Part shown: positions 1-58,146 of the stretch, in pieces
Position numbering within the stretch: position 1 is the stretch's first letter
Layout of the letters: each line of letters opens with the position of its first letter
IMG/VR virus record: IMGVR_UViG_3300022920_000008
Coordinates: 1-58,146 of that record
Strand: one strand, 5' to 3'
Length of the DNA: 58,146 nucleotides
From: a virus
Notes under the pieces: generated by a model
What the model saw: only the letters and a program-made list of their open reading frames with translations
Told to the model about the DNA's origin: nothing
The model's database searches: none
Position numbers and translations under genes: made by a program

Positions 1-357
1 TCGAACAGGCTGGGCAGTCATACCACATACCACACCCACAAACATTAATCCATCGTGTACGGTTTTTAATATACCCTGACCATCCGGTTGATTGTTTTTA
101 AACTCACCAGTATAGCTGGCACCAGTACTCCATTCGTGATGACCAAAACCACACTTGCGATTGTCAGCAAACATTCCCACATAGCGTTCACCCTGTGTCC
201 ACGTCTTAGCCCCAGGACCATGTACTGCATCCTCAACAAAATGCCCAGCGCATGCACCCTCCCCACTGACCACATACAGGCCTATGCCATGTTCAGCACC
301 AGTATCACTTAGTTCACCATAGTAGTCACGACGTATTTGATAGTAATTGTTTAACAT
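1..357 (-). CDS. MORN-repeat protein, C-terminus cut by window edge
   Basis: An open frame starts at ATG 357-355 and runs off the left edge, so only about 119 N-terminal residues are visible. The protein shows at least two MORN-type repeats: YVGMFADNRKCGFG followed by YTGEFKNNQPDGQG, the usual Y-x-G-x-F-x-x-N-x-x-x-G-x-G pattern. MORN repeats form extended beta-hairpin arrays, often used for membrane or protein contact; the role here is unknown. The start overlaps the stop of the upstream sulfotransferase gene (stop TAA 353-351) and has a GGAG-type ribosome site about nine bases upstream. It is the last visible member of the minus-strand accessory operon. The family call is confident for the repeats, not for function. 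Confidence 0.75.
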   Translation of the reverse strand, partial: MLNNYYQIRRDYYGELSDTGAEHGIGLYVVSGEGACAGHFVEDAVHGPGAKTWTQGERYVGMFADNRKCGFGHHEWSTGASYTGEFKNNQPDGQGILKTVHDGLMFVGVVCGMTAQPVR

Positions 358-1034
358 CCAGCTAACTCCATTGCTAGTTTATAGAAGTCTCGTTCAGGTT
401 CAATCTCATCCAACACACGTTGCTTGCTGTCTGATGATAGATCCGCCCAGGTTATATAACGCATACCCAGCTTCGATAAGCTATCCGCGGTATTATGTGT
501 TAGTGTCCACTCGGGATCAGGGGCTAATCCATACTGTTGGAACAGTCGGTCAATGCCAGTTATATGATCTCTCCCCAGTATGAATACATGATCCATGTCA
601 CGCAAGCCAGCCTCAGCATGCTCTTGTGTATCTCCCCAGTGTGAATACTGCCAGTGGAAAGCACTTGGTAACACACGTTCTCTATTAATGAACCAGCTAT
701 CGAAGTCTACCGTCGTATGTACACCATACAACAAGTTCATCTCCAGACGGTGGAAGTTATATCCACTAACCACACGGCGTATGGGATCACGTAACATGGC
801 TGCATGAGCGTAGTCACCAGCTAACTGTGGTGTTACACCGTGACCCATTACTACGGTTACACCCAGTTGTTCAGCTTCAGCTACAGGATGTCTGGTTAGT
901 TCCACTGGATTGCCATAGTTTAATACTATCTCATCCGGACGTCTACAGTATGCAAAGCCTGGTTCAGCTTGGTAACGATTGACTATGTACAAGCCGCCAC
1001 ACTTGTATAGATGATGGAATGCTAGTTTATTCAC
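351..1034 (-). CDS. sulfotransferase-family protein
   Basis: A 227-residue protein of the P-loop-like sulfotransferase family, which moves sulfate from PAPS to a sugar or other hydroxyl acceptor. The N-terminal motif FHHLYKCGG (residues 6-14) matches the 5'-phosphosulfate-binding loop (usual form FxHIPKTGGT), and LRDPIRRVVSGYNF (81-94) matches the 3'-phosphate-binding motif. The loop carries KCGG rather than KTGGT, a mild departure. The start is GTG at 1034 with a very strong GGGGAGGAG ribosome site six bases upstream, and it overlaps the stop of the preceding small gene (TAGTG). A second sulfotransferase lies two genes upstream. The acceptor cannot be predicted; lipopolysaccharide or virion glycans are possible. 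Confidence 0.72.
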   Translation of the reverse strand: MNKLAFHHLYKCGGLYIVNRYQAEPGFAYCRRPDEIVLNYGNPVELTRHPVAEAEQLGVTVVMGHGVTPQLAGDYAHAAMLRDPIRRVVSGYNFHRLEMNLLYGVHTTVDFDSWFINRERVLPSAFHWQYSHWGDTQEHAEAGLRDMDHVFILGRDHITGIDRLFQQYGLAPDPEWTLTHNTADSLSKLGMRYITWADLSSDSKQRVLDEIEPERDFYKLAMELAGC

Positions 1035-1309
1035 TATAACTCCTCCCCGGGCATACTATAAAATGTCGTGTAGTCAGACAAAAAAAACCTTATATCAGCA
1101 ATACGCAGGTTCTGACCGAAATATTTTTTTAAAAAGGTCAGCAGAACTTTTTTATTCTGAGCATCAACCCATGGGCTACTATACTGGGGCAACTGTGGTA
1201 GTACCGTGGTATATACTGGGCATTTAATGCCGTGCAATCGCGGAGCGGCTTCGCCGCTTATAGTGGGTTGGATCAGTGGAGAAACGGCAATTTTATTTTG
1301 TAAGTTCAT
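1034..1309 (-). CDS. hypothetical protein between two sulfotransferases
   Basis: A 91-residue protein with no recognisable domain. I prefer the ATG at 1309 (MNLQNKIAV) over an in-frame ATG at 1327, because it shortens the overlap with the upstream sulfotransferase gene (which ends at 1293). Its stop overlaps the GTG start of the downstream sulfotransferase, so it is translationally coupled to both. It has one cysteine in the preferred form, a proline-rich middle (QLPQYSSPW) and a mixed hydrophobic C-terminal half. Its codons contain a strong GC-rich hairpin (AGCGGC-GAA-GCCGCT). It could be an accessory protein or substrate for the neighbouring modifying enzymes, but nothing in the sequence proves this. 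Confidence 0.55.
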   Translation of the reverse strand: MNLQNKIAVSPLIQPTISGEAAPRLHGIKCPVYTTVLPQLPQYSSPWVDAQNKKVLLTFLKKYFGQNLRIADIRFFLSDYTTFYSMPGEEL

Positions 1310-2060
1310 CGTACATCTTTCTTTCATACTGTGTATCTGCTTGTATCATGTGTTGTTGTTCACCGGGGAGATCACTGTATAGTATACTATAGCTCTTTTG
1401 AAATTTTAGTGTCTGACTGGTAACATTAGTACGTGTGATGTCTCGAGTACTATCGAAGCTGATGTTGTATTGTTCACATATACCTTCAAACTCTGCAATC
1501 ACATCCGTACCAGTACTTATATAGTGACTGATGCGTGGATGTGTGTTGGTCATAAACCAATCGTAATGTCGTTCAAGTACTTGTTGTTTGCGTTGGGTTA
1601 ATTCATCTGCTTGTTGTTTGTCAACGCTGGTGGTTGTTCCGTCCCAGTGTAGTATTTGGTTACTGTACAAGCGGTCGTACTCCATGATATCACGTGTGTA
1701 ATAGTCCTGACATTGGTTTAACCAGTCAATCATACTGGTATATCGCATGGGTCTAAAATGGTCTTTGTTGATAAACCATGTATAGAAGTCCAACTCTGTG
1801 GGGTCGTGTGGGTTCATATAGTGTAATTGACTGCGTACAAAGTTATACTGACTCATAATTCGCTCCACAGGATCACGCAATGCCGTAACATATATGGTGT
1901 CAGGGTCTGGTTCGTCAAACTTAACTGTGTGACCAAATTGCACTTGTTGCTCCGCTAGTTGGGGTTCACGGTCCACTGCACCAAAGTTTGGGTTGTGCCA
2001 CAGTCGTTCTATCAGTGTGGTGCCTGCTGTCTTGGGTATGTGTAGGAATTTTATCTTCAT
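1293..2060 (-). CDS. sulfotransferase-family protein
   Basis: A 255-residue protein with clear PAPS-dependent sulfotransferase motifs: LHIPKTAGTTL at residues 6-16 (5'-phosphosulfate-binding loop) and LRDPVERIMSQYNF at 61-74 (3'-phosphate-binding helix). The layout resembles heparan-sulfate-type family 2 enzymes and bacterial and phage relatives. Its motifs are closer to the family consensus than those of the second sulfotransferase downstream, and the two share spacing and the R-D-P-x-x-R pattern, suggesting an old duplication. It starts four bases upstream of the stop of the preceding radical SAM gene (ATG overlap), so the genes are co-transcribed. The acceptor substrate is unknown. Confidence 0.82.
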   Translation of the reverse strand: MKIKFLHIPKTAGTTLIERLWHNPNFGAVDREPQLAEQQVQFGHTVKFDEPDPDTIYVTALRDPVERIMSQYNFVRSQLHYMNPHDPTELDFYTWFINKDHFRPMRYTSMIDWLNQCQDYYTRDIMEYDRLYSNQILHWDGTTTSVDKQQADELTQRKQQVLERHYDWFMTNTHPRISHYISTGTDVIAEFEGICEQYNISFDSTRDITRTNVTSQTLKFQKSYSILYSDLPGEQQHMIQADTQYERKMYDELTK

Positions 2061-3088
2061 GTTCTACTCTTTCCCATTATTATATCCGTAATACAGTAAC
2101 ATGCTTCTTTGTTACAAATGATACTCTTGGTGGGCAAGTTGAACTCAGCAATCTGGTTTATGTGTCCCAGTGGTTGAGTCTTACCAGGGCGATCCGTATT
2201 CCATTCAGGCAAGCATGCTGCACGATGTATCTCTCCACGTTCGTTAATAAACAAGCCATCAATGCCAGCCATACAACGCCAACCTCTGAAGTCAATACGT
2301 TTGCTCAGGTATAAGTTGTGTGCTGTTAGTGGAAACTCCGTATAGTATCTGCCGTCACTTGTGCGGAATGTTGCCGCTACATCCAGTGGCATTGGGTTCT
2401 TGTCAAAGTCCACCACAGGCTCATCAGTAAACCTCAGTATGGTATCCGCGTCTATATATGCTTGTTGTGCTAGAGTGTATATGTGCATGCTCTCATGGTC
2501 AGTTAACCAATCATCAACCACTGGAACCTTTTCTATGTGCAAGTTCTGGGGCTGTGGGTTGTTCTTGATACTGTCAAAGAACTCCACACACTTGTCAAAG
2601 TATTCCTGTCTGGTGTGCATCATAACACGTACACTCAGCATTGTATAAGGCCACAGTGTCTCAATCACCTTTAACATGTGTTTTATACTGCTCTTCTCAC
2701 TGTGGAAGCTGAAGCTTACCCAACGATACATGTGTCTGGTCTTTTCCCAGAACGCAATGCTTTTACTGCCGTTGGTTGTTAATCCTATCAGCACATCGTT
2801 TTCATACAACCATACCACCAGTTCCTCAAACAAATCAAGTGCTGTGGGTTCACCACCAGTAAAGCTGATTACCAATGTCTCTCCTGGGTCTAATTTAGAT
2901 TTAATCTTTGTGACTGTGTCTTTGTAGTGCTGTATATCAAAATCAGGACTGCTTCCGCTATAGTTGTAGGGATGGCAATACTCGCAACTAAAGTTACATG
3001 TGTTGGTTAAATTCCAATTAATGTGAAAGTATCGGTTGTGATCCTGAAGTATTTCAATCAGTTCAGTGTCTTTACTTAGTGATAGCAT
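2057..3088 (-). CDS. radical SAM protein with C-terminal SPASM-like cysteine cluster
   Basis: About 343 residues from the preferred ATG at 3088, which has GGAGG upstream; longer in-frame starts lie inside the preceding gene. The core cysteines C31-x3-C35-x2-C38 (TCNFSCEYC) bind the 4Fe-4S cluster that cleaves S-adenosylmethionine, and FTGGEP (residues 76-81) is the SAM-contact motif. The C-terminal region carries a cysteine pattern (GWRCMAG ... AACLPEW ... CNKEACYC) typical of SPASM domains that hold auxiliary clusters. SPASM enzymes usually modify peptides, proteins or sugars. The next genes in the operon are a sulfotransferase, a small orphan and a second sulfotransferase. The reaction is unknown. 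Confidence 0.82.
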   Translation of the reverse strand: MLSLSKDTELIEILQDHNRYFHINWNLTNTCNFSCEYCHPYNYSGSSPDFDIQHYKDTVTKIKSKLDPGETLVISFTGGEPTALDLFEELVVWLYENDVLIGLTTNGSKSIAFWEKTRHMYRWVSFSFHSEKSSIKHMLKVIETLWPYTMLSVRVMMHTRQEYFDKCVEFFDSIKNNPQPQNLHIEKVPVVDDWLTDHESMHIYTLAQQAYIDADTILRFTDEPVVDFDKNPMPLDVAATFRTSDGRYYTEFPLTAHNLYLSKRIDFRGWRCMAGIDGLFINERGEIHRAACLPEWNTDRPGKTQPLGHINQIAEFNLPTKSIICNKEACYCITDIIMGKSRT

Positions 3089-3920
3089 AGTTTTTAATAC
3101 CTCCATATGGCAGACGTGCATTGCTAGTCCACTTGCCAACCTTTATATATCCATAGGGTAAATCGTTGACGCTTGTTCCCCATTTCCTATACTGATGTGG
3201 TAGCTTGACCCGTTTCATAACTTCATCATGTGTTAAGTCAGGACCACAATACAATGTTAAATTGTTGTTGCGGTATGTCATGGGCGTTACTATTCCCACT
3301 GAGCCCAGGTTACGACGGTAGTCTATTGTACGCAAGCCCAGTGAGATACCCAATGTTGGATCACCCAATAGTATGTCTCCGCCCTTGATATCGTAATTAA
3401 AATCGTTTTCTAATTGCTGGTCAGTTAATTGTACAAAGTCGCCGCCAAAGTTTATATCATAGCTGTTGTTAAACAATACGATGTCGCTAAGTCTCTTTAT
3501 GTAACTTAACGCTTCTATAAGGGGAGCAGCTTCCTCATGACGTGCTTGTTGTACAAGATACTGGTATTGTACAAACATGTCAATATGTAACTTGGGTAAA
3601 TTAAAATAAGTATCAGACTCAACATCCCCAGCCAAATAGTCATGTATTCGTACCTGTGGGCGTTCAAACACCACAGGATAATGGATTATCTCGTTGGCAA
3701 TGTATCCACATACGTCATAATAGTTGACATTTGTCTCTGGCCAGTTGCGATCATAGACAGCATCTAACAATCTGTCCAGTTCCATCTGCATTTCATCCAT
3801 TGTTTTATGCAAAGTTTCATTGGCAAGGGTGGGTGTTTGGTTGGTATTCAATGGTGTATCCAGTTGAACATCAATATAATCATGGTTGTCAAAATCAATT
3901 CTAAAATTACTCAGTCCCAT
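3072..3920 (-). CDS. hypothetical protein among radical SAM genes
   Basis: A 282-residue soluble protein of unknown family. It has an acidic N-terminal half with a predicted helical stretch (around DEMQMELDRLLDAVYD) and a C-terminal half rich in aromatic, glycine and basic residues (RKWGTSVNDLPYGYIKVGKW). There is no signal peptide, membrane segment or known catalytic motif. It overlaps the end of the upstream radical SAM gene by ten bases, and its own end lies inside the next radical SAM frame, so it sits within the same translationally coupled set. A partner or substrate-delivery role for the radical SAM enzymes is possible by position only. Confidence 0.65.
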   Translation of the reverse strand: MGLSNFRIDFDNHDYIDVQLDTPLNTNQTPTLANETLHKTMDEMQMELDRLLDAVYDRNWPETNVNYYDVCGYIANEIIHYPVVFERPQVRIHDYLAGDVESDTYFNLPKLHIDMFVQYQYLVQQARHEEAAPLIEALSYIKRLSDIVLFNNSYDINFGGDFVQLTDQQLENDFNYDIKGGDILLGDPTLGISLGLRTIDYRRNLGSVGIVTPMTYRNNNLTLYCGPDLTHDEVMKRVKLPHQYRKWGTSVNDLPYGYIKVGKWTSNARLPYGGIKNYAITK

Positions 3921-5188
3921 ATCTGATAAAACTCCCCAAATGCTGACGGAAAGTCTGTTCCGTTCAGTCTGTCAATGTGTCTCACATACTCATGTAGTGT
4001 GTTGTTCTTGTGACTTTGATCCTCACTGTTCATGAAGTCCAATAGCTGTGCAAACTCCTGTGCTGTAGGATTGTCAGGATACTGTGCCATAAAGTTGTTC
4101 AGCTTGTCAGTAATAATTTTCTTTGTAGTTAATGGCAACACCTTTGCACTCATGTATTGTGGATAGTGTAGTATACCTGGATGGAACAAACCATCGTGAT
4201 GACTTGCAAACTTCTCATAGCCCTGTGCCATAATCCATTCACAAAACTCCACTACGTAGAATATATTAAGTGCATGTACTGTGCCCAGTATCTTTCCCAC
4301 AATGTTGTCTGGTGCATTTTCCAATTTGTCAATTGTTTGCTCAACAGCACTCCAGTCCGTGGGATACCTTAGCCAATGGTTTCTGTCTCCAGTGTTGTCT
4401 ATACTTAACATAACTTCCACACGTTTGAACTTGCTCCACATCTCTACAATGTCATCAGGCATGATTGTTCCGTTTGTGTGGTAGCGTAGTTCTATCTGAT
4501 GTGCATAGCCACTGTCAGCACAACGTTTGAGAAAGCGTTTGTGGTTCTTTAAGTATAGTGGTTCGCCTCCAGCAAATATAAAGTGTCGCATGTTGGGCAA
4601 TAGTGGCATTACTTCCTCATTCCAGAAGTCATCATCCTTGGCCCAGTCAAACTCTCCACTTGCATGGTCGTCTACTTTCCACTGCCACTCACCAGCAATC
4701 TCAGCGTTGTCTACTTGGCTTAGTACTTTGGCATCATTTACCCACTTGCTGCTGTCTGTTGGCCTACACATAACGCATTTAACATTACATGTGTTACCCA
4801 AACGCAAGTCCAGTGTAATTACATCTTGTGACAAGTGACCATCATCAGCAGTGTTGTCTATAAGGTCCTGGATGTATTCTTCTCCCAGTTGTTGACCCCA
4901 GATATTGTTTTCGTTAATACGATGGCTTCTAATACCACTTCGTTCTTCACGAGTACAATGTTTACATGCAGGCAGTTGTTTGCCAGCTAACATATCCACT
5001 CGTGCTGACTTAAAGTAATTGCTGTTCCATATAGCATCAATAGTTGCCACATTAAAGTTTAATCGCTTGTCGTGCTTGGGAGGCTGTGCAAGACAACACA
5101 ACAATGCTGTACCGTCAGTATAGCTTGCCATGTGGATCCACGGCAGGATGCAAAACCCTTTGCCATGTTTTTCAGTTAGTTTATCCAT
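3911..5188 (-). CDS. radical SAM protein with N-terminal twitch/SPASM-like domain
   Basis: About 425 residues from the preferred ATG at 5188, which overlaps the upstream stop (ATGGATAA); the longer frame begins with GTG at 5224 inside the previous gene. The N-terminal domain has auxiliary-cluster cysteines C13, C31-C32 and C75-x2-C78 (CKHC). The core cluster motif follows at C134-x3-C138-x2-C141 (NTCNVKCVMC), and AGGEP is at 206-210. This order, twitch domain first and catalytic core second, is that of N-terminal-twitch radical SAM proteins seen in phages and bacteria. It is paralogous to the next gene upstream. The substrate is unknown. Confidence 0.82.
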   Translation of the reverse strand: MDKLTEKHGKGFCILPWIHMASYTDGTALLCCLAQPPKHDKRLNFNVATIDAIWNSNYFKSARVDMLAGKQLPACKHCTREERSGIRSHRINENNIWGQQLGEEYIQDLIDNTADDGHLSQDVITLDLRLGNTCNVKCVMCRPTDSSKWVNDAKVLSQVDNAEIAGEWQWKVDDHASGEFDWAKDDDFWNEEVMPLLPNMRHFIFAGGEPLYLKNHKRFLKRCADSGYAHQIELRYHTNGTIMPDDIVEMWSKFKRVEVMLSIDNTGDRNHWLRYPTDWSAVEQTIDKLENAPDNIVGKILGTVHALNIFYVVEFCEWIMAQGYEKFASHHDGLFHPGILHYPQYMSAKVLPLTTKKIITDKLNNFMAQYPDNPTAQEFAQLLDFMNSEDQSHKNNTLHEYVRHIDRLNGTDFPSAFGEFYQIWD

Positions 5189-6506
5189 CCTTGACCAATC
5201 TCTCAATTTGTTGGTATAGTTCACTGTCTATTGCGCTAAAGTTTTCGTTACGCATACGATCTAATGATCCAGTAAACTTGAGGAAGTCTGTTAAGTTCTC
5301 ATGCCAGTTTTCCAACTGTGGTTGTGACAAGTATCCCAATACGCCATCTATACTATTTTTAACCAACCAGTTCTCACTATACAACCAACTGCTGTTTTTG
5401 AACTTGGTTAACTGCTCAGTTGCACTCTCTCGCAACTCAACAGGTAAGTTTCTAATATCTAAATGTACAGGGTGTGTGTTGATTAAAATGTCAACACCAA
5501 TACTACGATCACGTGACGCACTAAGCTCTTGTGCAAATTCCAGTACTTCGTGTATTCTATTTATATTGTATATTTGCAGCACTGGTGTGATGTTACTGTT
5601 AACATTGGGTAACTCAAGAATGTTCCGGTAGTTACGCACTATGGTATCCCAACTGCGGCTACCACGTATGTAGTTGTTTACTTCGCCTATGCCATCCAAA
5701 CTTGCATTGATGTCACAGTCGTCAAACTTACTAATGCTTTCAATAAAACGTCGATTGGCATTTGTTAGGTTGGTGTTCATAAACACATTGATGTTTTTAC
5801 TGTAGCCTAGTTCAGCTGCACGATTGAGGAAGTCCATGTTGTTTTTAATCATAGTAGGTTCGCCGCCAGTCATATAAACTTTACGCAACGTTGGCATCCA
5901 CTCGTTGATGTTATCCCACAAGTCTGGTTTATCAAACTTTGTCAAATACTCTTTGCTGGCAGTCCATTCGGGTATCTCGCCAAATGTCTTCTCCATAACC
6001 TCAGTGTAGTTTTCTTCTGTGTCTTTTGTTTTCTGAAACTCTTTGGCAATCTGACTACTATTAAATGGATTGCACATACGACATGTCAAGTTACACAAGT
6101 TGCCCAAGCGCATATCCAAATACACTGGCGGCTTGTCTACTTCCATGTCTGCATCAATACTATCGTTAACACGATCCTGTATCTCTTGTAAGCCAATACG
6201 ATCTTCCCATTCCTGGTTGTGCATCTGGCGGAAACTTTTCTTGCCAACTTCTTCCTGTAAGTAACAATGCTTACAACTGCTGACTTTTTTACCATCAAGC
6301 ATTGCTTGCCTGATGTCTCGCATGTCCTGACTATTCCAGGCTTCAGCTAAACTTGTGGTATTGATGTCTAATTTTTTGCCATCTTGGTCACGCAATTGGC
6401 TAGGCTTGGCAATACAACAAAAGTCAATACTACCTGTTGTATTAACCATTAGACTAATCCAAGGGTATATACAGAAAGTATCACTAATTTTGTCTAGTTT
6501 ACTCAA
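5181..6506 (-). CDS. radical SAM protein with N-terminal twitch/SPASM-like domain
   Basis: A 441-residue paralogue of the adjacent downstream gene. The N-terminal auxiliary cysteines are C12, C30-C31 and C78-x2-C81 (SSCKHCYLQEE). The catalytic cluster is C138-x3-C142-x2-C145 (NLCNLTCRMC), with the TGGEP SAM motif at 213-217. The two proteins share the opening FCI(L/Y)PWI pattern and the IWNS/AWNS segment, so they arose by duplication but have diverged strongly. It begins nine bases after the thymidylate synthase stop, in the same minus-strand operon. Such enzymes catalyse radical modification of a peptide, nucleotide or sugar; nothing here says which. Confidence 0.84.
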   Translation of the reverse strand: MSKLDKISDTFCIYPWISLMVNTTGSIDFCCIAKPSQLRDQDGKKLDINTTSLAEAWNSQDMRDIRQAMLDGKKVSSCKHCYLQEEVGKKSFRQMHNQEWEDRIGLQEIQDRVNDSIDADMEVDKPPVYLDMRLGNLCNLTCRMCNPFNSSQIAKEFQKTKDTEENYTEVMEKTFGEIPEWTASKEYLTKFDKPDLWDNINEWMPTLRKVYMTGGEPTMIKNNMDFLNRAAELGYSKNINVFMNTNLTNANRRFIESISKFDDCDINASLDGIGEVNNYIRGSRSWDTIVRNYRNILELPNVNSNITPVLQIYNINRIHEVLEFAQELSASRDRSIGVDILINTHPVHLDIRNLPVELRESATEQLTKFKNSSWLYSENWLVKNSIDGVLGYLSQPQLENWHENLTDFLKFTGSLDRMRNENFSAIDSELYQQIERLVKDG

Positions 6507-6514
6507 CTTGACTC

Positions 6515-7369
6515 CTAAACCGCCATAGGGGCTTTAATAGTATCCATTGGCGTATATCCTTCAAGTATATACTCTTTAGGCTTGGTTGTCAATAGCTGAT
6601 CCAATGTTTTAAACTCTGGCATAATTAATTGTGGACGTTTTTGTGGTTCACGTACGGTTTGTTGTTCTACTTGTTCCAAATGATTGTGATAGATATGACA
6701 ATCACCACCACTCCAGACAAAGTCTCCCACCTCTAAGTCGCATAGCTGTGCTAACATATGAGTAAGCAAACTATAACTTGCAATGTTAAACGGCACACCC
6801 AAGAACATATCAGCACTACGCTGGTATAACTGGCAACTTAGTTTGCCATTGATTACTTTAAACTGCGCCATAGTGTGACAAGGTGGCAATGCCATTTTTG
6901 CAATTTCTGGAACATTCCATGCATTTAGTATAATGCGTCTACTGTCAGGATCGTTTTTAATCTGATCAATGATATTTGCAATTTGATCAACTCCACCAAA
7001 ATTACGCCACTGTTTTCCATATACAGGACCCAAGTCTTTATTTGTATCACTGTTGTAGTGTCCTAGTGCGACTCCTTGGTTGTCTGCGTTTGCTGTCCAG
7101 ATAGTCTTCTTACCAACAAGATTATCCTTAGTGTCACCAAAGTGAATTTCAGCAAGCCTACGCTCGTTGATTGATCCTTCAAGGAACCAAAGCAATTCAC
7201 TTACTACTGATTTCCATGCAAGTTTCTTTGTTGTTACTGCTGGAAATCCTTTGCGCAAGTCAAAACGCATCTGGTGTCCAAATACGCTACGTGTGCCAAC
7301 CCCTGTGCGGTCATCAACGTCTTCTCCAAAGTCTCTAATGTATCTTAATGCGCCTAAGTATTGTATCAT
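6515..7369 (-). CDS. thyA: thymidylate synthase
   Basis: A 284-residue ThyA-type thymidylate synthase that methylates dUMP to dTMP with methylenetetrahydrofolate. The catalytic cysteine is C164 in LPPCHTMAQF, followed by QLYQRSADMFLGVPFNIASY and the GDCHIYHNHLEQV dUMP-binding segment. The protein ends in the characteristic KAPMAV C-terminus. Length and motif order match the family. It lies in the same operon as dihydrofolate reductase, which regenerates the folate cofactor this enzyme oxidises. Its start overlaps the stop of the preceding nucleotidyltransferase gene. Function is secure. Confidence 0.97.
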   Translation of the reverse strand: MIQYLGALRYIRDFGEDVDDRTGVGTRSVFGHQMRFDLRKGFPAVTTKKLAWKSVVSELLWFLEGSINERRLAEIHFGDTKDNLVGKKTIWTANADNQGVALGHYNSDTNKDLGPVYGKQWRNFGGVDQIANIIDQIKNDPDSRRIILNAWNVPEIAKMALPPCHTMAQFKVINGKLSCQLYQRSADMFLGVPFNIASYSLLTHMLAQLCDLEVGDFVWSGGDCHIYHNHLEQVEQQTVREPQKRPQLIMPEFKTLDQLLTTKPKEYILEGYTPMDTIKAPMAV

Positions 7370-7779
7370 AATTTACCTTCTTGTCTAAGTTTAGCACGTA
7401 TCTTTGTTGCACTTATGTCGTGAATGTCAGTTCCCAAGTCATGCTCAGTAAATGTGTATCCTACACCTCGACCATAACTAATGTCAACGATGTTAGGCAC
7501 TACCATAATAATATACTCAGTCCCTGCCTTGTATCCATGCTTTAGTAATCCTGCTTTAATGTTAGTAATGACTTCTTTTTCATTAAAAGGATTGTCATCT
7601 TGTGTTGCAGTTCTACCTGCCCCAGCATCTTGTCCTACAATGCCGCCTACATCTCTAATCATAATTGCAACTTGTCCGGTTACCTCAAGTGCTTTTTTAA
7701 AAAGAGCAGTGTGTCCATCGTGCCATGGTTGCCATCGTCCAAGCATTTGTGTTGTTGGCTTCTTATAGTCAAACTTCAT
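7366..7779 (-). CDS. small nucleotidyltransferase (cytidylyl/adenylyltransferase-like)
   Basis: A 137-residue Rossmann-type nucleotidyltransferase. GRWQPWHDGH (residues 14-23) is a form of the GxFxPxHxGH nucleotide-binding signature, and ISATKIR near the C-terminus is the matching ISxTxxR motif. The family transfers AMP or CMP from a nucleoside triphosphate to a phosphorylated or acidic substrate; the substrate here is unknown. The signature differs from the RNPxHxxH of classical ATP sulfurylases, so that identity is not supported despite the APS-kinase-like neighbour upstream. It overlaps both flanking genes by several bases. Confidence 0.7.
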   Translation of the reverse strand: MKFDYKKPTTQMLGRWQPWHDGHTALFKKALEVTGQVAIMIRDVGGIVGQDAGAGRTATQDDNPFNEKEVITNIKAGLLKHGYKAGTEYIIMVVPNIVDISYGRGVGYTFTEHDLGTDIHDISATKIRAKLRQEGKL

Positions 7780-8194
7780 TAATTTCCATCCAACGTTGTA
7801 CTACTGGCATCAACTGTTGGTGGGCATTGTCAAACCAATCCTCTACATGATAGTCTACATTACGTGGTGGGTCAAACATATCATTTGTGTCTTCATATAC
7901 ACTTCTAGAAATAGTATCCATCCACACTGTATAGTCAGCATTGAACTCATAGCGTGTTAGTATGGTAGGACAAATAAAGTCGCACACTGCAACCTTGCCT
8001 GCCTTAACGACACCGTCAGCTAAGTATCTCATTCTAGATGCTTGTCTATTTCTTCCAATTGGACTGAAATCCCAATCATTATATTCTTTTCTAACTTGAT
8101 CAGCATTGATCCAAACACCGTTTATCAACTCAGCAAACGGCTTGGCTAGTGTTGTTTTACCACTGCCAGGTAATCCCATAATTAATATTTTCAT
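7769..8194 (-). CDS. APS-kinase-like P-loop kinase
   Basis: A 141-residue kinase with the Walker A loop GLPGSGKTT (residues 7-15), followed by NADQVRKEYNDWDFS and GRNRQASRM. These resemble the D-N-V-R ... DLGFS ... DR...R-R segments of adenylylsulfate kinases (CysC), which phosphorylate APS to PAPS. It is shorter than cellular CysC (about 200 residues) and lacks some C-terminal parts, so it could phosphorylate another small molecule. The two sulfotransferases in the same operon need PAPS, which makes the APS-kinase reading attractive but unproven. Its start overlaps the dihydrofolate reductase stop (ATGA). Confidence 0.62.
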   Translation of the reverse strand: MKILIMGLPGSGKTTLAKPFAELINGVWINADQVRKEYNDWDFSPIGRNRQASRMRYLADGVVKAGKVAVCDFICPTILTRYEFNADYTVWMDTISRSVYEDTNDMFDPPRNVDYHVEDWFDNAHQQLMPVVQRWMEINEV

Positions 8195-8667
8195 TTTTTA
8201 GTCCAGGTCTCGATATATAACGTACTGTCGTGTACTTCACTTAACTTAAAATCGTTAAGTATTTTATTCTCTGGTAGGAATGTGTCACAGTTATATGTAC
8301 CTTCAATCCTACTTAAATGTATCTCGTCAATAATATCCCATAGGCCATCAATTAACCTAGCACCGCCAATAATCCATACGTTTTGTGTATTGGTCGTCAT
8401 CTGTGGCAATATTTTTAGTAAACCATCAATGTCTACAACAATATTACCAAGAGCGTTTTCAATAGGCTGTGTGGTTACAATAGCATTGGTCCTACCAGGC
8501 AGCGGCTTTCGTGGTAAACTTTCCCAAGTTTTACGACCCATAACAACTACATCGCCGGTAGTAGATTCTTTAAACCATGCTAGATCATCCAAATTCTTGG
8601 GCCAAGGCAAGTCACCGTCTTTACCAATGCCCCAGGCTTGATCACATGCCAGTATTGCTTTTATCAT
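8191..8667 (-). CDS. folA: dihydrofolate reductase
   Basis: A 158-residue dihydrofolate reductase that reduces dihydrofolate to tetrahydrofolate with NADPH. The N-terminal AWGIGKDGDLPWPKNLDDLAWF pattern gives the folate-pocket GxxGxLPW and the acidic residue region. VVMGRKTWESLP and WIIGGARLIDGL are the NADPH-binding blocks. Length is that of bacterial enzymes. It pairs with thymidylate synthase three genes downstream to support phage dTMP synthesis. Its ATG overlaps the end of the upstream glycosyltransferase-like gene. Function is secure. Confidence 0.95.
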   Translation of the reverse strand: MIKAILACDQAWGIGKDGDLPWPKNLDDLAWFKESTTGDVVVMGRKTWESLPRKPLPGRTNAIVTTQPIENALGNIVVDIDGLLKILPQMTTNTQNVWIIGGARLIDGLWDIIDEIHLSRIEGTYNCDTFLPENKILNDFKLSEVHDSTLYIETWTKK

Positions 8668-9644
8668 TCGATAGAGTTCTCTACTTGGTCTTCTCTAATT
8701 TGTGGAGCCATGCGACTAGGATTAATGTACACACGTTTGAAAAATTTACTTCCTTGTGCGCCAATGTCAGCAATGTCTAACTTTAAGTCTTGACGAATGT
8801 CACGACCCAATTCAAAAGTCTTTTCCTGAATCTTCTCTAAGTCCCAACGCATGCCTGTGCGTACACACATTTGGTCGTCGCCTTCAAACTGCGGGGCTAC
8901 CTGTGTATTAAAGAAGTTGTTTAGCCATTCAAAGTTACGTACTTCTTTCCAGTCCCAACTTTCACGTGCCACGTTTGTCATGTGACATCCTAGACGTGCG
9001 CCATATGTAGCCCAAATTCCATTAGTAACATCTTCGCCTACTGTCATCCAAGTTAGCAACCGTTGGAAGTTTTTGCCGTGTACATTCTTTTCCAAGTTAC
9101 GTGGATCAACTACATCGCCGTCTACCAATCCCATCTTAACACCTTCACGGAAGCCTGCACGCCAAGCCTGTAGTGGGCTACCATTGTTCAATACATTACA
9201 ATAGATGTTATTCATTTGTACGTAATTGATGTTCCAACAAAAGTCTACTTGTGCAGCTGCATTGTCAGGGTCTGCGTTCTCATGTGTTTTCATATTCATA
9301 ACAACTGGTTTGGGCCAACACTTGATGCCGCCGTTGCCATATACAAGACCATTAATCTCATTCTTTCCAGCCCAACTGATAACATCAGTATCGCCAATCT
9401 TATCCATGTCTACTTCAACATTAAAAAATGCAGGGTCAACAATATTGTCTGCATCTACTGTGATGAAACGATCAGTTTCTGCCATCATAGCTGCTGCTTT
9501 GTGTGCTGCGTCACTACCTTCTACACCGTGGCTGCGTTTAGCCCACGGGCATTTATCCAGTAAGTCTGAATAATTTTCATCTGCATTTGGTTCATCGTAA
9601 CTTATGAACACAATATCAAATTCATTAATGCTTGTTTTTGACAT
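8664..9644 (-). CDS. glycosyltransferase-like protein (GT-A fold)
   Basis: A 326-residue protein whose N-terminus looks like a GT-A glycosyltransferase. A beta strand and loop FISYDEPNADENY are followed by the GVEGSDAAHKAAAMM helix, and then RFITVDADNIVD with a DxD metal/nucleotide-sugar motif at residues 64-66. Phage relatives of this type are annotated as family 2-like transferases or left hypothetical. The C-terminal part (tryptophan-rich, FREGVKMGL, WMTVGEDVTNGIWATYGARLG) gives no further clue. It is followed directly by the folate genes and preceded by further sugar-transferase-like genes. Confidence 0.6.
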   Translation of the reverse strand: MSKTSINEFDIVFISYDEPNADENYSDLLDKCPWAKRSHGVEGSDAAHKAAAMMAETDRFITVDADNIVDPAFFNVEVDMDKIGDTDVISWAGKNEINGLVYGNGGIKCWPKPVVMNMKTHENADPDNAAAQVDFCWNINYVQMNNIYCNVLNNGSPLQAWRAGFREGVKMGLVDGDVVDPRNLEKNVHGKNFQRLLTWMTVGEDVTNGIWATYGARLGCHMTNVARESWDWKEVRNFEWLNNFFNTQVAPQFEGDDQMCVRTGMRWDLEKIQEKTFELGRDIRQDLKLDIADIGAQGSKFFKRVYINPSRMAPQIREDQVENSIE

Positions 9645-10618
9645 TAATCTACTCTCCCTATATAGTTGACATACAAGTTTTCACACTTGTATAAAATTAT
9701 TGGACGTGCTGGCATTTTAAAATCCAACTTAGCCCTTACATTATTTTTGTTAATTATTTGATCAGATTCAATCTGAAATCCACCTATAACATTATCTATT
9801 ATACTGTCACATACTAAAAAATGTAAGTGTTTATTTCCACCTAGTACGTTTGAATTTTCGTTATTGATTAAACTTGAGTTAATTTTAATATACTTACCAT
9901 CGTAACGCATGCTCAGATGCTTTTGATCATCTTCATTTGTTACTTGCTGTATATATTTATCGTCGCTGACTGGACGTCCTTCTCGAACATCTTTCTCACT
10001 AACAGTATACGCATACGTTTTAAATATTGGACATGTAAAAATACTAATGTTAGATAAATCATAATCAATATCAGTTAATTGTACACGCAACATTTTTTGC
10101 TTGAACAATAACTTTGGATCTATTTCAATCTGTGCAATTAATTTATCAGGGTCATTCTTTTCAGTAACATACATGTCCATTAAAGCACCAGTTGTATTTG
10201 TTACTTCGTGAATGTCTCCCAAGTTCATATTACGCTTGATACTTTCGATGTTAATACTAATCTCTAGTATATGACTGTCAACGAAAATTTCAACAAACAC
10301 ATCTTGTTTACTACGGGCGCCAGGATATATTTGAAACATCTGACTACTTAGACGTTTTAAATTTAATTTGTTAGAACGCTCAACAACATGCAACTTACCT
10401 GTGTCAATGTCACGAGCCACACTGCAAGTCTTAATGTTTACTTTCCCATCAATCATCTTTAAGATTAGATCTTGATCTTCAGTAATAAATGTATCTTGGT
10501 TTTTTCTGACCCTAGTGATAGGATTAGGACTTATCCTATATACCCTACCAGTATTAGTGTCATACTTTATCCACCACTGTGCTTTTTCTCTTTGCTGCGG
10601 TATTCCTAAAAGTTCCAT
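9644..10618 (-). CDS. hypothetical protein, possible virion or glycan-related
   Basis: A 324-residue protein of unknown family. It is rich in alternating hydrophobic and polar residues suggesting beta structure, with many Asn, Asp and Ile residues and no signal peptide or membrane segment. The start at ATG 10618 overlaps the end of the upstream gene by 59 bases; a later in-frame start is possible. The next gene in the operon is the DxD glycosyltransferase-like gene, with which it shares a 1-base stop/start junction. No catalytic motif is visible. Confidence 0.55.
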   Translation of the reverse strand: MELLGIPQQREKAQWWIKYDTNTGRVYRISPNPITRVRKNQDTFITEDQDLILKMIDGKVNIKTCSVARDIDTGKLHVVERSNKLNLKRLSSQMFQIYPGARSKQDVFVEIFVDSHILEISINIESIKRNMNLGDIHEVTNTTGALMDMYVTEKNDPDKLIAQIEIDPKLLFKQKMLRVQLTDIDYDLSNISIFTCPIFKTYAYTVSEKDVREGRPVSDDKYIQQVTNEDDQKHLSMRYDGKYIKINSSLINNENSNVLGGNKHLHFLVCDSIIDNVIGGFQIESDQIINKNNVRAKLDFKMPARPIILYKCENLYVNYIGRVD

Positions 10619-11444
10619 ATACTTCGTCCGTTATAAAATTTATATCAGCATACGTTAGTACACTGTTGACTGTAAAGTTTTGTACTTTAACTCTGCCTTC
10701 TGGTATCACCCAATAATTTAATTTCTCTAGCCAACTATTAGTTATTGTCTCTGACTTGAGCATGCGATGTGTTTCACGTTGCATGTCAATATTATTAACA
10801 AAATCATATTTAGAGTTTATATAATTACTGGTGGTGCCCAAGCTATCAATAACAAGCCTGTGCATTAAATGTGTGTCATAGGTTCCATCCGTAAAGATAG
10901 GATCTACTAATGCTTTAAATGCATCACGCCAGTTTTGCATTAGTGGGTCAGCCATTTTAAAATATGTTAAACTTTCTTCGCTCTTGTCAAAGAAAAAGAT
11001 ATTTGAATTGACTGTGTGTTTTTTGTTTGCACTATAATATGTTTCACCAATATCCAAACATTGAGTATTATTAAAACGTGCGAAGGTGCTAAGTAAACAT
11101 ACATTATAAGAATACATTAAATAATCAAACGTATAACTAATATCATTACACAATACACTATAGCAGTCAATAAAGATACTATTGTCATATGGCGATGCCC
11201 AGTATAGTTGCCAGTCGTTACTTCTTGTTTCTTGCGTACTAGTAAACGGAAATTCTACAATGTAATCAAATGCATACTCATGATGAGATAATACACCAGC
11301 TAATGAAGGTACAACCATTGTTACACTAGCTGTTGGGTTGTATGTCTTAATACTATTAGCTAGCGTAGCCGCGGCTACCTGTTGTTGTTTTGTAGTAGCA
11401 ATAGTAATAAATCCTTTATCAGGTATCATCTGTTTGCTCCGCAT
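10560..11444 (-). CDS. glycosyltransferase-like protein
   Basis: A 294-residue protein opening with KGFITIATTKQQQVAAATLANSIKTYNP. This resembles the first Rossmann strand and helix of family 8-like glycosyltransferases, which scan for FxTxxxxY...A..L..SL. The segment NSIFIDCYSVLCNDISYTFDYL would be the region around the metal-binding acid, but no clean DxD is seen, so catalytic competence is uncertain. Starts at ATG 11444 or 11429 are both possible; either overlaps the end of the preceding transferase-like gene. It appears related in layout to that upstream neighbour. Confidence 0.45.
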   Translation of the reverse strand: MRSKQMIPDKGFITIATTKQQQVAAATLANSIKTYNPTASVTMVVPSLAGVLSHHEYAFDYIVEFPFTSTQETRSNDWQLYWASPYDNSIFIDCYSVLCNDISYTFDYLMYSYNVCLLSTFARFNNTQCLDIGETYYSANKKHTVNSNIFFFDKSEESLTYFKMADPLMQNWRDAFKALVDPIFTDGTYDTHLMHRLVIDSLGTTSNYINSKYDFVNNIDMQRETHRMLKSETITNSWLEKLNYWVIPEGRVKVQNFTVNSVLTYADINFITDEVYGTFRNTAAKRKSTVVDKV

Positions 11445-12303
11445 ATTTTACGATAATTCTATCTAATGCTCGTTTGTTCATACAATGTACATCACTTTTT
11501 TCATGCCTAACCATAATATTTTTCCAATTCTCTTTTGGATCATGTGACAATACAATCCAAGTTTCATCATCCAAACTGTCGACAATATCATCCTTGCCTG
11601 ATAAGTTTTGCATTGGTATGCCGCCAAAGTTGTTTATCTCTTGTCCTGTTGCCATGCCGTTCATAATGTGTGCAGCTATGCTTACACAAAAATCTGTTCT
11701 GTACATGCCTCCAGGAAAGTTATATAAGAATTTATAATAGTCATAATTATCTTTGACATATTCCCAAGTATCAAAAAATAGTTTACTTGTTTCACTTTGA
11801 TCAAAGTATACTACAGTACTCCACCACATTTTAATGCCATGTATAAACAAACGTCTTTCATGCATATGCATTGGGCAATTGCGCATACTAATAGCATCGT
11901 CAAACATTGATACACCAGTATAACTTGTAAACGCATGTTCGAGGAAGTCTGACTTTAAAATGTAATCAATATCTAATAGCAATGTTTTTTCGTAAGGAGT
12001 ATATTCAAATACTTTATGTTTATTACTATTACTAAATTGTGCATTGAATTGTGTCCAAGGACTATCATAATGATTGCGAGTATTTTTCTCTAGCTCATCA
12101 TCAGTAACTACTACGTCTGTAATATATTTTTTAATCTCAGCATTGCCGTGACTTTCAATAAGCCAATCCCAACTACCTTGATCTGTAATCAAGCATACTG
12201 GTCGATTTAAATATTTTTTAACTTTCTTAGCTGCAAACAACGCTAACTTGACATAGTCAATATGTTCATTGTTGTATGCAAAAAAGCAAACGCCTTCAGT
12301 CAT
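11419..12303 (-). CDS. glycosyltransferase-like protein with DxD motif
   Basis: A 294-residue protein with a GT-A-like layout: CFFAYNNEHIDYVKLALFAAKKVKKYLNRPVCLITD at the N-terminus (the quoted parts are CFFAYNN, LALFAAKK and VCLITD), then YEKTLLLDIDYIL, which supplies a D-I-D motif for metal and nucleotide-sugar binding. Further on, WWSTVVYFDQSE and FPGGMYRTDFCVSIAAH resemble acceptor-side segments of these enzymes. A phage glycosyltransferase could decorate virion proteins, DNA or host surface polysaccharide. It ends inside the next transferase-like gene and starts one base from the stop of the small upstream gene. Confidence 0.55.
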   Translation of the reverse strand: MTEGVCFFAYNNEHIDYVKLALFAAKKVKKYLNRPVCLITDQGSWDWLIESHGNAEIKKYITDVVVTDDELEKNTRNHYDSPWTQFNAQFSNSNKHKVFEYTPYEKTLLLDIDYILKSDFLEHAFTSYTGVSMFDDAISMRNCPMHMHERRLFIHGIKMWWSTVVYFDQSETSKLFFDTWEYVKDNYDYYKFLYNFPGGMYRTDFCVSIAAHIMNGMATGQEINNFGGIPMQNLSGKDDIVDSLDDETWIVLSHDPKENWKNIMVRHEKSDVHCMNKRALDRIIVKYAEQTDDT

Positions 12304-12651
12304 TTACCAGTCCATTAGTTTCTTAAGGTTACGAACCTTCTTGAGTTTTTCAAACTCAGCTTCGTATTCATTCATTGCATCGTTATATGCTGACAATAAT
12401 GTTTCTTGAAACTCTACCAAGCTAGTGATACGAATTGGATTTTCTTTTGTATCAACAATAATACTTCCAGTTGCACCATTAGCAATTAATGTTTGTACAA
12501 ATGATATTGTAGATGTATCAGCATAAAAAACACCATTGTTGTGGTGTACTGTTGTCAACTGTTTAACTCTATTTTTAATAAGTTGTTTTTGATTTGCAAT
12601 AGTTGCACTGTAGTTTCCAAACTCAAGTGCTTTTGTTAGTCGTTCGTCCAT
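12304..12651 (-). CDS. small conserved-looking hypothetical protein
   Basis: A 115-residue protein and the first gene of the minus-strand accessory operon, directly downstream of a sigma70-like promoter. The ATG at 12651 has a GGAGA ribosome site. The C-terminal third is strongly charged and probably helical (YNDAMNEYEAEFEKLKKVRNLKKLMDW); the N-terminal half has a basic segment (QLIKNRVKQL). No known domain is recognised. The position as first gene suggests early or middle expression. Confidence 0.7.
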   Translation of the reverse strand: MDERLTKALEFGNYSATIANQKQLIKNRVKQLTTVHHNNGVFYADTSTISFVQTLIANGATGSIIVDTKENPIRITSLVEFQETLLSAYNDAMNEYEAEFEKLKKVRNLKKLMDW

Positions 12652-12676
12652 AGATGTCTCCGTTATGGTTACTACT

Positions 12677-12705
12677 ATAATATACTAGTGATTGTTTTTT
12701 GTCAA
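12677..12705 (-). promoter_or_regulatory. sigma70-like promoter for the accessory operon
   Basis: On the minus strand TTGACA (12705-12700) is followed by a 17-base spacer and TATTAT (12682-12677), a near-consensus host-type promoter. It points into the genes running from 12651 down to position 1. Confidence 0.75.
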
Positions 12706-12712
12706 GAAGATA

Positions 12713-12934
12713 TTATTCGTCTTTAGGCTTATCATCCTTGACGTCAGCGTCGCCTTCGCGAGCTTGTTTTTCTGCTTTGGTTAATTTTTGATTCCAAGAG
12801 TTGTTGCTTATATTAAGCTCACTTGGCATTGGTTTTGTTTTTATTTTTTTAATAGCGCCGCCCTTTTTCAGGAACGCCGCTACTAATTTTTCTGTTTCTT
12901 TGTCTTTTTTATTTGGTTGGTGGTTCATTGCCAT
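12713..12934 (-). CDS. small lysine-rich hypothetical protein
   Basis: A 73-residue, very hydrophilic protein with many lysines (KKGGAIKKIKTKPMP) and an acidic tail (GDADVKDDKPKDE). It has no signal, membrane segment or recognised domain and is probably largely disordered. A TATAAATA late box lies 23 bases upstream of its ATG, so it is probably made late with the tail proteins. The role is unknown. Confidence 0.55.
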   Translation of the reverse strand: MAMNHQPNKKDKETEKLVAAFLKKGGAIKKIKTKPMPSELNISNNSWNQKLTKAEKQAREGDADVKDDKPKDE

Positions 12935-12956
12935 AGTAATAACTTTCTGTTACTAC

Positions 12957-12964
12957 TATTTATA
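12957..12964 (-). promoter_or_regulatory. T4-type late promoter box TATAAATA
   Basis: The perfect T4 late promoter sequence lies on the minus strand, 23 bases upstream of the start of the small lysine-rich gene. gp55, encoded in this window, is the sigma factor known to recognise this box. Confidence 0.7.
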
Positions 12965-12966
12965 GA

Positions 12967-13578
12967 CTAGTAACCACTCACTGTGACTAAAATTGGTACA
13001 CTGGTGTATGTAATTTGACCTATTACTACAGTAAGCGTAGAGTTATTAGGTGCAACATCTGCTGCTGTTAGTGTAACTTCTAATTTAACCTCTGATCCTA
13101 CAGTTACTTCTGTGATAGTGATACTATCTAGTAGTACAGCACTACCAACTGTTGTTGGACTACTAACGTTAAAGTTTCCATCCGAGTCAGCTCTACTAAA
13201 CACATACTCATTTGTTAAGTAGTAGGGAGTATCACCAGAATTATTGATGAAAGTTAACATAAGTTTACCGCCACTGGTATATCTGAGTATTGTGTTACTA
13301 TAGATAATTTTTTCGTAGTCGCCATTTGCGTTTTTGTTGGCAGGATAATCTTGTATTGTTCCTTTAATTGTATCAGTTATAACATATGGTGAAAATACAT
13401 TATTAGTGGTGAGCTTACCAAAAGTTAGTTCACCAGTAATCTCTTGAGCTTCATTTGCAGTAACTCTTGCTGTTAAATCCGTGATGGCAGCTTCATTAGT
13501 ATCTACTAGTGTAAAGTTTTCGTCCATCTGTGCATGTGATAATGCTGGGCCGTTAAGGCCTTTTTGTGTTGTTGGCAT
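12967..13578 (-). CDS. structural (fibre/baseplate-associated) protein, putative
   Basis: A 203-residue protein. The N-terminus MPTTQKGLNGPALSHAQMDENF followed by a short helical segment (TNEAAITDLTARVTANEAQ) is the kind of attachment-plus-coiled-coil start seen in small phage fibre proteins. The rest is threonine- and valine-rich and beta-predicted. It is the last gene of the tail block and sits after three other structural proteins. The exact role is unknown. Confidence 0.5.
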   Translation of the reverse strand: MPTTQKGLNGPALSHAQMDENFTLVDTNEAAITDLTARVTANEAQEITGELTFGKLTTNNVFSPYVITDTIKGTIQDYPANKNANGDYEKIIYSNTILRYTSGGKLMLTFINNSGDTPYYLTNEYVFSRADSDGNFNVSSPTTVGSAVLLDSITITEVTVGSEVKLEVTLTAADVAPNNSTLTVVIGQITYTSVPILVTVSGY

Positions 13579-13597
13579 CTTAAGCCTCCTATCTTTG

Positions 13598-14905
13598 TTA
13601 TGGGTCTGCTATATACCCAGGTTCCACATATCCTTCTAAGGTATATGGTGTAGTGTTAGTTACTCCGTTCCAATCATAGTATTCAACTAATGCTGGTCCG
13701 ATGCGAGCCTCGTACTGATAGTACAATGGCCTTGTTAAAAAATCTCCGTTAGAATCTCTATATGGCAGTCCTGTTTCAGGATCTAATTCCCCGTGTACAT
13801 AACCTGGTTCTACATAACCTGGATCTGCATAAAGGTCAGCATATGGTTGTGATACTGGAGGATATTCAGGTGTTACTGGTTGCTGTGGTAAGTCTGCATA
13901 TGTAGTAGTAGCATTACCGGCATCAATTTGTGCTGTTTTAGGTGCTGTATCAGGAACAATAACACCTACTTCTAATATTAAGTCTAAGTGTGCGCTAATG
14001 CCATCGTCAGGATCAACTAGCTCTACTTCTAAAAATATATCAATCTCATTGTTAGCAAGCTCTACGACTTTTGCCCACAATCTAATCTTAGCTGAGTCGT
14101 ACTCACCACCAATACCATACTCATCAGCATACTCACCGCCACCACTACCAGTAGCAACTTCAAATACTCTTGTGCGGTCATTTGGGTTACAATCATAAAA
14201 TCCTAATGACATAATTGGATTTACATATCCATCAGTTGTTACGTTGTTAGCACCAAATTTAATAGTGCCAGTACCTTGTAAAATGTCTGCCCAAGCAAAG
14301 CCACGGCTACTTTCGCCTACACTCTCACCTAAGTTAAAAATTATTTGACCGCCGCCGTTAAAAAAATATCTTGCTTCTTGGTAGTCGCTAAATTTAGCTA
14401 CAACTCCTGCTGAAGTAGTAGTGTCAAAATCAAAGTCAATTGCATCAATTACAACCACATCCACATCCATATCTGCATATGCAGGATTAAGATCATTCTT
14501 TGTAGCTTCAATACTTTCAATTTTTTGCTTAACTAATTCTAATGCTTGAGCGAAAATAATTTCATGTGTTACGTTGCCATACTCATCACTGAACTTTCTA
14601 GGATCTTTAAATTTAGATAAAGGGTTAGCTTCGCCATCTGCACTCATATGAGCTAGCCCAGCATTGATTTGAGCTACTAACTGATTGGCATGTTCAGCTA
14701 AAATGATTGTTGCTTCATTTACGCTTTGTGGTTCAACATCATCTTGGCCCCAACCAGTTCTAATTAATTCTTTTGATGATGGATTTAAATCTTGTAATCT
14801 GAATTGTGTATTATCGTCTGCCCAATAGGAGTTATACATAGTAAGCAGTTCATTGAACTGTTCATATGTAATTAAATTATTTTGTCCAATTGGTGGAGTA
14901 GCCAT
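13598..14905 (-). CDS. tail structural protein, putative
   Basis: A 435-residue protein with a helical N-terminal third (ITYEQFNELLTMYNSYW; EATIILAEHANQLVAQINAG) and a low-complexity C-terminal third with repeated PGYVEPGY-type segments (DPGYVEPGYV, EGYVEPGYI). The repeated PGY units suggest an extended, virion-exposed region. It is separated by two bases from the preceding fibre-like gene and lies in the tail block. I do not recognise a T4 counterpart. Confidence 0.5.
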   Translation of the reverse strand: MATPPIGQNNLITYEQFNELLTMYNSYWADDNTQFRLQDLNPSSKELIRTGWGQDDVEPQSVNEATIILAEHANQLVAQINAGLAHMSADGEANPLSKFKDPRKFSDEYGNVTHEIIFAQALELVKQKIESIEATKNDLNPAYADMDVDVVVIDAIDFDFDTTTSAGVVAKFSDYQEARYFFNGGGQIIFNLGESVGESSRGFAWADILQGTGTIKFGANNVTTDGYVNPIMSLGFYDCNPNDRTRVFEVATGSGGGEYADEYGIGGEYDSAKIRLWAKVVELANNEIDIFLEVELVDPDDGISAHLDLILEVGVIVPDTAPKTAQIDAGNATTTYADLPQQPVTPEYPPVSQPYADLYADPGYVEPGYVHGELDPETGLPYRDSNGDFLTRPLYYQYEARIGPALVEYYDWNGVTNTTPYTLEGYVEPGYIADP

Positions 14906-14907
14906 TG

Positions 14908-15816
14908 TTATTTTGCTCCAACTACTACTTCAACAAGTCCTATTCCCTCAGATGTTTTATCTTCCAAAGCTCTGCCAACGATGCGATACCAATCCATATA
15001 CTCTTGCATTTCATAGTCCGTTGGAGCTCTAGCTACACCTGGTTCTTCGCTTGCCAATAAACGCTGTCCTTTTACAACTGGACCAATAACTTTTAGAGGC
15101 ACACGGCCTGCTAATGCTACTGCAACTGTAGTACCTTCAGCTTTACTGTTCATTAAGTAAGCTGGATCAGTTGAAACAATACCAAAAACACTAGGACAAA
15201 ATGCTGATGTAGTTTGTGTCACTTCAGCTTCTCCTCCAATTTTTAGTACTGTGCCTGGCTCATACGGAGCATCAGCTACATACATCTCTGCCAAATCCGC
15301 ATACTGTGCTGTCGTGGCAACACCATGCAGTTTATAACCTGCTTCGCTTGACAATGTAATACCTTTACCAATAGTTGTAAAGTTTGGTTGAATTAATGTT
15401 TCAAGAAGATTTACATCAAAGTCGTCATCTGCGGAGATGATCATTACGATTTGATCTGAATCATATACTACATTAACACTGTGCAAAGCGCCGTCTGTGT
15501 CTAATACTTCAATAGTTTTCACAGCTGAGCCAGGCATTTGATTCCATTTTACTCCGTTAAAGTAATTGAAAACTTCATTGTTTTTATTATAATATATTTG
15601 ACCTGCTAATGCATTTGCTACTGGTGGATGCGGATTATCCAATGTAGATGTATATGCAAAGTTCTCTAATAAGTTTAATTGATTTTCAGCAATTGTTTCG
15701 CCATAGCCATACCAGTTCTTACCGACAAATGTTAAATAAGTTTCTGTGTTTAGCGTTGCGTCCTGTACGTCAATTGGCGGGGTGTTTGGATCATAATGAT
15801 TTACTCTATATACCAT
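14908..15816 (-). CDS. tail fibre-like structural protein
   Basis: A 302-residue protein. The segment GVATTAQYADLAEMYVADAPYEPGTVL, with motifs AQYADLAEMY and YEPGTVL, is typical of C-terminal domains of tail fibre proteins in T4-like aquatic phages. It continues with VFGIVSTDPAYLMN and VALAGRVPLKV, also typical. Such domains can be autocleaving or act as folding/trimerisation units. The N-terminal part (YFNGVKWNQMPG) resembles fibre shaft-capping segments. It lies in the tail block between structural genes. Confidence 0.65.
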   Translation of the reverse strand: MVYRVNHYDPNTPPIDVQDATLNTETYLTFVGKNWYGYGETIAENQLNLLENFAYTSTLDNPHPPVANALAGQIYYNKNNEVFNYFNGVKWNQMPGSAVKTIEVLDTDGALHSVNVVYDSDQIVMIISADDDFDVNLLETLIQPNFTTIGKGITLSSEAGYKLHGVATTAQYADLAEMYVADAPYEPGTVLKIGGEAEVTQTTSAFCPSVFGIVSTDPAYLMNSKAEGTTVAVALAGRVPLKVIGPVVKGQRLLASEEPGVARAPTDYEMQEYMDWYRIVGRALEDKTSEGIGLVEVVVGAK

Positions 15817-15817
15817 G

Positions 15818-16408
15818 TTAGTTACCTGCCGTTATTCTAAGAGTGTAAATGACTTGAATTTGTCTATTTGCACTTTTTTCGATTGGGTGGAAAATAATAT
15901 GACTAACAAATTTTTGTGTTAACTCGTCAGTACCAACAACAATACCTAGTTCATCAAAAATAAATTCTGATTCACTATTTGTGCCAGTATCAGTTAGAGG
16001 CTGTCCTGCTGGTTCACCGTAAGTAAGTGTACTTGTAATAACAATGTCAGTTTGTGCTTCGCCTGGTGTTGGCTGTACCGATATACTGTTAAGCACATCA
16101 TTTCCTGTTGTTACTGTTTTGGCTCCAGTTTCTGGATACGTTTGTGCATGCAAACTTCCGTTTGTGCTATCTACATTTGGTGTATTGTAAATTACATTAC
16201 CTACACTATCAATAGTTGTACCGCCATTACCATAGGCAATGCCTTCGATGCCTGCTCCACCCACTGCAATTGCATTGGCTAGTGCTACGCTCATGTTCTC
16301 AAAATTAATGGCATTGTGTTTGTCTAATAAAACTTCGTTTGTATCAAAGTCTTTAATTAAAACATGTCCATCCATTTCAAGACTTGATTTGTCTAATAAA
16401 TTTGTCAT
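15818..16408 (-). CDS. virion structural protein, putative
   Basis: A 196-residue protein with the N-terminal pattern VLIKDFDTNEVLLDKHNAINFENMSVALANAIA (key parts DTNEVLLDKHNAI and ENMSVALA), which I recognise from structural proteins encoded beside baseplate genes of T4-like aquatic phages. The C-terminal half is beta-rich (FVSHIIFHPIEKSANRQIQVIYTLRI). A CATAAATA late box and a GCGGAG ribosome site precede its ATG. Confidence 0.6.
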   Translation of the reverse strand: MTNLLDKSSLEMDGHVLIKDFDTNEVLLDKHNAINFENMSVALANAIAVGGAGIEGIAYGNGGTTIDSVGNVIYNTPNVDSTNGSLHAQTYPETGAKTVTTGNDVLNSISVQPTPGEAQTDIVITSTLTYGEPAGQPLTDTGTNSESEFIFDELGIVVGTDELTQKFVSHIIFHPIEKSANRQIQVIYTLRITAGN

Positions 16409-16431
16409 TTGTCATAGTTCTCCGCTATTTG

Positions 16432-16439
16432 TATTTATG
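16432..16439 (-). promoter_or_regulatory. late promoter box CATAAATA
   Basis: A minus-strand one-mismatch T4 late box lies 23 bases upstream of the structural gene starting at 16408, in the short gap after the giant tail gene. Confidence 0.55.
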
Positions 16440-16458
16440 CATATCAAAACCACCATGA

Positions 16459-19400
16459 TCAACTTACTGGACCAAGTATTGGAAGATGTGGTACTGGATC
16501 TTTAATGCTTACCCATGGATACATATCTGTTGCTAAAATTGATGCGTCTGAAATGTCAATAATTTGTGTGCCAGCAGCGTGTTCAAGTGCAATTGATCCA
16601 CCATGTCCACGTTGTACATTTTGTAAAGTATTGCCTATAACGGCGGTGTACGATATAATTTCACCGTTTATAAATGCAATTCCGCCATCAGGTCTAGTAT
16701 TAAACATACTACTATCTGCGACAGTTATAATGTTATCTGCTTTACTTATACTATTACTTATAGTAGAAGTTTCACTAACTGTCAACTCAAAAACAGCAGC
16801 CGTATTATCTAATCCAGTAATATAAACATGCACTGTTGAATTACTGTCTACAACATCTCCTGATGTATTTGTATTGACTGTAATACTAACAGCTTCTCTA
16901 ATTAGAGCAGCAAAATTCATTCTACGTAAATTACTTGTCTCAATACTAAAGTTGCCTGGGTCTAGGAATTTTCCGCCATATGCAAGTCCCTCAGTATCAG
17001 TAAATGATCCACCAGTTACTATGTCAGCATTTGTATCTGTAAATGTTGAAGAGTATACATCTAGTGTATCAATTACGCCATCTGTCAGTTGCCAACCTGT
17101 CCAATTATCTGTAGGACTATCGTGGTATTTAACTGTAATAGATTTACTACTATTCTGTGAATCGTCCATACTTAGGTTAAATTTTTCACTAATACGACTT
17201 ATATCAACTTGTGATTTAATTTTTGTATGGAATGGTTTAATATCATTAATATACCCTTGTAATACATCAATGTTACCTTTATAGTATCTGCGTGGCAACT
17301 TGGTAGTATTATTTGAAGTTGCAATATTAGTATCTACATTTAACTTAATATAAGTTGTCTTATAGAACCAATCTACTTGGTTATGTATACTTGCAATGTA
17401 ATGTACCATACCAAAGAACATTTTGTTAAAGTTAACTAGGTATGATTCAATAAACAGATCTTCGCGACATGATTGTATAATCCAACTCATAAACTGACTT
17501 GGATCAAAGTCCCAAATGCCTTCCCAAGATTGCATGTCCCAGTTGAACAATGTATTAATGTTCCACACTAGGTCATTAAATTCGATAGTTGCAAATGTTT
17601 TTTCCATTAAAACCCATTCGCCTTCAATTAGATAATAAGTTTCATCACTAATACGTTTGCTTTGCGAATTAAATCCTGAATTTAAAAGTACAACTTCATG
17701 CTGTGTTTTATCAACTTGTTCTAATTCAGCTTTTGAAGCAACCGTAATACTAGGTCTTAAATCTTCTGTCTTCAATGGGTTAACGTATGATGTCCATTGC
17801 CATGTAAGGTTCATATCCCAACCAGCATCTTGGTACCATTCAGTGCCACTGTTTCTATATAATATTTCTGTTTCTGTATTATAATAACTATTGTATTGTA
17901 CTGGGAATTCAGTTCCAGAATACTCTGTAGGTGATGCTAGAGAGTCATCTGTTCTCCAAATTCTTCCGTCCCAAATATAAAGTACGTTTGTATCTGTATT
18001 TGTGAATGTATCACCTGGTTGATATATAATTGGGAATGTAGTATCAAGTTTTGCATTAGTTGGAATTGTGTAGAAAGTTTTAGTAATAATTCTATTCCAT
18101 TTATTTGCTAAATTGTCTACTAAGTTCTGATTTTTTAACAAGCTATTGATAATACTAATTGCTTCACGTCTAGCATCTTTTGTATCTTTAAACCATGCTT
18201 GGCTGTGCTTGCGTCCAGGATAGATATATTCAAAGCTTCTGTTATCGCCATAGCGATTGTATGGATGTAAGATTGGATCTGGAAGAATATTTCCAGTTTC
18301 TTTCTGTACACCAACCAAGTTATCGTTAAGTGCGGTGTAATAGTAGTCAGGAATTAAGTCGCTGCCCTCACTAATATTAGTCCATGAACTGTGTCCAATT
18401 CCCTGTGGCTTAATATTAAGTTGTGCAACAGTTGTACTATCTGTTATATATTGTTTAACACTATTCATAATTAGTTGCGTTGAACTTACTGCTGCCACCC
18501 AACTAATACCATTTGCACTTGGATCAGAAATAATTCTACTAATATCAAATGCAGATAATGTTCTGCCGTTGCTACTAATAGTTATTTTGTTTTTAACCCA
18601 GAAGTAATATACACTATCGTATCTATTAAAATTATCATTCCAGTATGTTTCTTCTGTATAATAATCCAAGAACACGGCACTAGCATTATCAAACACTCTG
18701 TATGCTTCGCCTGATGCTGGAGATCCAAATTGATCATTTCCAGCTTTAACTTCGTCAGCCCAGCTCTCTGGCGTTACTGATGACTTTATCCATTCATAAA
18801 CATCAATACTTGATCCAGGAATTTGTTTGCCCCACATCTTACTTGCATATGCTGCATCGCCTTGTTTGTAGTCATAATAGAAAACACTTGATGTATCCCA
18901 CCAACGCTTGCCTACATGCTCATCGCCCCAAGCACTTCTTTGATTTGTATCATATGCTGTGTCGCTACTCATGTTATACACGGCAACATCTGTTGGATAT
19001 CTAAAGTCAATTTCTTTTTCTGCAATGCCAGGAATAATACCTTGAATCGGATCGTATACTTCTAATTCTCTAATTGTTTTTTGTGTCTCGCCATTGTATA
19101 GTTTGACATTTTCAAAACCAGTGTTGTCTACTGATGTAGATATATTTCTAAGTAATGTTACTTCACCTGCATTGTATTCCCAAACAGCACTACCTTGATC
19201 ATAATTTGATGCCCACAAAATGTCGCCATCTTTAAAGTTATAGTTTACGGTGTCAGCAATTGCAATACGCATTGCAGCTTCATTAGCAAAACGTGCATTA
19301 CGAATAATAAATATTTCTTCAGCACGTCCGCTGTCTTCAATATATCTATCAATATAAAAAGCTGCTGGATCCTGTGTATCTAATGATGTAACTTCATGTA

Positions 19401-22400
19401 TGCCATCAGTCGTTGGCAATGTAGTTGAATTTAAAATCATAACAAAGTCGCCTGCACGAACATTATGCGGTGAACTCAATCCCTCAAAACTCTTTAGTGT
19501 AACTTTTGCATCGTTACCATCAGTACTTGTATCGCCTGCATCAATCTCTGCCCAACGTGTTGTGCGTTGTGTGTTTAAAACATTCCAGCTGTTAGCACGA
19601 GTAATTGTAGATCCATCTTTGATGTTAATATCGTTTAGTACCCATGTACTAACTAGTGCATCGTCTGTAGCACTTACGTTTGTCCAATCACTTAAATTAA
19701 ATTCAGCAGGTGGGAAATTTCCAACTCCCTGTATACCTGTTGATATACCAGCTTCTTGATTAAAATCATTGTCGCCTAAATCTAAAGTTGGTCCAACTGA
19801 TACTAATTTACTAATTACAATTCGGTTATTAATAATTTCTACAGTTACGCCTGTAATATTTCTTTCTGTAATTTGTGTTACTACTTCAGCTGCGGTAGAT
19901 GGTCTAGGATCAATATTAGTTGGCCCAATATTATAAACTCCAGCAATTCCAAATACATTAGAGTTATCTGTAATAGTCATTATACTACCTGCAGATAAAC
20001 CAGCTTCTACACTTAATTTTGCAATCTCTAGATTATTTCCTGATGTGGCACTAATAGCATATTCATCAATACCGTTTGTAGTTAAATAGTTGTCAATAAA
20101 GTTTACAATGTAACTAATATCCATTGGAGTTGGCGTTGCTTCTAAAACATATTGTGGACTATACGTACCTGGTACTATGTTTGTTATTGTAGTTCCGTCG
20201 CCATCAATAGTCATTGCTACTTCAATATCTTTTCTAATAATAATTTTATTAGTAAGAGTTATTTCCGTATCAACATTAGGCACTAAATTAATAGCCGCAG
20301 CTAATTGCTCAGTAGTTAATGTAACTTTAGTTAACACAGTTACTGGCAACATTTCAAATGTGATAGTTGCACTTTCTAAATTAGTCATTGGTCGTACAAT
20401 TGGTAATCCATTTTCATCGATGTCATCAATCTCAACAGTTAATAACTGTTCTGCATAACTTATAATTCCAATATCACTTGTAACTTGATCAACACCTGCT
20501 GGTACTGTAAATGAGAATACGGTAGTTGATCCATCTCCTGTAAATGTTTGTGTTTGATCTGGAACCTCTTGTAAATTAAATATCTCAGAACCATAATCTT
20601 CCAATAGTATATCTGTATTATCAATTGTTAATGTTAAGTTACGTACATCTGCGTTCTGATCATGTTGAACTAATTGTTCACTGTAAGGCAACCCGTTGTT
20701 ATATTTTGTAGTATCTAATACACTAGTAGGAACAATGTTACTGACTGTAATATTAATTCCGTCTATTCCAATAGTAAATTGGTTAGCTACTTGATTAATA
20801 ATAGTGTTGCCTGTTGCTGTAATGTTTGGGAAAGTTGTTGTAGTTCTATCCCACCAGAAACTATGTCCTTCAATGATTGCACTTGGTACTGGATCTGAAG
20901 CATTACGATAACTAAAGTCAGTATTACTAATATTCACAGTACCAGTTTCAGTAATAAGGTCATTGAACGGATTATAGGCTAACTTGTCAATGGCTAATTT
21001 AAATTTCGAACCATTGTATCTAACTTCTTCTCCATGGTTATATGATTTTGTATTACTCCAAGTTTCCACGGCGGCAAAATCAGTTGTGTAATTATTATAT
21101 ATTTGATCTATCTCTAATACATTTTGAATAATATAATCATGCTCAGTGTCTAATACATCTCCACCTTTTCTAATTTGTGTTACTAGTGGTCTAGTTTCAA
21201 CAGGGAATGAAAAGTCTGATTTTTTATTTACAAATACATTGCTTATGTCTGATAAGTTAATTAGTACGTTGTCATTTTCTAACATACTATCGTTGATAAT
21301 TAATTCGATAGCTTCGCTTCTAGTATTATCACCAAACTGCGATGATTTAAACATCCAATCTTCTGTTACATTAACTGTGCTTGTTCCTCTGTTAACTGTG
21401 TTGCCGCGATTAAATTTATCAACACTATTGTTTGTGCCTTTGTGACGCAAAACGCCTTGCATAAACTTATTGATAACATTGTCTGGCAGATCTAATTGTT
21501 TTATCCAATCCTGTGCATGTATACCTAATGTGATTCTTTCAGCACTATGGATATCTTTATTAAACTTAGTTACATTAAAATCATAAAGATCACTCATGCT
21601 ATCCGCAACTGTATCAAAGTTTTGTATGATTGTATTTTCGCCAATCAAATATCCTGGTGCTGACTTAGATCCATCAAATGCTGATGTACGTTGTCCTACA
21701 ATTTTAAATCTACGCTGGCGTAAACTTGTTATTGGATTAAAAATTGTCTCGTTAAATTGTGTCTTGTTATTAAATAATACACTATGATAATATCTTGTTA
21801 GTGCAAGATTTAAACTTACAACACGTCCTGAATTTACATTATTTGTTACAGTGTCTGCACTTTGTATTGAACCAATTTGTGTTTGGCTATTTGAAATTGT
21901 ACTTGAACTAATAACAGATACAATGCCTTCGCTTGGCTCTGCAGCTAATGGGTTAGTACCCTGTGGGTGTATTGTCAATTGATTAGCAATTCTAGTAATA
22001 CATAAATCACCAAAGTCGCCTTGTGTAATATTGCCATTTTCATCCATGATCATAATATCATTTGATCCACCTGGCAAACTATTGAAAGGCAAAACTGAAT
22101 GTGTTGTGCTTGTAAATGTAACTGTTGATGTTACTTTAGTTTCAAATGTCTGGTCTAAGTCTGAAACTACTGCCCATGCAGCAAATTCATTTGCACGCCC
22201 TAGTCCTGATACTTTAGTTGTATCTAGACCATACGATGTTAAGTATTCGTAGTAGCCTCTGATAAAATCATACACGCCTTGTATACGTGCTATTTTTGTT
22301 CCAAATTTCATTACACTTGCAGTTGTATTAAATGCATTATACTTTTTAATACTTACACCGTCTGCAATTTCAACTAAGTTAAAATCAAACTGTTGTGTCT

Positions 22401-25400
22401 CTAATGGTTCATAAAATAAGAATTCTTGCCTATGGTTACTATATCCATCTACAATATATCCACTGTCTGTTTTTTTAATTTTGATATCACTTACCAACAA
22501 TAATAGTTCAGGTAACCCGCCTGCCATTGTTATTTGATAATCTCTAACACCCAAAGTATATCTTCCGTTTGTTCCACTTTCAGATTTAATCTTAATTAAA
22601 TTCTTATCTGTAAATCCATTAAGTGGCTGTAGTAAGCGGGTGCTTAATGAATTAAACGTTGATCCAATAACTTCGCTATTTCTATTTCTTTGGTTAGAAT
22701 TATATAATACTTGGTCAATACCAAGGTTATACTTAAAGTTTTCTCTAAGTGTTACACTAAATCCTATTGATGGCCAAACTTTAAATCCTTCAGCACTTAC
22801 TGGAGGTGTATATGAATCAGGATAAACAAGTGTTACATTTGGTGTGCTTGTATAGCCACTGCCTGCTCGTATAACAGACAAGCTTAAAATATTACCATTG
22901 CTGTCTAAATTAATGTCAGCTAACGCCGTTACTTTTTCATCTGTTCCAATAATACTAACACGAGTACCTTCTGGAATTTGTCCAGTTTGGTGTGTTACTT
23001 TAATATTTTGTACTTGCTTGCCATATGTACTGCCGTGATATGTAAGTCTCTTGTTTGAGAATTGAGTTTTATCTAAGTTATTAATCATACTTAAATCAAC
23101 AGTTTGTGTATCATGGAAGTAACCAGGCTGGAATACTGCTGGCGCAGTTCTTGCTGGGTTAAGTTTTATTACTGCATCAATCGTTGCTGCTTGACCTAGT
23201 GGTGATTGTCTCCACTCGTACTCAGTTGGTCCCCAGTCACCAAATACAAATGGTTTATATTTTTCTAATGGCGTACCTAATACTGTGCTTATTTCTTCTA
23301 GAGTTCCATCTGCTTTAACTGGACATTTAGAAGCCCAATCCCAACTACTACGCATAAACATTAATCTTTGTTTAACAGGCGTACCTGGCTCACTAATAAT
23401 ACCGTACTCTAATGCATTTAGTAATGCTGCACGTTTTATACTATCAGTCCAACTGTAATGTGTATTCCACCAGGTTGGCTTAATAGCAAATCCTAACATA
23501 TTCCAAGGAGTAAGGTGCGGGATACATGTACCAAATAACATATGGTAAATACCTTTCCAATGCCCTGGTGCTTCTTGTTCTTCAAACTTTCCTGGTAAAA
23601 CTATGCCAGTGTAATTCCAAGTTTTATCATCGGTTGGATCGTAATAATTCTCTGATTGTAAATCTGTATTTCCAGTTTTTGTTTGCCAATCCATAAAGAA
23701 TCTTTCAACATATTCGTCCATAGTAGTATGTGTATACCATAATGAATGATTCATTGTTGGCATAAAATGCGTTGCGTCAGTTAAGTGATCTACTTTTTTA
23801 TTGATGCCGTTCCAAACTTTCTTTTCAATATCATACAGTACAGCAAGTACTGGATTATAGTTTGGACCAAAAATATCATCTGGGTCATTTGTAGATGCAT
23901 CACTAAAATCAATAGTATAACCATCGTGACAATATAGTACATTATCAATAATTTGTGGACGTACTAAATTTGCAAGACCTAATTTTGTAATACTTGCAGG
24001 AATATAACTATCTTCTAGGCTTCCATGATTATATACTTCCACTCGAACATTTGTATCACCACTTGTGAATGGAACAAAAGAAGCATTAACTGTCAGCATA
24101 CCATTTGATATTGTATACTCATCATCACGCTTTAGCAAACGCTGTATACCATTATTATTTCCAATTGCATTGTCTATAAGATAAACATTAATATGATCCA
24201 CGCTAAATGTATCTTCATCATAATTAAACTTAGTTATAAAACTTTGTCCAACTGTATCATATATAAAGTCTTGTTTAACTGTAGTATCTTTAAATAACAT
24301 ACTTGATTTTTTATGCAGTTGGCTACCAATTTGTCCACTAATTAAAACGTCCAACACATCATTAACTAGCGCACGGGTGCTAGTATAACTGTTTGTCTTG
24401 TATAGTTTTTTTGCATGCGATACTACTCTTTTGCGTAAACTCCACCATTCAGTTGCTTGGTTTTTTAGTGCTTCTGTTAAATCAATATTATAGTCTACAG
24501 TAGTGTAGTCTTGTATAATGCTTGCCCCGTCACTAATATAAATTTCGCCACCAATGTTATTAATTTTAGGAATGATATCGTAATTATTTTTACCAGTTGG
24601 AGATCCGTGGAACCCAGGTTGATTTGCAATTAAACTTTTCCAGTGTGCTGATGTTTCACTAATAGTAAACTCAATAATTCTTTCATTACTTGGATTGTGA
24701 TTTAAAATTCTTGGCTGTGTAGTTACACTATTGTTATCCACATACTGAACATCAATAATAAACTCATCGCCTTCTCCTAATTGATCTGCTTTAATTACAA
24801 TTTGATCATCTTGTCTTTCAACAATATCTACATTGGTGCTGTCAATTAAAACTTTATCAGCCAGGTCTAATTGTTGTCCATTTGAATAAACTTTTAAGTG
24901 TGTGCTATCAATAATATCTTTACTAGCACTGATAATTTTATTTTTTCTGGTGCCATCTGTATAGAACATTACATATCCAGTATCATCTGGCAATGTAACT
25001 TCCCAAACATTGGGGCGTGAAGGGTGAGGAGCAAATGTAGCTTGACTACCTGGATCGATAAAACTCAAACTTTGATCTGGACTACAATCTTTAAATTCAT
25101 GAGTAACGTTTTGTTCTAACATTAGGGTTGCAGTAACTTGTGTGTTATAAGTTTTATTGTTAATTACTTTTGTTACGGCTAGTTCATCTAAAGCTTTAAA
25201 GTAGTCATAATAAACATCAGGCTTCCAAGATGATTTTGGAAGAGGGACAACGATATCTTCTGTTCCATTTCCAACAACTTGTACTTTACTTGATGACTGT
25301 AATGGGAAGTCACTAGCTACATAGTTTGCAGCTATACGTTCACCTCGACCATAGTTTGCATAATAGTTTCCTAGTATTTTAGTTTCAGTATTATTTTGCT

Positions 25401-26928
25401 TTTCCAAGTATGTATAACGTTCTGTATCAATAACGTTTTCTAATACATGCTCGCTTTTAACACCTGATGTACTTATAACTGGAGCAAATCCTAATTCAGG
25501 ATCAACAGTGCCAGTTCCAATTTTATATCCAAATACACGGTTACCAGTAAATGTAGTATTGTTATACGTACTTAAAAGGGTGCCCATGTGGTCGCTAAGT
25601 TCAAACAATGGCATATCGCCCTGGCTTGTTTTTGTTTGTGCTAATACTAGAACATCATCCTGCCAATAGTAATCGTGGAATCTGTGTATAGCATCTACAT
25701 TATAGTAGTCTTCTCCCACTGTAAAGTAATGTCCGTTAGTTAATGTAGCGCCAGCAATTGGAATAATTTGGTTGCCACTAACTTCAAAAATCTTATTAAA
25801 TGATGATTGTGTGTCTGTGTTTTTTATAACTACAGTGTCGCCAGTAGACAGTCCATGTTGTCCTGCTAAGTAATATCCATCATTTGGTAGTTGCACACCA
25901 GTTTCAAGTAATTTACTACTGATTAAATAATCAACCACGCCGTGATTGATATCATAACCGTAGTTATAAAGTTGCAAGTTTCTATCAAATTGAATGATTG
26001 GACGTTTGGCTCTACGACCTTCATTGCCCCAATCAGATATATTAAAACTATCATCAGCGGTTTGCATTTCTTCTAATGCACTATGATGAATCCAACGATT
26101 GGCACGAGTCCAACTTGATTTATATTTGTCATCTAAACTACATACTGTATAATGTTTGTCTTCATAAGGAAGTGTTTTGCCACTTACTTTGCTAGCATGC
26201 GGAGATGCATAATACATTTCTTTAATTGGTATGAATTTAATTTTATTCCCAACGCCTGCTACAATATAACTAGTTGCTTGGATATTAGTATCGTAACCAG
26301 TTCCTTTAAATTCTAATCTCATGCCATTCCATAATTGCATTTGTTTTACAACAACTGTGTTGTTTATAACTACTTCATAAGGAATAGTGGCAGTAATACG
26401 GTTTGTTAAATCTGTTACAGGATTATAATTAGTATCAGTATTGTTTACTATCAACGCTGGTCCCATACCACTAGCCCAATAATAGTTGTTATAATTAACT
26501 AGTTTATCAATGTCAACTGGTGGATTAAAAACATATGTTCTTGTACTATATGCTGAGTTATAATCGTATTCGTTAAATTCAATATCTACTTTGTCTTTAA
26601 TTTGATTCCAACTAATGTGTTTGTTAACACTGCTATCGTCGTTTGATGAATATATAGTAGGCTGTAAATGTCTAAGGTTAACTGTATCTAAATATACATC
26701 ACTAATACTATTAACAGTATTGCCATCTTGGCTACCAACAAAGTGATCTACATCTTCAAGTTTGCCTTTGCTAATCATTAGATCCATGGTGCCATCTAAC
26801 CATTTGTCATTTAAGTCACTTCTAAATACTCCTGGTAGGAATGTACTAGACTTGATATTCTTAATAACTGATTGCCCTGGACTTGTCTTCATAAGGGGCG
26901 TGTTGATTTTATTAGGCTTAAAAGGCAT
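16459..26928 (-). CDS. giant baseplate/tail structural protein (gp7 position)
   Basis: An uninterrupted 3489-residue frame, more than three times the length of T4 gp7 (about 1030). It lies directly downstream of gp6, where gp7 and gp8 lie in T4. The N-terminus (SSTFLPGVFRSDLNDKWLDG) matches the opening of large structural proteins found after gp6 in aquatic T4-like phages. The body is rich in Asn, Thr, Asp and aromatic residues with many beta-type segments (for example YNNYYWASGMGPALIV). The C-terminus is GGIAFINGEIISY followed by DPVPHLPILGPVS. It may combine gp7, gp8 and fibre-attachment functions. No frameshift is seen. Confidence 0.7.
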   Translation of the reverse strand: MPFKPNKINTPLMKTSPGQSVIKNIKSSTFLPGVFRSDLNDKWLDGTMDLMISKGKLEDVDHFVGSQDGNTVNSISDVYLDTVNLRHLQPTIYSSNDDSSVNKHISWNQIKDKVDIEFNEYDYNSAYSTRTYVFNPPVDIDKLVNYNNYYWASGMGPALIVNNTDTNYNPVTDLTNRITATIPYEVVINNTVVVKQMQLWNGMRLEFKGTGYDTNIQATSYIVAGVGNKIKFIPIKEMYYASPHASKVSGKTLPYEDKHYTVCSLDDKYKSSWTRANRWIHHSALEEMQTADDSFNISDWGNEGRRAKRPIIQFDRNLQLYNYGYDINHGVVDYLISSKLLETGVQLPNDGYYLAGQHGLSTGDTVVIKNTDTQSSFNKIFEVSGNQIIPIAGATLTNGHYFTVGEDYYNVDAIHRFHDYYWQDDVLVLAQTKTSQGDMPLFELSDHMGTLLSTYNNTTFTGNRVFGYKIGTGTVDPELGFAPVISTSGVKSEHVLENVIDTERYTYLEKQNNTETKILGNYYANYGRGERIAANYVASDFPLQSSSKVQVVGNGTEDIVVPLPKSSWKPDVYYDYFKALDELAVTKVINNKTYNTQVTATLMLEQNVTHEFKDCSPDQSLSFIDPGSQATFAPHPSRPNVWEVTLPDDTGYVMFYTDGTRKNKIISASKDIIDSTHLKVYSNGQQLDLADKVLIDSTNVDIVERQDDQIVIKADQLGEGDEFIIDVQYVDNNSVTTQPRILNHNPSNERIIEFTISETSAHWKSLIANQPGFHGSPTGKNNYDIIPKINNIGGEIYISDGASIIQDYTTVDYNIDLTEALKNQATEWWSLRKRVVSHAKKLYKTNSYTSTRALVNDVLDVLISGQIGSQLHKKSSMLFKDTTVKQDFIYDTVGQSFITKFNYDEDTFSVDHINVYLIDNAIGNNNGIQRLLKRDDEYTISNGMLTVNASFVPFTSGDTNVRVEVYNHGSLEDSYIPASITKLGLANLVRPQIIDNVLYCHDGYTIDFSDASTNDPDDIFGPNYNPVLAVLYDIEKKVWNGINKKVDHLTDATHFMPTMNHSLWYTHTTMDEYVERFFMDWQTKTGNTDLQSENYYDPTDDKTWNYTGIVLPGKFEEQEAPGHWKGIYHMLFGTCIPHLTPWNMLGFAIKPTWWNTHYSWTDSIKRAALLNALEYGIISEPGTPVKQRLMFMRSSWDWASKCPVKADGTLEEISTVLGTPLEKYKPFVFGDWGPTEYEWRQSPLGQAATIDAVIKLNPARTAPAVFQPGYFHDTQTVDLSMINNLDKTQFSNKRLTYHGSTYGKQVQNIKVTHQTGQIPEGTRVSIIGTDEKVTALADINLDSNGNILSLSVIRAGSGYTSTPNVTLVYPDSYTPPVSAEGFKVWPSIGFSVTLRENFKYNLGIDQVLYNSNQRNRNSEVIGSTFNSLSTRLLQPLNGFTDKNLIKIKSESGTNGRYTLGVRDYQITMAGGLPELLLLVSDIKIKKTDSGYIVDGYSNHRQEFLFYEPLETQQFDFNLVEIADGVSIKKYNAFNTTASVMKFGTKIARIQGVYDFIRGYYEYLTSYGLDTTKVSGLGRANEFAAWAVVSDLDQTFETKVTSTVTFTSTTHSVLPFNSLPGGSNDIMIMDENGNITQGDFGDLCITRIANQLTIHPQGTNPLAAEPSEGIVSVISSSTISNSQTQIGSIQSADTVTNNVNSGRVVSLNLALTRYYHSVLFNNKTQFNETIFNPITSLRQRRFKIVGQRTSAFDGSKSAPGYLIGENTIIQNFDTVADSMSDLYDFNVTKFNKDIHSAERITLGIHAQDWIKQLDLPDNVINKFMQGVLRHKGTNNSVDKFNRGNTVNRGTSTVNVTEDWMFKSSQFGDNTRSEAIELIINDSMLENDNVLINLSDISNVFVNKKSDFSFPVETRPLVTQIRKGGDVLDTEHDYIIQNVLEIDQIYNNYTTDFAAVETWSNTKSYNHGEEVRYNGSKFKLAIDKLAYNPFNDLITETGTVNISNTDFSYRNASDPVPSAIIEGHSFWWDRTTTTFPNITATGNTIINQVANQFTIGIDGINITVSNIVPTSVLDTTKYNNGLPYSEQLVQHDQNADVRNLTLTIDNTDILLEDYGSEIFNLQEVPDQTQTFTGDGSTTVFSFTVPAGVDQVTSDIGIISYAEQLLTVEIDDIDENGLPIVRPMTNLESATITFEMLPVTVLTKVTLTTEQLAAAINLVPNVDTEITLTNKIIIRKDIEVAMTIDGDGTTITNIVPGTYSPQYVLEATPTPMDISYIVNFIDNYLTTNGIDEYAISATSGNNLEIAKLSVEAGLSAGSIMTITDNSNVFGIAGVYNIGPTNIDPRPSTAAEVVTQITERNITGVTVEIINNRIVISKLVSVGPTLDLGDNDFNQEAGISTGIQGVGNFPPAEFNLSDWTNVSATDDALVSTWVLNDINIKDGSTITRANSWNVLNTQRTTRWAEIDAGDTSTDGNDAKVTLKSFEGLSSPHNVRAGDFVMILNSTTLPTTDGIHEVTSLDTQDPAAFYIDRYIEDSGRAEEIFIIRNARFANEAAMRIAIADTVNYNFKDGDILWASNYDQGSAVWEYNAGEVTLLRNISTSVDNTGFENVKLYNGETQKTIRELEVYDPIQGIIPGIAEKEIDFRYPTDVAVYNMSSDTAYDTNQRSAWGDEHVGKRWWDTSSVFYYDYKQGDAAYASKMWGKQIPGSSIDVYEWIKSSVTPESWADEVKAGNDQFGSPASGEAYRVFDNASAVFLDYYTEETYWNDNFNRYDSVYYFWVKNKITISSNGRTLSAFDISRIISDPSANGISWVAAVSSTQLIMNSVKQYITDSTTVAQLNIKPQGIGHSSWTNISEGSDLIPDYYYTALNDNLVGVQKETGNILPDPILHPYNRYGDNRSFEYIYPGRKHSQAWFKDTKDARREAISIINSLLKNQNLVDNLANKWNRIITKTFYTIPTNAKLDTTFPIIYQPGDTFTNTDTNVLYIWDGRIWRTDDSLASPTEYSGTEFPVQYNSYYNTETEILYRNSGTEWYQDAGWDMNLTWQWTSYVNPLKTEDLRPSITVASKAELEQVDKTQHEVVLLNSGFNSQSKRISDETYYLIEGEWVLMEKTFATIEFNDLVWNINTLFNWDMQSWEGIWDFDPSQFMSWIIQSCREDLFIESYLVNFNKMFFGMVHYIASIHNQVDWFYKTTYIKLNVDTNIATSNNTTKLPRRYYKGNIDVLQGYINDIKPFHTKIKSQVDISRISEKFNLSMDDSQNSSKSITVKYHDSPTDNWTGWQLTDGVIDTLDVYSSTFTDTNADIVTGGSFTDTEGLAYGGKFLDPGNFSIETSNLRRMNFAALIREAVSITVNTNTSGDVVDSNSTVHVYITGLDNTAAVFELTVSETSTISNSISKADNIITVADSSMFNTRPDGGIAFINGEIISYTAVIGNTLQNVQRGHGGSIALEHAAGTQIIDISDASILATDMYPWVSIKDPVPHLPILGPVS

Positions 26929-26933
26929 TATGT

Positions 26934-29900
26934 TTATCCATTCGATTTAATATTTGCATTTGTTATCTGTTGTACGATTTCGATGTCAGCTACACTAACG
27001 TCTGGAATTAGTAGCTCATCGTTTAATGGCGTAATCTGGAACAACTTACCAAATACACTGTTTGCACTCTCTGGCACAACAACAAAACTACTAATTTCTC
27101 CAGATAGTTCTTGGTGAATATATGCTGCTAGTTCAGTAAAGTAAAATACTTCTCCAAATTCCCAATTTGAGATATTAAAGAACTCATAAACTTTATCTAC
27201 AATAACACTTTTAATTTCGTTGTCTGTTAGTCTGGAGCCTTGAGCTCTAATAACATTAAATCCTGCTCTTAATTCGTCAGGAGCTCTGTTACCAAACAGT
27301 ACTTTGTATTTAACTGGACGATAAATTAAACTATCGCTCAATGATTTTTTACTTGCCAATCCACTAAATTGACTTCCAAGTTCATTTAGTGTTGGCGCAA
27401 GTGGCATGTCTGCGACAATACTGTCGTTTTTAATTAGCCAATTTCTAAATTCTGTATCATAACTTCTAGTCAATACAAACACATCAATAAGGTTTGTAAA
27501 ACTAGGATCAATTAATTCGTTTGTATCTGGAACATGTGTCCATTCAAATCTTAAATTGCTAATTGAATCTTGATCGCCTGCCAAATTAACAAATGAATCT
27601 GGGGCATCTGGTCTAGAATCAGAATTAGCATCTACTAATGATACTGTAACATTGTTACTATCGTATATTCCATTACTTTGATAATTGTAACCAGCAATAT
27701 AAAATTTACCAAGCTCTACACCATCAGTAGTAAACACAACTTGGTCTCTTGCTTTTTTCTTAGTATAGTAATCTAGTTTATATTCGTTACTGCTATTTGA
27801 AAAGTGTACTTGCTCACTATTTAAATTATATCTTATAATACGTGTAGTAACATCATAACTAACTGATGCACCTGGCTTTCCATATATTAACCAACTGTCA
27901 GTTGTTTTACCAAACATTACTGGGAAGGCAGTATCAGCAGTTTGTTCAGGAATAAGTTGACTAGCAATAGAAGTTTTAAAAGCTTCCTGTTCATAGTCAT
28001 AGTAGATAATAAAATTATCTTTGGAATCCAAGTGTGCAATGATATCTTGTCTTTCAGATACGGTAAAGCTACGTGGCAATGCAGCATATCCCATTGTTAA
28101 TTCTGTATTACTTTCTACAACACGGTCAAGTGTAATTGCTCCATTGCCAGTAGCAGTTAAGCCTGTTGAGTTACCTGTTGAACTATCAACACCAAATCCG
28201 TTTGCAAATACATTTGCTACACGAGTCCATGTATATGTTCCGTCAGATTTTGAAAGCTTTAGCATTGCGCCTGCTTTAACAAATCGCATAAAGTCATCTT
28301 CAGCTGCTGTACCAGTATTCCCAACAATTTGATTAGAACTATTAACAAAATATCCAGTTGTTGAATCAACAACCTGCCACCTGTAAACATCTGAATCACC
28401 ATTACGTTCCTGTTGGAATCTACTAGCGTAGCCATCATAGTATAAGTTAATCAACTCTGGATTTTCCAATTGAGTTTTTATAAAGTTATCAAAAATACTT
28501 TGTGAACTAATATTGTTTGTGTTATTCTCAATAGTTAATTTTGTTTTTGTTAATGCTGCATCTGTATTGTAAAGAGTAACATTTGTATATGTGCCTGTTG
28601 GATCCATCAAGTCGATAAATCTACTGTGTCCACTGTGTGTACGATTTACACTTTTAATTTTAGCAATCTGGTCACTTTGTGTTAGCAGGTAGTTATTGTA
28701 ATCACTAGCAGTAATCATACGATCCTGCGCACTATATACTAGCGGAGCATTTTGTCTAATGTCGTCAAGCGATTCACTTTTACTTGCATTTGTAATTGTT
28801 TGTTGTAATGCAACACCAACTGTTGCTGTATAAATGTTTCCATCAATACCTGTATATTTGATATTAATTTGTTTTGTACCAATATCATCTGGACGCAATA
28901 CATATGTTTCATTAGCGCCAGTTCTATACCAAATACGAATAATACCACGTGGTAAATTACCAAAGTGTTCGTCTGGGAATAGTACACTAATCTGTCCATC
29001 TGTTCTTGTTTTAACAGCAAACACATTTCTTTTAGATACATCAATGTCATTGTAAATTTCATTAAAGCCGTGTACGTTTTCAACACGATCCCAAGAGCTT
29101 GTTATCTCTCCTGTTTCGTTAATTGTTTGCACCCATACATCGTCATTGTTTACATGGTTAGCATTGATGTCAAGTGCTAGATTACTAATCGGATCAGTAA
29201 CACTAAAGTCCTTGAAGTTCATGGCACCTTGTTTGAATCCCATAAAGAATCCAGTGTTAGCACTACCTAACCCACGGTTATCATTTCTGTAATTGATACT
29301 AAAGCTTCCGCTTGGATCTGGATACATCTCAATTGATGATGATAGTGCTGTGCTATAGTCTAGACCAATAAGGTTAAACGTTGTTTTCTTGCCTTGTACA
29401 CTTCCTGTAAATTCAAACACAATTTGGTTTTCATTGTTGTTTAAGTTGTAGTACTGATTTTCCACACCAGCAATCATAGCACTCTTGCGAGGGTTGCCAA
29501 ATTGGTTGGTTGTACTTAGTACTGCATTCATAATACTAATAAAGTCATCTAGATTGCTTGCATTATTTGAAGTCTCAAAGCGGATCTGTTTTCCTGCTAG
29601 GCTACCGCCCAAACTGCCTATAACAACTTCGTTTGTTTTAATACTAACAATTTTTAATTGTCCACTAGCTGGTACTGTGCGGCGAGGCTTATACCCTAGG
29701 AATTCAGCAAGTTTAAATACACTCTCTTGTTTTTGAGCAGTTGCAAGGAAATTGTTGCGGCTGTTTAAATCATTTCTGAAAGCAAAGTTATGACCAAATT
29801 GTGCTACTATATCTAATAATGCAACAAAGTCACTACTTTCAATCCAATCGTTAAAGTTTTCAGGATATTGTGATTGTATATACGTTACCATCGCTTCTCT

Positions 29901-30008
29901 AATGGTTGTAAAATCAAATGCCTGGAAGTTTGAGTTTAGATATGAATCGTAAACTGCCATATAGTCTTCTGCTGCAAAAAGTCTCGCCTGTCTAATTTGC
30001 TGTGCCAT
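26934..30008 (-). CDS. gp6: baseplate wedge protein gp6
   Basis: A 1024-residue homologue of T4 gp6, the wedge protein that forms the inner baseplate ring. The N-terminus contains YIQSQYPENFNDWIESSDFVALLDIVAQFGHNFAFRNDLNSRNNFL, of which YPENFNDWIESSDF and RNDLNSRNNFL are strongly typical; RRTVPASGQLKI follows. The protein is longer than T4 gp6 (about 660), mostly in the middle. The C-terminal GEVFYFTELAAYIHQ segment is also conserved-looking. It follows gp25 by one base and precedes the giant protein by five bases, the T4 order of 25-6-7. Confidence 0.92.
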   Translation of the reverse strand: MAQQIRQARLFAAEDYMAVYDSYLNSNFQAFDFTTIREAMVTYIQSQYPENFNDWIESSDFVALLDIVAQFGHNFAFRNDLNSRNNFLATAQKQESVFKLAEFLGYKPRRTVPASGQLKIVSIKTNEVVIGSLGGSLAGKQIRFETSNNASNLDDFISIMNAVLSTTNQFGNPRKSAMIAGVENQYYNLNNNENQIVFEFTGSVQGKKTTFNLIGLDYSTALSSSIEMYPDPSGSFSINYRNDNRGLGSANTGFFMGFKQGAMNFKDFSVTDPISNLALDINANHVNNDDVWVQTINETGEITSSWDRVENVHGFNEIYNDIDVSKRNVFAVKTRTDGQISVLFPDEHFGNLPRGIIRIWYRTGANETYVLRPDDIGTKQINIKYTGIDGNIYTATVGVALQQTITNASKSESLDDIRQNAPLVYSAQDRMITASDYNNYLLTQSDQIAKIKSVNRTHSGHSRFIDLMDPTGTYTNVTLYNTDAALTKTKLTIENNTNNISSQSIFDNFIKTQLENPELINLYYDGYASRFQQERNGDSDVYRWQVVDSTTGYFVNSSNQIVGNTGTAAEDDFMRFVKAGAMLKLSKSDGTYTWTRVANVFANGFGVDSSTGNSTGLTATGNGAITLDRVVESNTELTMGYAALPRSFTVSERQDIIAHLDSKDNFIIYYDYEQEAFKTSIASQLIPEQTADTAFPVMFGKTTDSWLIYGKPGASVSYDVTTRIIRYNLNSEQVHFSNSSNEYKLDYYTKKKARDQVVFTTDGVELGKFYIAGYNYQSNGIYDSNNVTVSLVDANSDSRPDAPDSFVNLAGDQDSISNLRFEWTHVPDTNELIDPSFTNLIDVFVLTRSYDTEFRNWLIKNDSIVADMPLAPTLNELGSQFSGLASKKSLSDSLIYRPVKYKVLFGNRAPDELRAGFNVIRAQGSRLTDNEIKSVIVDKVYEFFNISNWEFGEVFYFTELAAYIHQELSGEISSFVVVPESANSVFGKLFQITPLNDELLIPDVSVADIEIVQQITNANIKSNG

Positions 30009-30009
30009 G

Positions 30010-30396
30010 TTATAAGTTTCCTGTCTCTGTGTCTTCTTTATTGAAGCTAATCGCTAGAGTATCAACAATGTTAAGTGGAATATAACGCACAACGACTTCT
30101 ACAGTAACTAAGTGGTTATCTTCTTCAACAGTGATTTCTCTATCTTCTAATGCAAATCTTGGATCGTAATCAATAACTTCAATAACTTCTTGTCTTATTA
30201 AGTTCGTCGTTAAATCGTCAAGAGGTTGAAATAAGTAATTTGGAATGTCAGTTCCAAAAGAAGGATTGTTCCACTTCTCTCCCTTTTTGATTGAGAAGTG
30301 ATTTTGCAGATCCTTTTTTGCTAGCTGCAAATCTGTTAGAGTTACGCTAGTGCATCCGCCTTGTGTATTTGTCGATCCAATAATTTTATTTGCCAT
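30010..30396 (-). CDS. gp25: baseplate wedge protein gp25
   Basis: A 128-residue gp25 homologue, the lysozyme-fold-like wedge component that primes sheath assembly in contractile tails. Typical features are KKDLQNHFSIKKGEKWNNPSFGTDIPNYLF, with the EKWNNPSFGTDIP motif, and QEVIEVIDYDPRF. The ATG at 30396 has no visible Shine-Dalgarno sequence. A perfect TATAAATA box ends five bases before it. Confidence 0.93.
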   Translation of the reverse strand: MANKIIGSTNTQGGCTSVTLTDLQLAKKDLQNHFSIKKGEKWNNPSFGTDIPNYLFQPLDDLTTNLIRQEVIEVIDYDPRFALEDREITVEEDNHLVTVEVVVRYIPLNIVDTLAISFNKEDTETGNL

Positions 30397-30401
30397 ATAT
30401 G

Positions 30402-30409
30402 TATTTATA
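30402..30409 (-). promoter_or_regulatory. T4-type late promoter box TATAAATA ahead of gp25
   Basis: A perfect minus-strand late box ends five bases before the gp25 ATG, so a transcript starting at the usual distance would have almost no leader. Confidence 0.65.
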
Positions 30410-30429
30410 TAGAAAATAAACTACATATA

Positions 30430-30987
30430 TTATAGACCTTTAGGCGGGACGATATGGAGAAGATGTTCTGGCCAATCCAAGTATTGTTGCCAATTATGAT
30501 CAGGAATTTTAAGATCATATGTTTTTGCTAGGTTATTGATACTAAACCAGCTTGGGCGTGTGGGCGCTTTTTTAGGCTTAACAAGCTTATGCCCTTTATC
30601 TGTATTACATTTTTGGCAACTTGCTACTGTGTTGAGCCATGTATTTGCTCCACCTAGTACACGTGGTACAACATGGTCAATTGTTAGCTCACTATAACTA
30701 AATTGCTTTTCGCAATACTGACAATGGAAGTTGTCTCTAATAAACAAATTTTTTCTAGTAAATTTTGCTGATTTAGGTTGACGTTGGAATCTGTTCAACA
30801 TAATAACACTAGGACACGGCATCTCAAAATTTGCACTATGTAGTACAATATCTGGATAGTTGTGTAATATTTTTACTTTGTCTGAGAAATATGACTTAAC
30901 CGCTGTTTGCCAACCTATTGTACTAAGTGGCAGATAACTAACTGGTTGTGCATCTGCGTTTAGTAACAGTACTTGCTGACTGGGCAT
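30430..30987 (-). CDS. HNH endonuclease
   Basis: A 185-residue HNH nuclease. It opens with VLLLNADAQPVSYLPLSTIGW, a hallmark of the bacterial/phage HNH-5-like group. It has two CxxC zinc pairs (CQYCEK and CQKCNTDKG) around the LTIDHVVPRVLGGANTW core, where D-H is the catalytic pair. It lies between gp25 and the lysozyme-fold gene, interrupting the baseplate order, which suggests a free-standing homing-type insertion or a DNA-processing enzyme. Confidence 0.85.
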   Translation of the reverse strand: MPSQQVLLLNADAQPVSYLPLSTIGWQTAVKSYFSDKVKILHNYPDIVLHSANFEMPCPSVIMLNRFQRQPKSAKFTRKNLFIRDNFHCQYCEKQFSYSELTIDHVVPRVLGGANTWLNTVASCQKCNTDKGHKLVKPKKAPTRPSWFSINNLAKTYDLKIPDHNWQQYLDWPEHLLHIVPPKGL

Positions 30988-30990
30988 AAG

Positions 30991-31731
30991 TTATTGATTC
31001 CGTAAATTATAGAGGTCGACGATTTGTCTCATTCTTGATTGAGTTAGACCTGGTAAGAATTTACGCTGGTCAACGTAGTAAATATATTCACATTGCTGTT
31101 TTGCAATAGGGTCTTTTTGACGTGGATACTCTCCACGTATTAGGTTAATACCTTTAGACTGTAGCATACTTCTTGGTGTATGTCTACCATAATTACCTAA
31201 CATCATTATTTTTGCTTCGCTTTGGGTGCGTAAACGATCTTTTCCATTATTGATTAATGCAGTAGCTACATAATCCCAGTTGCGTTCTAATATATATGGT
31301 TTTAAGTCAAATTTAACAATTTCTGATCCAACTTTATCCCAAGCGCCTGTAAAAAAGTACAAACTTACCATAGCATCATACTGTGTTTGTGTTAGCGTGT
31401 CAAGTGGAAAAAACTTTTTAAATGCACGTTCTTTGTTTTTAAAATTGTCAATCCAATATCCATAAGCTTCTGATTCTTCTAGTGCAACTGGATTGTTTAA
31501 TTTTTCTGTTAAGCCATATCCAATTTGCAACTGTTTTGTTTTTTTGTTTTTGTTTTTATACGGTATGTAAGGAGTTTGACGTAATGCAAAATTAATCAAC
31601 AAGTCACTAGTTTCTAAATCACTTAGCGGAATCAAAGTATTACTAATGTTAGCTTCAACTTTAGGAAAAATTGTAAAGTCAATAAGCATATCGCTTGTTA
31701 CTTTTGAGGGTCTAACTACGTACTGTGGCAT
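30991..31731 (-). CDS. lysozyme-fold protein (GH24-like), likely catalytically inactive
   Basis: A 246-residue protein. LQIGYGLT matches the IGIGHLLT strand of T4-type lysozymes, and TQTQYDAMVSLYFFTGAWDKVGS matches the conserved N-F/Y-G helix region of that family. Aligning YKN...IGYG to YKD...IGIG puts arginine at the catalytic Glu11 position, asparagine at Asp20 and a non-threonine at Thr26. So the usual triad appears lost. In T4 the lysozyme domain is part of gp5; here it is a separate gene whose start touches the gp5 gene. It may act as a structural hub part or anti-receptor of peptidoglycan. Confidence 0.65.
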   Translation of the reverse strand: MPQYVVRPSKVTSDMLIDFTIFPKVEANISNTLIPLSDLETSDLLINFALRQTPYIPYKNKNKKTKQLQIGYGLTEKLNNPVALEESEAYGYWIDNFKNKERAFKKFFPLDTLTQTQYDAMVSLYFFTGAWDKVGSEIVKFDLKPYILERNWDYVATALINNGKDRLRTQSEAKIMMLGNYGRHTPRSMLQSKGINLIRGEYPRQKDPIAKQQCEYIYYVDQRKFLPGLTQSRMRQIVDLYNLRNQ

Positions 31732-32918
31732 TATTGTTGTTTACCTTCACCAGTTGTAAATGCTTCTTGGACACCTGGAACACCATTCCATGGATGTCGT
31801 TCTGGAACACGACCAGCAGCACTCTGTGTAACTCCACTATTTTCAACTAATCCGTTGGGTGTTGGTTTAGTTGCAGAATCTGCGGCGGCTCCACTATTAG
31901 TATTAATTGTTGGTGCTGTCATTTTAATTTGGGCAGAACTTTTACCACTAAGGCTTCCAGTTGCTTCAATATTAGTTGTGCCTGTTGAATGTGTATCAAT
32001 ATTTCCGTCTGTGGCTGCTTTAATTCCATCAGCACCAGCTTGTATGTTTATACCTTGATCAGCTTGCATATTAATATTACCCTGTGCGTGAAAATTTATA
32101 TCTTCACCACTTGCTATACTAAAACTATTATCGCTATAGATATCAATTTGCCCTTCAGCGTTCATTTCAATATGTGTACTGCCGCCTTGATTTGTTATGA
32201 ATACAATACCAGTGCTGTCATCAATTAATACTTGCCCGCCACCTGGTGTTTTTATTCTCATATTTTGACTACCTGCACCATCTGCAGCCCCGTCATCCAT
32301 TGTTATACTTGCTCCACCTGGTGTTGTAATTCCCATAACTTTACTTGGGCTTTCACGTCTAGCACTTGACATACTGTGTCCGCGAACATAGTCTTGATCT
32401 AAACCTTGATCATTTAATGTTTCAGCTCTCTCTGTATTTCCTGGCTTACTATACGGGTCACTTGTGTCATTTGGATTTTGTTCTGCCACTGGTGCAATTT
32501 CGCCATCTTTTGTTTCAGCACTTGCATTGCCACCTAAATTGTGGTTGGTTGGTGCGGTAATAAGTCCGCCCATAAGAACTGGATTGCGCATGCCTGGATT
32601 AAATTGTACTAATACAGTTGTACCAGGTGCTGGAGGTTGCATCCACATACCAAAGCTTTTAGCAGTACCTGCAGGATCAGACACGTCATCGTTCAATCCC
32701 ACATTAGTGGCACCGCCCATTGGTGTCATCATTAATGCACTAAATTCAGCATCACTTTCAAACTCACCAATTTTAACAGTTACACGTCCAGTATTAGTTG
32801 TATCAACATTGTCAACAACTTGAGCAACATACATTCCGTCAGGTGATACATTATTGTTTCCTAGTCTATTACTTGCGTCAGGGCTTGTTGTACCACGTGT
32901 TCTACTATTTCCACTCAT
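31731..32918 (-). CDS. gp5: baseplate hub spike gp5 (OB fold and needle)
   Basis: A 395-residue gp5-like protein. Residues about 28-145 form the OB-fold hub domain (GMYVAQVVDNVDTTNTGRVTVKIGE; WMQPPAPGTTVLVQFNPG). The C-terminal half has repeating octad-like beta-helix strands (IEMNAEGQIDIYSDNSF, QGNINMQADQGINIQ) that build the membrane-piercing needle. The internal lysozyme domain of T4 gp5 is absent and appears as the next gene. It overlaps the hub gene upstream by four bases (ATGA). Confidence 0.88.
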   Translation of the reverse strand: MSGNSRTRGTTSPDASNRLGNNNVSPDGMYVAQVVDNVDTTNTGRVTVKIGEFESDAEFSALMMTPMGGATNVGLNDDVSDPAGTAKSFGMWMQPPAPGTTVLVQFNPGMRNPVLMGGLITAPTNHNLGGNASAETKDGEIAPVAEQNPNDTSDPYSKPGNTERAETLNDQGLDQDYVRGHSMSSARRESPSKVMGITTPGGASITMDDGAADGAGSQNMRIKTPGGGQVLIDDSTGIVFITNQGGSTHIEMNAEGQIDIYSDNSFSIASGEDINFHAQGNINMQADQGINIQAGADGIKAATDGNIDTHSTGTTNIEATGSLSGKSSAQIKMTAPTINTNSGAAADSATKPTPNGLVENSGVTQSAAGRVPERHPWNGVPGVQEAFTTGEGKQQ

Positions 32919-34696
32919 AACTGTTCCATTCTGTTTTTAACTAACTCAGTAGTCAAATCGTCACGCTTTACCGCTTCAATAGTTTGTGTAAACGCACCGC
33001 TTTGAAATCTACTACTAATTGATTGTACTGTATATATTCCGCTTGTTAAATAATCTAACTCGCCTCTGCGTTGCTGTCCTACCCTTGCAATGTCTTGTGT
33101 GGGCAAATAATTTAAGTAAGCGATTAAAACATCTCCGTTAGCTCTGTCAGAAACCACAGTATTATTAACTGCGTCATTATTTGGAAATGCATCAGCAGCA
33201 CCTAACCAATAAGGATCTCCTTTGATATCCATATTTAAATTCATAAATCCAGTTTCATTTGAATTAAACTGACCCTGGGATGCACTTGCAGTTCCGTCTG
33301 TTGTTGACTCTACCGAAGCTTGATCAGCCGCTCTTGTTTGATCAAGTTCTCTCATACTTTCTACTACACTATCCAATGTACGTGGTGGCACTGAGTTGTT
33401 CGCTCTCCTTGGATCAGTTGCATCAGGGTCTGGTGTTGTCTGTGGAATAATACTTTCGTTTGTTCTTGTTCCAAAACTAGGAGGCATACTGGCAAAAAAT
33501 TGTGCGTTTATGTTTAATTCTAAATTCGTAATCTCAGTATTCAATCCAGTATACAAATAATCATAACGCTTACATATAAAGTTTGTCATATTATTAAAGA
33601 AAGTATTTTGTAATCTAGGATCGCTGCGGTTTGCATTTTCTTCTGCAGGAGTGTCTGCAGGTTCTCTTTCAAATGTTTGTGCAACATCTGCAAAAATAGT
33701 TAACTCTTGTACAATCTGATTTGTTGTTTCATCTCGATCTTCTTGAATACGGGTGGATGGTGTTACAATAATTTTAGGTATTGATTCTTCCCAACGTGCA
33801 TCTCTTCTACGCTCTGTTAGTCCTGGAATAATTTTATTAAGTTCAGTAAACAAGTAACTAACTATATTTGTGTTACTTGGAATACTAATCAATGCCTGTC
33901 CTGCACCTTGCTGTTGACTTATGGCGGCACTTAATGAACCAACACCATGAATTGGCTGTGATAAAAATTCCTGCATACCTGGACCAGGTACAATTTTCCA
34001 AATTTTGTTAATCACATTAACTTGGTCTTCTGGACGTTCTCTTCTTATATTTGCTTCGTTTTCATTTAATGCCGCTTCAACATTAGAAAAATAATCTTGC
34101 AGTGTGTTAACCGCACTAGCACTTACGGCTGTTGGCGATCTAGCAATGTCTAAACTAGTACGGCTTTGTGTAGTACATATAAAGTTATACATCGTACCTT
34201 GTGCGGATATACTAGCATTAATTGTTTGTACTCCCATTTGGAAAAATAATGTAGCAGGATGCTTTACAACTGTGTCGGAGCCAGGATTTCTTCCTAAAAA
34301 TTCCATCTTAAGAACAAACTTACTATTTTGAAATGATGCATAGTTGTATTTTTTAATATACGAAAGTAAGTTTTTATATAGTTTAAAACCTAATACTTCA
34401 TGTAAATCAAATTGTATAGTACTTACACTAGTATTCATAGTTGCTTCACTTCCGTTAATTGCACGAGAAGTAAATGCTATATTGTCAATACCAAAGTCAG
34501 CAGTATGTCCGCTTTGTGATACTAAGTATGCATTTCCAGATGCAAGAATTGGTACATCATTTTTTAACAGATCAGGATTATTCCATACATCAACACTAGT
34601 CAAGTAAAGACTAGCATTATATGTAGGTAAATTGACTGTACTCATCCAATTTGGTTTAATTGATGATGATGATCTGATGGTTGGTATTAATGCCAT
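32915..34696 (-). CDS. baseplate hub protein, gp27-like candidate
   Basis: A 593-residue protein next to gp5 in the hub position. The C-terminal segment LTSGIYTVQSISSRFQSGAFTQTIEAVKRD (key parts GIYTVQSISSRF and FTQTIEAVKR) resembles the end of contractile-tail hub proteins, which form the ring carrying the spike. The N-terminal half is beta-rich with SLYLTSVDVWNNPDLLKN. The middle holds low-complexity loops with many Asp, Thr and Arg residues. By position and partner it is the functional counterpart of T4 gp27, but length and direct sequence resemblance do not prove it. Confidence 0.55.
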   Translation of the reverse strand: MALIPTIRSSSSIKPNWMSTVNLPTYNASLYLTSVDVWNNPDLLKNDVPILASGNAYLVSQSGHTADFGIDNIAFTSRAINGSEATMNTSVSTIQFDLHEVLGFKLYKNLLSYIKKYNYASFQNSKFVLKMEFLGRNPGSDTVVKHPATLFFQMGVQTINASISAQGTMYNFICTTQSRTSLDIARSPTAVSASAVNTLQDYFSNVEAALNENEANIRRERPEDQVNVINKIWKIVPGPGMQEFLSQPIHGVGSLSAAISQQQGAGQALISIPSNTNIVSYLFTELNKIIPGLTERRRDARWEESIPKIIVTPSTRIQEDRDETTNQIVQELTIFADVAQTFEREPADTPAEENANRSDPRLQNTFFNNMTNFICKRYDYLYTGLNTEITNLELNINAQFFASMPPSFGTRTNESIIPQTTPDPDATDPRRANNSVPPRTLDSVVESMRELDQTRAADQASVESTTDGTASASQGQFNSNETGFMNLNMDIKGDPYWLGAADAFPNNDAVNNTVVSDRANGDVLIAYLNYLPTQDIARVGQQRRGELDYLTSGIYTVQSISSRFQSGAFTQTIEAVKRDDLTTELVKNRMEQL

Positions 34697-34987
34697 TTAG
34701 TTAAATCTTTCTGGTACCTGTATTTCTAAACCTGATACAAAGTCAAAAATTGGATCTGATAATTCATCTTGATTGAATTTTGCGAACACCCACCACAAGT
34801 TACTATCGCCATATAATTTATGTGCTAGCAAATCAGGTCGTAAGTTATATTTGTTTTCGATTGTATAATCAGACAATCCATAGTCTTTAGTGAAATCTAT
34901 TTCTGAATTGTATATGTCCAGATATTTATTATCAATAATAGTAGTGCTTCTGTAAACACTTCCTGCTGAATACTTTGCTATTGCCAT
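34697..34987 (-). CDS. gp53: baseplate wedge protein gp53
   Basis: A 96-residue gp53-like protein. The C-terminal segment YNLRPDLLAHKLYGDSNLWWVFAKFN, with core LAHKLYGDSNLWW, is the LysM-like element of gp53-type wedge proteins that clamps the baseplate inner ring. It is short compared with T4 gp53 (about 196), as in many aquatic relatives. It directly precedes the hub gene. Confidence 0.85.
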   Translation of the reverse strand: MAIAKYSAGSVYRSTTIIDNKYLDIYNSEIDFTKDYGLSDYTIENKYNLRPDLLAHKLYGDSNLWWVFAKFNQDELSDPIFDFVSGLEIQVPERFN

Positions 34988-35577
34988 TACATAAATCCTC
35001 TATTAAGTGCAGAGCCATTTCTATATCCAGATGCAGTAAAGTTATTTTTTACATCTTCTGGTGCATACTGTGGCATTAATTCTAAACTACACAAAAACAT
35101 TGCTGGTATTTGACCATATGCAGTGTTTACCATATCAATATCTTCTGGCAATACGTAACTAAAACTGCCCACTACAACTGGTGTATTTTCCATATGTAAT
35201 GATCCATATGCACTAAAATTTAGTACTGGAGGAGGTGCACCTGGGTTGCCACTTCGACGTCCAAATTCACCTTTTGTGGCTGATTTAAAAAAATGCAATG
35301 CGGCTGCTGCGTAATCTGCTTCTTCAACTGTCTGTGCTGTAAACTGTGCGGTAATACTAATTGTTGGATTGCGTGTAGAAATCCAATAGTTTGGTTGATA
35401 AACACTGTGTGTTGTTTCATAAGTACCGTAGCTAGCTGCGTGTCCTACCTGTATAGTAGGAGTATATGGGAATGCCACACCTCTAGTCGATCTTAAAGCA
35501 CTGAGTATGCCACCAAATTCAAATGAACTTGAAGCTGTTAATGCTACTTTCTTTGGTACATTTCCTAAATATGCCAT
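34987..35577 (-). CDS. tail-tube-initiator-like protein (gp48/gp54 type)
   Basis: A 196-residue protein. It has the tube-fold elements GVAFPYTPTIQVGHAASYGTYE, EEADYAAAALHFFKSATKGEFG (key ALHFFKSATK) and VVVGSFSYVLPEDIDMV. The last resembles the strand seen in tail tube and baseplate-tube junction proteins of T4-like phages. It would cap the baseplate and start the inner tube. It is smaller than T4 gp48 or gp54 and nearer to gp19 in length, so the exact ring is uncertain. Confidence 0.6.
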   Translation of the reverse strand: MAYLGNVPKKVALTASSSFEFGGILSALRSTRGVAFPYTPTIQVGHAASYGTYETTHSVYQPNYWISTRNPTISITAQFTAQTVEEADYAAAALHFFKSATKGEFGRRSGNPGAPPPVLNFSAYGSLHMENTPVVVGSFSYVLPEDIDMVNTAYGQIPAMFLCSLELMPQYAPEDVKNNFTASGYRNGSALNRGFM

Positions 35578-36197
35578 TATGATAACCTCTCTTTGATAAA
35601 GTCAAATATTTCCTGATCAAACTTTCCAAAGAACTTGACAAATGTATTTTGTTTTTCATTATCGTCCATTCCGCTATCTGACATGTCGTTGCGGAAGTCC
35701 GTGGCACTCATGCCACCTTGCTCTATTGGCATTTCTAAAATGTAAGCACGTTTCATATTACCATCTTCGTAATAAGCTTCCATGCTGTTTAAATCTTTTG
35801 GCAGGGGATGAATTGATGGAGAGCTTTTTAATCTGCCTGCGTCTTTTTCACTAAACACTAATACTACGCCGTTTGTATTTGGATCACGGCCCATTTTATC
35901 CAATTCTGGTCGATATGGACTTGTTTGTACAATATTTTGTATTCCAAACATTTTCTTAGCTATGTATGTTTTTTCTTCAAAGGTAAAGGGGTTTTTGCTG
36001 AAGTTGCCAGCCTTTTGTTGTGTTTGTGCTTCTTTACTTACAGTTGTTGCAACAAACACATTATCTTCTCCAAAACGTCGTGTTAGCTTTTGATACAAAG
36101 CATAATGCCCTGAATGCATAGGTTGAAAGCGTCCGCCGTAAACAACTGTAATTTGCTTGGCTTGGGCTTCTGTTAAGATTATGTCAGAATATCTCAT
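35577..36197 (-). CDS. nucleotidyltransferase (NadM/cytidylyltransferase-like)
   Basis: A 206-residue protein with GGRFQPMHSGH near the N-terminus, the GxFxPxHxGH nucleotide-binding signature, and MSATDFRND late in the protein, matching the ISATxxR motif. Such enzymes adenylylate nicotinamide mononucleotide or cytidylylate phosphorylated alcohols. It is longer than and distinct from the other nucleotidyltransferase in the accessory operon. It is the first gene of the leftward tail block, behind a CATAAATA late box and a TTGGAG ribosome site, which is odd for a metabolic enzyme. Confidence 0.75.
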   Translation of the reverse strand: MRYSDIILTEAQAKQITVVYGGRFQPMHSGHYALYQKLTRRFGEDNVFVATTVSKEAQTQQKAGNFSKNPFTFEEKTYIAKKMFGIQNIVQTSPYRPELDKMGRDPNTNGVVLVFSEKDAGRLKSSPSIHPLPKDLNSMEAYYEDGNMKRAYILEMPIEQGGMSATDFRNDMSDSGMDDNEKQNTFVKFFGKFDQEIFDFIKERLS

Positions 36198-36217
36198 TAA
36201 GTGTCTCCAATATATTG

Positions 36218-36225
36218 TATTTATG
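36218..36225 (-). promoter_or_regulatory. late promoter box CATAAATA
   Basis: A minus-strand late box lies 20 bases upstream of the nucleotidyltransferase ATG; it probably starts the leftward tail transcript. Confidence 0.55.
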
Positions 36226-36240
36226 CTTTGAAAAAACAGG

Positions 36241-36269
36241 TTGACTGTCTATATGTCCAGTGTTACAAT
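36241..36269 (+). promoter_or_regulatory. sigma70-like promoter for gp55
   Basis: TTGACT (36241-36246), a 17-base spacer and TACAAT (36264-36269), followed by an AGGAGAG ribosome site at 36280. It fits host-polymerase transcription of the late sigma factor before late genes come on. Confidence 0.75.
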
Positions 36270-36293
36270 GTATATAACTAGGAGAGTATAACC

Positions 36294-37160
36294 ATGGCTA
36301 AAGCACCAAAAAAGTTTTATTTAACGAACAAGGACCTTCTCAAAGAGATCCATAATAGTAAGATGTCTTACTGCTGGATTAGAGAGGAAGGGGATAGTGA
36401 AAAATATTTTTACTTTGATATGATCATTGAGAGTTTGGATGAAATTACACCTGAAAACATTGAACAAGCAAGACAGAATCGTGCAACACGTATGCAAAAG
36501 ACTGCTCATGATGCTGAAGTTAAGCGTTGGGAAAACGGATTAGTGGCAAGACGTACTAAGCCACGTGCTGCTGACTTTTTAGTAGATCCAGCAACAATTG
36601 ATGACAAACAGCTAGTATTTCGTTTAATGACATTTGATCATGTTCCTGATGAACCTGGACGTAAGAACAATCCAAAAACGGTTGCTGATACTAAGACAAA
36701 GGTTAATTTTCCACCATTTAAACATATTGCACTTGTTGAAGGTAAATGGGACGAGTGCGCTCGTAGCCACTGGGCAGGTGGTAAAGACAATGGACACTTT
36801 AGTATTGATCATGGTGTAACAAATCAGAAGCTTGCGGTTATGTACATGAAGTTATGTGAAAGATATAGCCGTAGAGGCAACTGGCGTGGGTATACATATG
36901 TAGACGAAATGCGTAGTCAAGCATTATTGCAATTATCTCAAATTGGATTGCAGTTTAACGAGTTTAAATCACAGAATCCATTTGCATATTATACTGCCGC
37001 AATCAATAATAGTTTTACAAGAGTGTTAAACTTAGAGAAGCGTAACCAAAATATCAGAGATGATATCTTAGAGCAAAATGGTTTGGATCCAAGCTGGACT
37101 AGAACATTTGGTGCTGAATGGGAAAGTATCCAAGAAAATCGTGTAGAAGACAAGAAATAA
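36294..37160 (+). CDS. gp55: late-transcription sigma factor gp55
   Basis: A 288-residue gp55 homologue, the small sigma that directs host RNA polymerase to TATAAATA late promoters together with the sliding clamp. The C-terminal core (YSRRGNWRGYTYVDEMRSQALLQLSQIGLQFN, of which NWRGYTYVDEM and ALLQLSQIGLQFN are diagnostic; then NPFAYYTAAINNSFTRVLN and RNQNIRDDIL) matches the sigma region 2-like part. It is about 100 residues longer than T4 gp55, the extra length being a charged N-terminal domain with ARRTKPRAADFLVDP. It is divergently oriented from the tail block. Confidence 0.93.
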   Translation: MAKAPKKFYLTNKDLLKEIHNSKMSYCWIREEGDSEKYFYFDMIIESLDEITPENIEQARQNRATRMQKTAHDAEVKRWENGLVARRTKPRAADFLVDPATIDDKQLVFRLMTFDHVPDEPGRKNNPKTVADTKTKVNFPPFKHIALVEGKWDECARSHWAGGKDNGHFSIDHGVTNQKLAVMYMKLCERYSRRGNWRGYTYVDEMRSQALLQLSQIGLQFNEFKSQNPFAYYTAAINNSFTRVLNLEKRNQNIRDDILEQNGLDPSWTRTFGAEWESIQENRVEDKK

Positions 37161-37180
37161 TTAAAGGTTAAATATTTATA

Positions 37181-38203
37181 ATGTTCGATAAGGTAGTAAT
37201 TTTTACTGACATTCACTTTGGCATGAAAAACAATAGCCGTCAACATAACATTGATTGTGAACAGTTTATTATATGGATGATTGATGAAGCTCACAAGCGT
37301 GGCATTAAGAAAGCCTTCTTCTTGGGAGATTGGCATCACAATAGAGCAAGCATCAATGTTAGTACACTAAATTATACAATGAGTAATTTGCAACGACTTA
37401 ATGATGCATTTGACGAAGTTGTTATGATTACAGGCAATCATGATTTGTATTATAGAGAAAAACGTGAGATCCACAGTGTGCCTATGGTAGAGATGTATCC
37501 AAACTTACGCATGATTAATGATGGGATATATGAAGAAGACGGATGTGCATTTATACCTTGGTTGGTTGATGACGAATGGAAAAAACTTAAAGAAGTTAAA
37601 TCACGTTTTGTTTTTGGTCATTTTGAACTTCCTAGCTTTTATATGAATGCAATGGTGCAAATGCCAGATCATGGACATGGCTTAAAAGCTGAACACATGA
37701 GCAAAGCTGAAAAGGTGTTTAGTGGTCACTTCCACAAACGACAAGAAAAAGGCAACATCATTTATCCTGGAAATGCTTTCCCGCATAACTTTAGTGATGC
37801 GTGGGACGACGATCGAGGTTTTACTATTTTAGATTGGGATGGCTCACATGAATACGTTACTTGGAAAGATGCTCCAAAGTATCGTACTATTCCGCTATCT
37901 AAATTGATTGACAGACCTGAAGAAATATTGTCTAATAACACATATTGTCGTGTAGCATTAGATGTACCAATTACATATGAAGAAGCAAACTTTATTAAAG
38001 AAACATTTGCTACACAATATGACTTGCGTGAAATTGCGCTGTTGCCAAGTAAAAAAGAAGAGCATGCCCAAGAGTGGGATAGTAGCGCACAACTAGAAGT
38101 AGAAAATGTAGATAGCATAGTGTTAAATCAACTTAAAGCTATTGATAGTCCTACTATTAGTAATAATATACTTATTGACATTTATAACGGATTGAACCTT
38201 TAA
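37181..38203 (+). CDS. gp47: recombination nuclease subunit gp47 (Mre11-like)
   Basis: A 340-residue metallophosphoesterase, partner of gp46 in DNA-end resection and recombination-dependent replication. The metal-binding motifs are in order: FTDIHFG, LGDWHHNR, TGNHDLYY, FGHFELP and SGHFHKR. Length equals T4 gp47. It starts 21 bases after gp55 and ends one base before gp46. Confidence 0.96.
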   Translation: MFDKVVIFTDIHFGMKNNSRQHNIDCEQFIIWMIDEAHKRGIKKAFFLGDWHHNRASINVSTLNYTMSNLQRLNDAFDEVVMITGNHDLYYREKREIHSVPMVEMYPNLRMINDGIYEEDGCAFIPWLVDDEWKKLKEVKSRFVFGHFELPSFYMNAMVQMPDHGHGLKAEHMSKAEKVFSGHFHKRQEKGNIIYPGNAFPHNFSDAWDDDRGFTILDWDGSHEYVTWKDAPKYRTIPLSKLIDRPEEILSNNTYCRVALDVPITYEEANFIKETFATQYDLREIALLPSKKEEHAQEWDSSAQLEVENVDSIVLNQLKAIDSPTISNNILIDIYNGLNL

Positions 38204-38204
38204 T

Positions 38205-39980
38205 ATGCTAGAAATTAAAAATATCACAGTAAAAAACTTTATGAGCGTGGGTAATGTTACTCAAGCAGTAAATTTTAATCATGACGGATTAACACTTGTG
38301 TTGGGGAATAACTTGGACTTGGGTGGCGATGGTTCACGTAATGGTACAGGAAAAACTACTATTGTTAATGCACTTAGTTATGCGCTATATGGAAATGCCC
38401 TCTACAATATTAAAAAAGACAATCTAGTTAATAAAACTAACAACAAACAAATGATGGTAACTGTAGAGTTTGTAAAGGATGGTATTAATTACACTATTGA
38501 ACGTGGACGTAGACCTAATATATTCCGCTTTATGGTTGGAGGTGTTGATAACTTAGAAGGCGTTAGTGACGAAATGCAAGGCGAAGGTCGCTTAACACAA
38601 ATTGCAATTGAAAAAGTTTTAGGTATGAGCCATACAATGTTTAAGCACATTATGGCACTTAACACTTATACTGATCCGTTCTTAAGTATGCGAGCTAATG
38701 AGCAACGTGACTTAATTGAGCAACTGTTGGGTATTACTCAACTGTCAGAGAAAGCAGACATACTTAAAGACTTGACAAAGCAAAGCAAAGATAGTATTCA
38801 AGAAGAAACATATCGCATACGTGGTATTGAAGAAGCTAATGAACATATTAACAAAAGTATTAGTGATATGGAAAGACGCCAGCGTGTGTGGAACAAGAGC
38901 AATGCTGATCAAATTAATAGACTAGAAACAGATTTACTTGCTTTGCAACAAATTGATATTGATACAGAAATTACCAATCACGCTGCATTTGATGAATACA
39001 ATCAAACAAAAATACAGATTGATACACTAACTAGTGAAGTTGCAAAACTTACAAGTAGCGTAGATCGTGAACAGCGTAGACTTGTCAAAGCACAAAAAGA
39101 TTTACAAGCTACAATGGATCACACCTGTTATGCATGTGGGCAAGAACTACATGATGATGCACACGAAAAGATTCTAGCATCAAAGCAAGAAGCAGTTGAT
39201 GAAAGTCAACTACTAATTAACGAATACGAAGAATCAATTGCAGAGTATAATGAAGCACTTACAAGCATTGGTAATTTAGGAGTTGCTCCTGTGTTACAGT
39301 ATAACACATTACAAGAAGCATATGAGCACCAAAACAAATTATCTAATACTGGTACCGAGATTGAACGAAAGAAAACTGAGATTGATCCATATGCTGAACA
39401 AATTGAGTCACTTAAAGATACTGGTTTGCAGATAGTAAATTGGGATGAGGTAAATAGACTTACGGAGTTAAAGGACCATCAGGACTTCCTTATGAAACTT
39501 TTAACAAATAAAGATAGCTTTATCCGTAAACGTATTATTGAACAAAATTTACAGTTCTTAAACAATCGATTGGAATACTATATTACCAAGCTTGGACTTC
39601 CACATGAAGTACAATTCCAAAGTGATTTAACTGTTAGCATTATACAACTTGGTCAAGACTTAGATTTTGATAATCTATCACGTGGAGAACGTAATAGACT
39701 TATCCTTGGTTTAAGTTGGGCTTTCCGTGATGTATTTGAAAGTATGAATCATCCTATTAATCTTATCTGTATTGATGAGTTGGTAGATAGCGGTATGGAT
39801 ACTGTAGGTGTTGAAAGCGCACTTGGTGTCCTTAAGAAAATGGAGCGAGATCGCGAAAAGAACATTCTATTAATATCTCACAGGGATGAATTGGTAGGAA
39901 GGGTAAATAGTGTTTTACAAGTCACTAAAGAAAATGGCTTTACGACTTTTAACACGGAGATTGAGGTTATTGACGCATAA
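38205..39980 (+). CDS. gp46: recombination nuclease subunit gp46 (Rad50-like ATPase)
   Basis: A 591-residue SMC-like ATPase. Walker A is GSRNGTGKTT (43-52), the zinc hook is CYACGQ (C308, C311) flanked by coiled coils, the ABC signature is LSRGERNRL (from residue 491) and Walker B is NLICIDELVDSGMD. Together with gp47 it processes DNA ends. The order gp47-gp46 is the T4 order. Its 3' end overlaps the next small gene. Confidence 0.96.
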   Translation: MLEIKNITVKNFMSVGNVTQAVNFNHDGLTLVLGNNLDLGGDGSRNGTGKTTIVNALSYALYGNALYNIKKDNLVNKTNNKQMMVTVEFVKDGINYTIERGRRPNIFRFMVGGVDNLEGVSDEMQGEGRLTQIAIEKVLGMSHTMFKHIMALNTYTDPFLSMRANEQRDLIEQLLGITQLSEKADILKDLTKQSKDSIQEETYRIRGIEEANEHINKSISDMERRQRVWNKSNADQINRLETDLLALQQIDIDTEITNHAAFDEYNQTKIQIDTLTSEVAKLTSSVDREQRRLVKAQKDLQATMDHTCYACGQELHDDAHEKILASKQEAVDESQLLINEYEESIAEYNEALTSIGNLGVAPVLQYNTLQEAYEHQNKLSNTGTEIERKKTEIDPYAEQIESLKDTGLQIVNWDEVNRLTELKDHQDFLMKLLTNKDSFIRKRIIEQNLQFLNNRLEYYITKLGLPHEVQFQSDLTVSIIQLGQDLDFDNLSRGERNRLILGLSWAFRDVFESMNHPINLICIDELVDSGMDTVGVESALGVLKKMERDREKNILLISHRDELVGRVNSVLQVTKENGFTTFNTEIEVIDA

Positions 39981-40272
39981 GGACAAAAAGTATATATACG
40001 AAAGTCCTGATGGCGGTAAAACCCTAACTCGTCGACTTATCGGCGATACAACCAAAGAAATATTATCTAAATCAGTTGACATCGACATTAGCGATGTTAT
40101 ACTAATAGAACATGTAAAAAACATTAGAAGTAAACAAGACGCTCTTTTTGAAGATGATTTGTTTACAGACTTTGAAGGTTGGGAAATATTGCCCAACTTA
40201 CATGATCCACAGGTAAAAAGACTATTAGGTACCGATGTACTGCAGCAATTGAAAAAAGCACTTGGCGAATAA
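39934..40272 (+). CDS. small hypothetical protein overlapping gp46 end
   Basis: A roughly 112-residue protein. The frame is open from GTG 39910, and starts at ATG 39934 or TTG 39970 are also possible; I chose the ATG, though the TTG would reduce the overlap with gp46. The segment KKYIYESPDGGKTLTRRLIGD looks like a conserved small phage protein. The rest is charged and helical (VKNIRSKQDALFEDDLF; LLGTDVLQQLKKALGE). No known domain. It overlaps the following gene by 11 bases. Confidence 0.6.
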   Translation: MALRLLTRRLRLLTHKDKKYIYESPDGGKTLTRRLIGDTTKEILSKSVDIDISDVILIEHVKNIRSKQDALFEDDLFTDFEGWEILPNLHDPQVKRLLGTDVLQQLKKALGE

Positions 40273-40744
40273 AAAACAAATTGATTTGTCAGGTTGGACG
40301 TACAAAGGAAAACCAGTTACAGAACTACCAGAAGATTGCGCTGGTTTTGTATACTTAATAACGAATACTACAAACAGCAGAATGTATGTTGGGAAAAAAC
40401 TAGCTAAGTTTTCTAAAACAAGATACAAGATGCACACACAAAAAAATGGCAAAAAAGTAAAAAAGAAAATCAAATCAAAAGTTGACTCAGATTGGCAGAC
40501 ATATTTTGGAAGTTCAAAATTGCTAACTGAAGATATTACTAATATAGGCACAACACAATTCAAAAGAGAAATACTATATTACTGTAGTAGCAAAGGCGAA
40601 TGCTCCTACGTTGAGGCACGAGAACAATTCGAAAGAAAAGTTTTAGAAACAGATGAGTACTACAATGGACATATTCAAGTCCGTGTGCATGGCTCCCATA
40701 TACTAACAGAAAATCTTATTAAAAACTCTCAAAGACACTCTTAA
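40262..40744 (+). CDS. GIY-YIG-like endonuclease, putative
   Basis: A 160-residue protein beginning at TTG 40262. GFVYLITNTTNSRMYVGKK (key GFVYLI and MYVGKK) resembles the GIY...YVG core. It is followed by a lysine-rich stretch, WQTYFGSSK and FKREILYYCSSKGECSYVEAREQFE, where the glutamates could supply the catalytic acid. Relatives occur in many T4-like phages, often as uncharacterised or Seg-like nucleases. It is the last gene of the gp55-gp47-gp46 transcript. Confidence 0.55.
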   Translation: MANKKQIDLSGWTYKGKPVTELPEDCAGFVYLITNTTNSRMYVGKKLAKFSKTRYKMHTQKNGKKVKKKIKSKVDSDWQTYFGSSKLLTEDITNIGTTQFKREILYYCSSKGECSYVEAREQFERKVLETDEYYNGHIQVRVHGSHILTENLIKNSQRHS

Positions 40745-41021
40745 AACACTCCACACAGAACCCTACAAACTGAACAAAAGGTTGGCACGCCAGATAATAT
40801 TGTGCTGTGAATCCGTTCCTAATAGTGACGGTAAGCAATGGGCTATTCAGTTGTCCGTTTCAACAGTCTACCCTCTTTAAGCGGAGGATGCCTAAAAAGA
40901 CCATGCCTATGCGTGAGTGCTTTACTGTTGTCATAAAGGTTGTAGCACAGAGATGTGTGAATAAAATGAACGAGCTCTATTGAACTATTATAACTCGTGA
41001 AGTAACTGGAAAGCTTATATC

Positions 41022-41093
41022 ATGGCAAACCAGTATATACTTGCGTTGAGACGCATTGTAATAGGAGGTACCGCACAACCGCCTCCCCTTTAA
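41022..41093 (+). CDS. possible 23-residue peptide in the gene-poor region
   Basis: ATG 41022 begins the peptide MANQYILALRRIVIGGTAQP(PPL) with a GGAAAG ribosome-like site eight bases upstream. Nothing else supports it; frames of this size arise by chance and it overlaps two hairpins. Confidence 0.2.
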   Translation: MANQYILALRRIVIGGTAQPPPL

Positions 41094-41348
41094 ACAAAGT
41101 TATGTTATGATATTGTGGGTAATTGCGACGGGAACGTTTAAATTATTTTTTTACACTTGGCCTTATATCAGGCTAAGTGTGATTAAAAGCTCGTGGAAAG
41201 TATTATAATATTGTTACCATATGACATCATAATAAATGATAAAAAATATTATGTTCGGTATTAACTATTAAAAAAAAATTCAACAAAGGAATTGAAGATT
41301 CCTGATGTTGATATTGCTCGAAGAGCAATTTGATGGTTCATTAAGATG

Positions 41349-41356
41349 ACTAAATA
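41349..41356 (+). promoter_or_regulatory. weak late-promoter-like box ACTAAATA
   Basis: A two-mismatch late box lies 29 bases upstream of the orphan gene at 41386. The same ACTAAATA appears upstream of the portal gene. Confidence 0.3.
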
Positions 41357-41385
41357 TTATTAGGTAATGACATTTAAGCATACCT

Positions 41386-41874
41386 ATGAATAAATCCAGG
41401 AAACTAACTAATATGACATTTGATGAATTTACTGCTGCGTTCTTAACGTGGACAGAAGAAAAAATCGAGTCCAAAGGAGATGGCGATTGGCCAGTGTGTC
41501 CGTATGCCCGCAAAGCTAGACTTACTAATAAAATACAGTTTATAGATGCTCGTGACGATGTACATACATCACTCAAACTGTTTGATGATACAACTTATGA
41601 AATTGGTATTGCATGGTTGGGAGATGATAATCAGGCAGATATCGAAGCAACACAAAAAGTTATTGACTTTTACGGTGATCTCAATCCTAGTTTGTTGTAT
41701 TTTATGAGTACAACTGATAGCGGAGCATTTGAAAAGAATTTTACCAATTGTGTGTTTATTCAACTCAAAGACGATATTCTTGTCAAACGTAACTGGCTAT
41801 TGGAAAATACTTCATATTATAATGATTGGTCGCCAGAATACTTCAAGAGCATAACTGGCTTAGATAAAACTTAA
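41386..41874 (+). CDS. hypothetical protein
   Basis: A 162-residue soluble acidic protein with the notable segment DWPVCPYARKARLTNKIQF, which looks like a conserved core; the cysteine and the RK pair may be functional. Aromatic-rich C-terminal half (SYYNDWSPEYFKSITGL). No known domain is recognised. ATG 41386 is preferred; a second in-frame ATG lies nine codons later. It converges on the 64-codon minus-strand ORF with only four bases between the stops and no terminator. Confidence 0.65.
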   Translation: MNKSRKLTNMTFDEFTAAFLTWTEEKIESKGDGDWPVCPYARKARLTNKIQFIDARDDVHTSLKLFDDTTYEIGIAWLGDDNQADIEATQKVIDFYGDLNPSLLYFMSTTDSGAFEKNFTNCVFIQLKDDILVKRNWLLENTSYYNDWSPEYFKSITGLDKT

Positions 41875-41878
41875 CCAA

Positions 41879-42073
41879 TTATCTTCTTGACGCCGCCGCT
41901 GCTTTAGCATTTTGGTCTTCTCTTATTGCGTTCAGCCTTGATACAAAAAGTTCAATAGCTGGAACCGGCATACATAATACGTCTTGATAGTTTATTGCCC
42001 CTCCACTATTTAGAACAATATCTATATAGCTAGATTCAAGAGATTTTAATTGATTATTATATCTCTCAATCAC
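41879..42073 (-). CDS. short ORF, probable -1 frameshift extension of the gp26-like gene
   Basis: A 64-codon frame whose first possible start is GTG 42073, with no good ribosome site. The same frame stays open upstream into the 3' end of the gp26-like gene as far as the T TTT TTC slippery site (42121-42115). Reading through by a -1 shift would give a fusion of about 352 residues. The peptide is helical (YNNQLKSLESSYIDIVLNSG; PAIELFVSRLNAI), with an alanine- and arginine-rich end. It would be the counterpart of the T-domain of lambda G-T type tail chaperones. Independent translation is the alternative. Confidence 0.6.
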   Translation of the reverse strand: MIERYNNQLKSLESSYIDIVLNSGGAINYQDVLCMPVPAIELFVSRLNAIREDQNAKAAAASRR

Positions 42074-42089
42074 TGCTTCAAGCTGTTCG

Positions 42090-42121
42090 GGCTGACTAGT
42101 GGCAATCAGCCCGCGAAAAAA
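42090..42121 (-). promoter_or_regulatory. -1 programmed frameshift site: slippery heptamer plus hairpin
   Basis: In the gp26-like reading frame the codons are AAT TTT TTC, giving the X XXY YYZ heptamer T TTT TTC (42121-42115). After one base comes an 8-bp perfect stem, CGGGCTGA paired with TCAGCCCG, with a 10-base loop; it includes the zero-frame TGA stop. Confidence 0.65.
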
Positions 42122-42936
42122 TTTGCAACATCCAAATCAATTTTTGTCTTCCATTCATGCGAACAGTGCTGGCAGTTTGCTGTCAAATTAGTATCAATGC
42201 AATCATCGCTAACTGCATCAACAGTACTTCTCAACATATCATAATCATCTTTTGTAATGCTTTGTAACCATTCTTTGATTATAACCTGGTCTGTGATTTC
42301 TTCGCCTTCTGGTGGCCTAACTGCGTATATGCAATTTGAAATTAAATCAACTGTTAAATTGGCAAGCTCAATAAAAGTTTTACCAAATTGTTCACTACGT
42401 TGCTCTTCAGTTAAATCACTAGCAGTTAATGATTGAATCATTTTCTGTTGTTTAACTTGTTGAATTTGCAATAGCGTACGGTCTTTTAAACTGTAAGGCT
42501 TAACATGTATTGTGAAATTATTTTCAAGTACCAATTTATCACTAACTTGATTCTGTGATACTGTTGATAGCAAACGATTTGAATCAACAGCAAGCATATT
42601 AAGTTCTTGACAAGCTGGGCATTTGATATCAACACTAAGTTCACTACCATGTGTTGCTTGTCTGATACCAAGTAATACCACCAACAAATCATTAACTGGC
42701 ATTTGCTCTGGGTCAATTACATCAGGACAACAACTACGCAACACAGCAAAGGTAGCTTCGCCGTTGAATAACGCATCTGGTGTTTTATAAAGCAATTCGT
42801 CTCTGGCAGTCATGGCATATACTGCCAATTCACCATCAACACTTAGTTTTGGTTTGTCTGTATAATATTTGCCGCCGCTGGGTAAGCTGACGTATAATGC
42901 TGGCTTTCTATAAGCCGCTACTAATGGGTTTGTCAT
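42106..42936 (-). CDS. baseplate hub assembly protein gp26-like (tail assembly chaperone candidate)
   Basis: A 276-residue protein of the T4 gp26-like baseplate family. The N-terminus PALYVSLPSGGKYYTDKPKL (20 residues) and the block LLYKTPDALFNGEATFAVLRSCC are typical. It has a zinc-ribbon pair CPAC (C106, C109) and CQHC near residues 258-261. In T4, gp26 helps build the hub around the tape measure. Here it is divergent from the tape-measure-like genes, with about 77 bases between the starts. Its 3' end holds the frameshift signal described separately. Confidence 0.75.
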   Translation of the reverse strand: MTNPLVAAYRKPALYVSLPSGGKYYTDKPKLSVDGELAVYAMTARDELLYKTPDALFNGEATFAVLRSCCPDVIDPEQMPVNDLLVVLLGIRQATHGSELSVDIKCPACQELNMLAVDSNRLLSTVSQNQVSDKLVLENNFTIHVKPYSLKDRTLLQIQQVKQQKMIQSLTASDLTEEQRSEQFGKTFIELANLTVDLISNCIYAVRPPEGEEITDQVIIKEWLQSITKDDYDMLRSTVDAVSDDCIDTNLTANCQHCSHEWKTKIDLDVANFFAG

Positions 42937-42951
42937 TTTAGGGTTTTCTCC

Positions 42952-42959
42952 AATAAATA
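42952..42959 (+). promoter_or_regulatory. late promoter box AATAAATA toward the tape-measure genes
   Basis: A one-mismatch late box on the plus strand lies 54 bases upstream of the GTG at 43014. It shares the AATAC extension seen in other late boxes of this window. Confidence 0.45.
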
Positions 42960-42982
42960 CATATAGTATATATATTCAATTA

Positions 42983-42990
42983 TATTTATC
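42983..42990 (-). promoter_or_regulatory. late promoter box GATAAATA toward the gp26-like gene
   Basis: A one-mismatch late box on the minus strand lies 46 bases upstream of the gp26-like ATG. With the plus-strand box at 42952 it forms an interlocked divergent promoter pair. Confidence 0.45.
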
Positions 42991-43013
42991 TTTTTAAAAG
43001 GGGTGTTAATTCA

Positions 43014-45899
43014 GTGAATTTTGAGAAAGAATTTCAAAAAATAAATGCAAAATACCCTTGGCTAAAAGAAGCTACTTTATATAATGCAGTAGAAGTAATC
43101 GGTAATGATATAAAAGCTGATACCAAACTACAAGAACAATTTAATAAAAACAAGCCAGATCCACAAAAATTTGATAATGTAACCAAGTCTTTAATGAAAG
43201 ATCTAGTATCAAAAGGTAATCAGCAGGCCAAACGACTAAAATCTGCAACACGAGCAGCCTTAATGATAGGAAGAAGTTCTTCTCCAATATCAAGTACTGC
43301 TACACTAGTCCAAAGTGCTGGGTTAGCAGCTAACAGATTAGGTAACGGTGTTGCAAATTCATCAAGAACTGGTTTGTTAGGTGACGTTGGCGGTGGATCA
43401 ATAGCAGCATTTGGTATAGGTGCCGCAGCATATTCCGGCGCCATGATTATGTATGGCAAGCTAATGGAAGAACAAGAAAAAGCATCACGTGCAATGATCA
43501 ATCAAGGTTTGCTTGTTACTGACGTTGACCTGTTTACCCGTATGAAAAATACGTTTGCAGAAGCAGGTATGTCTTTAAATGAGGGAATGGAATCATTAGG
43601 TGATTTAATACCAACATTTGCTAACTTGGGAGATAGCTCAGCAAAAGTAATTACTGATTTTATTCAAGGTCTTGACACTGCATTAGATTCTGATGTAATT
43701 CATAAATTTGGACAACGAAGAAACGTAGTAGTTAGACAAGTATCTGAAACATTAACTTCACTTCGTAACATTAATAGTATAGATGATTTAAACCAAATGT
43801 CAATGAACAAAGTTTTAGATCGTTACGAATCAAATGCTAGAATTATATTTGGTGTCAGTCAACTAATGGGCGTTACTGCTGATTCAGAAAGATCTAGCCG
43901 AATGGAAGCCAGCAACAATATTAATTTTATTGTAGCAATGAGAAATAGTCAAGCAGCCATTATTGATAGATTGGGAGAAATTGGGTATGACAATTTACAG
44001 CAAGCACAATCTAGTTTTGTATCTGGACTAAATTATTTAGGTAACGAGTTTAGCACACTAGCAAGTAATGCACTCAATAGAGCAGTTTATGATTATGATA
44101 CAGACACAAACTTCCGTAACAATATTGATACTGAATTAAATGAAGTACTAAATCTATTAGGTCCATCAGCTAGACAAAGTTTCATAGATTTAGGACAGCA
44201 GCTTCTAGATGGTGAGCTATTTGGAATTGAGCTAGAAATTGCAAAGCGTGACTTCTTTAATACTGTTCGTAACTCATCTGACAGTCCAATTGCAAATGCA
44301 CAATTTCAAATTCCAGATGGGGAAATAGATATAGCCAGAGAAGTGTATAATAGAAGCTTTTTAATTGGTGATGAATTTATGAATGCTACTGACTTAGAAT
44401 TGGTTGAGTTAGCTGCTGCCGGCGCTGCCCTTACTGATAATGCTGACGATGCATTAGTAGTTGTTGACACTTTGGCAATTGCATTACGTAAAGTGTATAA
44501 TTTAATGACTCCTGGCTTTGCTACAACTGGGCAAGCTATGAGTTATTTCAATGATAATTTACAAAGATTAGTAGGCGGTACTGATAGTCTTTTAACTGCA
44601 TTAGAAACAACGTTCAGTGTAGAAAGAGAAGGTCCTCCATCTGTAGGCAGTCGTGGAAGAAATCAAAGAAGGGGCGATCGTGCTGGTACAACATCTACAG
44701 GCGATTCGACATCACCAGGCTCTCCAACACCATCTGTAGGCAGTCGTGGAAGAAATCAAAGAAGGGGCGATCGTGCTGGTACAACATCTACAGGCGATTC
44801 GACATCACCAAGGTCGCCAGGCAACAGCAACTCTACAATCGTTGGCGGCGTAACATTATATCAAGGTGGAGAGTACGGCGTTAATACTACTGAGGGTAGG
44901 TCGGTGTTATTAGATATGTCAGGCGGTGGTGCAAGTAATATGGTTCGAGATGGTGCTCAGGAAAATTTAGATAGATTGCTCAGTGGACCTTATGCAAGGA
45001 TGCAGGAATATTATGGCGGTCCATTAAGCATTAATGATGCCATTGCAAAACACGGAACCTCCCGTGAAGACACCACACCAAACAGTCAACACTTTTTTGG
45101 AAATGCTCTTGACATAGGCACACATAACATGAGCAATGAAGACAAAGCTAGGATAGTACACGCAGCATTGAGAGCAGGGTTTACAGGATTTGGATTTGGC
45201 GCTGGTATTTTGCACGTTGACGTAGGAAGAGCAAGAAGTTGGAGTTATAATAATTCTCATTATGGTGGGTTGCCAGTTAGCGATTGGCAATCGTTTGTTG
45301 CTGGCAATGCAGTTGCAGCTATACAAGAAGTTGAATTGCAAGGATTGCAAAGTGAGTTTGCATCAGAATCTCAAGATCAACCAACAGATGAAACTTCAGA
45401 TGTAATTCCAGATAATCCAGACTCAGTTGAACCAGGTTCTCCTACACAAGTTATAATACCGGAAGGTAATGGCCCGCCATTATCTGAATCACAAGACTCA
45501 GAAGAGCTTAGTACACTTGATACGTCAGATATTAATTTACGACAAATAGCAAGCGCAAGAGATGATCTTTATGCCGAATATTGGAATCCAGATACCTCTA
45601 CATCAAGAATACTAGAAATAGAACGCAGTTTAGGACGTATTGAATCTGAATACGGAGATCATATTAGTGGCATGGGCTTTGACATAACACCAGGAACTGG
45701 ACAGCAAAGTTATCACCTGTTAGACGAACGTTTACAGGAACGTTATGAAGAATCATTAAACAATAATGATACTGAAACTATTAGTATAATAAATTCACGC
45801 ATACAGGATGAAATTGATAGAGCTAATATTACTCGTACTGCATGGCAATCAATATTTGATGCTGGTGCTAATAGTCGAAGAATAAGCGAGACAGTATAA
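43014..45899 (+). CDS. tape-measure-like tail protein with M15 peptidase domain
   Basis: A 961-residue protein from GTG 43014 with AAAAGGGG upstream. The N-terminal part (YPWLKEATLYNAV), the hydrophobic glycine/alanine stretch near 140 and EQEKASRAMINQGLL are shared with the next two genes. A basic repeated linker at about residues 540-600 leads into a peptidase M15 (D-Ala-D-Ala carboxypeptidase-like) domain: zinc motif S691-Q-H693-FFGNA-L-D700 and H734-x-D736. It probably lies inside the tail tube and opens host peptidoglycan during injection. The C-terminal 200 residues are acidic and helical. The stop overlaps the next ATG region (TAATG). Confidence 0.75.
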   Translation: MNFEKEFQKINAKYPWLKEATLYNAVEVIGNDIKADTKLQEQFNKNKPDPQKFDNVTKSLMKDLVSKGNQQAKRLKSATRAALMIGRSSSPISSTATLVQSAGLAANRLGNGVANSSRTGLLGDVGGGSIAAFGIGAAAYSGAMIMYGKLMEEQEKASRAMINQGLLVTDVDLFTRMKNTFAEAGMSLNEGMESLGDLIPTFANLGDSSAKVITDFIQGLDTALDSDVIHKFGQRRNVVVRQVSETLTSLRNINSIDDLNQMSMNKVLDRYESNARIIFGVSQLMGVTADSERSSRMEASNNINFIVAMRNSQAAIIDRLGEIGYDNLQQAQSSFVSGLNYLGNEFSTLASNALNRAVYDYDTDTNFRNNIDTELNEVLNLLGPSARQSFIDLGQQLLDGELFGIELEIAKRDFFNTVRNSSDSPIANAQFQIPDGEIDIAREVYNRSFLIGDEFMNATDLELVELAAAGAALTDNADDALVVVDTLAIALRKVYNLMTPGFATTGQAMSYFNDNLQRLVGGTDSLLTALETTFSVEREGPPSVGSRGRNQRRGDRAGTTSTGDSTSPGSPTPSVGSRGRNQRRGDRAGTTSTGDSTSPRSPGNSNSTIVGGVTLYQGGEYGVNTTEGRSVLLDMSGGGASNMVRDGAQENLDRLLSGPYARMQEYYGGPLSINDAIAKHGTSREDTTPNSQHFFGNALDIGTHNMSNEDKARIVHAALRAGFTGFGFGAGILHVDVGRARSWSYNNSHYGGLPVSDWQSFVAGNAVAAIQEVELQGLQSEFASESQDQPTDETSDVIPDNPDSVEPGSPTQVIIPEGNGPPLSESQDSEELSTLDTSDINLRQIASARDDLYAEYWNPDTSTSRILEIERSLGRIESEYGDHISGMGFDITPGTGQQSYHLLDERLQERYEESLNNNDTETISIINSRIQDEIDRANITRTAWQSIFDAGANSRRISETV
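44637..44810 (+). repeat. tandem repeat: two identical 81-base copies, 93-base period
   Basis: Bases 44637-44717 and 44730-44810 are identical and start with CCATCTGTAGGC. They encode the basic linker PSVGSRGRNQRRGDRAG and TTSTGDSTSP twice, in frame. Perfect identity suggests recent duplication. Confidence 0.9.
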
Positions 45900-48793
45900 T
45901 GATGGACATTGAAAATTGGATTAACCAGATAGTTCAAACTTACCCGTGGGCTAGTGAAGACACTATGTTGGTAGCATTTGGAGAACAAACTAGATCAAAT
46001 TTAACAGCTAGACAGGCAGTTGCTAAACTTAGGAATGATCCTGCCAGTTGGCAAAGCATTGTTGATGAGATTAAAAAGAATACTGACAGATCTTCTACAT
46101 TTAATAGGTACACAAAAGAGTTATCTCAATCAAGCAGTGCAATAATTAAATCGATGGCCAGGGATGATAGTATAAATGCTATTAACGAATTAGCATATAA
46201 TTTTTCTAAAGGTTTAGATGGAATTGCCAATGCCGCAGACGAGTTAACTGATAGTGCCAGATGGCTATCAATGGCGTCAACAGGAAGATTTGGAAACCTA
46301 GTAAGAGCAGTTGAAACTGGAGTTGATTTTTTAAATGTTGGAGCCAATACTGTTATTGGTACAGTTGCTATTGGTGGTATTGCATTAAAGTTTATACAAG
46401 ATCAAGAAAAAGCATTACGTACAATGATTGACTTTGGTATATTATCTAATGACTTATCAGTGTTTAATGAAATTAGAGATAATGCTGCTTCATTAGGAAT
46501 GACTCAACAAGACTTTATTAAAGAGTTTAGTGATTTTGGACCAATATTTACAAACATGACTACCAATGCTGCTGATGGATATCAGCAATTTACAGACATG
46601 ACAGCCGCAATAAAGCAAACTGACACATTTAGTACATATGGTATAATGCTACGTGATTATGCCAAACAGATTGCAGAAAATACCAAGCTTGCATATAATT
46701 TAAGTCAGATGACCGAGTTTAACGAAAACACAAAAGCACAGTTAGCTGAAACATTTAAAACTAATAGTACATTTGCATTATCAATGGCAAACGCAACAGG
46801 AGAAAAAAGAGATGATCTTTTATCTGCCCGTAAAGATGCACTTAGTGGAATTGAGTTAATAGCCGCAATGGATCAAAACTTTGCATATATTACTGAGCAG
46901 TTTGGAGAAAACGGTGCAAGAAATATAACAGAAAATATTGGCTTTTTGAGAATGTTAATGGCACCATTGCCAGATGATTTTGCTGACGAAAGTATAGACA
47001 TTATTACTCGTTCACTTTACGATGTGCAATTTGATGGTGGCAACATACTTAATAATATAAGTGACGATATGTTAAAAATGTTAACAGCATTAGGCCCTGA
47101 TGTCAAGAACCAATATCTTGAAATGATGCAAACGATAGTGCAAGGTGGATATGATGCATCTGATCCTGGTCAAATAACAAATGACTATTTGGACTTGATG
47201 CAATCTATCAAAGCTACTGACCCAGTAACAGTTACATATTTAGAGGTAAAACCTGAACAAGTAAATGCTAGAATGATACAAGACATTGTAAGAATATTAC
47301 CAGAATCAGCTTTTAGTAGAAACTTAACACTCGTTAATTTAAATGAAGCTACAACTGATACTGCTGCAACTTTAGCAGGACAAGCTGTGGCTGCAATTAG
47401 TAGCATTGGTGTTTTTACTGCTACAATTAAAAATGGTATACTTCCTGAATATGATACTACTGCAAATGCTATTAATAATTTTGGCACTGGTCTTGCATTT
47501 TTAGAGAATGCCATGGACGTAATAGACATGTCAGGAAGAAGAGATGAAGTAATTGATTTAGATAGTGGCGCAGAAAACCGTGCGGCTATGATGGAACAAC
47601 GTGAAAGCATGTTACGTGATTTAGAGTCAGTTAGGACTGTTGAAGAATTCAATGCTGTTTTAGATTCACATAATTTACCAGGATTATCAGGCGGCTCAAT
47701 TAATATGCCAGCTAGTGATATCAGCCATTTATTTGGTAGGGGTGAGACAACTGATAGCTCTGGACGTCCATCAGCAAGTTCAGAAGTAGTGGCGGCAAGG
47801 TTGATTGCAGCATTAGATGACTTTGGAATTACTAACCCGCAAGCCCAAGCTAACGTACTTGGTATGGTAAGTGGAGAAAGTGGATTTAGATTATTAGAAG
47901 AAACTAGTTACAGAAATACAGATGTATCAAGAATTAGAGAAGTTATGGCATCAAGAGCACAGTTTTATACTGACGCAGAAATAGAACAACTTAAAACAGA
48001 TGATCGTGCATTCTTTGATGCAATGTATGGTACTGAACAGAGTAATAGACGACAACAGGCAAGAGATGCTGGATTATCCAGGGCAGATACTGGCGGCAGT
48101 ATTAGTCCTCAATTTATCAGAGGAGGCGATATGGGAGGTTATGATTATCGCGGACGTGGGTACATTCAATTAACTGGTAGAGAAAATTATAGAAGAGTTG
48201 GTGAAATGGTAGGAGTTGATCTTGTTGAAAACCCAGACTTGGTAGTTGATCCATATTGGGCACCTAGAGTTGCAGCCGCATTCTATGCAATTAAAAGTCA
48301 AAGTGAACGATCAAAAATGACGGATGCTCGAGAAGTATATAGAATGACATGGGGGGCATATCCTGATACTGCTACAAAAATAGCTGATGCGCAAAATAGA
48401 GCTGGTATTGGTGCAGCGTTTTTACTAAGAATTCAATCAGGCGAAATGGCAAATATCGATACTTCGTTATCTCAAGCAGAACAAGATTATGTCAATCAAA
48501 CAAGAGGCGACGGAGAACTACAACAACAACATGCAGAGTTAACTGATCAATTTATGCTAGAGGGTCTTGGTACAGGCCGCCAAGCTGGAGATATTCCAGT
48601 ACTTGAAGAACTCACAAATCCAACTAGCATAAATACAGATACTAATGACTCTGAATCAACTATTCCTGATGTGTCATCTCTTTGGACTACTCCAGTGCTT
48701 AACGATGAAGAAACTCAACAGGCAATACGAGAGATACAAGAATACTTAGCAACAGCGCAGAACAGACAGGTAACAACAGGAAATGTCAGATAA
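45899..48793 (+). CDS. tape-measure-like tail protein with GH19 lysozyme/chitinase-like domain
   Basis: A 964-residue paralogue of the preceding protein. It starts with NWINQIVQTYPWASEDTML and has a hydrophobic segment followed by DQEKALRTMIDFGIL. From about residue 630 it carries a GH19-type glycosidase domain: the putative catalytic glutamate E660 in VSGESGF, and DYRGRGYIQLTGRENYRR near 748-765, with the GYIQLTGR signature. GH19 domains in phages cut the glycan chains of peptidoglycan. The C-terminal tail is Asp/Thr/Ser-rich. Its stop overlaps the following gene by 11 bases. Confidence 0.78.
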   Translation: MMDIENWINQIVQTYPWASEDTMLVAFGEQTRSNLTARQAVAKLRNDPASWQSIVDEIKKNTDRSSTFNRYTKELSQSSSAIIKSMARDDSINAINELAYNFSKGLDGIANAADELTDSARWLSMASTGRFGNLVRAVETGVDFLNVGANTVIGTVAIGGIALKFIQDQEKALRTMIDFGILSNDLSVFNEIRDNAASLGMTQQDFIKEFSDFGPIFTNMTTNAADGYQQFTDMTAAIKQTDTFSTYGIMLRDYAKQIAENTKLAYNLSQMTEFNENTKAQLAETFKTNSTFALSMANATGEKRDDLLSARKDALSGIELIAAMDQNFAYITEQFGENGARNITENIGFLRMLMAPLPDDFADESIDIITRSLYDVQFDGGNILNNISDDMLKMLTALGPDVKNQYLEMMQTIVQGGYDASDPGQITNDYLDLMQSIKATDPVTVTYLEVKPEQVNARMIQDIVRILPESAFSRNLTLVNLNEATTDTAATLAGQAVAAISSIGVFTATIKNGILPEYDTTANAINNFGTGLAFLENAMDVIDMSGRRDEVIDLDSGAENRAAMMEQRESMLRDLESVRTVEEFNAVLDSHNLPGLSGGSINMPASDISHLFGRGETTDSSGRPSASSEVVAARLIAALDDFGITNPQAQANVLGMVSGESGFRLLEETSYRNTDVSRIREVMASRAQFYTDAEIEQLKTDDRAFFDAMYGTEQSNRRQQARDAGLSRADTGGSISPQFIRGGDMGGYDYRGRGYIQLTGRENYRRVGEMVGVDLVENPDLVVDPYWAPRVAAAFYAIKSQSERSKMTDAREVYRMTWGAYPDTATKIADAQNRAGIGAAFLLRIQSGEMANIDTSLSQAEQDYVNQTRGDGELQQQHAELTDQFMLEGLGTGRQAGDIPVLEELTNPTSINTDTNDSESTIPDVSSLWTTPVLNDEETQQAIREIQEYLATAQNRQVTTGNVR

Positions 48794-51476
48794 AGTATAT
48801 AATTTAACGCTACCAGATGGCACTACAATACCAGTACCTGCTTGGGCTCGTGAAGCTACCTTATCTGTTTTAGTTGAGCAATTAAAAATTGGAAGTTCAC
48901 TAAACAAGTCTTTAATAAAAGAAGTAACTGATTTAAATTTAGATACTGATGAAATTGAAGACAGTATTCAAGATATGTTTAATAGTCTTGAAACTGTAAA
49001 ATTACAAGAGAGTGAAGACGAGAAAAAAGCCAGAGCTGGCTTTGCCAAAGGAATTGCAAAAGCTACTAATGATGTTGTTGACTCTTTAAGTGACACAAGT
49101 CAACCATTAACTACTATGACTAAAAATGCAGAGTTAGCTGCAGGATGGTTAGGCAAAGGCGGCGGGCAATGGCTGAGAAATTCTACAGCATTAGCAGAAA
49201 CATTTGAGGGCGCTGGAGACTTTATAGCAGGCGCCGCAGATGGATTAGGTGATGCATTTTTTGCATATGCTGGTTTTGTAGCAGGACAATTAGAGTCATT
49301 TGCAAAAGCACAAACAAATATGATTAATGCAGGTGCTATATTCTTTGACGCAAGTGTTTCATTTGATGATCTAAGAGAATCTGCCGCGGCGTCGGGCATT
49401 ACTTATAATCAGTTAAGTGAAATTGCAATGCAATATGGTACAGGATTGCAAGTTTTAGGTCGAGGTGTTTCGGGCGGTGTTACAGAATTTTTAAATACAT
49501 TCAAAGATCTACAAGAAACTTCAGAAGCATTTGGCGACTTTGGTATGTCAAACGAACAACTTGCCGCAGGGTTTGCTGAGTTTATCGAAGTGTCACGTTT
49601 AACTGGTTTAGTTAATAACAAGACTCAAGACGCATCTGGTGTCCTAGAACAAGGATACACAAACTTATTGCAAGAAACTACTGCATTAGCTGCATTAACA
49701 GGTAAAAGCAGAGACCAACTATTAGCTGAACAAAATGAAGCATTGAAGAATCCAACAACTGCCGCAGCATTAATTAGAATGGAAGAACGTGGGTTTGGTG
49801 ATGAAGCTGAAGTAATCACTAGTATTGTTAGACAGTTAGCAAACACTGCTGAATACTTACCAGCTGGTGTTTCAGACATGATACAATTAGCAATTGGTAC
49901 TGCATATGGCGAACTTGAAGCAGGTGAAAATATCAGTAATGTTGATTTACGAGCGGCACTACGTGCCGCTGATCCAAGTGGTAGTGTGTCTACAATACTA
50001 AACAGTTCTGGTATTGATATTATGGAAAAGATACAAACTGCGGTAGCAAATGGTTCAACACCAGATGATATAAGATCATTTATATATGAAGAAATCGCAG
50101 CTATAGATGAAGGCATTGATGCAGACATTCGAATGAATACAGGCACCTTGAGTGACTATGCAGCAATGGTACTGGAGTTTAGAACCAAAAGTATATTGGC
50201 AGACAAAGATTTTGCTACATTGTTACGTGGTACTGAGGAAGAGCGTAACGCAGTTTATGCTGATATGCAACGACAGTTGGCAACATCAGGAACGGCAACA
50301 CTTGCATTGAATGATTTAACTAAACTATTTTTACAAGCACAATCCAAACTAACTCCAGATTTAGATAAATCTGCAGCATATGCAAGATCAATTGCTGGTG
50401 GTATGGAACATATTGCTAACTTATTAAACGGCCAAACAGGCGCAGATAATGATAGTGGTATTGGCGGTGGTCTTAATCCACTTGTAAATGCTCAAATAAC
50501 AACTGAACAACGAGATCAACAATTAAATGACGGACTTGAAAATGGAACTATACCTGAAAACTATGAAGATCCTATAGGCGATGCTCCAGTTTTAGAATTC
50601 GACCAGGCAATCATGGACGAATTTTTAGGTATGATGACACAATCAGGTGGAACTCCTGATAGCTTTACTGATATCATTCACGGTGAAGTAATGCGAATGC
50701 CACATCCTGTAAACCGTGGGGTAACTGCGTTTATGAAAATGAGAGAATTTGGTGGTACAGTTACACCAGCAGCTAACAATCACGGGTATGTTGTTGGTGA
50801 AGCAGGACCAGAATATTTTGAACCAACCGGCGATGGAAAAATTATACCGTTTAGCGAAATGACATCAATAATTGAAACAAGTGCCCGTGCTATCGATGCG
50901 TTTACGTCAGCAGTTGGAAAAATCGACTTATCATCAATATCTGATTTTACACAAACTACATTACAATCATTAGCAGGAAAAATGGTTGAAAATATAATGA
51001 CTGAAGTTGACACTGTAGATACAGCATCTTTGGGTGCATTTGGTGGACAAGGTTCGATGGTGATCGATGGTATTGGCATTAACGAACTATTAGGTGATCT
51101 AAACATACCTAACAGTGCATTAGATTTACAAGCACAATTTGAATCTGGCGTTGGATTAGATGTATTTGGTGGAAGTGATACGCCTGTAACACCTGCAACT
51201 GTAACAAAAACTGAAAATAGCCAACCAATTAATGAGCTAAATACAAGCACGGTAGGTACAGTATCTAATACTTCAAATAATCAAATTGTACAAAATGTAC
51301 CTCCAGCCCCAAATCAAACAAACAATAATTCAAATTCTCCAGATTTTGAAGAATTTAAAACAAAAATGCAAGAATTGGCAAGCGTAAAAGAAACATATAG
51401 TAGTGTAATTATGGCTTTACGTGACGAAGTTAGAAAATATCAAAGAATTAATGATACTGGGAGAACTTTCGGTTGA
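48783..51476 (+). CDS. tape-measure-like tail protein
   Basis: An 897-residue protein, third in the tandem set. It has WAREATLSVLVEQL at the N-terminus, FAYAGFVAGQLESFAKAQTNMINAGA (hydrophobic segment and A-x-x-x-M-I-x-x-G block shared with the other two), and repeated helical stretches. Near the C-terminus NHGYVVGEAGPEYFEPTGDGKI (core VGEAGPEYFEP) is a signature common in tail tape-measure proteins. No hydrolase domain is seen. It is the best candidate for the gp29-like tape measure, although gp29 is shorter (about 590). Confidence 0.68.
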   Translation: MSDKVYNLTLPDGTTIPVPAWAREATLSVLVEQLKIGSSLNKSLIKEVTDLNLDTDEIEDSIQDMFNSLETVKLQESEDEKKARAGFAKGIAKATNDVVDSLSDTSQPLTTMTKNAELAAGWLGKGGGQWLRNSTALAETFEGAGDFIAGAADGLGDAFFAYAGFVAGQLESFAKAQTNMINAGAIFFDASVSFDDLRESAAASGITYNQLSEIAMQYGTGLQVLGRGVSGGVTEFLNTFKDLQETSEAFGDFGMSNEQLAAGFAEFIEVSRLTGLVNNKTQDASGVLEQGYTNLLQETTALAALTGKSRDQLLAEQNEALKNPTTAAALIRMEERGFGDEAEVITSIVRQLANTAEYLPAGVSDMIQLAIGTAYGELEAGENISNVDLRAALRAADPSGSVSTILNSSGIDIMEKIQTAVANGSTPDDIRSFIYEEIAAIDEGIDADIRMNTGTLSDYAAMVLEFRTKSILADKDFATLLRGTEEERNAVYADMQRQLATSGTATLALNDLTKLFLQAQSKLTPDLDKSAAYARSIAGGMEHIANLLNGQTGADNDSGIGGGLNPLVNAQITTEQRDQQLNDGLENGTIPENYEDPIGDAPVLEFDQAIMDEFLGMMTQSGGTPDSFTDIIHGEVMRMPHPVNRGVTAFMKMREFGGTVTPAANNHGYVVGEAGPEYFEPTGDGKIIPFSEMTSIIETSARAIDAFTSAVGKIDLSSISDFTQTTLQSLAGKMVENIMTEVDTVDTASLGAFGGQGSMVIDGIGINELLGDLNIPNSALDLQAQFESGVGLDVFGGSDTPVTPATVTKTENSQPINELNTSTVGTVSNTSNNQIVQNVPPAPNQTNNNSNSPDFEEFKTKMQELASVKETYSSVIMALRDEVRKYQRINDTGRTFG

Positions 51477-51501
51477 CAAGAACAACTAAATACACTATAT
51501 T
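51473..51501 (+). promoter_or_regulatory. sigma70-like promoter overlapping a late-like box ahead of gp20
   Basis: TTGACA (51473-51478), a 17-base spacer and TATATT (51496-51501) form a consensus-grade promoter. The spacer contains ACTAAATA (51485-51492), a weak late box. The -35 overlaps the last codon and stop region of the preceding gene. Confidence 0.7.
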
Positions 51502-51515
51502 AAAGGTATAAAATT

Positions 51516-53186
51516 ATGAGCTGGAAAAAACATTTCACAAAGTACGAACCTTCTACAGGAAATGGTCGTACAAAAGCCAATAGATGGCAGTCCTGGTTAC
51601 CAGAAGTATATTCTGGTATGCCAAATCGTGTTGAGCGATATACTCAGTATGACCAAATGGATCAAGATAGTGAAATTAACGCAGCACTAGATACAATTGC
51701 TGAATTTAGTACGCAATCAGAATCACAAAGCAAACTACCATTTTCAATTAATTACAAAGATGAAATGACAGAAAGTGAAATTTCTGCTATCAATACAACA
51801 CTAAAACAGTGGTGTAATATTAATGATTTTGAACGCAGAATGTTTGGTGTGTTTAGATCTACTATTAAATATGGAGATCACTTTTTTATTCGTGATCCAG
51901 AAACATTTAAACTAATTTGGGTTAACCCAGCAGATATTAGCAAAGCAATTGTAAACGAAAGTACTGGTAAGGAAATTGATCAGTATATTGTAAAAAATAT
52001 CGCACTAAATTTAAATGACATGGTTACTACTGATACCCGTAAATTAAACAACATGGGTATCAATAACACTACTGGCGGAATAACAGGTGCAGCACAAAAT
52101 ACAAGTACAGGCACATATCAAGGTGGTATGAATTCAAATAACACAGAGTTTGCAGTTGATTCAGCACACGTTGTTCATATTAGTTTAACAGACGGAATGA
52201 ATGCAAGTTGGCCATTTGGTAACAGTATCCTTGACAGTGTATTCAAAGTATACAAACAAAAAGAATTATTAGAAGATAGTATTATTATCTATCGTGTACA
52301 AAGAGCTCCAGAACGCCGTGCATTTTATGTTGATGTAGGTAATATGCCAGCACATAAAGCACAGGCATTTGTTGAGCGTGTTAAAAACGAAGTACACCAA
52401 ACTCGCATACCTACAAAAAATGGCGGCGGCGCAAGCGTAATGGATGCAAGTTACAATCCTTTATCAATCATGGAAGATTACTTCTTTGCACAAACTGCTG
52501 AAGGACGTGGATCAAAAGTCGAAGTATTGCCAGGCGGCGACAACTTAGGTGAGATTGACGACTTAAAATACTTTAACAATAAGTTAATGCGTGGCTTACG
52601 TATTCCTTCAAGTTACTTGCCAACAGGACCTGACGATGGCACAGCAACTTATCAAGACGGTAGAGTAGGCACTGCCTTAATTCAAGAATTTAGATTTAGT
52701 AAGTATTGTGAGCGGTTACAGTTAATCTTACAACCAACATTAGATTATGAATTTAAACTATTCATGAAACACAAAGGTATCAATATTCCAGGAAACTTAT
52801 TTGATCTAGACTTTGTAGAACCACAAAGCTTTAGTCAGTATAGAGAAATTGAAATTGATAGTTCAAGAGCGCAGTTATTTGGCAACTTGGACGGTGTACA
52901 ATATCTAAGTAAACAATTTATCTTACAGAAATATTTAGGTTTAAGTCAAGACGAAATCAAAGAAAACGAAGCCCTGTGGAAGAAAGAAAATTCTTCAGAC
53001 AGTTCACCAGATTTAAATAACCAAGGAGACTTGGGATCATTGGGTGTTAGAGGCGGCGATATTGAAAGTTTCGAACCAACTGATTTAGACGACGATGGCG
53101 CAGATGGCGGAGTAGACGATTTAGATGTTGAAAACCCTGATAGCCCAATTAGCGGTGCAGAGGGGGGCAGCGACGATGAGATTTAA
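51516..53186 (+). CDS. gp20: portal vertex protein gp20
   Basis: A 556-residue T4-type portal, the dodecameric DNA gateway. Diagnostic segments are RVERYTQYDQMDQDSEINAALDTIAEF (key YDQMDQDSEINAALD), IYRVQRAPERRAFYVDVGNMP, EDYFFAQTAEGRGSKVEVLPGGDNLGEIDDLKYF (key FFAQTAEGRGSKVE and LPGG) and LRIPSSYLPTG. Length is close to T4 gp20. The C-terminus is acidic and overlaps the start of the next gene. Confidence 0.96.
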   Translation: MSWKKHFTKYEPSTGNGRTKANRWQSWLPEVYSGMPNRVERYTQYDQMDQDSEINAALDTIAEFSTQSESQSKLPFSINYKDEMTESEISAINTTLKQWCNINDFERRMFGVFRSTIKYGDHFFIRDPETFKLIWVNPADISKAIVNESTGKEIDQYIVKNIALNLNDMVTTDTRKLNNMGINNTTGGITGAAQNTSTGTYQGGMNSNNTEFAVDSAHVVHISLTDGMNASWPFGNSILDSVFKVYKQKELLEDSIIIYRVQRAPERRAFYVDVGNMPAHKAQAFVERVKNEVHQTRIPTKNGGGASVMDASYNPLSIMEDYFFAQTAEGRGSKVEVLPGGDNLGEIDDLKYFNNKLMRGLRIPSSYLPTGPDDGTATYQDGRVGTALIQEFRFSKYCERLQLILQPTLDYEFKLFMKHKGINIPGNLFDLDFVEPQSFSQYREIEIDSSRAQLFGNLDGVQYLSKQFILQKYLGLSQDEIKENEALWKKENSSDSSPDLNNQGDLGSLGVRGGDIESFEPTDLDDDGADGGVDDLDVENPDSPISGAEGGSDDEI

Positions 53187-53373
53187 TGAAGTCAGTTTGC
53201 AAAAAGCAGAAGATGACGATTATGGCAAATGGGATATCGATGATACACGTAGACCAAAGCTAAAACTTAAACATATTAATAAAATGCGCAATATGCAAGA
53301 AATGCGCAAAAAAGAACATGATGAAGAAGTGATAAGTAATAAAGCAATGTATAGCCAAGGCGAAGCTGAGTAA
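53176..53373 (+). CDS. small head-module protein (prohead core, gp67/gp68 position)
   Basis: A 65-residue, highly charged protein from ATG 53176, which overlaps the end of gp20 and has a G-rich ribosome site (GAGGGGGG) upstream. The frame extends upstream but only within gp20. The sequence (RRPKLKLKHINKMRNMQEMRKKEHDEE) is helical and basic-acidic. The position right after the portal gene matches the small prohead core genes of T4-like phages. Confidence 0.55.
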   Translation: MRFNEVSLQKAEDDDYGKWDIDDTRRPKLKLKHINKMRNMQEMRKKEHDEEVISNKAMYSQGEAE

Positions 53374-53457
53374 ACAAACAGTTTTATGAAGTTTTTCAAA
53401 AGATAGTGTAGAAAGTGCAGTTTTAAATGCATTTTACTATGGTCTTTACCAATGCGT

Positions 53458-53465
53458 CTTAAATA
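53458..53465 (+). promoter_or_regulatory. late promoter-like box CTTAAATA
   Basis: A two-mismatch late box followed by CATATG lies 39 bases upstream of the acidic core gene, in the 131-base gap after the small head gene. AAGGAGAT then gives a strong ribosome site. Confidence 0.35.
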
Positions 53466-53504
53466 CATATGTTATAACCTATCGGATAGAAGGAGATTTT
53501 AATC

Positions 53505-54320
53505 ATGAGTGCTCAACATCGTTATACAAAGATTATTGAGAGCCTAGTAAACGGCGATGAAGCTAATGCTTCAGAACTACTACACGAAGCTTTCGTAGAA
53601 AGAGCCCGCGAGATCTGGTCAGATCTAGTGGAGCAAGATGAAATCGCAGAAGATGAGGTTTCAGAAGAAGAATTAGAAGAAGCAATTGGCTCAGAAGAAG
53701 CTGATGACTTTTTAGATGACATCGAAACATCAGAAGACGAAATCGAAGCTGAAGAAGCTTTCGGCGAGTCAGACGACGAAGAAGATGAAGATGCAATGGA
53801 TATGGATTCAGAAGAAGAATTATCAATGGATCACGACGAAGCAGGCGACAATGATGTTGAAGATGCTATCGTGAATGTTGAAGATGCTTTAGCTGATCTA
53901 AAAGCTACATTTGCAGAAATCATTGGCGATGACATGTCAGACGATTCAGAAGAAGCAGAAATGCCAGCAATGGACATGGAAGCAGACGATGATGAAGTTG
54001 AAGAAGAATTCGCTTTTGAAGCTGAAGAAGCTGACGAAGAAGAAACTGAAGAGCTTGAAGAAGCAGCAGACTTAACAAAAATTGGCAAAGACGGTGCAAT
54101 CCACCCAATCGACATGCCAGCAGGCGACGACGGTAAAGCGTCACCAGTTAAAGATGCAGGCAACGACATGGCGAAACCAGTATCAACTGACACAAAAAAA
54201 GAAGCAGGTGGCAAAGCGCCAGCAGCTAAAGACATGGGCGTTACACACCCAGGCGATGGTGCAAAACTATCACCTGAGACACGTGGCCATGGCGCAGAGA
54301 AAAAAGGTTCGGGTGAGTAA
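53505..54320 (+). CDS. acidic prohead core protein, putative
   Basis: A 271-residue protein. The N-terminal 45 residues (HRYTKIIESLVNGDEANASELLHEAFVERAREIW; key IIESLVNGDEANASELL) resemble the start of prohead core proteins in aquatic T4-like phages. The middle is extraordinarily Glu/Asp-rich and must be disordered or scaffold-like; the C-terminal part is Lys/Gly/Ala-rich. Between the portal and protease genes, a scaffold/internal-core role is likely. Confidence 0.6.
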   Translation: MSAQHRYTKIIESLVNGDEANASELLHEAFVERAREIWSDLVEQDEIAEDEVSEEELEEAIGSEEADDFLDDIETSEDEIEAEEAFGESDDEEDEDAMDMDSEEELSMDHDEAGDNDVEDAIVNVEDALADLKATFAEIIGDDMSDDSEEAEMPAMDMEADDDEVEEEFAFEAEEADEEETEELEEAADLTKIGKDGAIHPIDMPAGDDGKASPVKDAGNDMAKPVSTDTKKEAGGKAPAAKDMGVTHPGDGAKLSPETRGHGAEKKGSGE

Positions 54321-54958
54321 TGTTAACACTTAAAGAACAACTTTCTTTTGATCAAGCAAGTATCGTAACTGAAGCTGTCGATGACGGTAAGGGCGGTAAA
54401 AGCTTGTATATGGAAGGTATTTTTGTTCAAGGTGATAAACGAAACCAGAATCAAAGAGTTTACCCTGTAACAGAGATTGCTAAGGCTGTTAAGAACATCC
54501 AAGGCAAGATTGATGACGGGTTCACAGTATTAGGCGAAGCTGACCATCCAGATGACTTACAAGTTAATCTAGACCGTGTTTCACACGTAATTGAAAAAAT
54601 GTGGATGAACGGTCAGGATGGTTTTGGTCGCTTAAAGATTTTACCAACTCCAATGGGAAATATATGTAAAACCCTACTGGAGAATGGTGTAAAACTAGGC
54701 GTATCTAGTCGTGGTAGCGGCAATGTTGCGGAAAGTGGAAATGTATCAGATTTTGAGATTCAAACGGTAGATATCGTTGCGAATCCTTCAGCACCTGATG
54801 CTTATCCTGATCCGTTATATGAAGCTATTATGAATGGTAAGCGTGGTAACATCCTTTTGGACGTTGCACATGCTTCAAATCAAGATAACGCCGCACAAAA
54901 GTATCTTCAGGAAGAAGTGCTTAAATTTATTAATAACTTAGATATTAGGAGAAGTTAA
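54320..54958 (+). CDS. gp21: prohead protease gp21
   Basis: A 212-residue homologue of the T4 prohead protease, which cuts scaffold and capsid proteins during maturation. YMEGIFVQGDKRNQNQRVYP, LGEADHP (candidate catalytic histidine), KLGVSSRGSG (candidate catalytic serine) and VDIVANPSAPDAY are family blocks. It starts one base from the acidic core gene's stop. Confidence 0.93.
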   Translation: MLTLKEQLSFDQASIVTEAVDDGKGGKSLYMEGIFVQGDKRNQNQRVYPVTEIAKAVKNIQGKIDDGFTVLGEADHPDDLQVNLDRVSHVIEKMWMNGQDGFGRLKILPTPMGNICKTLLENGVKLGVSSRGSGNVAESGNVSDFEIQTVDIVANPSAPDAYPDPLYEAIMNGKRGNILLDVAHASNQDNAAQKYLQEEVLKFINNLDIRRS

Positions 54959-54959
54959 C

Positions 54960-56054
54960 ATGGCGCATGCAATCGACCAACTCCTAAGTTCAGAAGTTTT
55001 AAGTGAAGAAGTTCGCACAACACTTTCAGAAGCATGGGAAACTAAGCTTGTGGAGGCACGTGAGGAAATTACAGCAACACTACGTGAAGAGTTCGCTAAT
55101 AGATATGAATCAGATAAGACGCAGATGGTGGAAGCACTAGACGCAATGCTTAATGATACAATCAAAGCAGAACTTGTAGAGTTTGCTGAAGATAAGAAAG
55201 CAGCAGTAGAAGCAAAAGTTGAATACAACAGTAAGCTAAAAGAACATGCAGCTATTCTAGATCAGTTCGTAATGGAAACCTTGAAAAAGGAAATTAAAGA
55301 ATTACGTGATGATCGTCAACTTCAAGAACAAAACTTCGGGAAGCTAGAAGATTTCGTAATGGAACAACTAACTTCAGAACTTAACGAATTCCACCAAGAC
55401 AAACAAGAACTAATTGCAGAGAAAGTTCGTCTAGTGAAAGAAGGTAAAGAAATGATTGCTGAAACTAAACGTGAATTTATTGACAGAGCAAGTGGCAAAC
55501 TAGCAAGTATTGTTGAATCAACACTAACTGGTGAACTACACACTCTTAAAGAAGACATTCAACTTGCAAAAGAAAATATGTTTGGTCGTAAGATCTTTGA
55601 AACATTTGCAGCTGAATTTATGAGTTCACACTTAGCAGAAGGCACACAAGTTTCTAAGCTATCACAGGAATTACTAACGATGAAAACTGCATTAGCAGAA
55701 TCAACGAAAGTAGTTGCTGAAAAAGAGGCGCTGATTGAATCAGCAGCTAAAAAGGCATCACGCATTGCAGACGCAAGTCAACGCAAAGCAAAAATTGATG
55801 AACTTTTAAGTCCTCTTGCAAAAGACAAACGTGAATTGATGACAAACCTACTTGAAAGTGTTGCAACTGTAAAGTTACAAGCAGCATATAACAAGTATTT
55901 GCCAACAGTGTTAAACGAAACAGTAAAAACACAAAATTCACAAACATTAAATGAATCTCAGAAGACTGAGATCACAGGTAACAAGGTGAGCACACAGGAG
56001 ACTGAAAGCGAAGCCAAGATTATTAACCTAAAAAAATTAGCTGGTATCAAATAA
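54960..56054 (+). CDS. gp22: prohead scaffolding protein gp22
   Basis: A 364-residue, strongly helical, Glu/Lys-rich protein with long coiled-coil potential (KKEIKELRDDRQLQEQNFGKLEDFVMEQL and similar). It lies between the protease and capsid genes, the gp22 position. The C-terminal ETESEAKIINLKKLAGIK tail is typical of scaffold/core proteins. Several L-x-E and I-x-E sites suit gp21 cleavage. Confidence 0.88.
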   Translation: MAHAIDQLLSSEVLSEEVRTTLSEAWETKLVEAREEITATLREEFANRYESDKTQMVEALDAMLNDTIKAELVEFAEDKKAAVEAKVEYNSKLKEHAAILDQFVMETLKKEIKELRDDRQLQEQNFGKLEDFVMEQLTSELNEFHQDKQELIAEKVRLVKEGKEMIAETKREFIDRASGKLASIVESTLTGELHTLKEDIQLAKENMFGRKIFETFAAEFMSSHLAEGTQVSKLSQELLTMKTALAESTKVVAEKEALIESAAKKASRIADASQRKAKIDELLSPLAKDKRELMTNLLESVATVKLQAAYNKYLPTVLNETVKTQNSQTLNESQKTEITGNKVSTQETESEAKIINLKKLAGIK

Positions 56055-56069
56055 TAAGGAGAATACCAA

Positions 56070-57233
56070 ATGTCACAGAATCTATTTGAAAACTGGGGTG
56101 TAACTAAAGACGCTCTAACAGATGGTCTAGCAGGCAACAAAAAGGTTGTAATGGAGTCAGTTCTAGAAAACACTAAGAGCTATCTTTCAGAAACCGCTGC
56201 AGCAGGCACATCAATGGCTGGCAATATTGCCACAATGAATAAAGTAATCCTACCGGTAATCCGTCGTGTTATGCCAACGGTTATTGCTAACGAACTAGTA
56301 GGCGTTCAGCCTATGACTGGCCCAGTAGGCCAAATCCATACACTACGTGTACGTTACTCAGAAACAGCAGCTGGCGCAACAGCTGGTGATGAAGCACTAA
56401 GCCCATTTGCAATTGCAAAAGGTTACTCAGGTGACGCAGCAACTGGTGGTCCAGCAGCTACTTCTTCTCTAGAAGCAGAAGCAGGCCGTAAGCTTTCAAT
56501 TCAAGTATTGAAGCAAACAGTTGAAGCGAAAACACGTAAACTATCAGCACGTTGGACATTCGAAGCGGCGCAAGACGCTAACTCAATGCACGGTCTAGAC
56601 GTTGAAGCAGAAATCATGCAAGCACTTGCACAAGAAATTACTGCTGAAATCGACCAAGAAGTTCTAACATCACTACGCACTCTAGCAGGCGCAGTAACAG
56701 ATACATACGACCAAGGCAACGTATCAGGTCAAGCAACTTTCGTTGGTGACCAACACGCAGCACTAGCAGTTCTAATCAACAGAGCGGCTAACCTAATTGC
56801 AACACGCACACGTCGTGGCGCAGGTAACTACGTAGTAGTATCACCAACAATGCTAACTGTTCTACAGTCAGCAACAACATCAGCATTTGCTCGTACAACA
56901 GAAGGTCCTTTCGAGGCTCCAACTAACACGAAATTTGTTGGTACACTAAACAATACAGTACGTGTATTTGTAGACCAGTATGCAGCAGACGATGCTCCAG
57001 TACTAGTTGGCTATAAAGGTGACGGCGAAATGGATGCAGCTGCGTTCTATTGCCCATACATCCCGCTAATGTCTTCAGGCACAGTACTAGATCCAGCAAC
57101 GTTCGAACCAACAGTGTCATTCATGACACGTTACGGTTATGTAGAGCTAAACAACCAAGCTTCATCACTTGGTAATGCGGCAGACTACCTAGCTAAAATT
57201 GGCGTTGATGCGACAGCACTATCATTCCAGTAA
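56070..57233 (+). CDS. gp23: major capsid protein gp23 (short form)
   Basis: A 387-residue T4-type capsid protein. Typical blocks are NIATMNKVILPVIRRVMPTVIANELVGVQPMTGPVG (key VILPVIRRVMPTVIANELVGVQPMTGP) and LSIQVLKQTVEAKTRKLSARWTFEAAQD with HGLDVEAEI. The C-terminus is YVELNNQASSLGNAADYLAKIG. T4 gp23 is about 521 residues, so the missing length suggests lost or reduced insertion domain. SYLSE|TAAAG at residue 41 fits the protease consensus. AAGGAGA ribosome site. Confidence 0.95.
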   Translation: MSQNLFENWGVTKDALTDGLAGNKKVVMESVLENTKSYLSETAAAGTSMAGNIATMNKVILPVIRRVMPTVIANELVGVQPMTGPVGQIHTLRVRYSETAAGATAGDEALSPFAIAKGYSGDAATGGPAATSSLEAEAGRKLSIQVLKQTVEAKTRKLSARWTFEAAQDANSMHGLDVEAEIMQALAQEITAEIDQEVLTSLRTLAGAVTDTYDQGNVSGQATFVGDQHAALAVLINRAANLIATRTRRGAGNYVVVSPTMLTVLQSATTSAFARTTEGPFEAPTNTKFVGTLNNTVRVFVDQYAADDAPVLVGYKGDGEMDAAAFYCPYIPLMSSGTVLDPATFEPTVSFMTRYGYVELNNQASSLGNAADYLAKIGVDATALSFQ

Positions 57234-57257
57234 GAACTTACTAGAATACATAAACAT

Positions 57258-57289
57258 AAAACAGGATCTTCGGATCCTGTTTTTTTTTA
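57258..57289 (+). terminator. rho-independent terminator after gp23
   Basis: The perfect stem ACAGGATC/GATCCTGT is closed by a UUCG tetraloop (57261-57280) and followed by nine T residues. It ends the head transcript. Confidence 0.95.
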
Positions 57290-57307
57290 CTTTTTTTTAA
57301 AAAAAGG

Positions 57308-57343
57308 CTTGACATTAGTGTCAAGATGTACTATATTAAGTAC
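57308..57343 (+). promoter_or_regulatory. strong sigma70-like promoter within two inverted repeats
   Basis: TTGACA (57309-57314), 17 bases, TATATT (57332-57337). The -35 lies in CTTGACA-TTAG-TGTCAAG (57308-57325) and the -10 in GTACT-ATATTA-AGTAC (57328-57343), so both could be operator half-site pairs. It faces the RNA/tRNA region. Confidence 0.75.
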
Positions 57344-57570
57344 ATAAGCTAAACGACGGTTTAGATTAGATAGTGCAAGGAAATGTCGTTTCGTAAGGAC
57401 GATAACTTGGCTAGTAGCTGTAGTGGCAGCGTATGAGCATGGAGACATGAAGATACGTAGATTCAAACGTAACTGTTTGATACTAGGCGCAACTGAATGT
57501 ATGAAATACTTACTAGGTTGTTGGAGGTAGACTGTAATCCTCCCTATCACTTTATATTAAGTACAGAAGC
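57332..57570 (+). repeat. direct repeat TATATTAAGTACA(T/G)AAGC, two copies
   Basis: The 18-base motif occurs at 57332-57349 and 57553-57570 with one difference, flanking the candidate RNA. The first copy contains the promoter -10; the second has no good -35. Confidence 0.8.
57343..57565 (+). ncRNA. candidate structured RNA between gp23 and the tRNAs
   Basis: Starting just after the promoter, at least four simple hairpins are visible: CTAAAC-GACG-GTTTAG, TCGT/ACGA, TCAAAC-GTAACT-GTTTGA and GGAGG/CCTCC (57523-57543). TACTAGG occurs twice. The alternatives are three tiny coupled frames (17, 5 and 27 codons; 57383-57530) linked by ATGA overlaps. No long frame is convincing. Confidence 0.45.
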
Positions 57571-57588
57571 AATTAGAAAGATTTTAAC

Positions 57589-57648
57589 ATGTCAAATACT
57601 ACATCATATATATTAGGATGGCCGCCAAGAGATTGGGGAATGTTTTGA
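57589..57648 (+). CDS. possible 19-residue peptide
   Basis: ATG 57589 encodes MSNTTSYILGWPPRDWGMF with AGAAAG eight bases upstream, ahead of a terminator. It is rich in Trp and Pro; nothing else supports translation. Confidence 0.25.
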   Translation: MSNTTSYILGWPPRDWGMF

Positions 57649-57677
57649 CGTGACTTTTTAATAAAAGTTATTTTAAG

Positions 57678-57713
57678 CAAGCCCCTAGTGTTAATTCATT
57701 AGGGGCTTTTTTT
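57678..57713 (+). terminator. rho-independent terminator before the tRNA cluster
   Basis: AGCCCCTA (57680-57687) pairs perfectly with TAGGGGCT (57700-57707) across a 12-base loop and is followed by a T-run to 57713. Confidence 0.93.
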
Positions 57714-57715
57714 AT

Positions 57716-57791
57716 AAGCACACTATGTCCCACTGCAATGGGAAGTTTTGCAGAACATAGATCCCGAAAGGATTGAAGTTAGTGTGTTTTT
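57716..57791 (+). ncRNA. candidate small multi-branched RNA
   Basis: About 75 bases fold by eye into a closed multi-branch structure. The outer stem is CACACTA (57719-57725) with TAGTGTG (57780-57786); inside it CTATGT/ACATAG and CTGCA/TGCAG nest, and ATCC-CGAA-AGGAT forms a second arm. Five T residues follow. The outer stem and the first inner stem share three bases, so they partly compete. It lies directly before tRNA-Trp. Confidence 0.5.
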
Positions 57792-57798
57792 AAAAAAT

Positions 57799-57872
57799 GA
57801 GGGTGTAGTGAAATGGTATCACGCTGGTCTCCAAAACCAGAAGCAGGAGTTCGATTCTCCTCACCTTTGCCA
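57799..57872 (+). tRNA. tRNA-Trp (CCA)
   Basis: A complete cloverleaf: acceptor GAGGGTG/CACCTTT with two G-U pairs, D arm GTGA/TCAC, anticodon stem CTGGT/ACCAG with loop CTCCAAA (anticodon CCA), T arm AGGAG/CTCCT, and encoded CCA. Confidence 0.93.
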
Positions 57873-57882
57873 AATATAAAGC

Positions 57883-57958
57883 GGGCCGGTAGCTCAGTTG
57901 GTAGAGCAACTGACTTTTAATCAGTAGGTCTCGGGTTCGAACCCCGACCGGCTCACCA
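57883..57958 (+). tRNA. tRNA-Lys (TTT)
   Basis: Acceptor GGGCCGG/CCGGCTC, D arm GCTC/GAGC, anticodon stem ACTGA/TCAGT with loop CTTTTAA (anticodon TTT), a normal T arm and encoded ACCA. Confidence 0.96.
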
Positions 57959-57968
57959 CTATAATAAC

Positions 57969-58044
57969 ACTCCTCTAGCTCAATGGTTAGAGCAGAACGC
58001 TCATAACGTTTTGGTTACAGGTTCGAGTCTCTCCACCTATGCCA
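57969..58044 (+). tRNA. tRNA-Met-like (CAT), acceptor and T stems mispaired
   Basis: D arm GCTC/GAGC and the anticodon arm GAACG-CTCATAA-CGTTT (anticodon CAT) are good. The acceptor strands (ACTCCTC against CACCTAT) and the T stem (ACAGG against CTCTC) do not pair. The 3' 16 bases match 13 of 16 of the tRNA-Trp 3' end, so it may be a chimera or a decaying gene. Confidence 0.5.
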
Positions 58045-58048
58045 ATTA

Positions 58049-58125
58049 CTCGGATTAGCGCAGTCTGGCAGCGCATCTGCTTTGGGAGCAGAGGGTCGTA
58101 GGTTCGAATCCTACATCCGAGACCA
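58049..58125 (+). tRNA. tRNA-Pro (TGG)
   Basis: Perfect acceptor CTCGGAT/ATCCGAG, D arm GCGC/GCGC, anticodon stem TCTGC/GCAGA with loop TTTGGGA (anticodon TGG), T arm GTAGG/CCTAC and encoded ACCA. Confidence 0.96.
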
Positions 58126-58146
58126 AAATAAAAATAAAAAACTTGC

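Follow-up and report, generated by a model that had tools for sequence, protein, structure and literature searches.

The gp26-like gene at 42106-42936 (minus strand) of an uncultured jumbo-type phage very probably makes a tail assembly chaperone in a short and a long form by -1 frameshifting, as read from its sequence. The gene lies in IMG/VR record IMGVR_UViG_3300022920_000008, of which a stretch of 58,146 nt, referred to here as the window, was analyzed. In the proposed mechanism, the majority of ribosomes would halt at a TGA codon and yield a 276-residue product (TAC-N). A minority would slip by -1 with tRNAPhe on TTT and TTC, both of which would re-pair with TTT, and in the clade of the window this slippage would be aided by a hairpin located just downstream. 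Slipped ribosomes would then produce a 352-residue protein, TAC-NC, whose C-terminal extension is predicted to be helical. If the two forms work as lambda G and G-T do, the tape measure protein would be coated by TAC-N, and tail tube subunits would be brought in by the extension of TAC-NC. We infer the slippage itself, its rate, and the chaperone role, the latter by analogy. An earlier sequence-only reading of this DNA had drawn the parallel to the G/G-T tail assembly chaperones, and it is supported by the conserved heptamer, the -1 open reading frame (ORF), and the clade-wise stems described below.

The slippery site and the -1 frame of the window

TAC-N was assigned to the gp26-like family (PF12322/phrog_150) by profile matches, scoring 55.9 bits against PF12322 (curated cut-off 24.5) and E=3e-18 against phrog_150. 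The window record, a 58-kb fragment, contains one copy of a PF12322 gene. A second paralogue may lie elsewhere in the genome of this phage; complete relatives carry one only. The last codons of the gene are AAT TTT TTC GCG GGC TGA. The slippery heptamer T_TTT_TTC (42121-42115, minus strand), read directly from these letters and kept in frame among relatives, is in the correct phase, five codons before the stop. One base past the heptamer, CGGGCTGA (42113-42106) pairs with TCAGCCCG (42095-42088) in a perfect 8-bp stem. The resulting hairpin (42088-42113, minus strand) contains the zero-frame TGA (42108-42106) in its 5' arm and has a folding z of -2.8 against shuffles.

The -1 frame is open from the heptamer to a TAA codon at 41881-41879. 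It encodes an extension (TAC-C; 41879-42115, minus strand) of 78 codons plus the stop, and the predicted TAC-NC fusion would count 274 + 78 = 352 residues. If the overlapping A_AAT_TTT were the shift site, the tail would be one residue longer; the tallies among relatives are based on T_TTT_TTC. The sequence-only reading had located the heptamer correctly to the base, its stem of 8 bp across the stop is present, and its estimate of about 352 residues from a frame open to 41879 proved exact. The gp26-like gene is the sole ORF of the window with an in-frame slippery heptamer in its last 15 codons and a -1 extension of at least 60 codons; the scan covered the 54 ATG-initiated ORFs that reach 100 aa, which total 19,311 codons and include many shadow ORFs. 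The ORF scan also recorded a single ATG ORF of ~3,489 codons at 16459-26928 on the minus strand.

Conservation among relatives

Relatives were drawn from a phage collection and from IMG/VR. TTTTTTC was found in frame in all 85 related jumbo-type IMG/VR loci and in 79 of 80 cyanophage-type loci, at a distance of 0 to 18 nt from the stop codon. These loci are partly non-independent, with 59 jumbo-type sequences (window included) left at <90% identity by a crude ungapped measure. The heptamer was also present in 18 of the 21 named phages examined (16 TTTTTTC, 2 TTTTTTT); carriers include Atu_ph07, Phosso, PA5oct, 121Q, RaK2, CBB, GAP32, Munch, BF, SCTP-2, and P-SSM7. The codon on its 5' side is AAT, CAT, AGT, CGT, GAT, GCT, GGT, ACT, or TCT. 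Its third base is always T although the encoded residue varies (N, H, S, R, D, A, G, or T), a constancy of the DNA that the protein does not share. Moreover, in 164 related genes Phe-Phe at the junction is written TTT-TTC in every case, compared with 0/6 jumbo-type and 2/85 cyanophage-type cases away from the junction.

Contig-end truncations aside, the -1 ORF stays open in every one of these loci and varies little in length, with a -1 tail of 59-81 residues in the viral loci. Over seven pairs, pN/pS was 0.33 in the -1 frame versus 1.09 and 1.46 in the other two frames; by these ratios, the -1 ORF is under purifying selection. AlphaFold2 modeled the extension as helices with a mean pLDDT of 88.5. 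Searching phages by tblastn with the -1 ORF alone returned chance matches only, and hmmscan of the window's -1 tail matched no family. A sequencing error or pseudogene was also considered, and was rejected on the conservation of the heptamer and -1 ORF together with the pN/pS values. The co-conservation check that the sequence-only reading had proposed thus gave heptamer and -1 ORF together almost without exception. For the stem the outcome was mixed, as it is kept and covaries in the window clade and a sister clade but is missing from RaK2-like phages and P-SSM7.

In 30 window-clade sequences a conserved 6-bp core, GG[C/T]TGA with TCA[A/G]CC, begins 3 nt past the heptamer; the two outer pairs that cut the spacer to 1 nt are found in some relatives only. 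The third core pair is C-G in 18 of these sequences, U-A in 9, and U-G in 3. The structure scores above slid controls, and its 13 double-change cells were reached by 8/500 shuffles. The sister clade (34 sequences) has a different stem of 9 bp with an 18-nt loop, also 3 nt past the heptamer, whose 26 double-change cells (7.1 expected on shuffling) were reached by 0/500. Strong folding was found in Atu_ph07 and PA5oct too (z about -3), while no hairpin was found in RaK2-like phages or P-SSM7 (z 0.1 for P-SSM7). The textbook spacer between heptamer and hairpin is 5-9 nt. At 1-3 nt the spacers here fall below this range, as had been noted for the window, although the conserved stem starts 3 nt out and the 1-nt distance applies to the window and some relatives only. 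Two clades with different covarying hairpins at one slippery site form a natural series for short-spacer -1 stimulation. From the alignments, the heptamer is universal in these phage groups and the putative stimulator is clade-specific.

The distant members LR756508, Streptococcus phage GXN1, and Streptomyces phage BRock are without a T6 heptamer. In these, a tail-like ORF just past the PF12322 gene is open in the +1 (equivalently -2) frame, which hints at a shift in another direction. In GXN1 the stop is preceded by CCCC. In another record, IMGVR_UViG_3300049043_000112 (~1834-2064), a cyanophage-type gp26-like gene lacks the heptamer and continues into its tail in a single frame. This is the single PF12322 gene on a 236-kb record, and it represents either a real fusion or an assembly error.

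Relation to T4 gp26 and gp51 and to known chaperones

Xu et al. reportedly described a conserved frameshift of long-tailed phages in 2004. Tail assembly chaperones of these phages are made in short and long forms via frameshifting, and the G-T shift is described as widely conserved "except T4" (PMC5009743). In profile comparisons, the jumbo and cyanophage fusion profiles matched each other (probability 98.2, E 4e-14), with an alignment that crosses the junction and runs to the tail's end. Against T4 gp26, the alignment of the cyanophage fusion profile reaches the very end of gp26, at the FF junction, and goes no further, whereas against T4 gp51 it passes the junction and enters the tail. Thus gp26 would be the counterpart of the product made without a shift, and gp51 that of the shifted product. 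The direct match of the jumbo profile to T4 gp51 is weak (probability 7%); the tail homology between the jumbo phages and gp51 is transitive, via the cyanophages. Residues 147-246 of T4 gp51 and the -1 tail of P-SSM7 are both matched by phrog_634 (gp51, "hub assembly catalyst"). Of the records searched, T4 alone has two PF12322 genes (26 and 51); the others have one, except SCTP-2 with none over threshold.

By these profile alignments, T4 gp26 and gp51 are the equivalents of the short and long products: the body is homologous, gp26 ends at the shift junction, and the tail of gp51 is homologous to the -1 extension. In T4, by contrast, the two genes are divergent and gene 26 does not end in a slippery site; the window phage has one gene with a predicted -1 frameshift. 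In P-SSM7 and other cyanophages, gene 26 is followed by a short "gene 51" ORF, with T_TTT_TTC in the same place as in the window and a -1 ORF of ~60 codons. Unlike the window, P-SSM7 has no detected hairpin, and a large endolysin/tape-measure-like gene comes next on the same strand. A -1 shift at T_TTT_TTC may have been ancestral for the two chaperones of the T4 gp26 superfamily, from cyanophages to jumbo phages. T4 would then be derived, its products split into genes 26 and 51 by duplication; hairpins would have been gained or replaced by lineage; and GXN1, BRock, and LR756508 would have changed to a +1 or -2 shift. We rate this scenario at about even odds. The T4 exception becomes testable in that one frameshifting gene should stand in for genes 26 and 51.

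Several precedents narrow what is new here. A passage on PRFect cites Vladimirov et al. (2022; Virology 566:9) to the effect that some T4-like phages encode the short and the long chaperone in separate genes, and a passage of the paper on phage Adele cites the same work for poly-T slippery sites in T4-like TAC-N genes (PMC12846349). The chaperone gene of Adele itself has a -1 shift at poly-T with the -1 frame open for >200 bp (PMC12846349). Vandenendeviridae and Andersonviridae, as described, resemble what is predicted for the window in shifting by -1 at a poly-T site near the TAC-N end; the slippery motif of Adele is given as GTTTTT. The statement of the sequence-only reading that no such signal was known for gp26 in T4 stands for the end of T4 gene 26 itself, but not for T4-like phages as these passages represent Vladimirov et al. 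(2022). On the same passages, a frameshifted chaperone with a poly-T site is an already known kind in T4-like phages. New are the covarying hairpins and the documented occurrence of this kind in jumbo phages; a limited literature search found no report of the frameshift in RaK2-like or other jumbo phages, though reports may exist. As with lambda G/G-T, a single gene of the window would give a short and a long form through a shift close to its 3' end, and it lies beside tape-measure-like genes. Gene order and strand differ, and the likeness is one of analogy.

Proposed chaperone role and alternative explanations

The gp26-like gene adjoins three tandem genes for large tape-measure-like proteins (961, 964, and 897 aa; 43014-51476, plus strand), but is divergent from them instead of upstream on the same strand. 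The three proteins are paralogous (E=4e-36, 2e-11, 2e-12), and their role is presumed from synteny and paralogy. They occupy the place of a single structural protein in PA5oct and CBB and of RaK2 ORF088, which is annotated as tape-measure-like. This synteny is in line with the description of the divergent neighbors as tape-measure-like in the sequence-only reading. An M15 peptidase-like domain is found in the first of the proteins and a GH19-like domain in the second. The classical chaperone position was seen only in BRock, a distant relative, whose homologue is flanked by a tail protein, encoded downstream of the sheath, and by a large endolysin/tape-measure-like gene. The best chaperone match to the model in the PDB was HK97 gp13 (2OB9; Z 6.0, rmsd 5.0, 101 residues of a 107-residue chain), no higher than unrelated helical matches. 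Foldseek against the PDB gave no significant match, and the TAC-N profile, searched against the sequences of solved structures, gave nothing meaningful. A BFVD structure search returned T4-like baseplate hub proteins, confirming the family but not the function.

It was also considered that the heptamer is incidental and the short ORF a separate gene, which ribosomes would enter at a start of its own or by reinitiating past the gp26 stop. In 121Q and Phosso a gene was indeed annotated, with an overlapping start (TAATG / ATGA), and CBB and GAP32 have an ATG preceded by AGAAG, so that stop-proximal starts could be used in these four phages. However, a start codon with a Shine-Dalgarno-like 4-mer is absent from the first 30 codons of the -1 ORF in all 86 window-type loci (window included). 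Within this stretch, the window offers as its sole candidate the GTG that the sequence-only reading had pointed out; this GTG has no ribosome site and is missing from the closest relative. Moreover, the heptamer and its phase are retained even where an ATG exists, and the fused form occurs in T4 gp51 and in the one-frame IMG/VR locus, making a separate gene quite improbable. Still less credible is that RNA polymerase slippage on the A3T6/T6 run, and not the ribosome, joins the frames. Every case does contain a homopolymer run, but a stretch of six T is short for polymerase slippage in bacteria, the phase of the run relative to the codons is fixed, and the downstream hairpins covary as RNA in two clades.

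The remaining alternative concerns function rather than mechanism: the gp26-like protein could be a structural component of the baseplate hub, with the frameshift serving a structural hub variant. phrog_150 and many records carry the name "baseplate hub", and older T4 genetics counted gp26 in the hub (PMC3004832). T4 gp51, though, is needed for assembly but is not part of the particle (PMC3004832). In CBB virion mass spectrometry the neighbor CBB_251 is listed with 29 peptides and the gp26-like CBB_250 is unlisted, and in PA5oct the neighbor is tagged ESI-MS/MS and the gp26-like protein is untagged, non-detection being weak evidence in both cases. Together with the tape-measure-like neighbor and the gene order of BRock, this renders a structural hub role unlikely, and the tail assembly chaperone is preferred. 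The gp26-like identity proposed by the sequence-only reading stands with the PF12322/phrog_150 family, and the name "baseplate hub" is better read as tail assembly chaperone. This corrects a common annotation of jumbo phages, which labels the gene "baseplate hub subunit" and leaves the -1 ORF unannotated or as a "hypothetical protein".

Follow-up and report, generated by a model that had tools for sequence, protein, structure and literature searches.

Three tandem tape-measure-like paralogues, two carrying different wall-hydrolase domains, between the hub and portal genes of a virus related to jumbo T4-like phages

The window analysed in this study, by which the whole 58,146-base IMG/VR virus record is meant, contains three consecutive plus-strand open reading frames arranged head to tail, here called A, B and C (Table 1). 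An earlier note made from the letters alone had listed three consecutive genes of these lengths, and the reading frames confirmed them. A and B overlap by one base and B and C by eleven. A gp26-like hub gene on the minus strand and a gp20 portal gene on the plus strand flank the slot that the three genes occupy, and in the relatives, too, the slot is bordered by this divergent hub gene. The portal protein of the window is 52-53% identical to those of PA5oct and Phosso, and the portal-nearest cultured phages are the jumbo T4-likes Phosso, PA5oct, Atu_ph07, XaC1, GAP32 and CBB (46-53% identity). Elsewhere in the window, three nearly adjacent minus-strand genes with radical-SAM family matches (2057-6506; phrog_1802, phrog_14086) lie beside a thymidylate synthase gene, a single minus-strand reading frame of 3489 codons (16459-26928) adjoins a large baseplate-wedge-like gene (26934-30008), and tRNA genes for Trp, Lys and Pro (57799-58125) follow the major head protein gene.

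Table 1. Features of the hub-portal slot, with positions in the window
Feature	Position	Strand	Basis or remark
gp26-like baseplate hub gene, left border	42106..42936	-	phrog_150 baseplate hub, E 3.2e-18
Gene A, putative tape-measure-family paralogue with M15-type peptidase	43014..45899	+	961 codons, GTG start
A: N-terminal family core, residues 1-566 (match from residue 16)	43014..44711	+	family profile match
A: hydrophobic Gly/Ala segment, residues 128-146	43395..43451	+	hydropathy
A: M15-type peptidase domain, residues 661-744	44994..45245	+	PHROG peptidase, E 1.2e-8; PF08291, 21.0 bits
Gene B, putative tape-measure-family paralogue with GH19 domain	45899..48793	+	964 codons
B: hydrophobic Gly/Ala segment, residues 145-163	46331..46387	+	hydropathy
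B: GH19 domain, residues about 635-870	47801..48508	+	PF00182, E 8.8e-8; phrog_181 endolysin, 4.7e-23
Gene C, paralogue without enzyme, portal-proximal	48783..51476	+	897 codons
C: hydrophobic Gly/Ala segment, residues 148-166	49224..49280	+	hydropathy
C: VGEAGPE tape-measure-type motif, residues 671-677	50793..50813	+	matches to annotated tape measures
gp20-like portal gene, right border	51516..53186	+	phrog_213 portal, E 2.3e-115

The three proteins are homologous across the whole N-terminal ~500-570 residues, since the scores of Smith-Waterman, phmmer and profile-profile comparisons were all far beyond chance. In Smith-Waterman alignments of the N-terminal 560 residues, A-B scored 341 (z = 36), A-C 141 (z = 12) and B-C 147 (z = 13), whereas the shuffle controls averaged near 50 and reached at most 77-85. 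The one-sequence phmmer comparison of A with B gave 8e-29, and a profile of 43 A/B-type sequences matched one of 38 C-type sequences with a probability of 99.9 and an E of 6.7e-37 over 502 columns. The paralogy claimed in the earlier note was thus borne out; a profile comparison of the N-terminal halves had been named there beforehand as the refuting test, and the refutation failed, as homology was found. The three short blocks on which that claim was based are all present, i.e., the opening motif (YPWLKEAT in A, YPWASEDT in B and PAWAREAT in C), the hydrophobic Gly/Ala segment, of modest hydropathy (1.15-1.53), and the (E)KA-x-x-x-MI-x-x-G block (QEKASRAMINQG in A, QEKALRTMIDFG in B and FAKAQTNMINAG in C), and the homology extends well beyond them.

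Two different hydrolase domains and one tape-measure signature had also been read from the letters, and all three held. In A, the M15 assignment was confirmed by the PHROG peptidase match and by the zinc-ligand letters H693, D700 and H734 (H-x6-D...H), which are conserved in four module relatives, and the Pfam score falls just below the 23.2-bit cutoff. The zinc-ligand stretches SQHFFGNALD and LHVDVG are conserved among A and the relatives L089, L161 and L098 (relatives are given by locus number). In B, the GH19 domain scored 32.7 bits against PF00182, above the cutoff of 25.5 bits, and its relatives include solved GH19 endolysins (endolysin PDB 4ok7, E 1.1e-13); the catalytic glutamates are found in GESGF and LLEE, and the signature YRGRG-x-IQLTG (GRGYIQLTG) is present. 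Searches of the PDB with the peptidase domain of A and with the modules of L090 and L092 gave nothing useful. No enzyme domain was recognised in C. The C-terminal motif VGE-x-GPE occurs in many annotated tape measures and, among the three paralogues, in C only; for the stretch around VGEAGPEYF, annotated tape measures were matched in phages of Pseudoalteromonas, Roseobacter and cyanobacteria, most of the matches being weak (best E 2e-3).

Relatives were reached through portal gene searches, and an iterated profile search placed a portal-adjacent homologue in nearly all of those with the slot covered. One copy occupies the slot in all cultured relatives inspected and in most environmental relatives from the portal search. 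A profile of environmental members, built without the cultured-phage proteins, gave exactly one match in each of the complete genomes of PA5oct, Phosso, Atu_ph07, GAP32 and XaC1 (E 1.9e-9 to 3.9e-21); these single matches sit in the gp26/gp20 slot, and a second profile found no further copies elsewhere in complete cultured genomes. Two copies were present in five of the portal-nearest loci with the slot covered (L003-L006 and L009), and three in the window, L089, L090, L092, L094 and L095. At the sensitivity used, the cultured collection yielded no phage with two or three copies, and tblastn of C, the A of L089 and the C of L005 found none in cultured phages. Single-sequence searches of viral contigs returned no relatives of B and C, and the C-type alignment had no match when bacterial and archaeal genomes were scanned with it.

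In the portal tree (76 tips), all genomes with two or three copies fell into one clade (support 0.887, 33 tips), inside which the three-copy genomes made up a subclade (6 tips, 0.98); these genomes were fetched with the C-type alignment, and the sample gives the nesting on an independent gene, not the frequency of each state. The A/B-type alignment is too divergent for the pattern scan. Because of this nested pattern of one, two and three copies, the history would fit two successive tandem duplications in one lineage. In the core tree, the six A sequences grouped together (99/98), as did the six B sequences (98/99) and the C-types (100/100), and the groupings inside A and B largely repeated the portal tree. 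Core identity among the more distant three-copy members averages 30-40%, with C being the most conserved copy (about 40%, versus 30-31% for A and B). Since the A, B and C groups are supported, with the groupings inside A and B largely following the portal tree, and since the cores have diverged to such an extent, the three-copy state is old in this clade and has been retained, with three distinct lineages inherited vertically.

In the three-copy clade, the hydrolase modules have been replaced and the chemistry kept, with a presumed glycan cutter in B and, in most members, a peptidase in A. The window and L089 combine an M15 peptidase in A with GH19 in B, while L094 and L095 have a VanY-type M15 peptidase (E about 1e-22) in A and an SLT transglycosylase (E about 6e-9) in B. 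In L092, A is M15-like by its zinc motif only and B has a lysozyme-like domain, the latter being read on L091, which was taken to hold the same gene by length and neighbours; in L090, A is without a recognised hydrolase and B has the same lysozyme-like domain as L092 (endolysin phrog_90 at 1.6e-17). A presumed glycan cutter (GH19, SLT or lysozyme-like) is therefore present in six of six B proteins, an M15-superfamily member in five of six A proteins (in L092 by motif only) and a recognised hydrolase in none of the six C proteins. The glycan role of the lysozyme-like domain is taken from PHROG endolysin matches and the motif GEGSYxxSN...AVGKYQIIPST, not from Pfam. The peptidase pattern in A could partly be the inheritance of one diverged module.

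Modules are more varied among the two-copy phages. The first copy has an M15 domain in L098 and L161, an M15-like one by motif in L113 and L118, GH19 in L162 and L168 and the lysozyme-like module in L009, L157 and L166, with nothing recognised in the others, and a VanY-type module is found on the C copy in L009, L137 and, weakly, L162. Between distant members the modules are 44-62% identical and the cores only 23-33%, as would be expected if modules moved between genes; a slower divergence of the enzymes could contribute. The lysozyme-like module (L090 8961-9506; phrog_30077/37890/90), which has no Pfam match, also occurs in L009, L091, L157 and L166, and in several genomes it sits in first or second copies.

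The conserved stepwise expansion of a tape-measure-like gene, with hydrolase chemistry divided among the copies, is well supported. The open-licence literature searched gave no earlier description of tape-measure paralogues in tandem, which is weak evidence.

The family probably works as a tape measure, as had been suggested in the earlier note; gene position, a virion-protein homologue, the tape-measure-type motif near the C-terminus of C and the way in which homologues have been annotated all support this assignment. PA5oct gp335 is a virion protein according to its record (ESI-MS/MS), and CBB_251 was detected in the virion, where 29 unique peptides covered 50.14% of it (PMC5259590), both being homologues in cultured one-copy phages and not A- or B-types. 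Erwinia phage records label the homologue 'putative tape measure protein', and a note on RaK2 ORF088 likens it to a tail tape measure. In PHROG the GAP32 homologue (phrog_14121) is filed only as a virion structural protein, under 'head and packaging'. Across six cultured phages, homologue length (720-845 aa) tended to increase with published tail length (115-136 nm), short of significance (r 0.79, p 0.06; Spearman p 0.28). No further long protein stood out as a tape-measure candidate. Atu_ph07 gp701 (L169 20510-21127) is annotated as the tail length tape measure protein; it has only 205 residues, looks lysozyme-like by eye and did not match A, B, C or the other window proteins compared, and AUZ94979.1 of the same phage (L084 7426-9963) is the better candidate.

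The comparison with T4 gp29 drawn in the earlier note stands only as an analogy: no homology was detected with eight gp29 sequences (hhalign probability of at most 2.4), and the family is not placed with gp29. What A, B and C have in common with gp29 is the contractile-tail T4-like context and the hub-gene neighbourhood, gene 26 of T4 adjoining the operon that holds gene 29 and a divergent gp26-like hub gene lying just upstream here. T4 gp29 has 590 residues and is not known to carry a hydrolase domain. Profile searches of solved structures mostly returned coiled-coil-type matches of no weight (8v3w_B, E 0.009). A conserved C-terminal helix for docking to the hub seemed likely by eye; the last 45 residues were, however, no more conserved than the linkers.

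The closest known systems are GAP32_244, CBB_251, RaK2 ORF088 and PA5oct gp335, which resemble A, B and C in the N-terminal core, the gp26-like/gp20 slot and the similar size; these jumbo T4-like homologues are single copies, whereas three are found here. No hydrolase domain was found in the homologues of GAP32, XaC1, PA5oct and Phosso, unlike A and B, and the C-terminal half of the Atu_ph07 homologue matches endolysin and tail-lysin families. Tape measures with a peptidoglycan hydrolase domain that is delivered on ejection include T5 pb2, whose muralytic domain is C-terminal, mycobacteriophage TM4 TMP and phiCbK gp95 (PMC10038345, PMC1796659, PMC3556154). In these, one gene carries one hydrolase type, whereas here a peptidase and a glycosidase are split over paralogues. 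The tape measures of diffocin (CD1366), T5, 80alpha, JBD30 and phiCD508 are trimers, resolved at full length in diffocin and at the C-terminus in T5, 80alpha and JBD30 (PMC10996793, PMC10038345, PMC11445458, PMC11948020), and that of A-1(L) is a six-fold bundle with three distal ends resolved (PMC10966104). As helical tape measures in the tube lumen, those of diffocin, 80alpha, JBD30 and phiCD508 may work like A, B and C; they are homotrimers of one gene, however, and A, B and C gave only the weak coiled-coil-type match mentioned above.

We somewhat favour the reading that A, B and C are tape-measure paralogues of jumbo-type T4-like myoviruses, generated by two tandem duplications, which form a mixed lumenal bundle with complementary wall cutters. 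Within the lumen of the tail tube, the helical cores would run alongside one another and set the tail length, in a mixed bundle whose simplest form would be 1:1:1, matching the trimers of other tape measures. On contraction the three proteins would be expelled into the periplasm, where A would cut peptide cross-links (M15) and B the glycan chain (GH19), C keeping an unarmed, motif-bearing role. With the duplications, two complementary enzymes could ride on one ruler, no copy needing both. Side-by-side placement and coupled production fit because the core lengths are similar and the genes abut or overlap, and a mixed bundle with both cutting activities in each tail fits because, in addition, the C-terminal tools are unlike. 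Stacking of the three proteins end to end in the tail is less likely because it implies a tail about three times as long. A stricter form is put forward tentatively: an obligate A:B:C hetero-oligomer, in its simplest form a heterotrimer in place of the ancestral homotrimer, with one peptidase and one glycosidase per tail and the two-copy phages as intermediates.

The mixed bundle has to be weighed against readings in which fewer of the proteins, or none, are rulers. That only C is the ruler, with A and B as enzyme carriers that sit in the lumen or at the hub and open the wall once ejected, seems rather unlikely to us, although it would explain why C is the best conserved copy, why it alone has the tape-measure-type motif and why it adjoins the portal gene, the place of the single copy in one-copy phages. 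One would expect a pure carrier to lose the core or reduce its length, but A and B retain its full length and the hydrophobic segment; the copies also stay adjacent, abutting or overlapping in the genomes seen, and the C copy itself bears a VanY-type module in some two-copy phages. The proximity to the portal gene, together with the PHROG category and the lack of homology to gp29, would suit an ejection protein of the head or neck, or a part of the baseplate hub, that is injected before the DNA. This is improbable, considering the T4-like position of the hub gene just upstream, the VGEAGPE-type motif common to annotated tape measures, the tape-measure names given to homologues and the failure to notice an alternative long candidate. 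The matches of the A and B hydrolase domains to endolysin families could further suggest non-virion lysis enzymes that keep a tape-measure-derived N-terminus by happenstance; but both proteins are large, their genes are placed among those for tail and head and abut or overlap C, and fusions of wall hydrolases to tape measures are well known (PMC1796659, PMC3556154), which makes such an origin very hard to credit.

Under the favoured mixed bundle, the clade would show clearly how gene duplication turned a homo-oligomeric part of a phage machine into a hetero-oligomer. A single ruler gene is believed to determine tail length. With that gene doubled, then tripled, and with the copies long kept and equipped with complementary wall-cutting chemistry, the clade would provide a natural experiment both on the stoichiometry of the ruler (three strands or six) and on the way in which phages get through the wall. 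A further protein of the window touches on the latter subject: directly after the gp5-like spike gene, the minus strand encodes a protein of 246 residues (30991-31731) that matches an endolysin family weakly (phrog_7, E 4.5e-5) and is possibly a third tail hydrolase.
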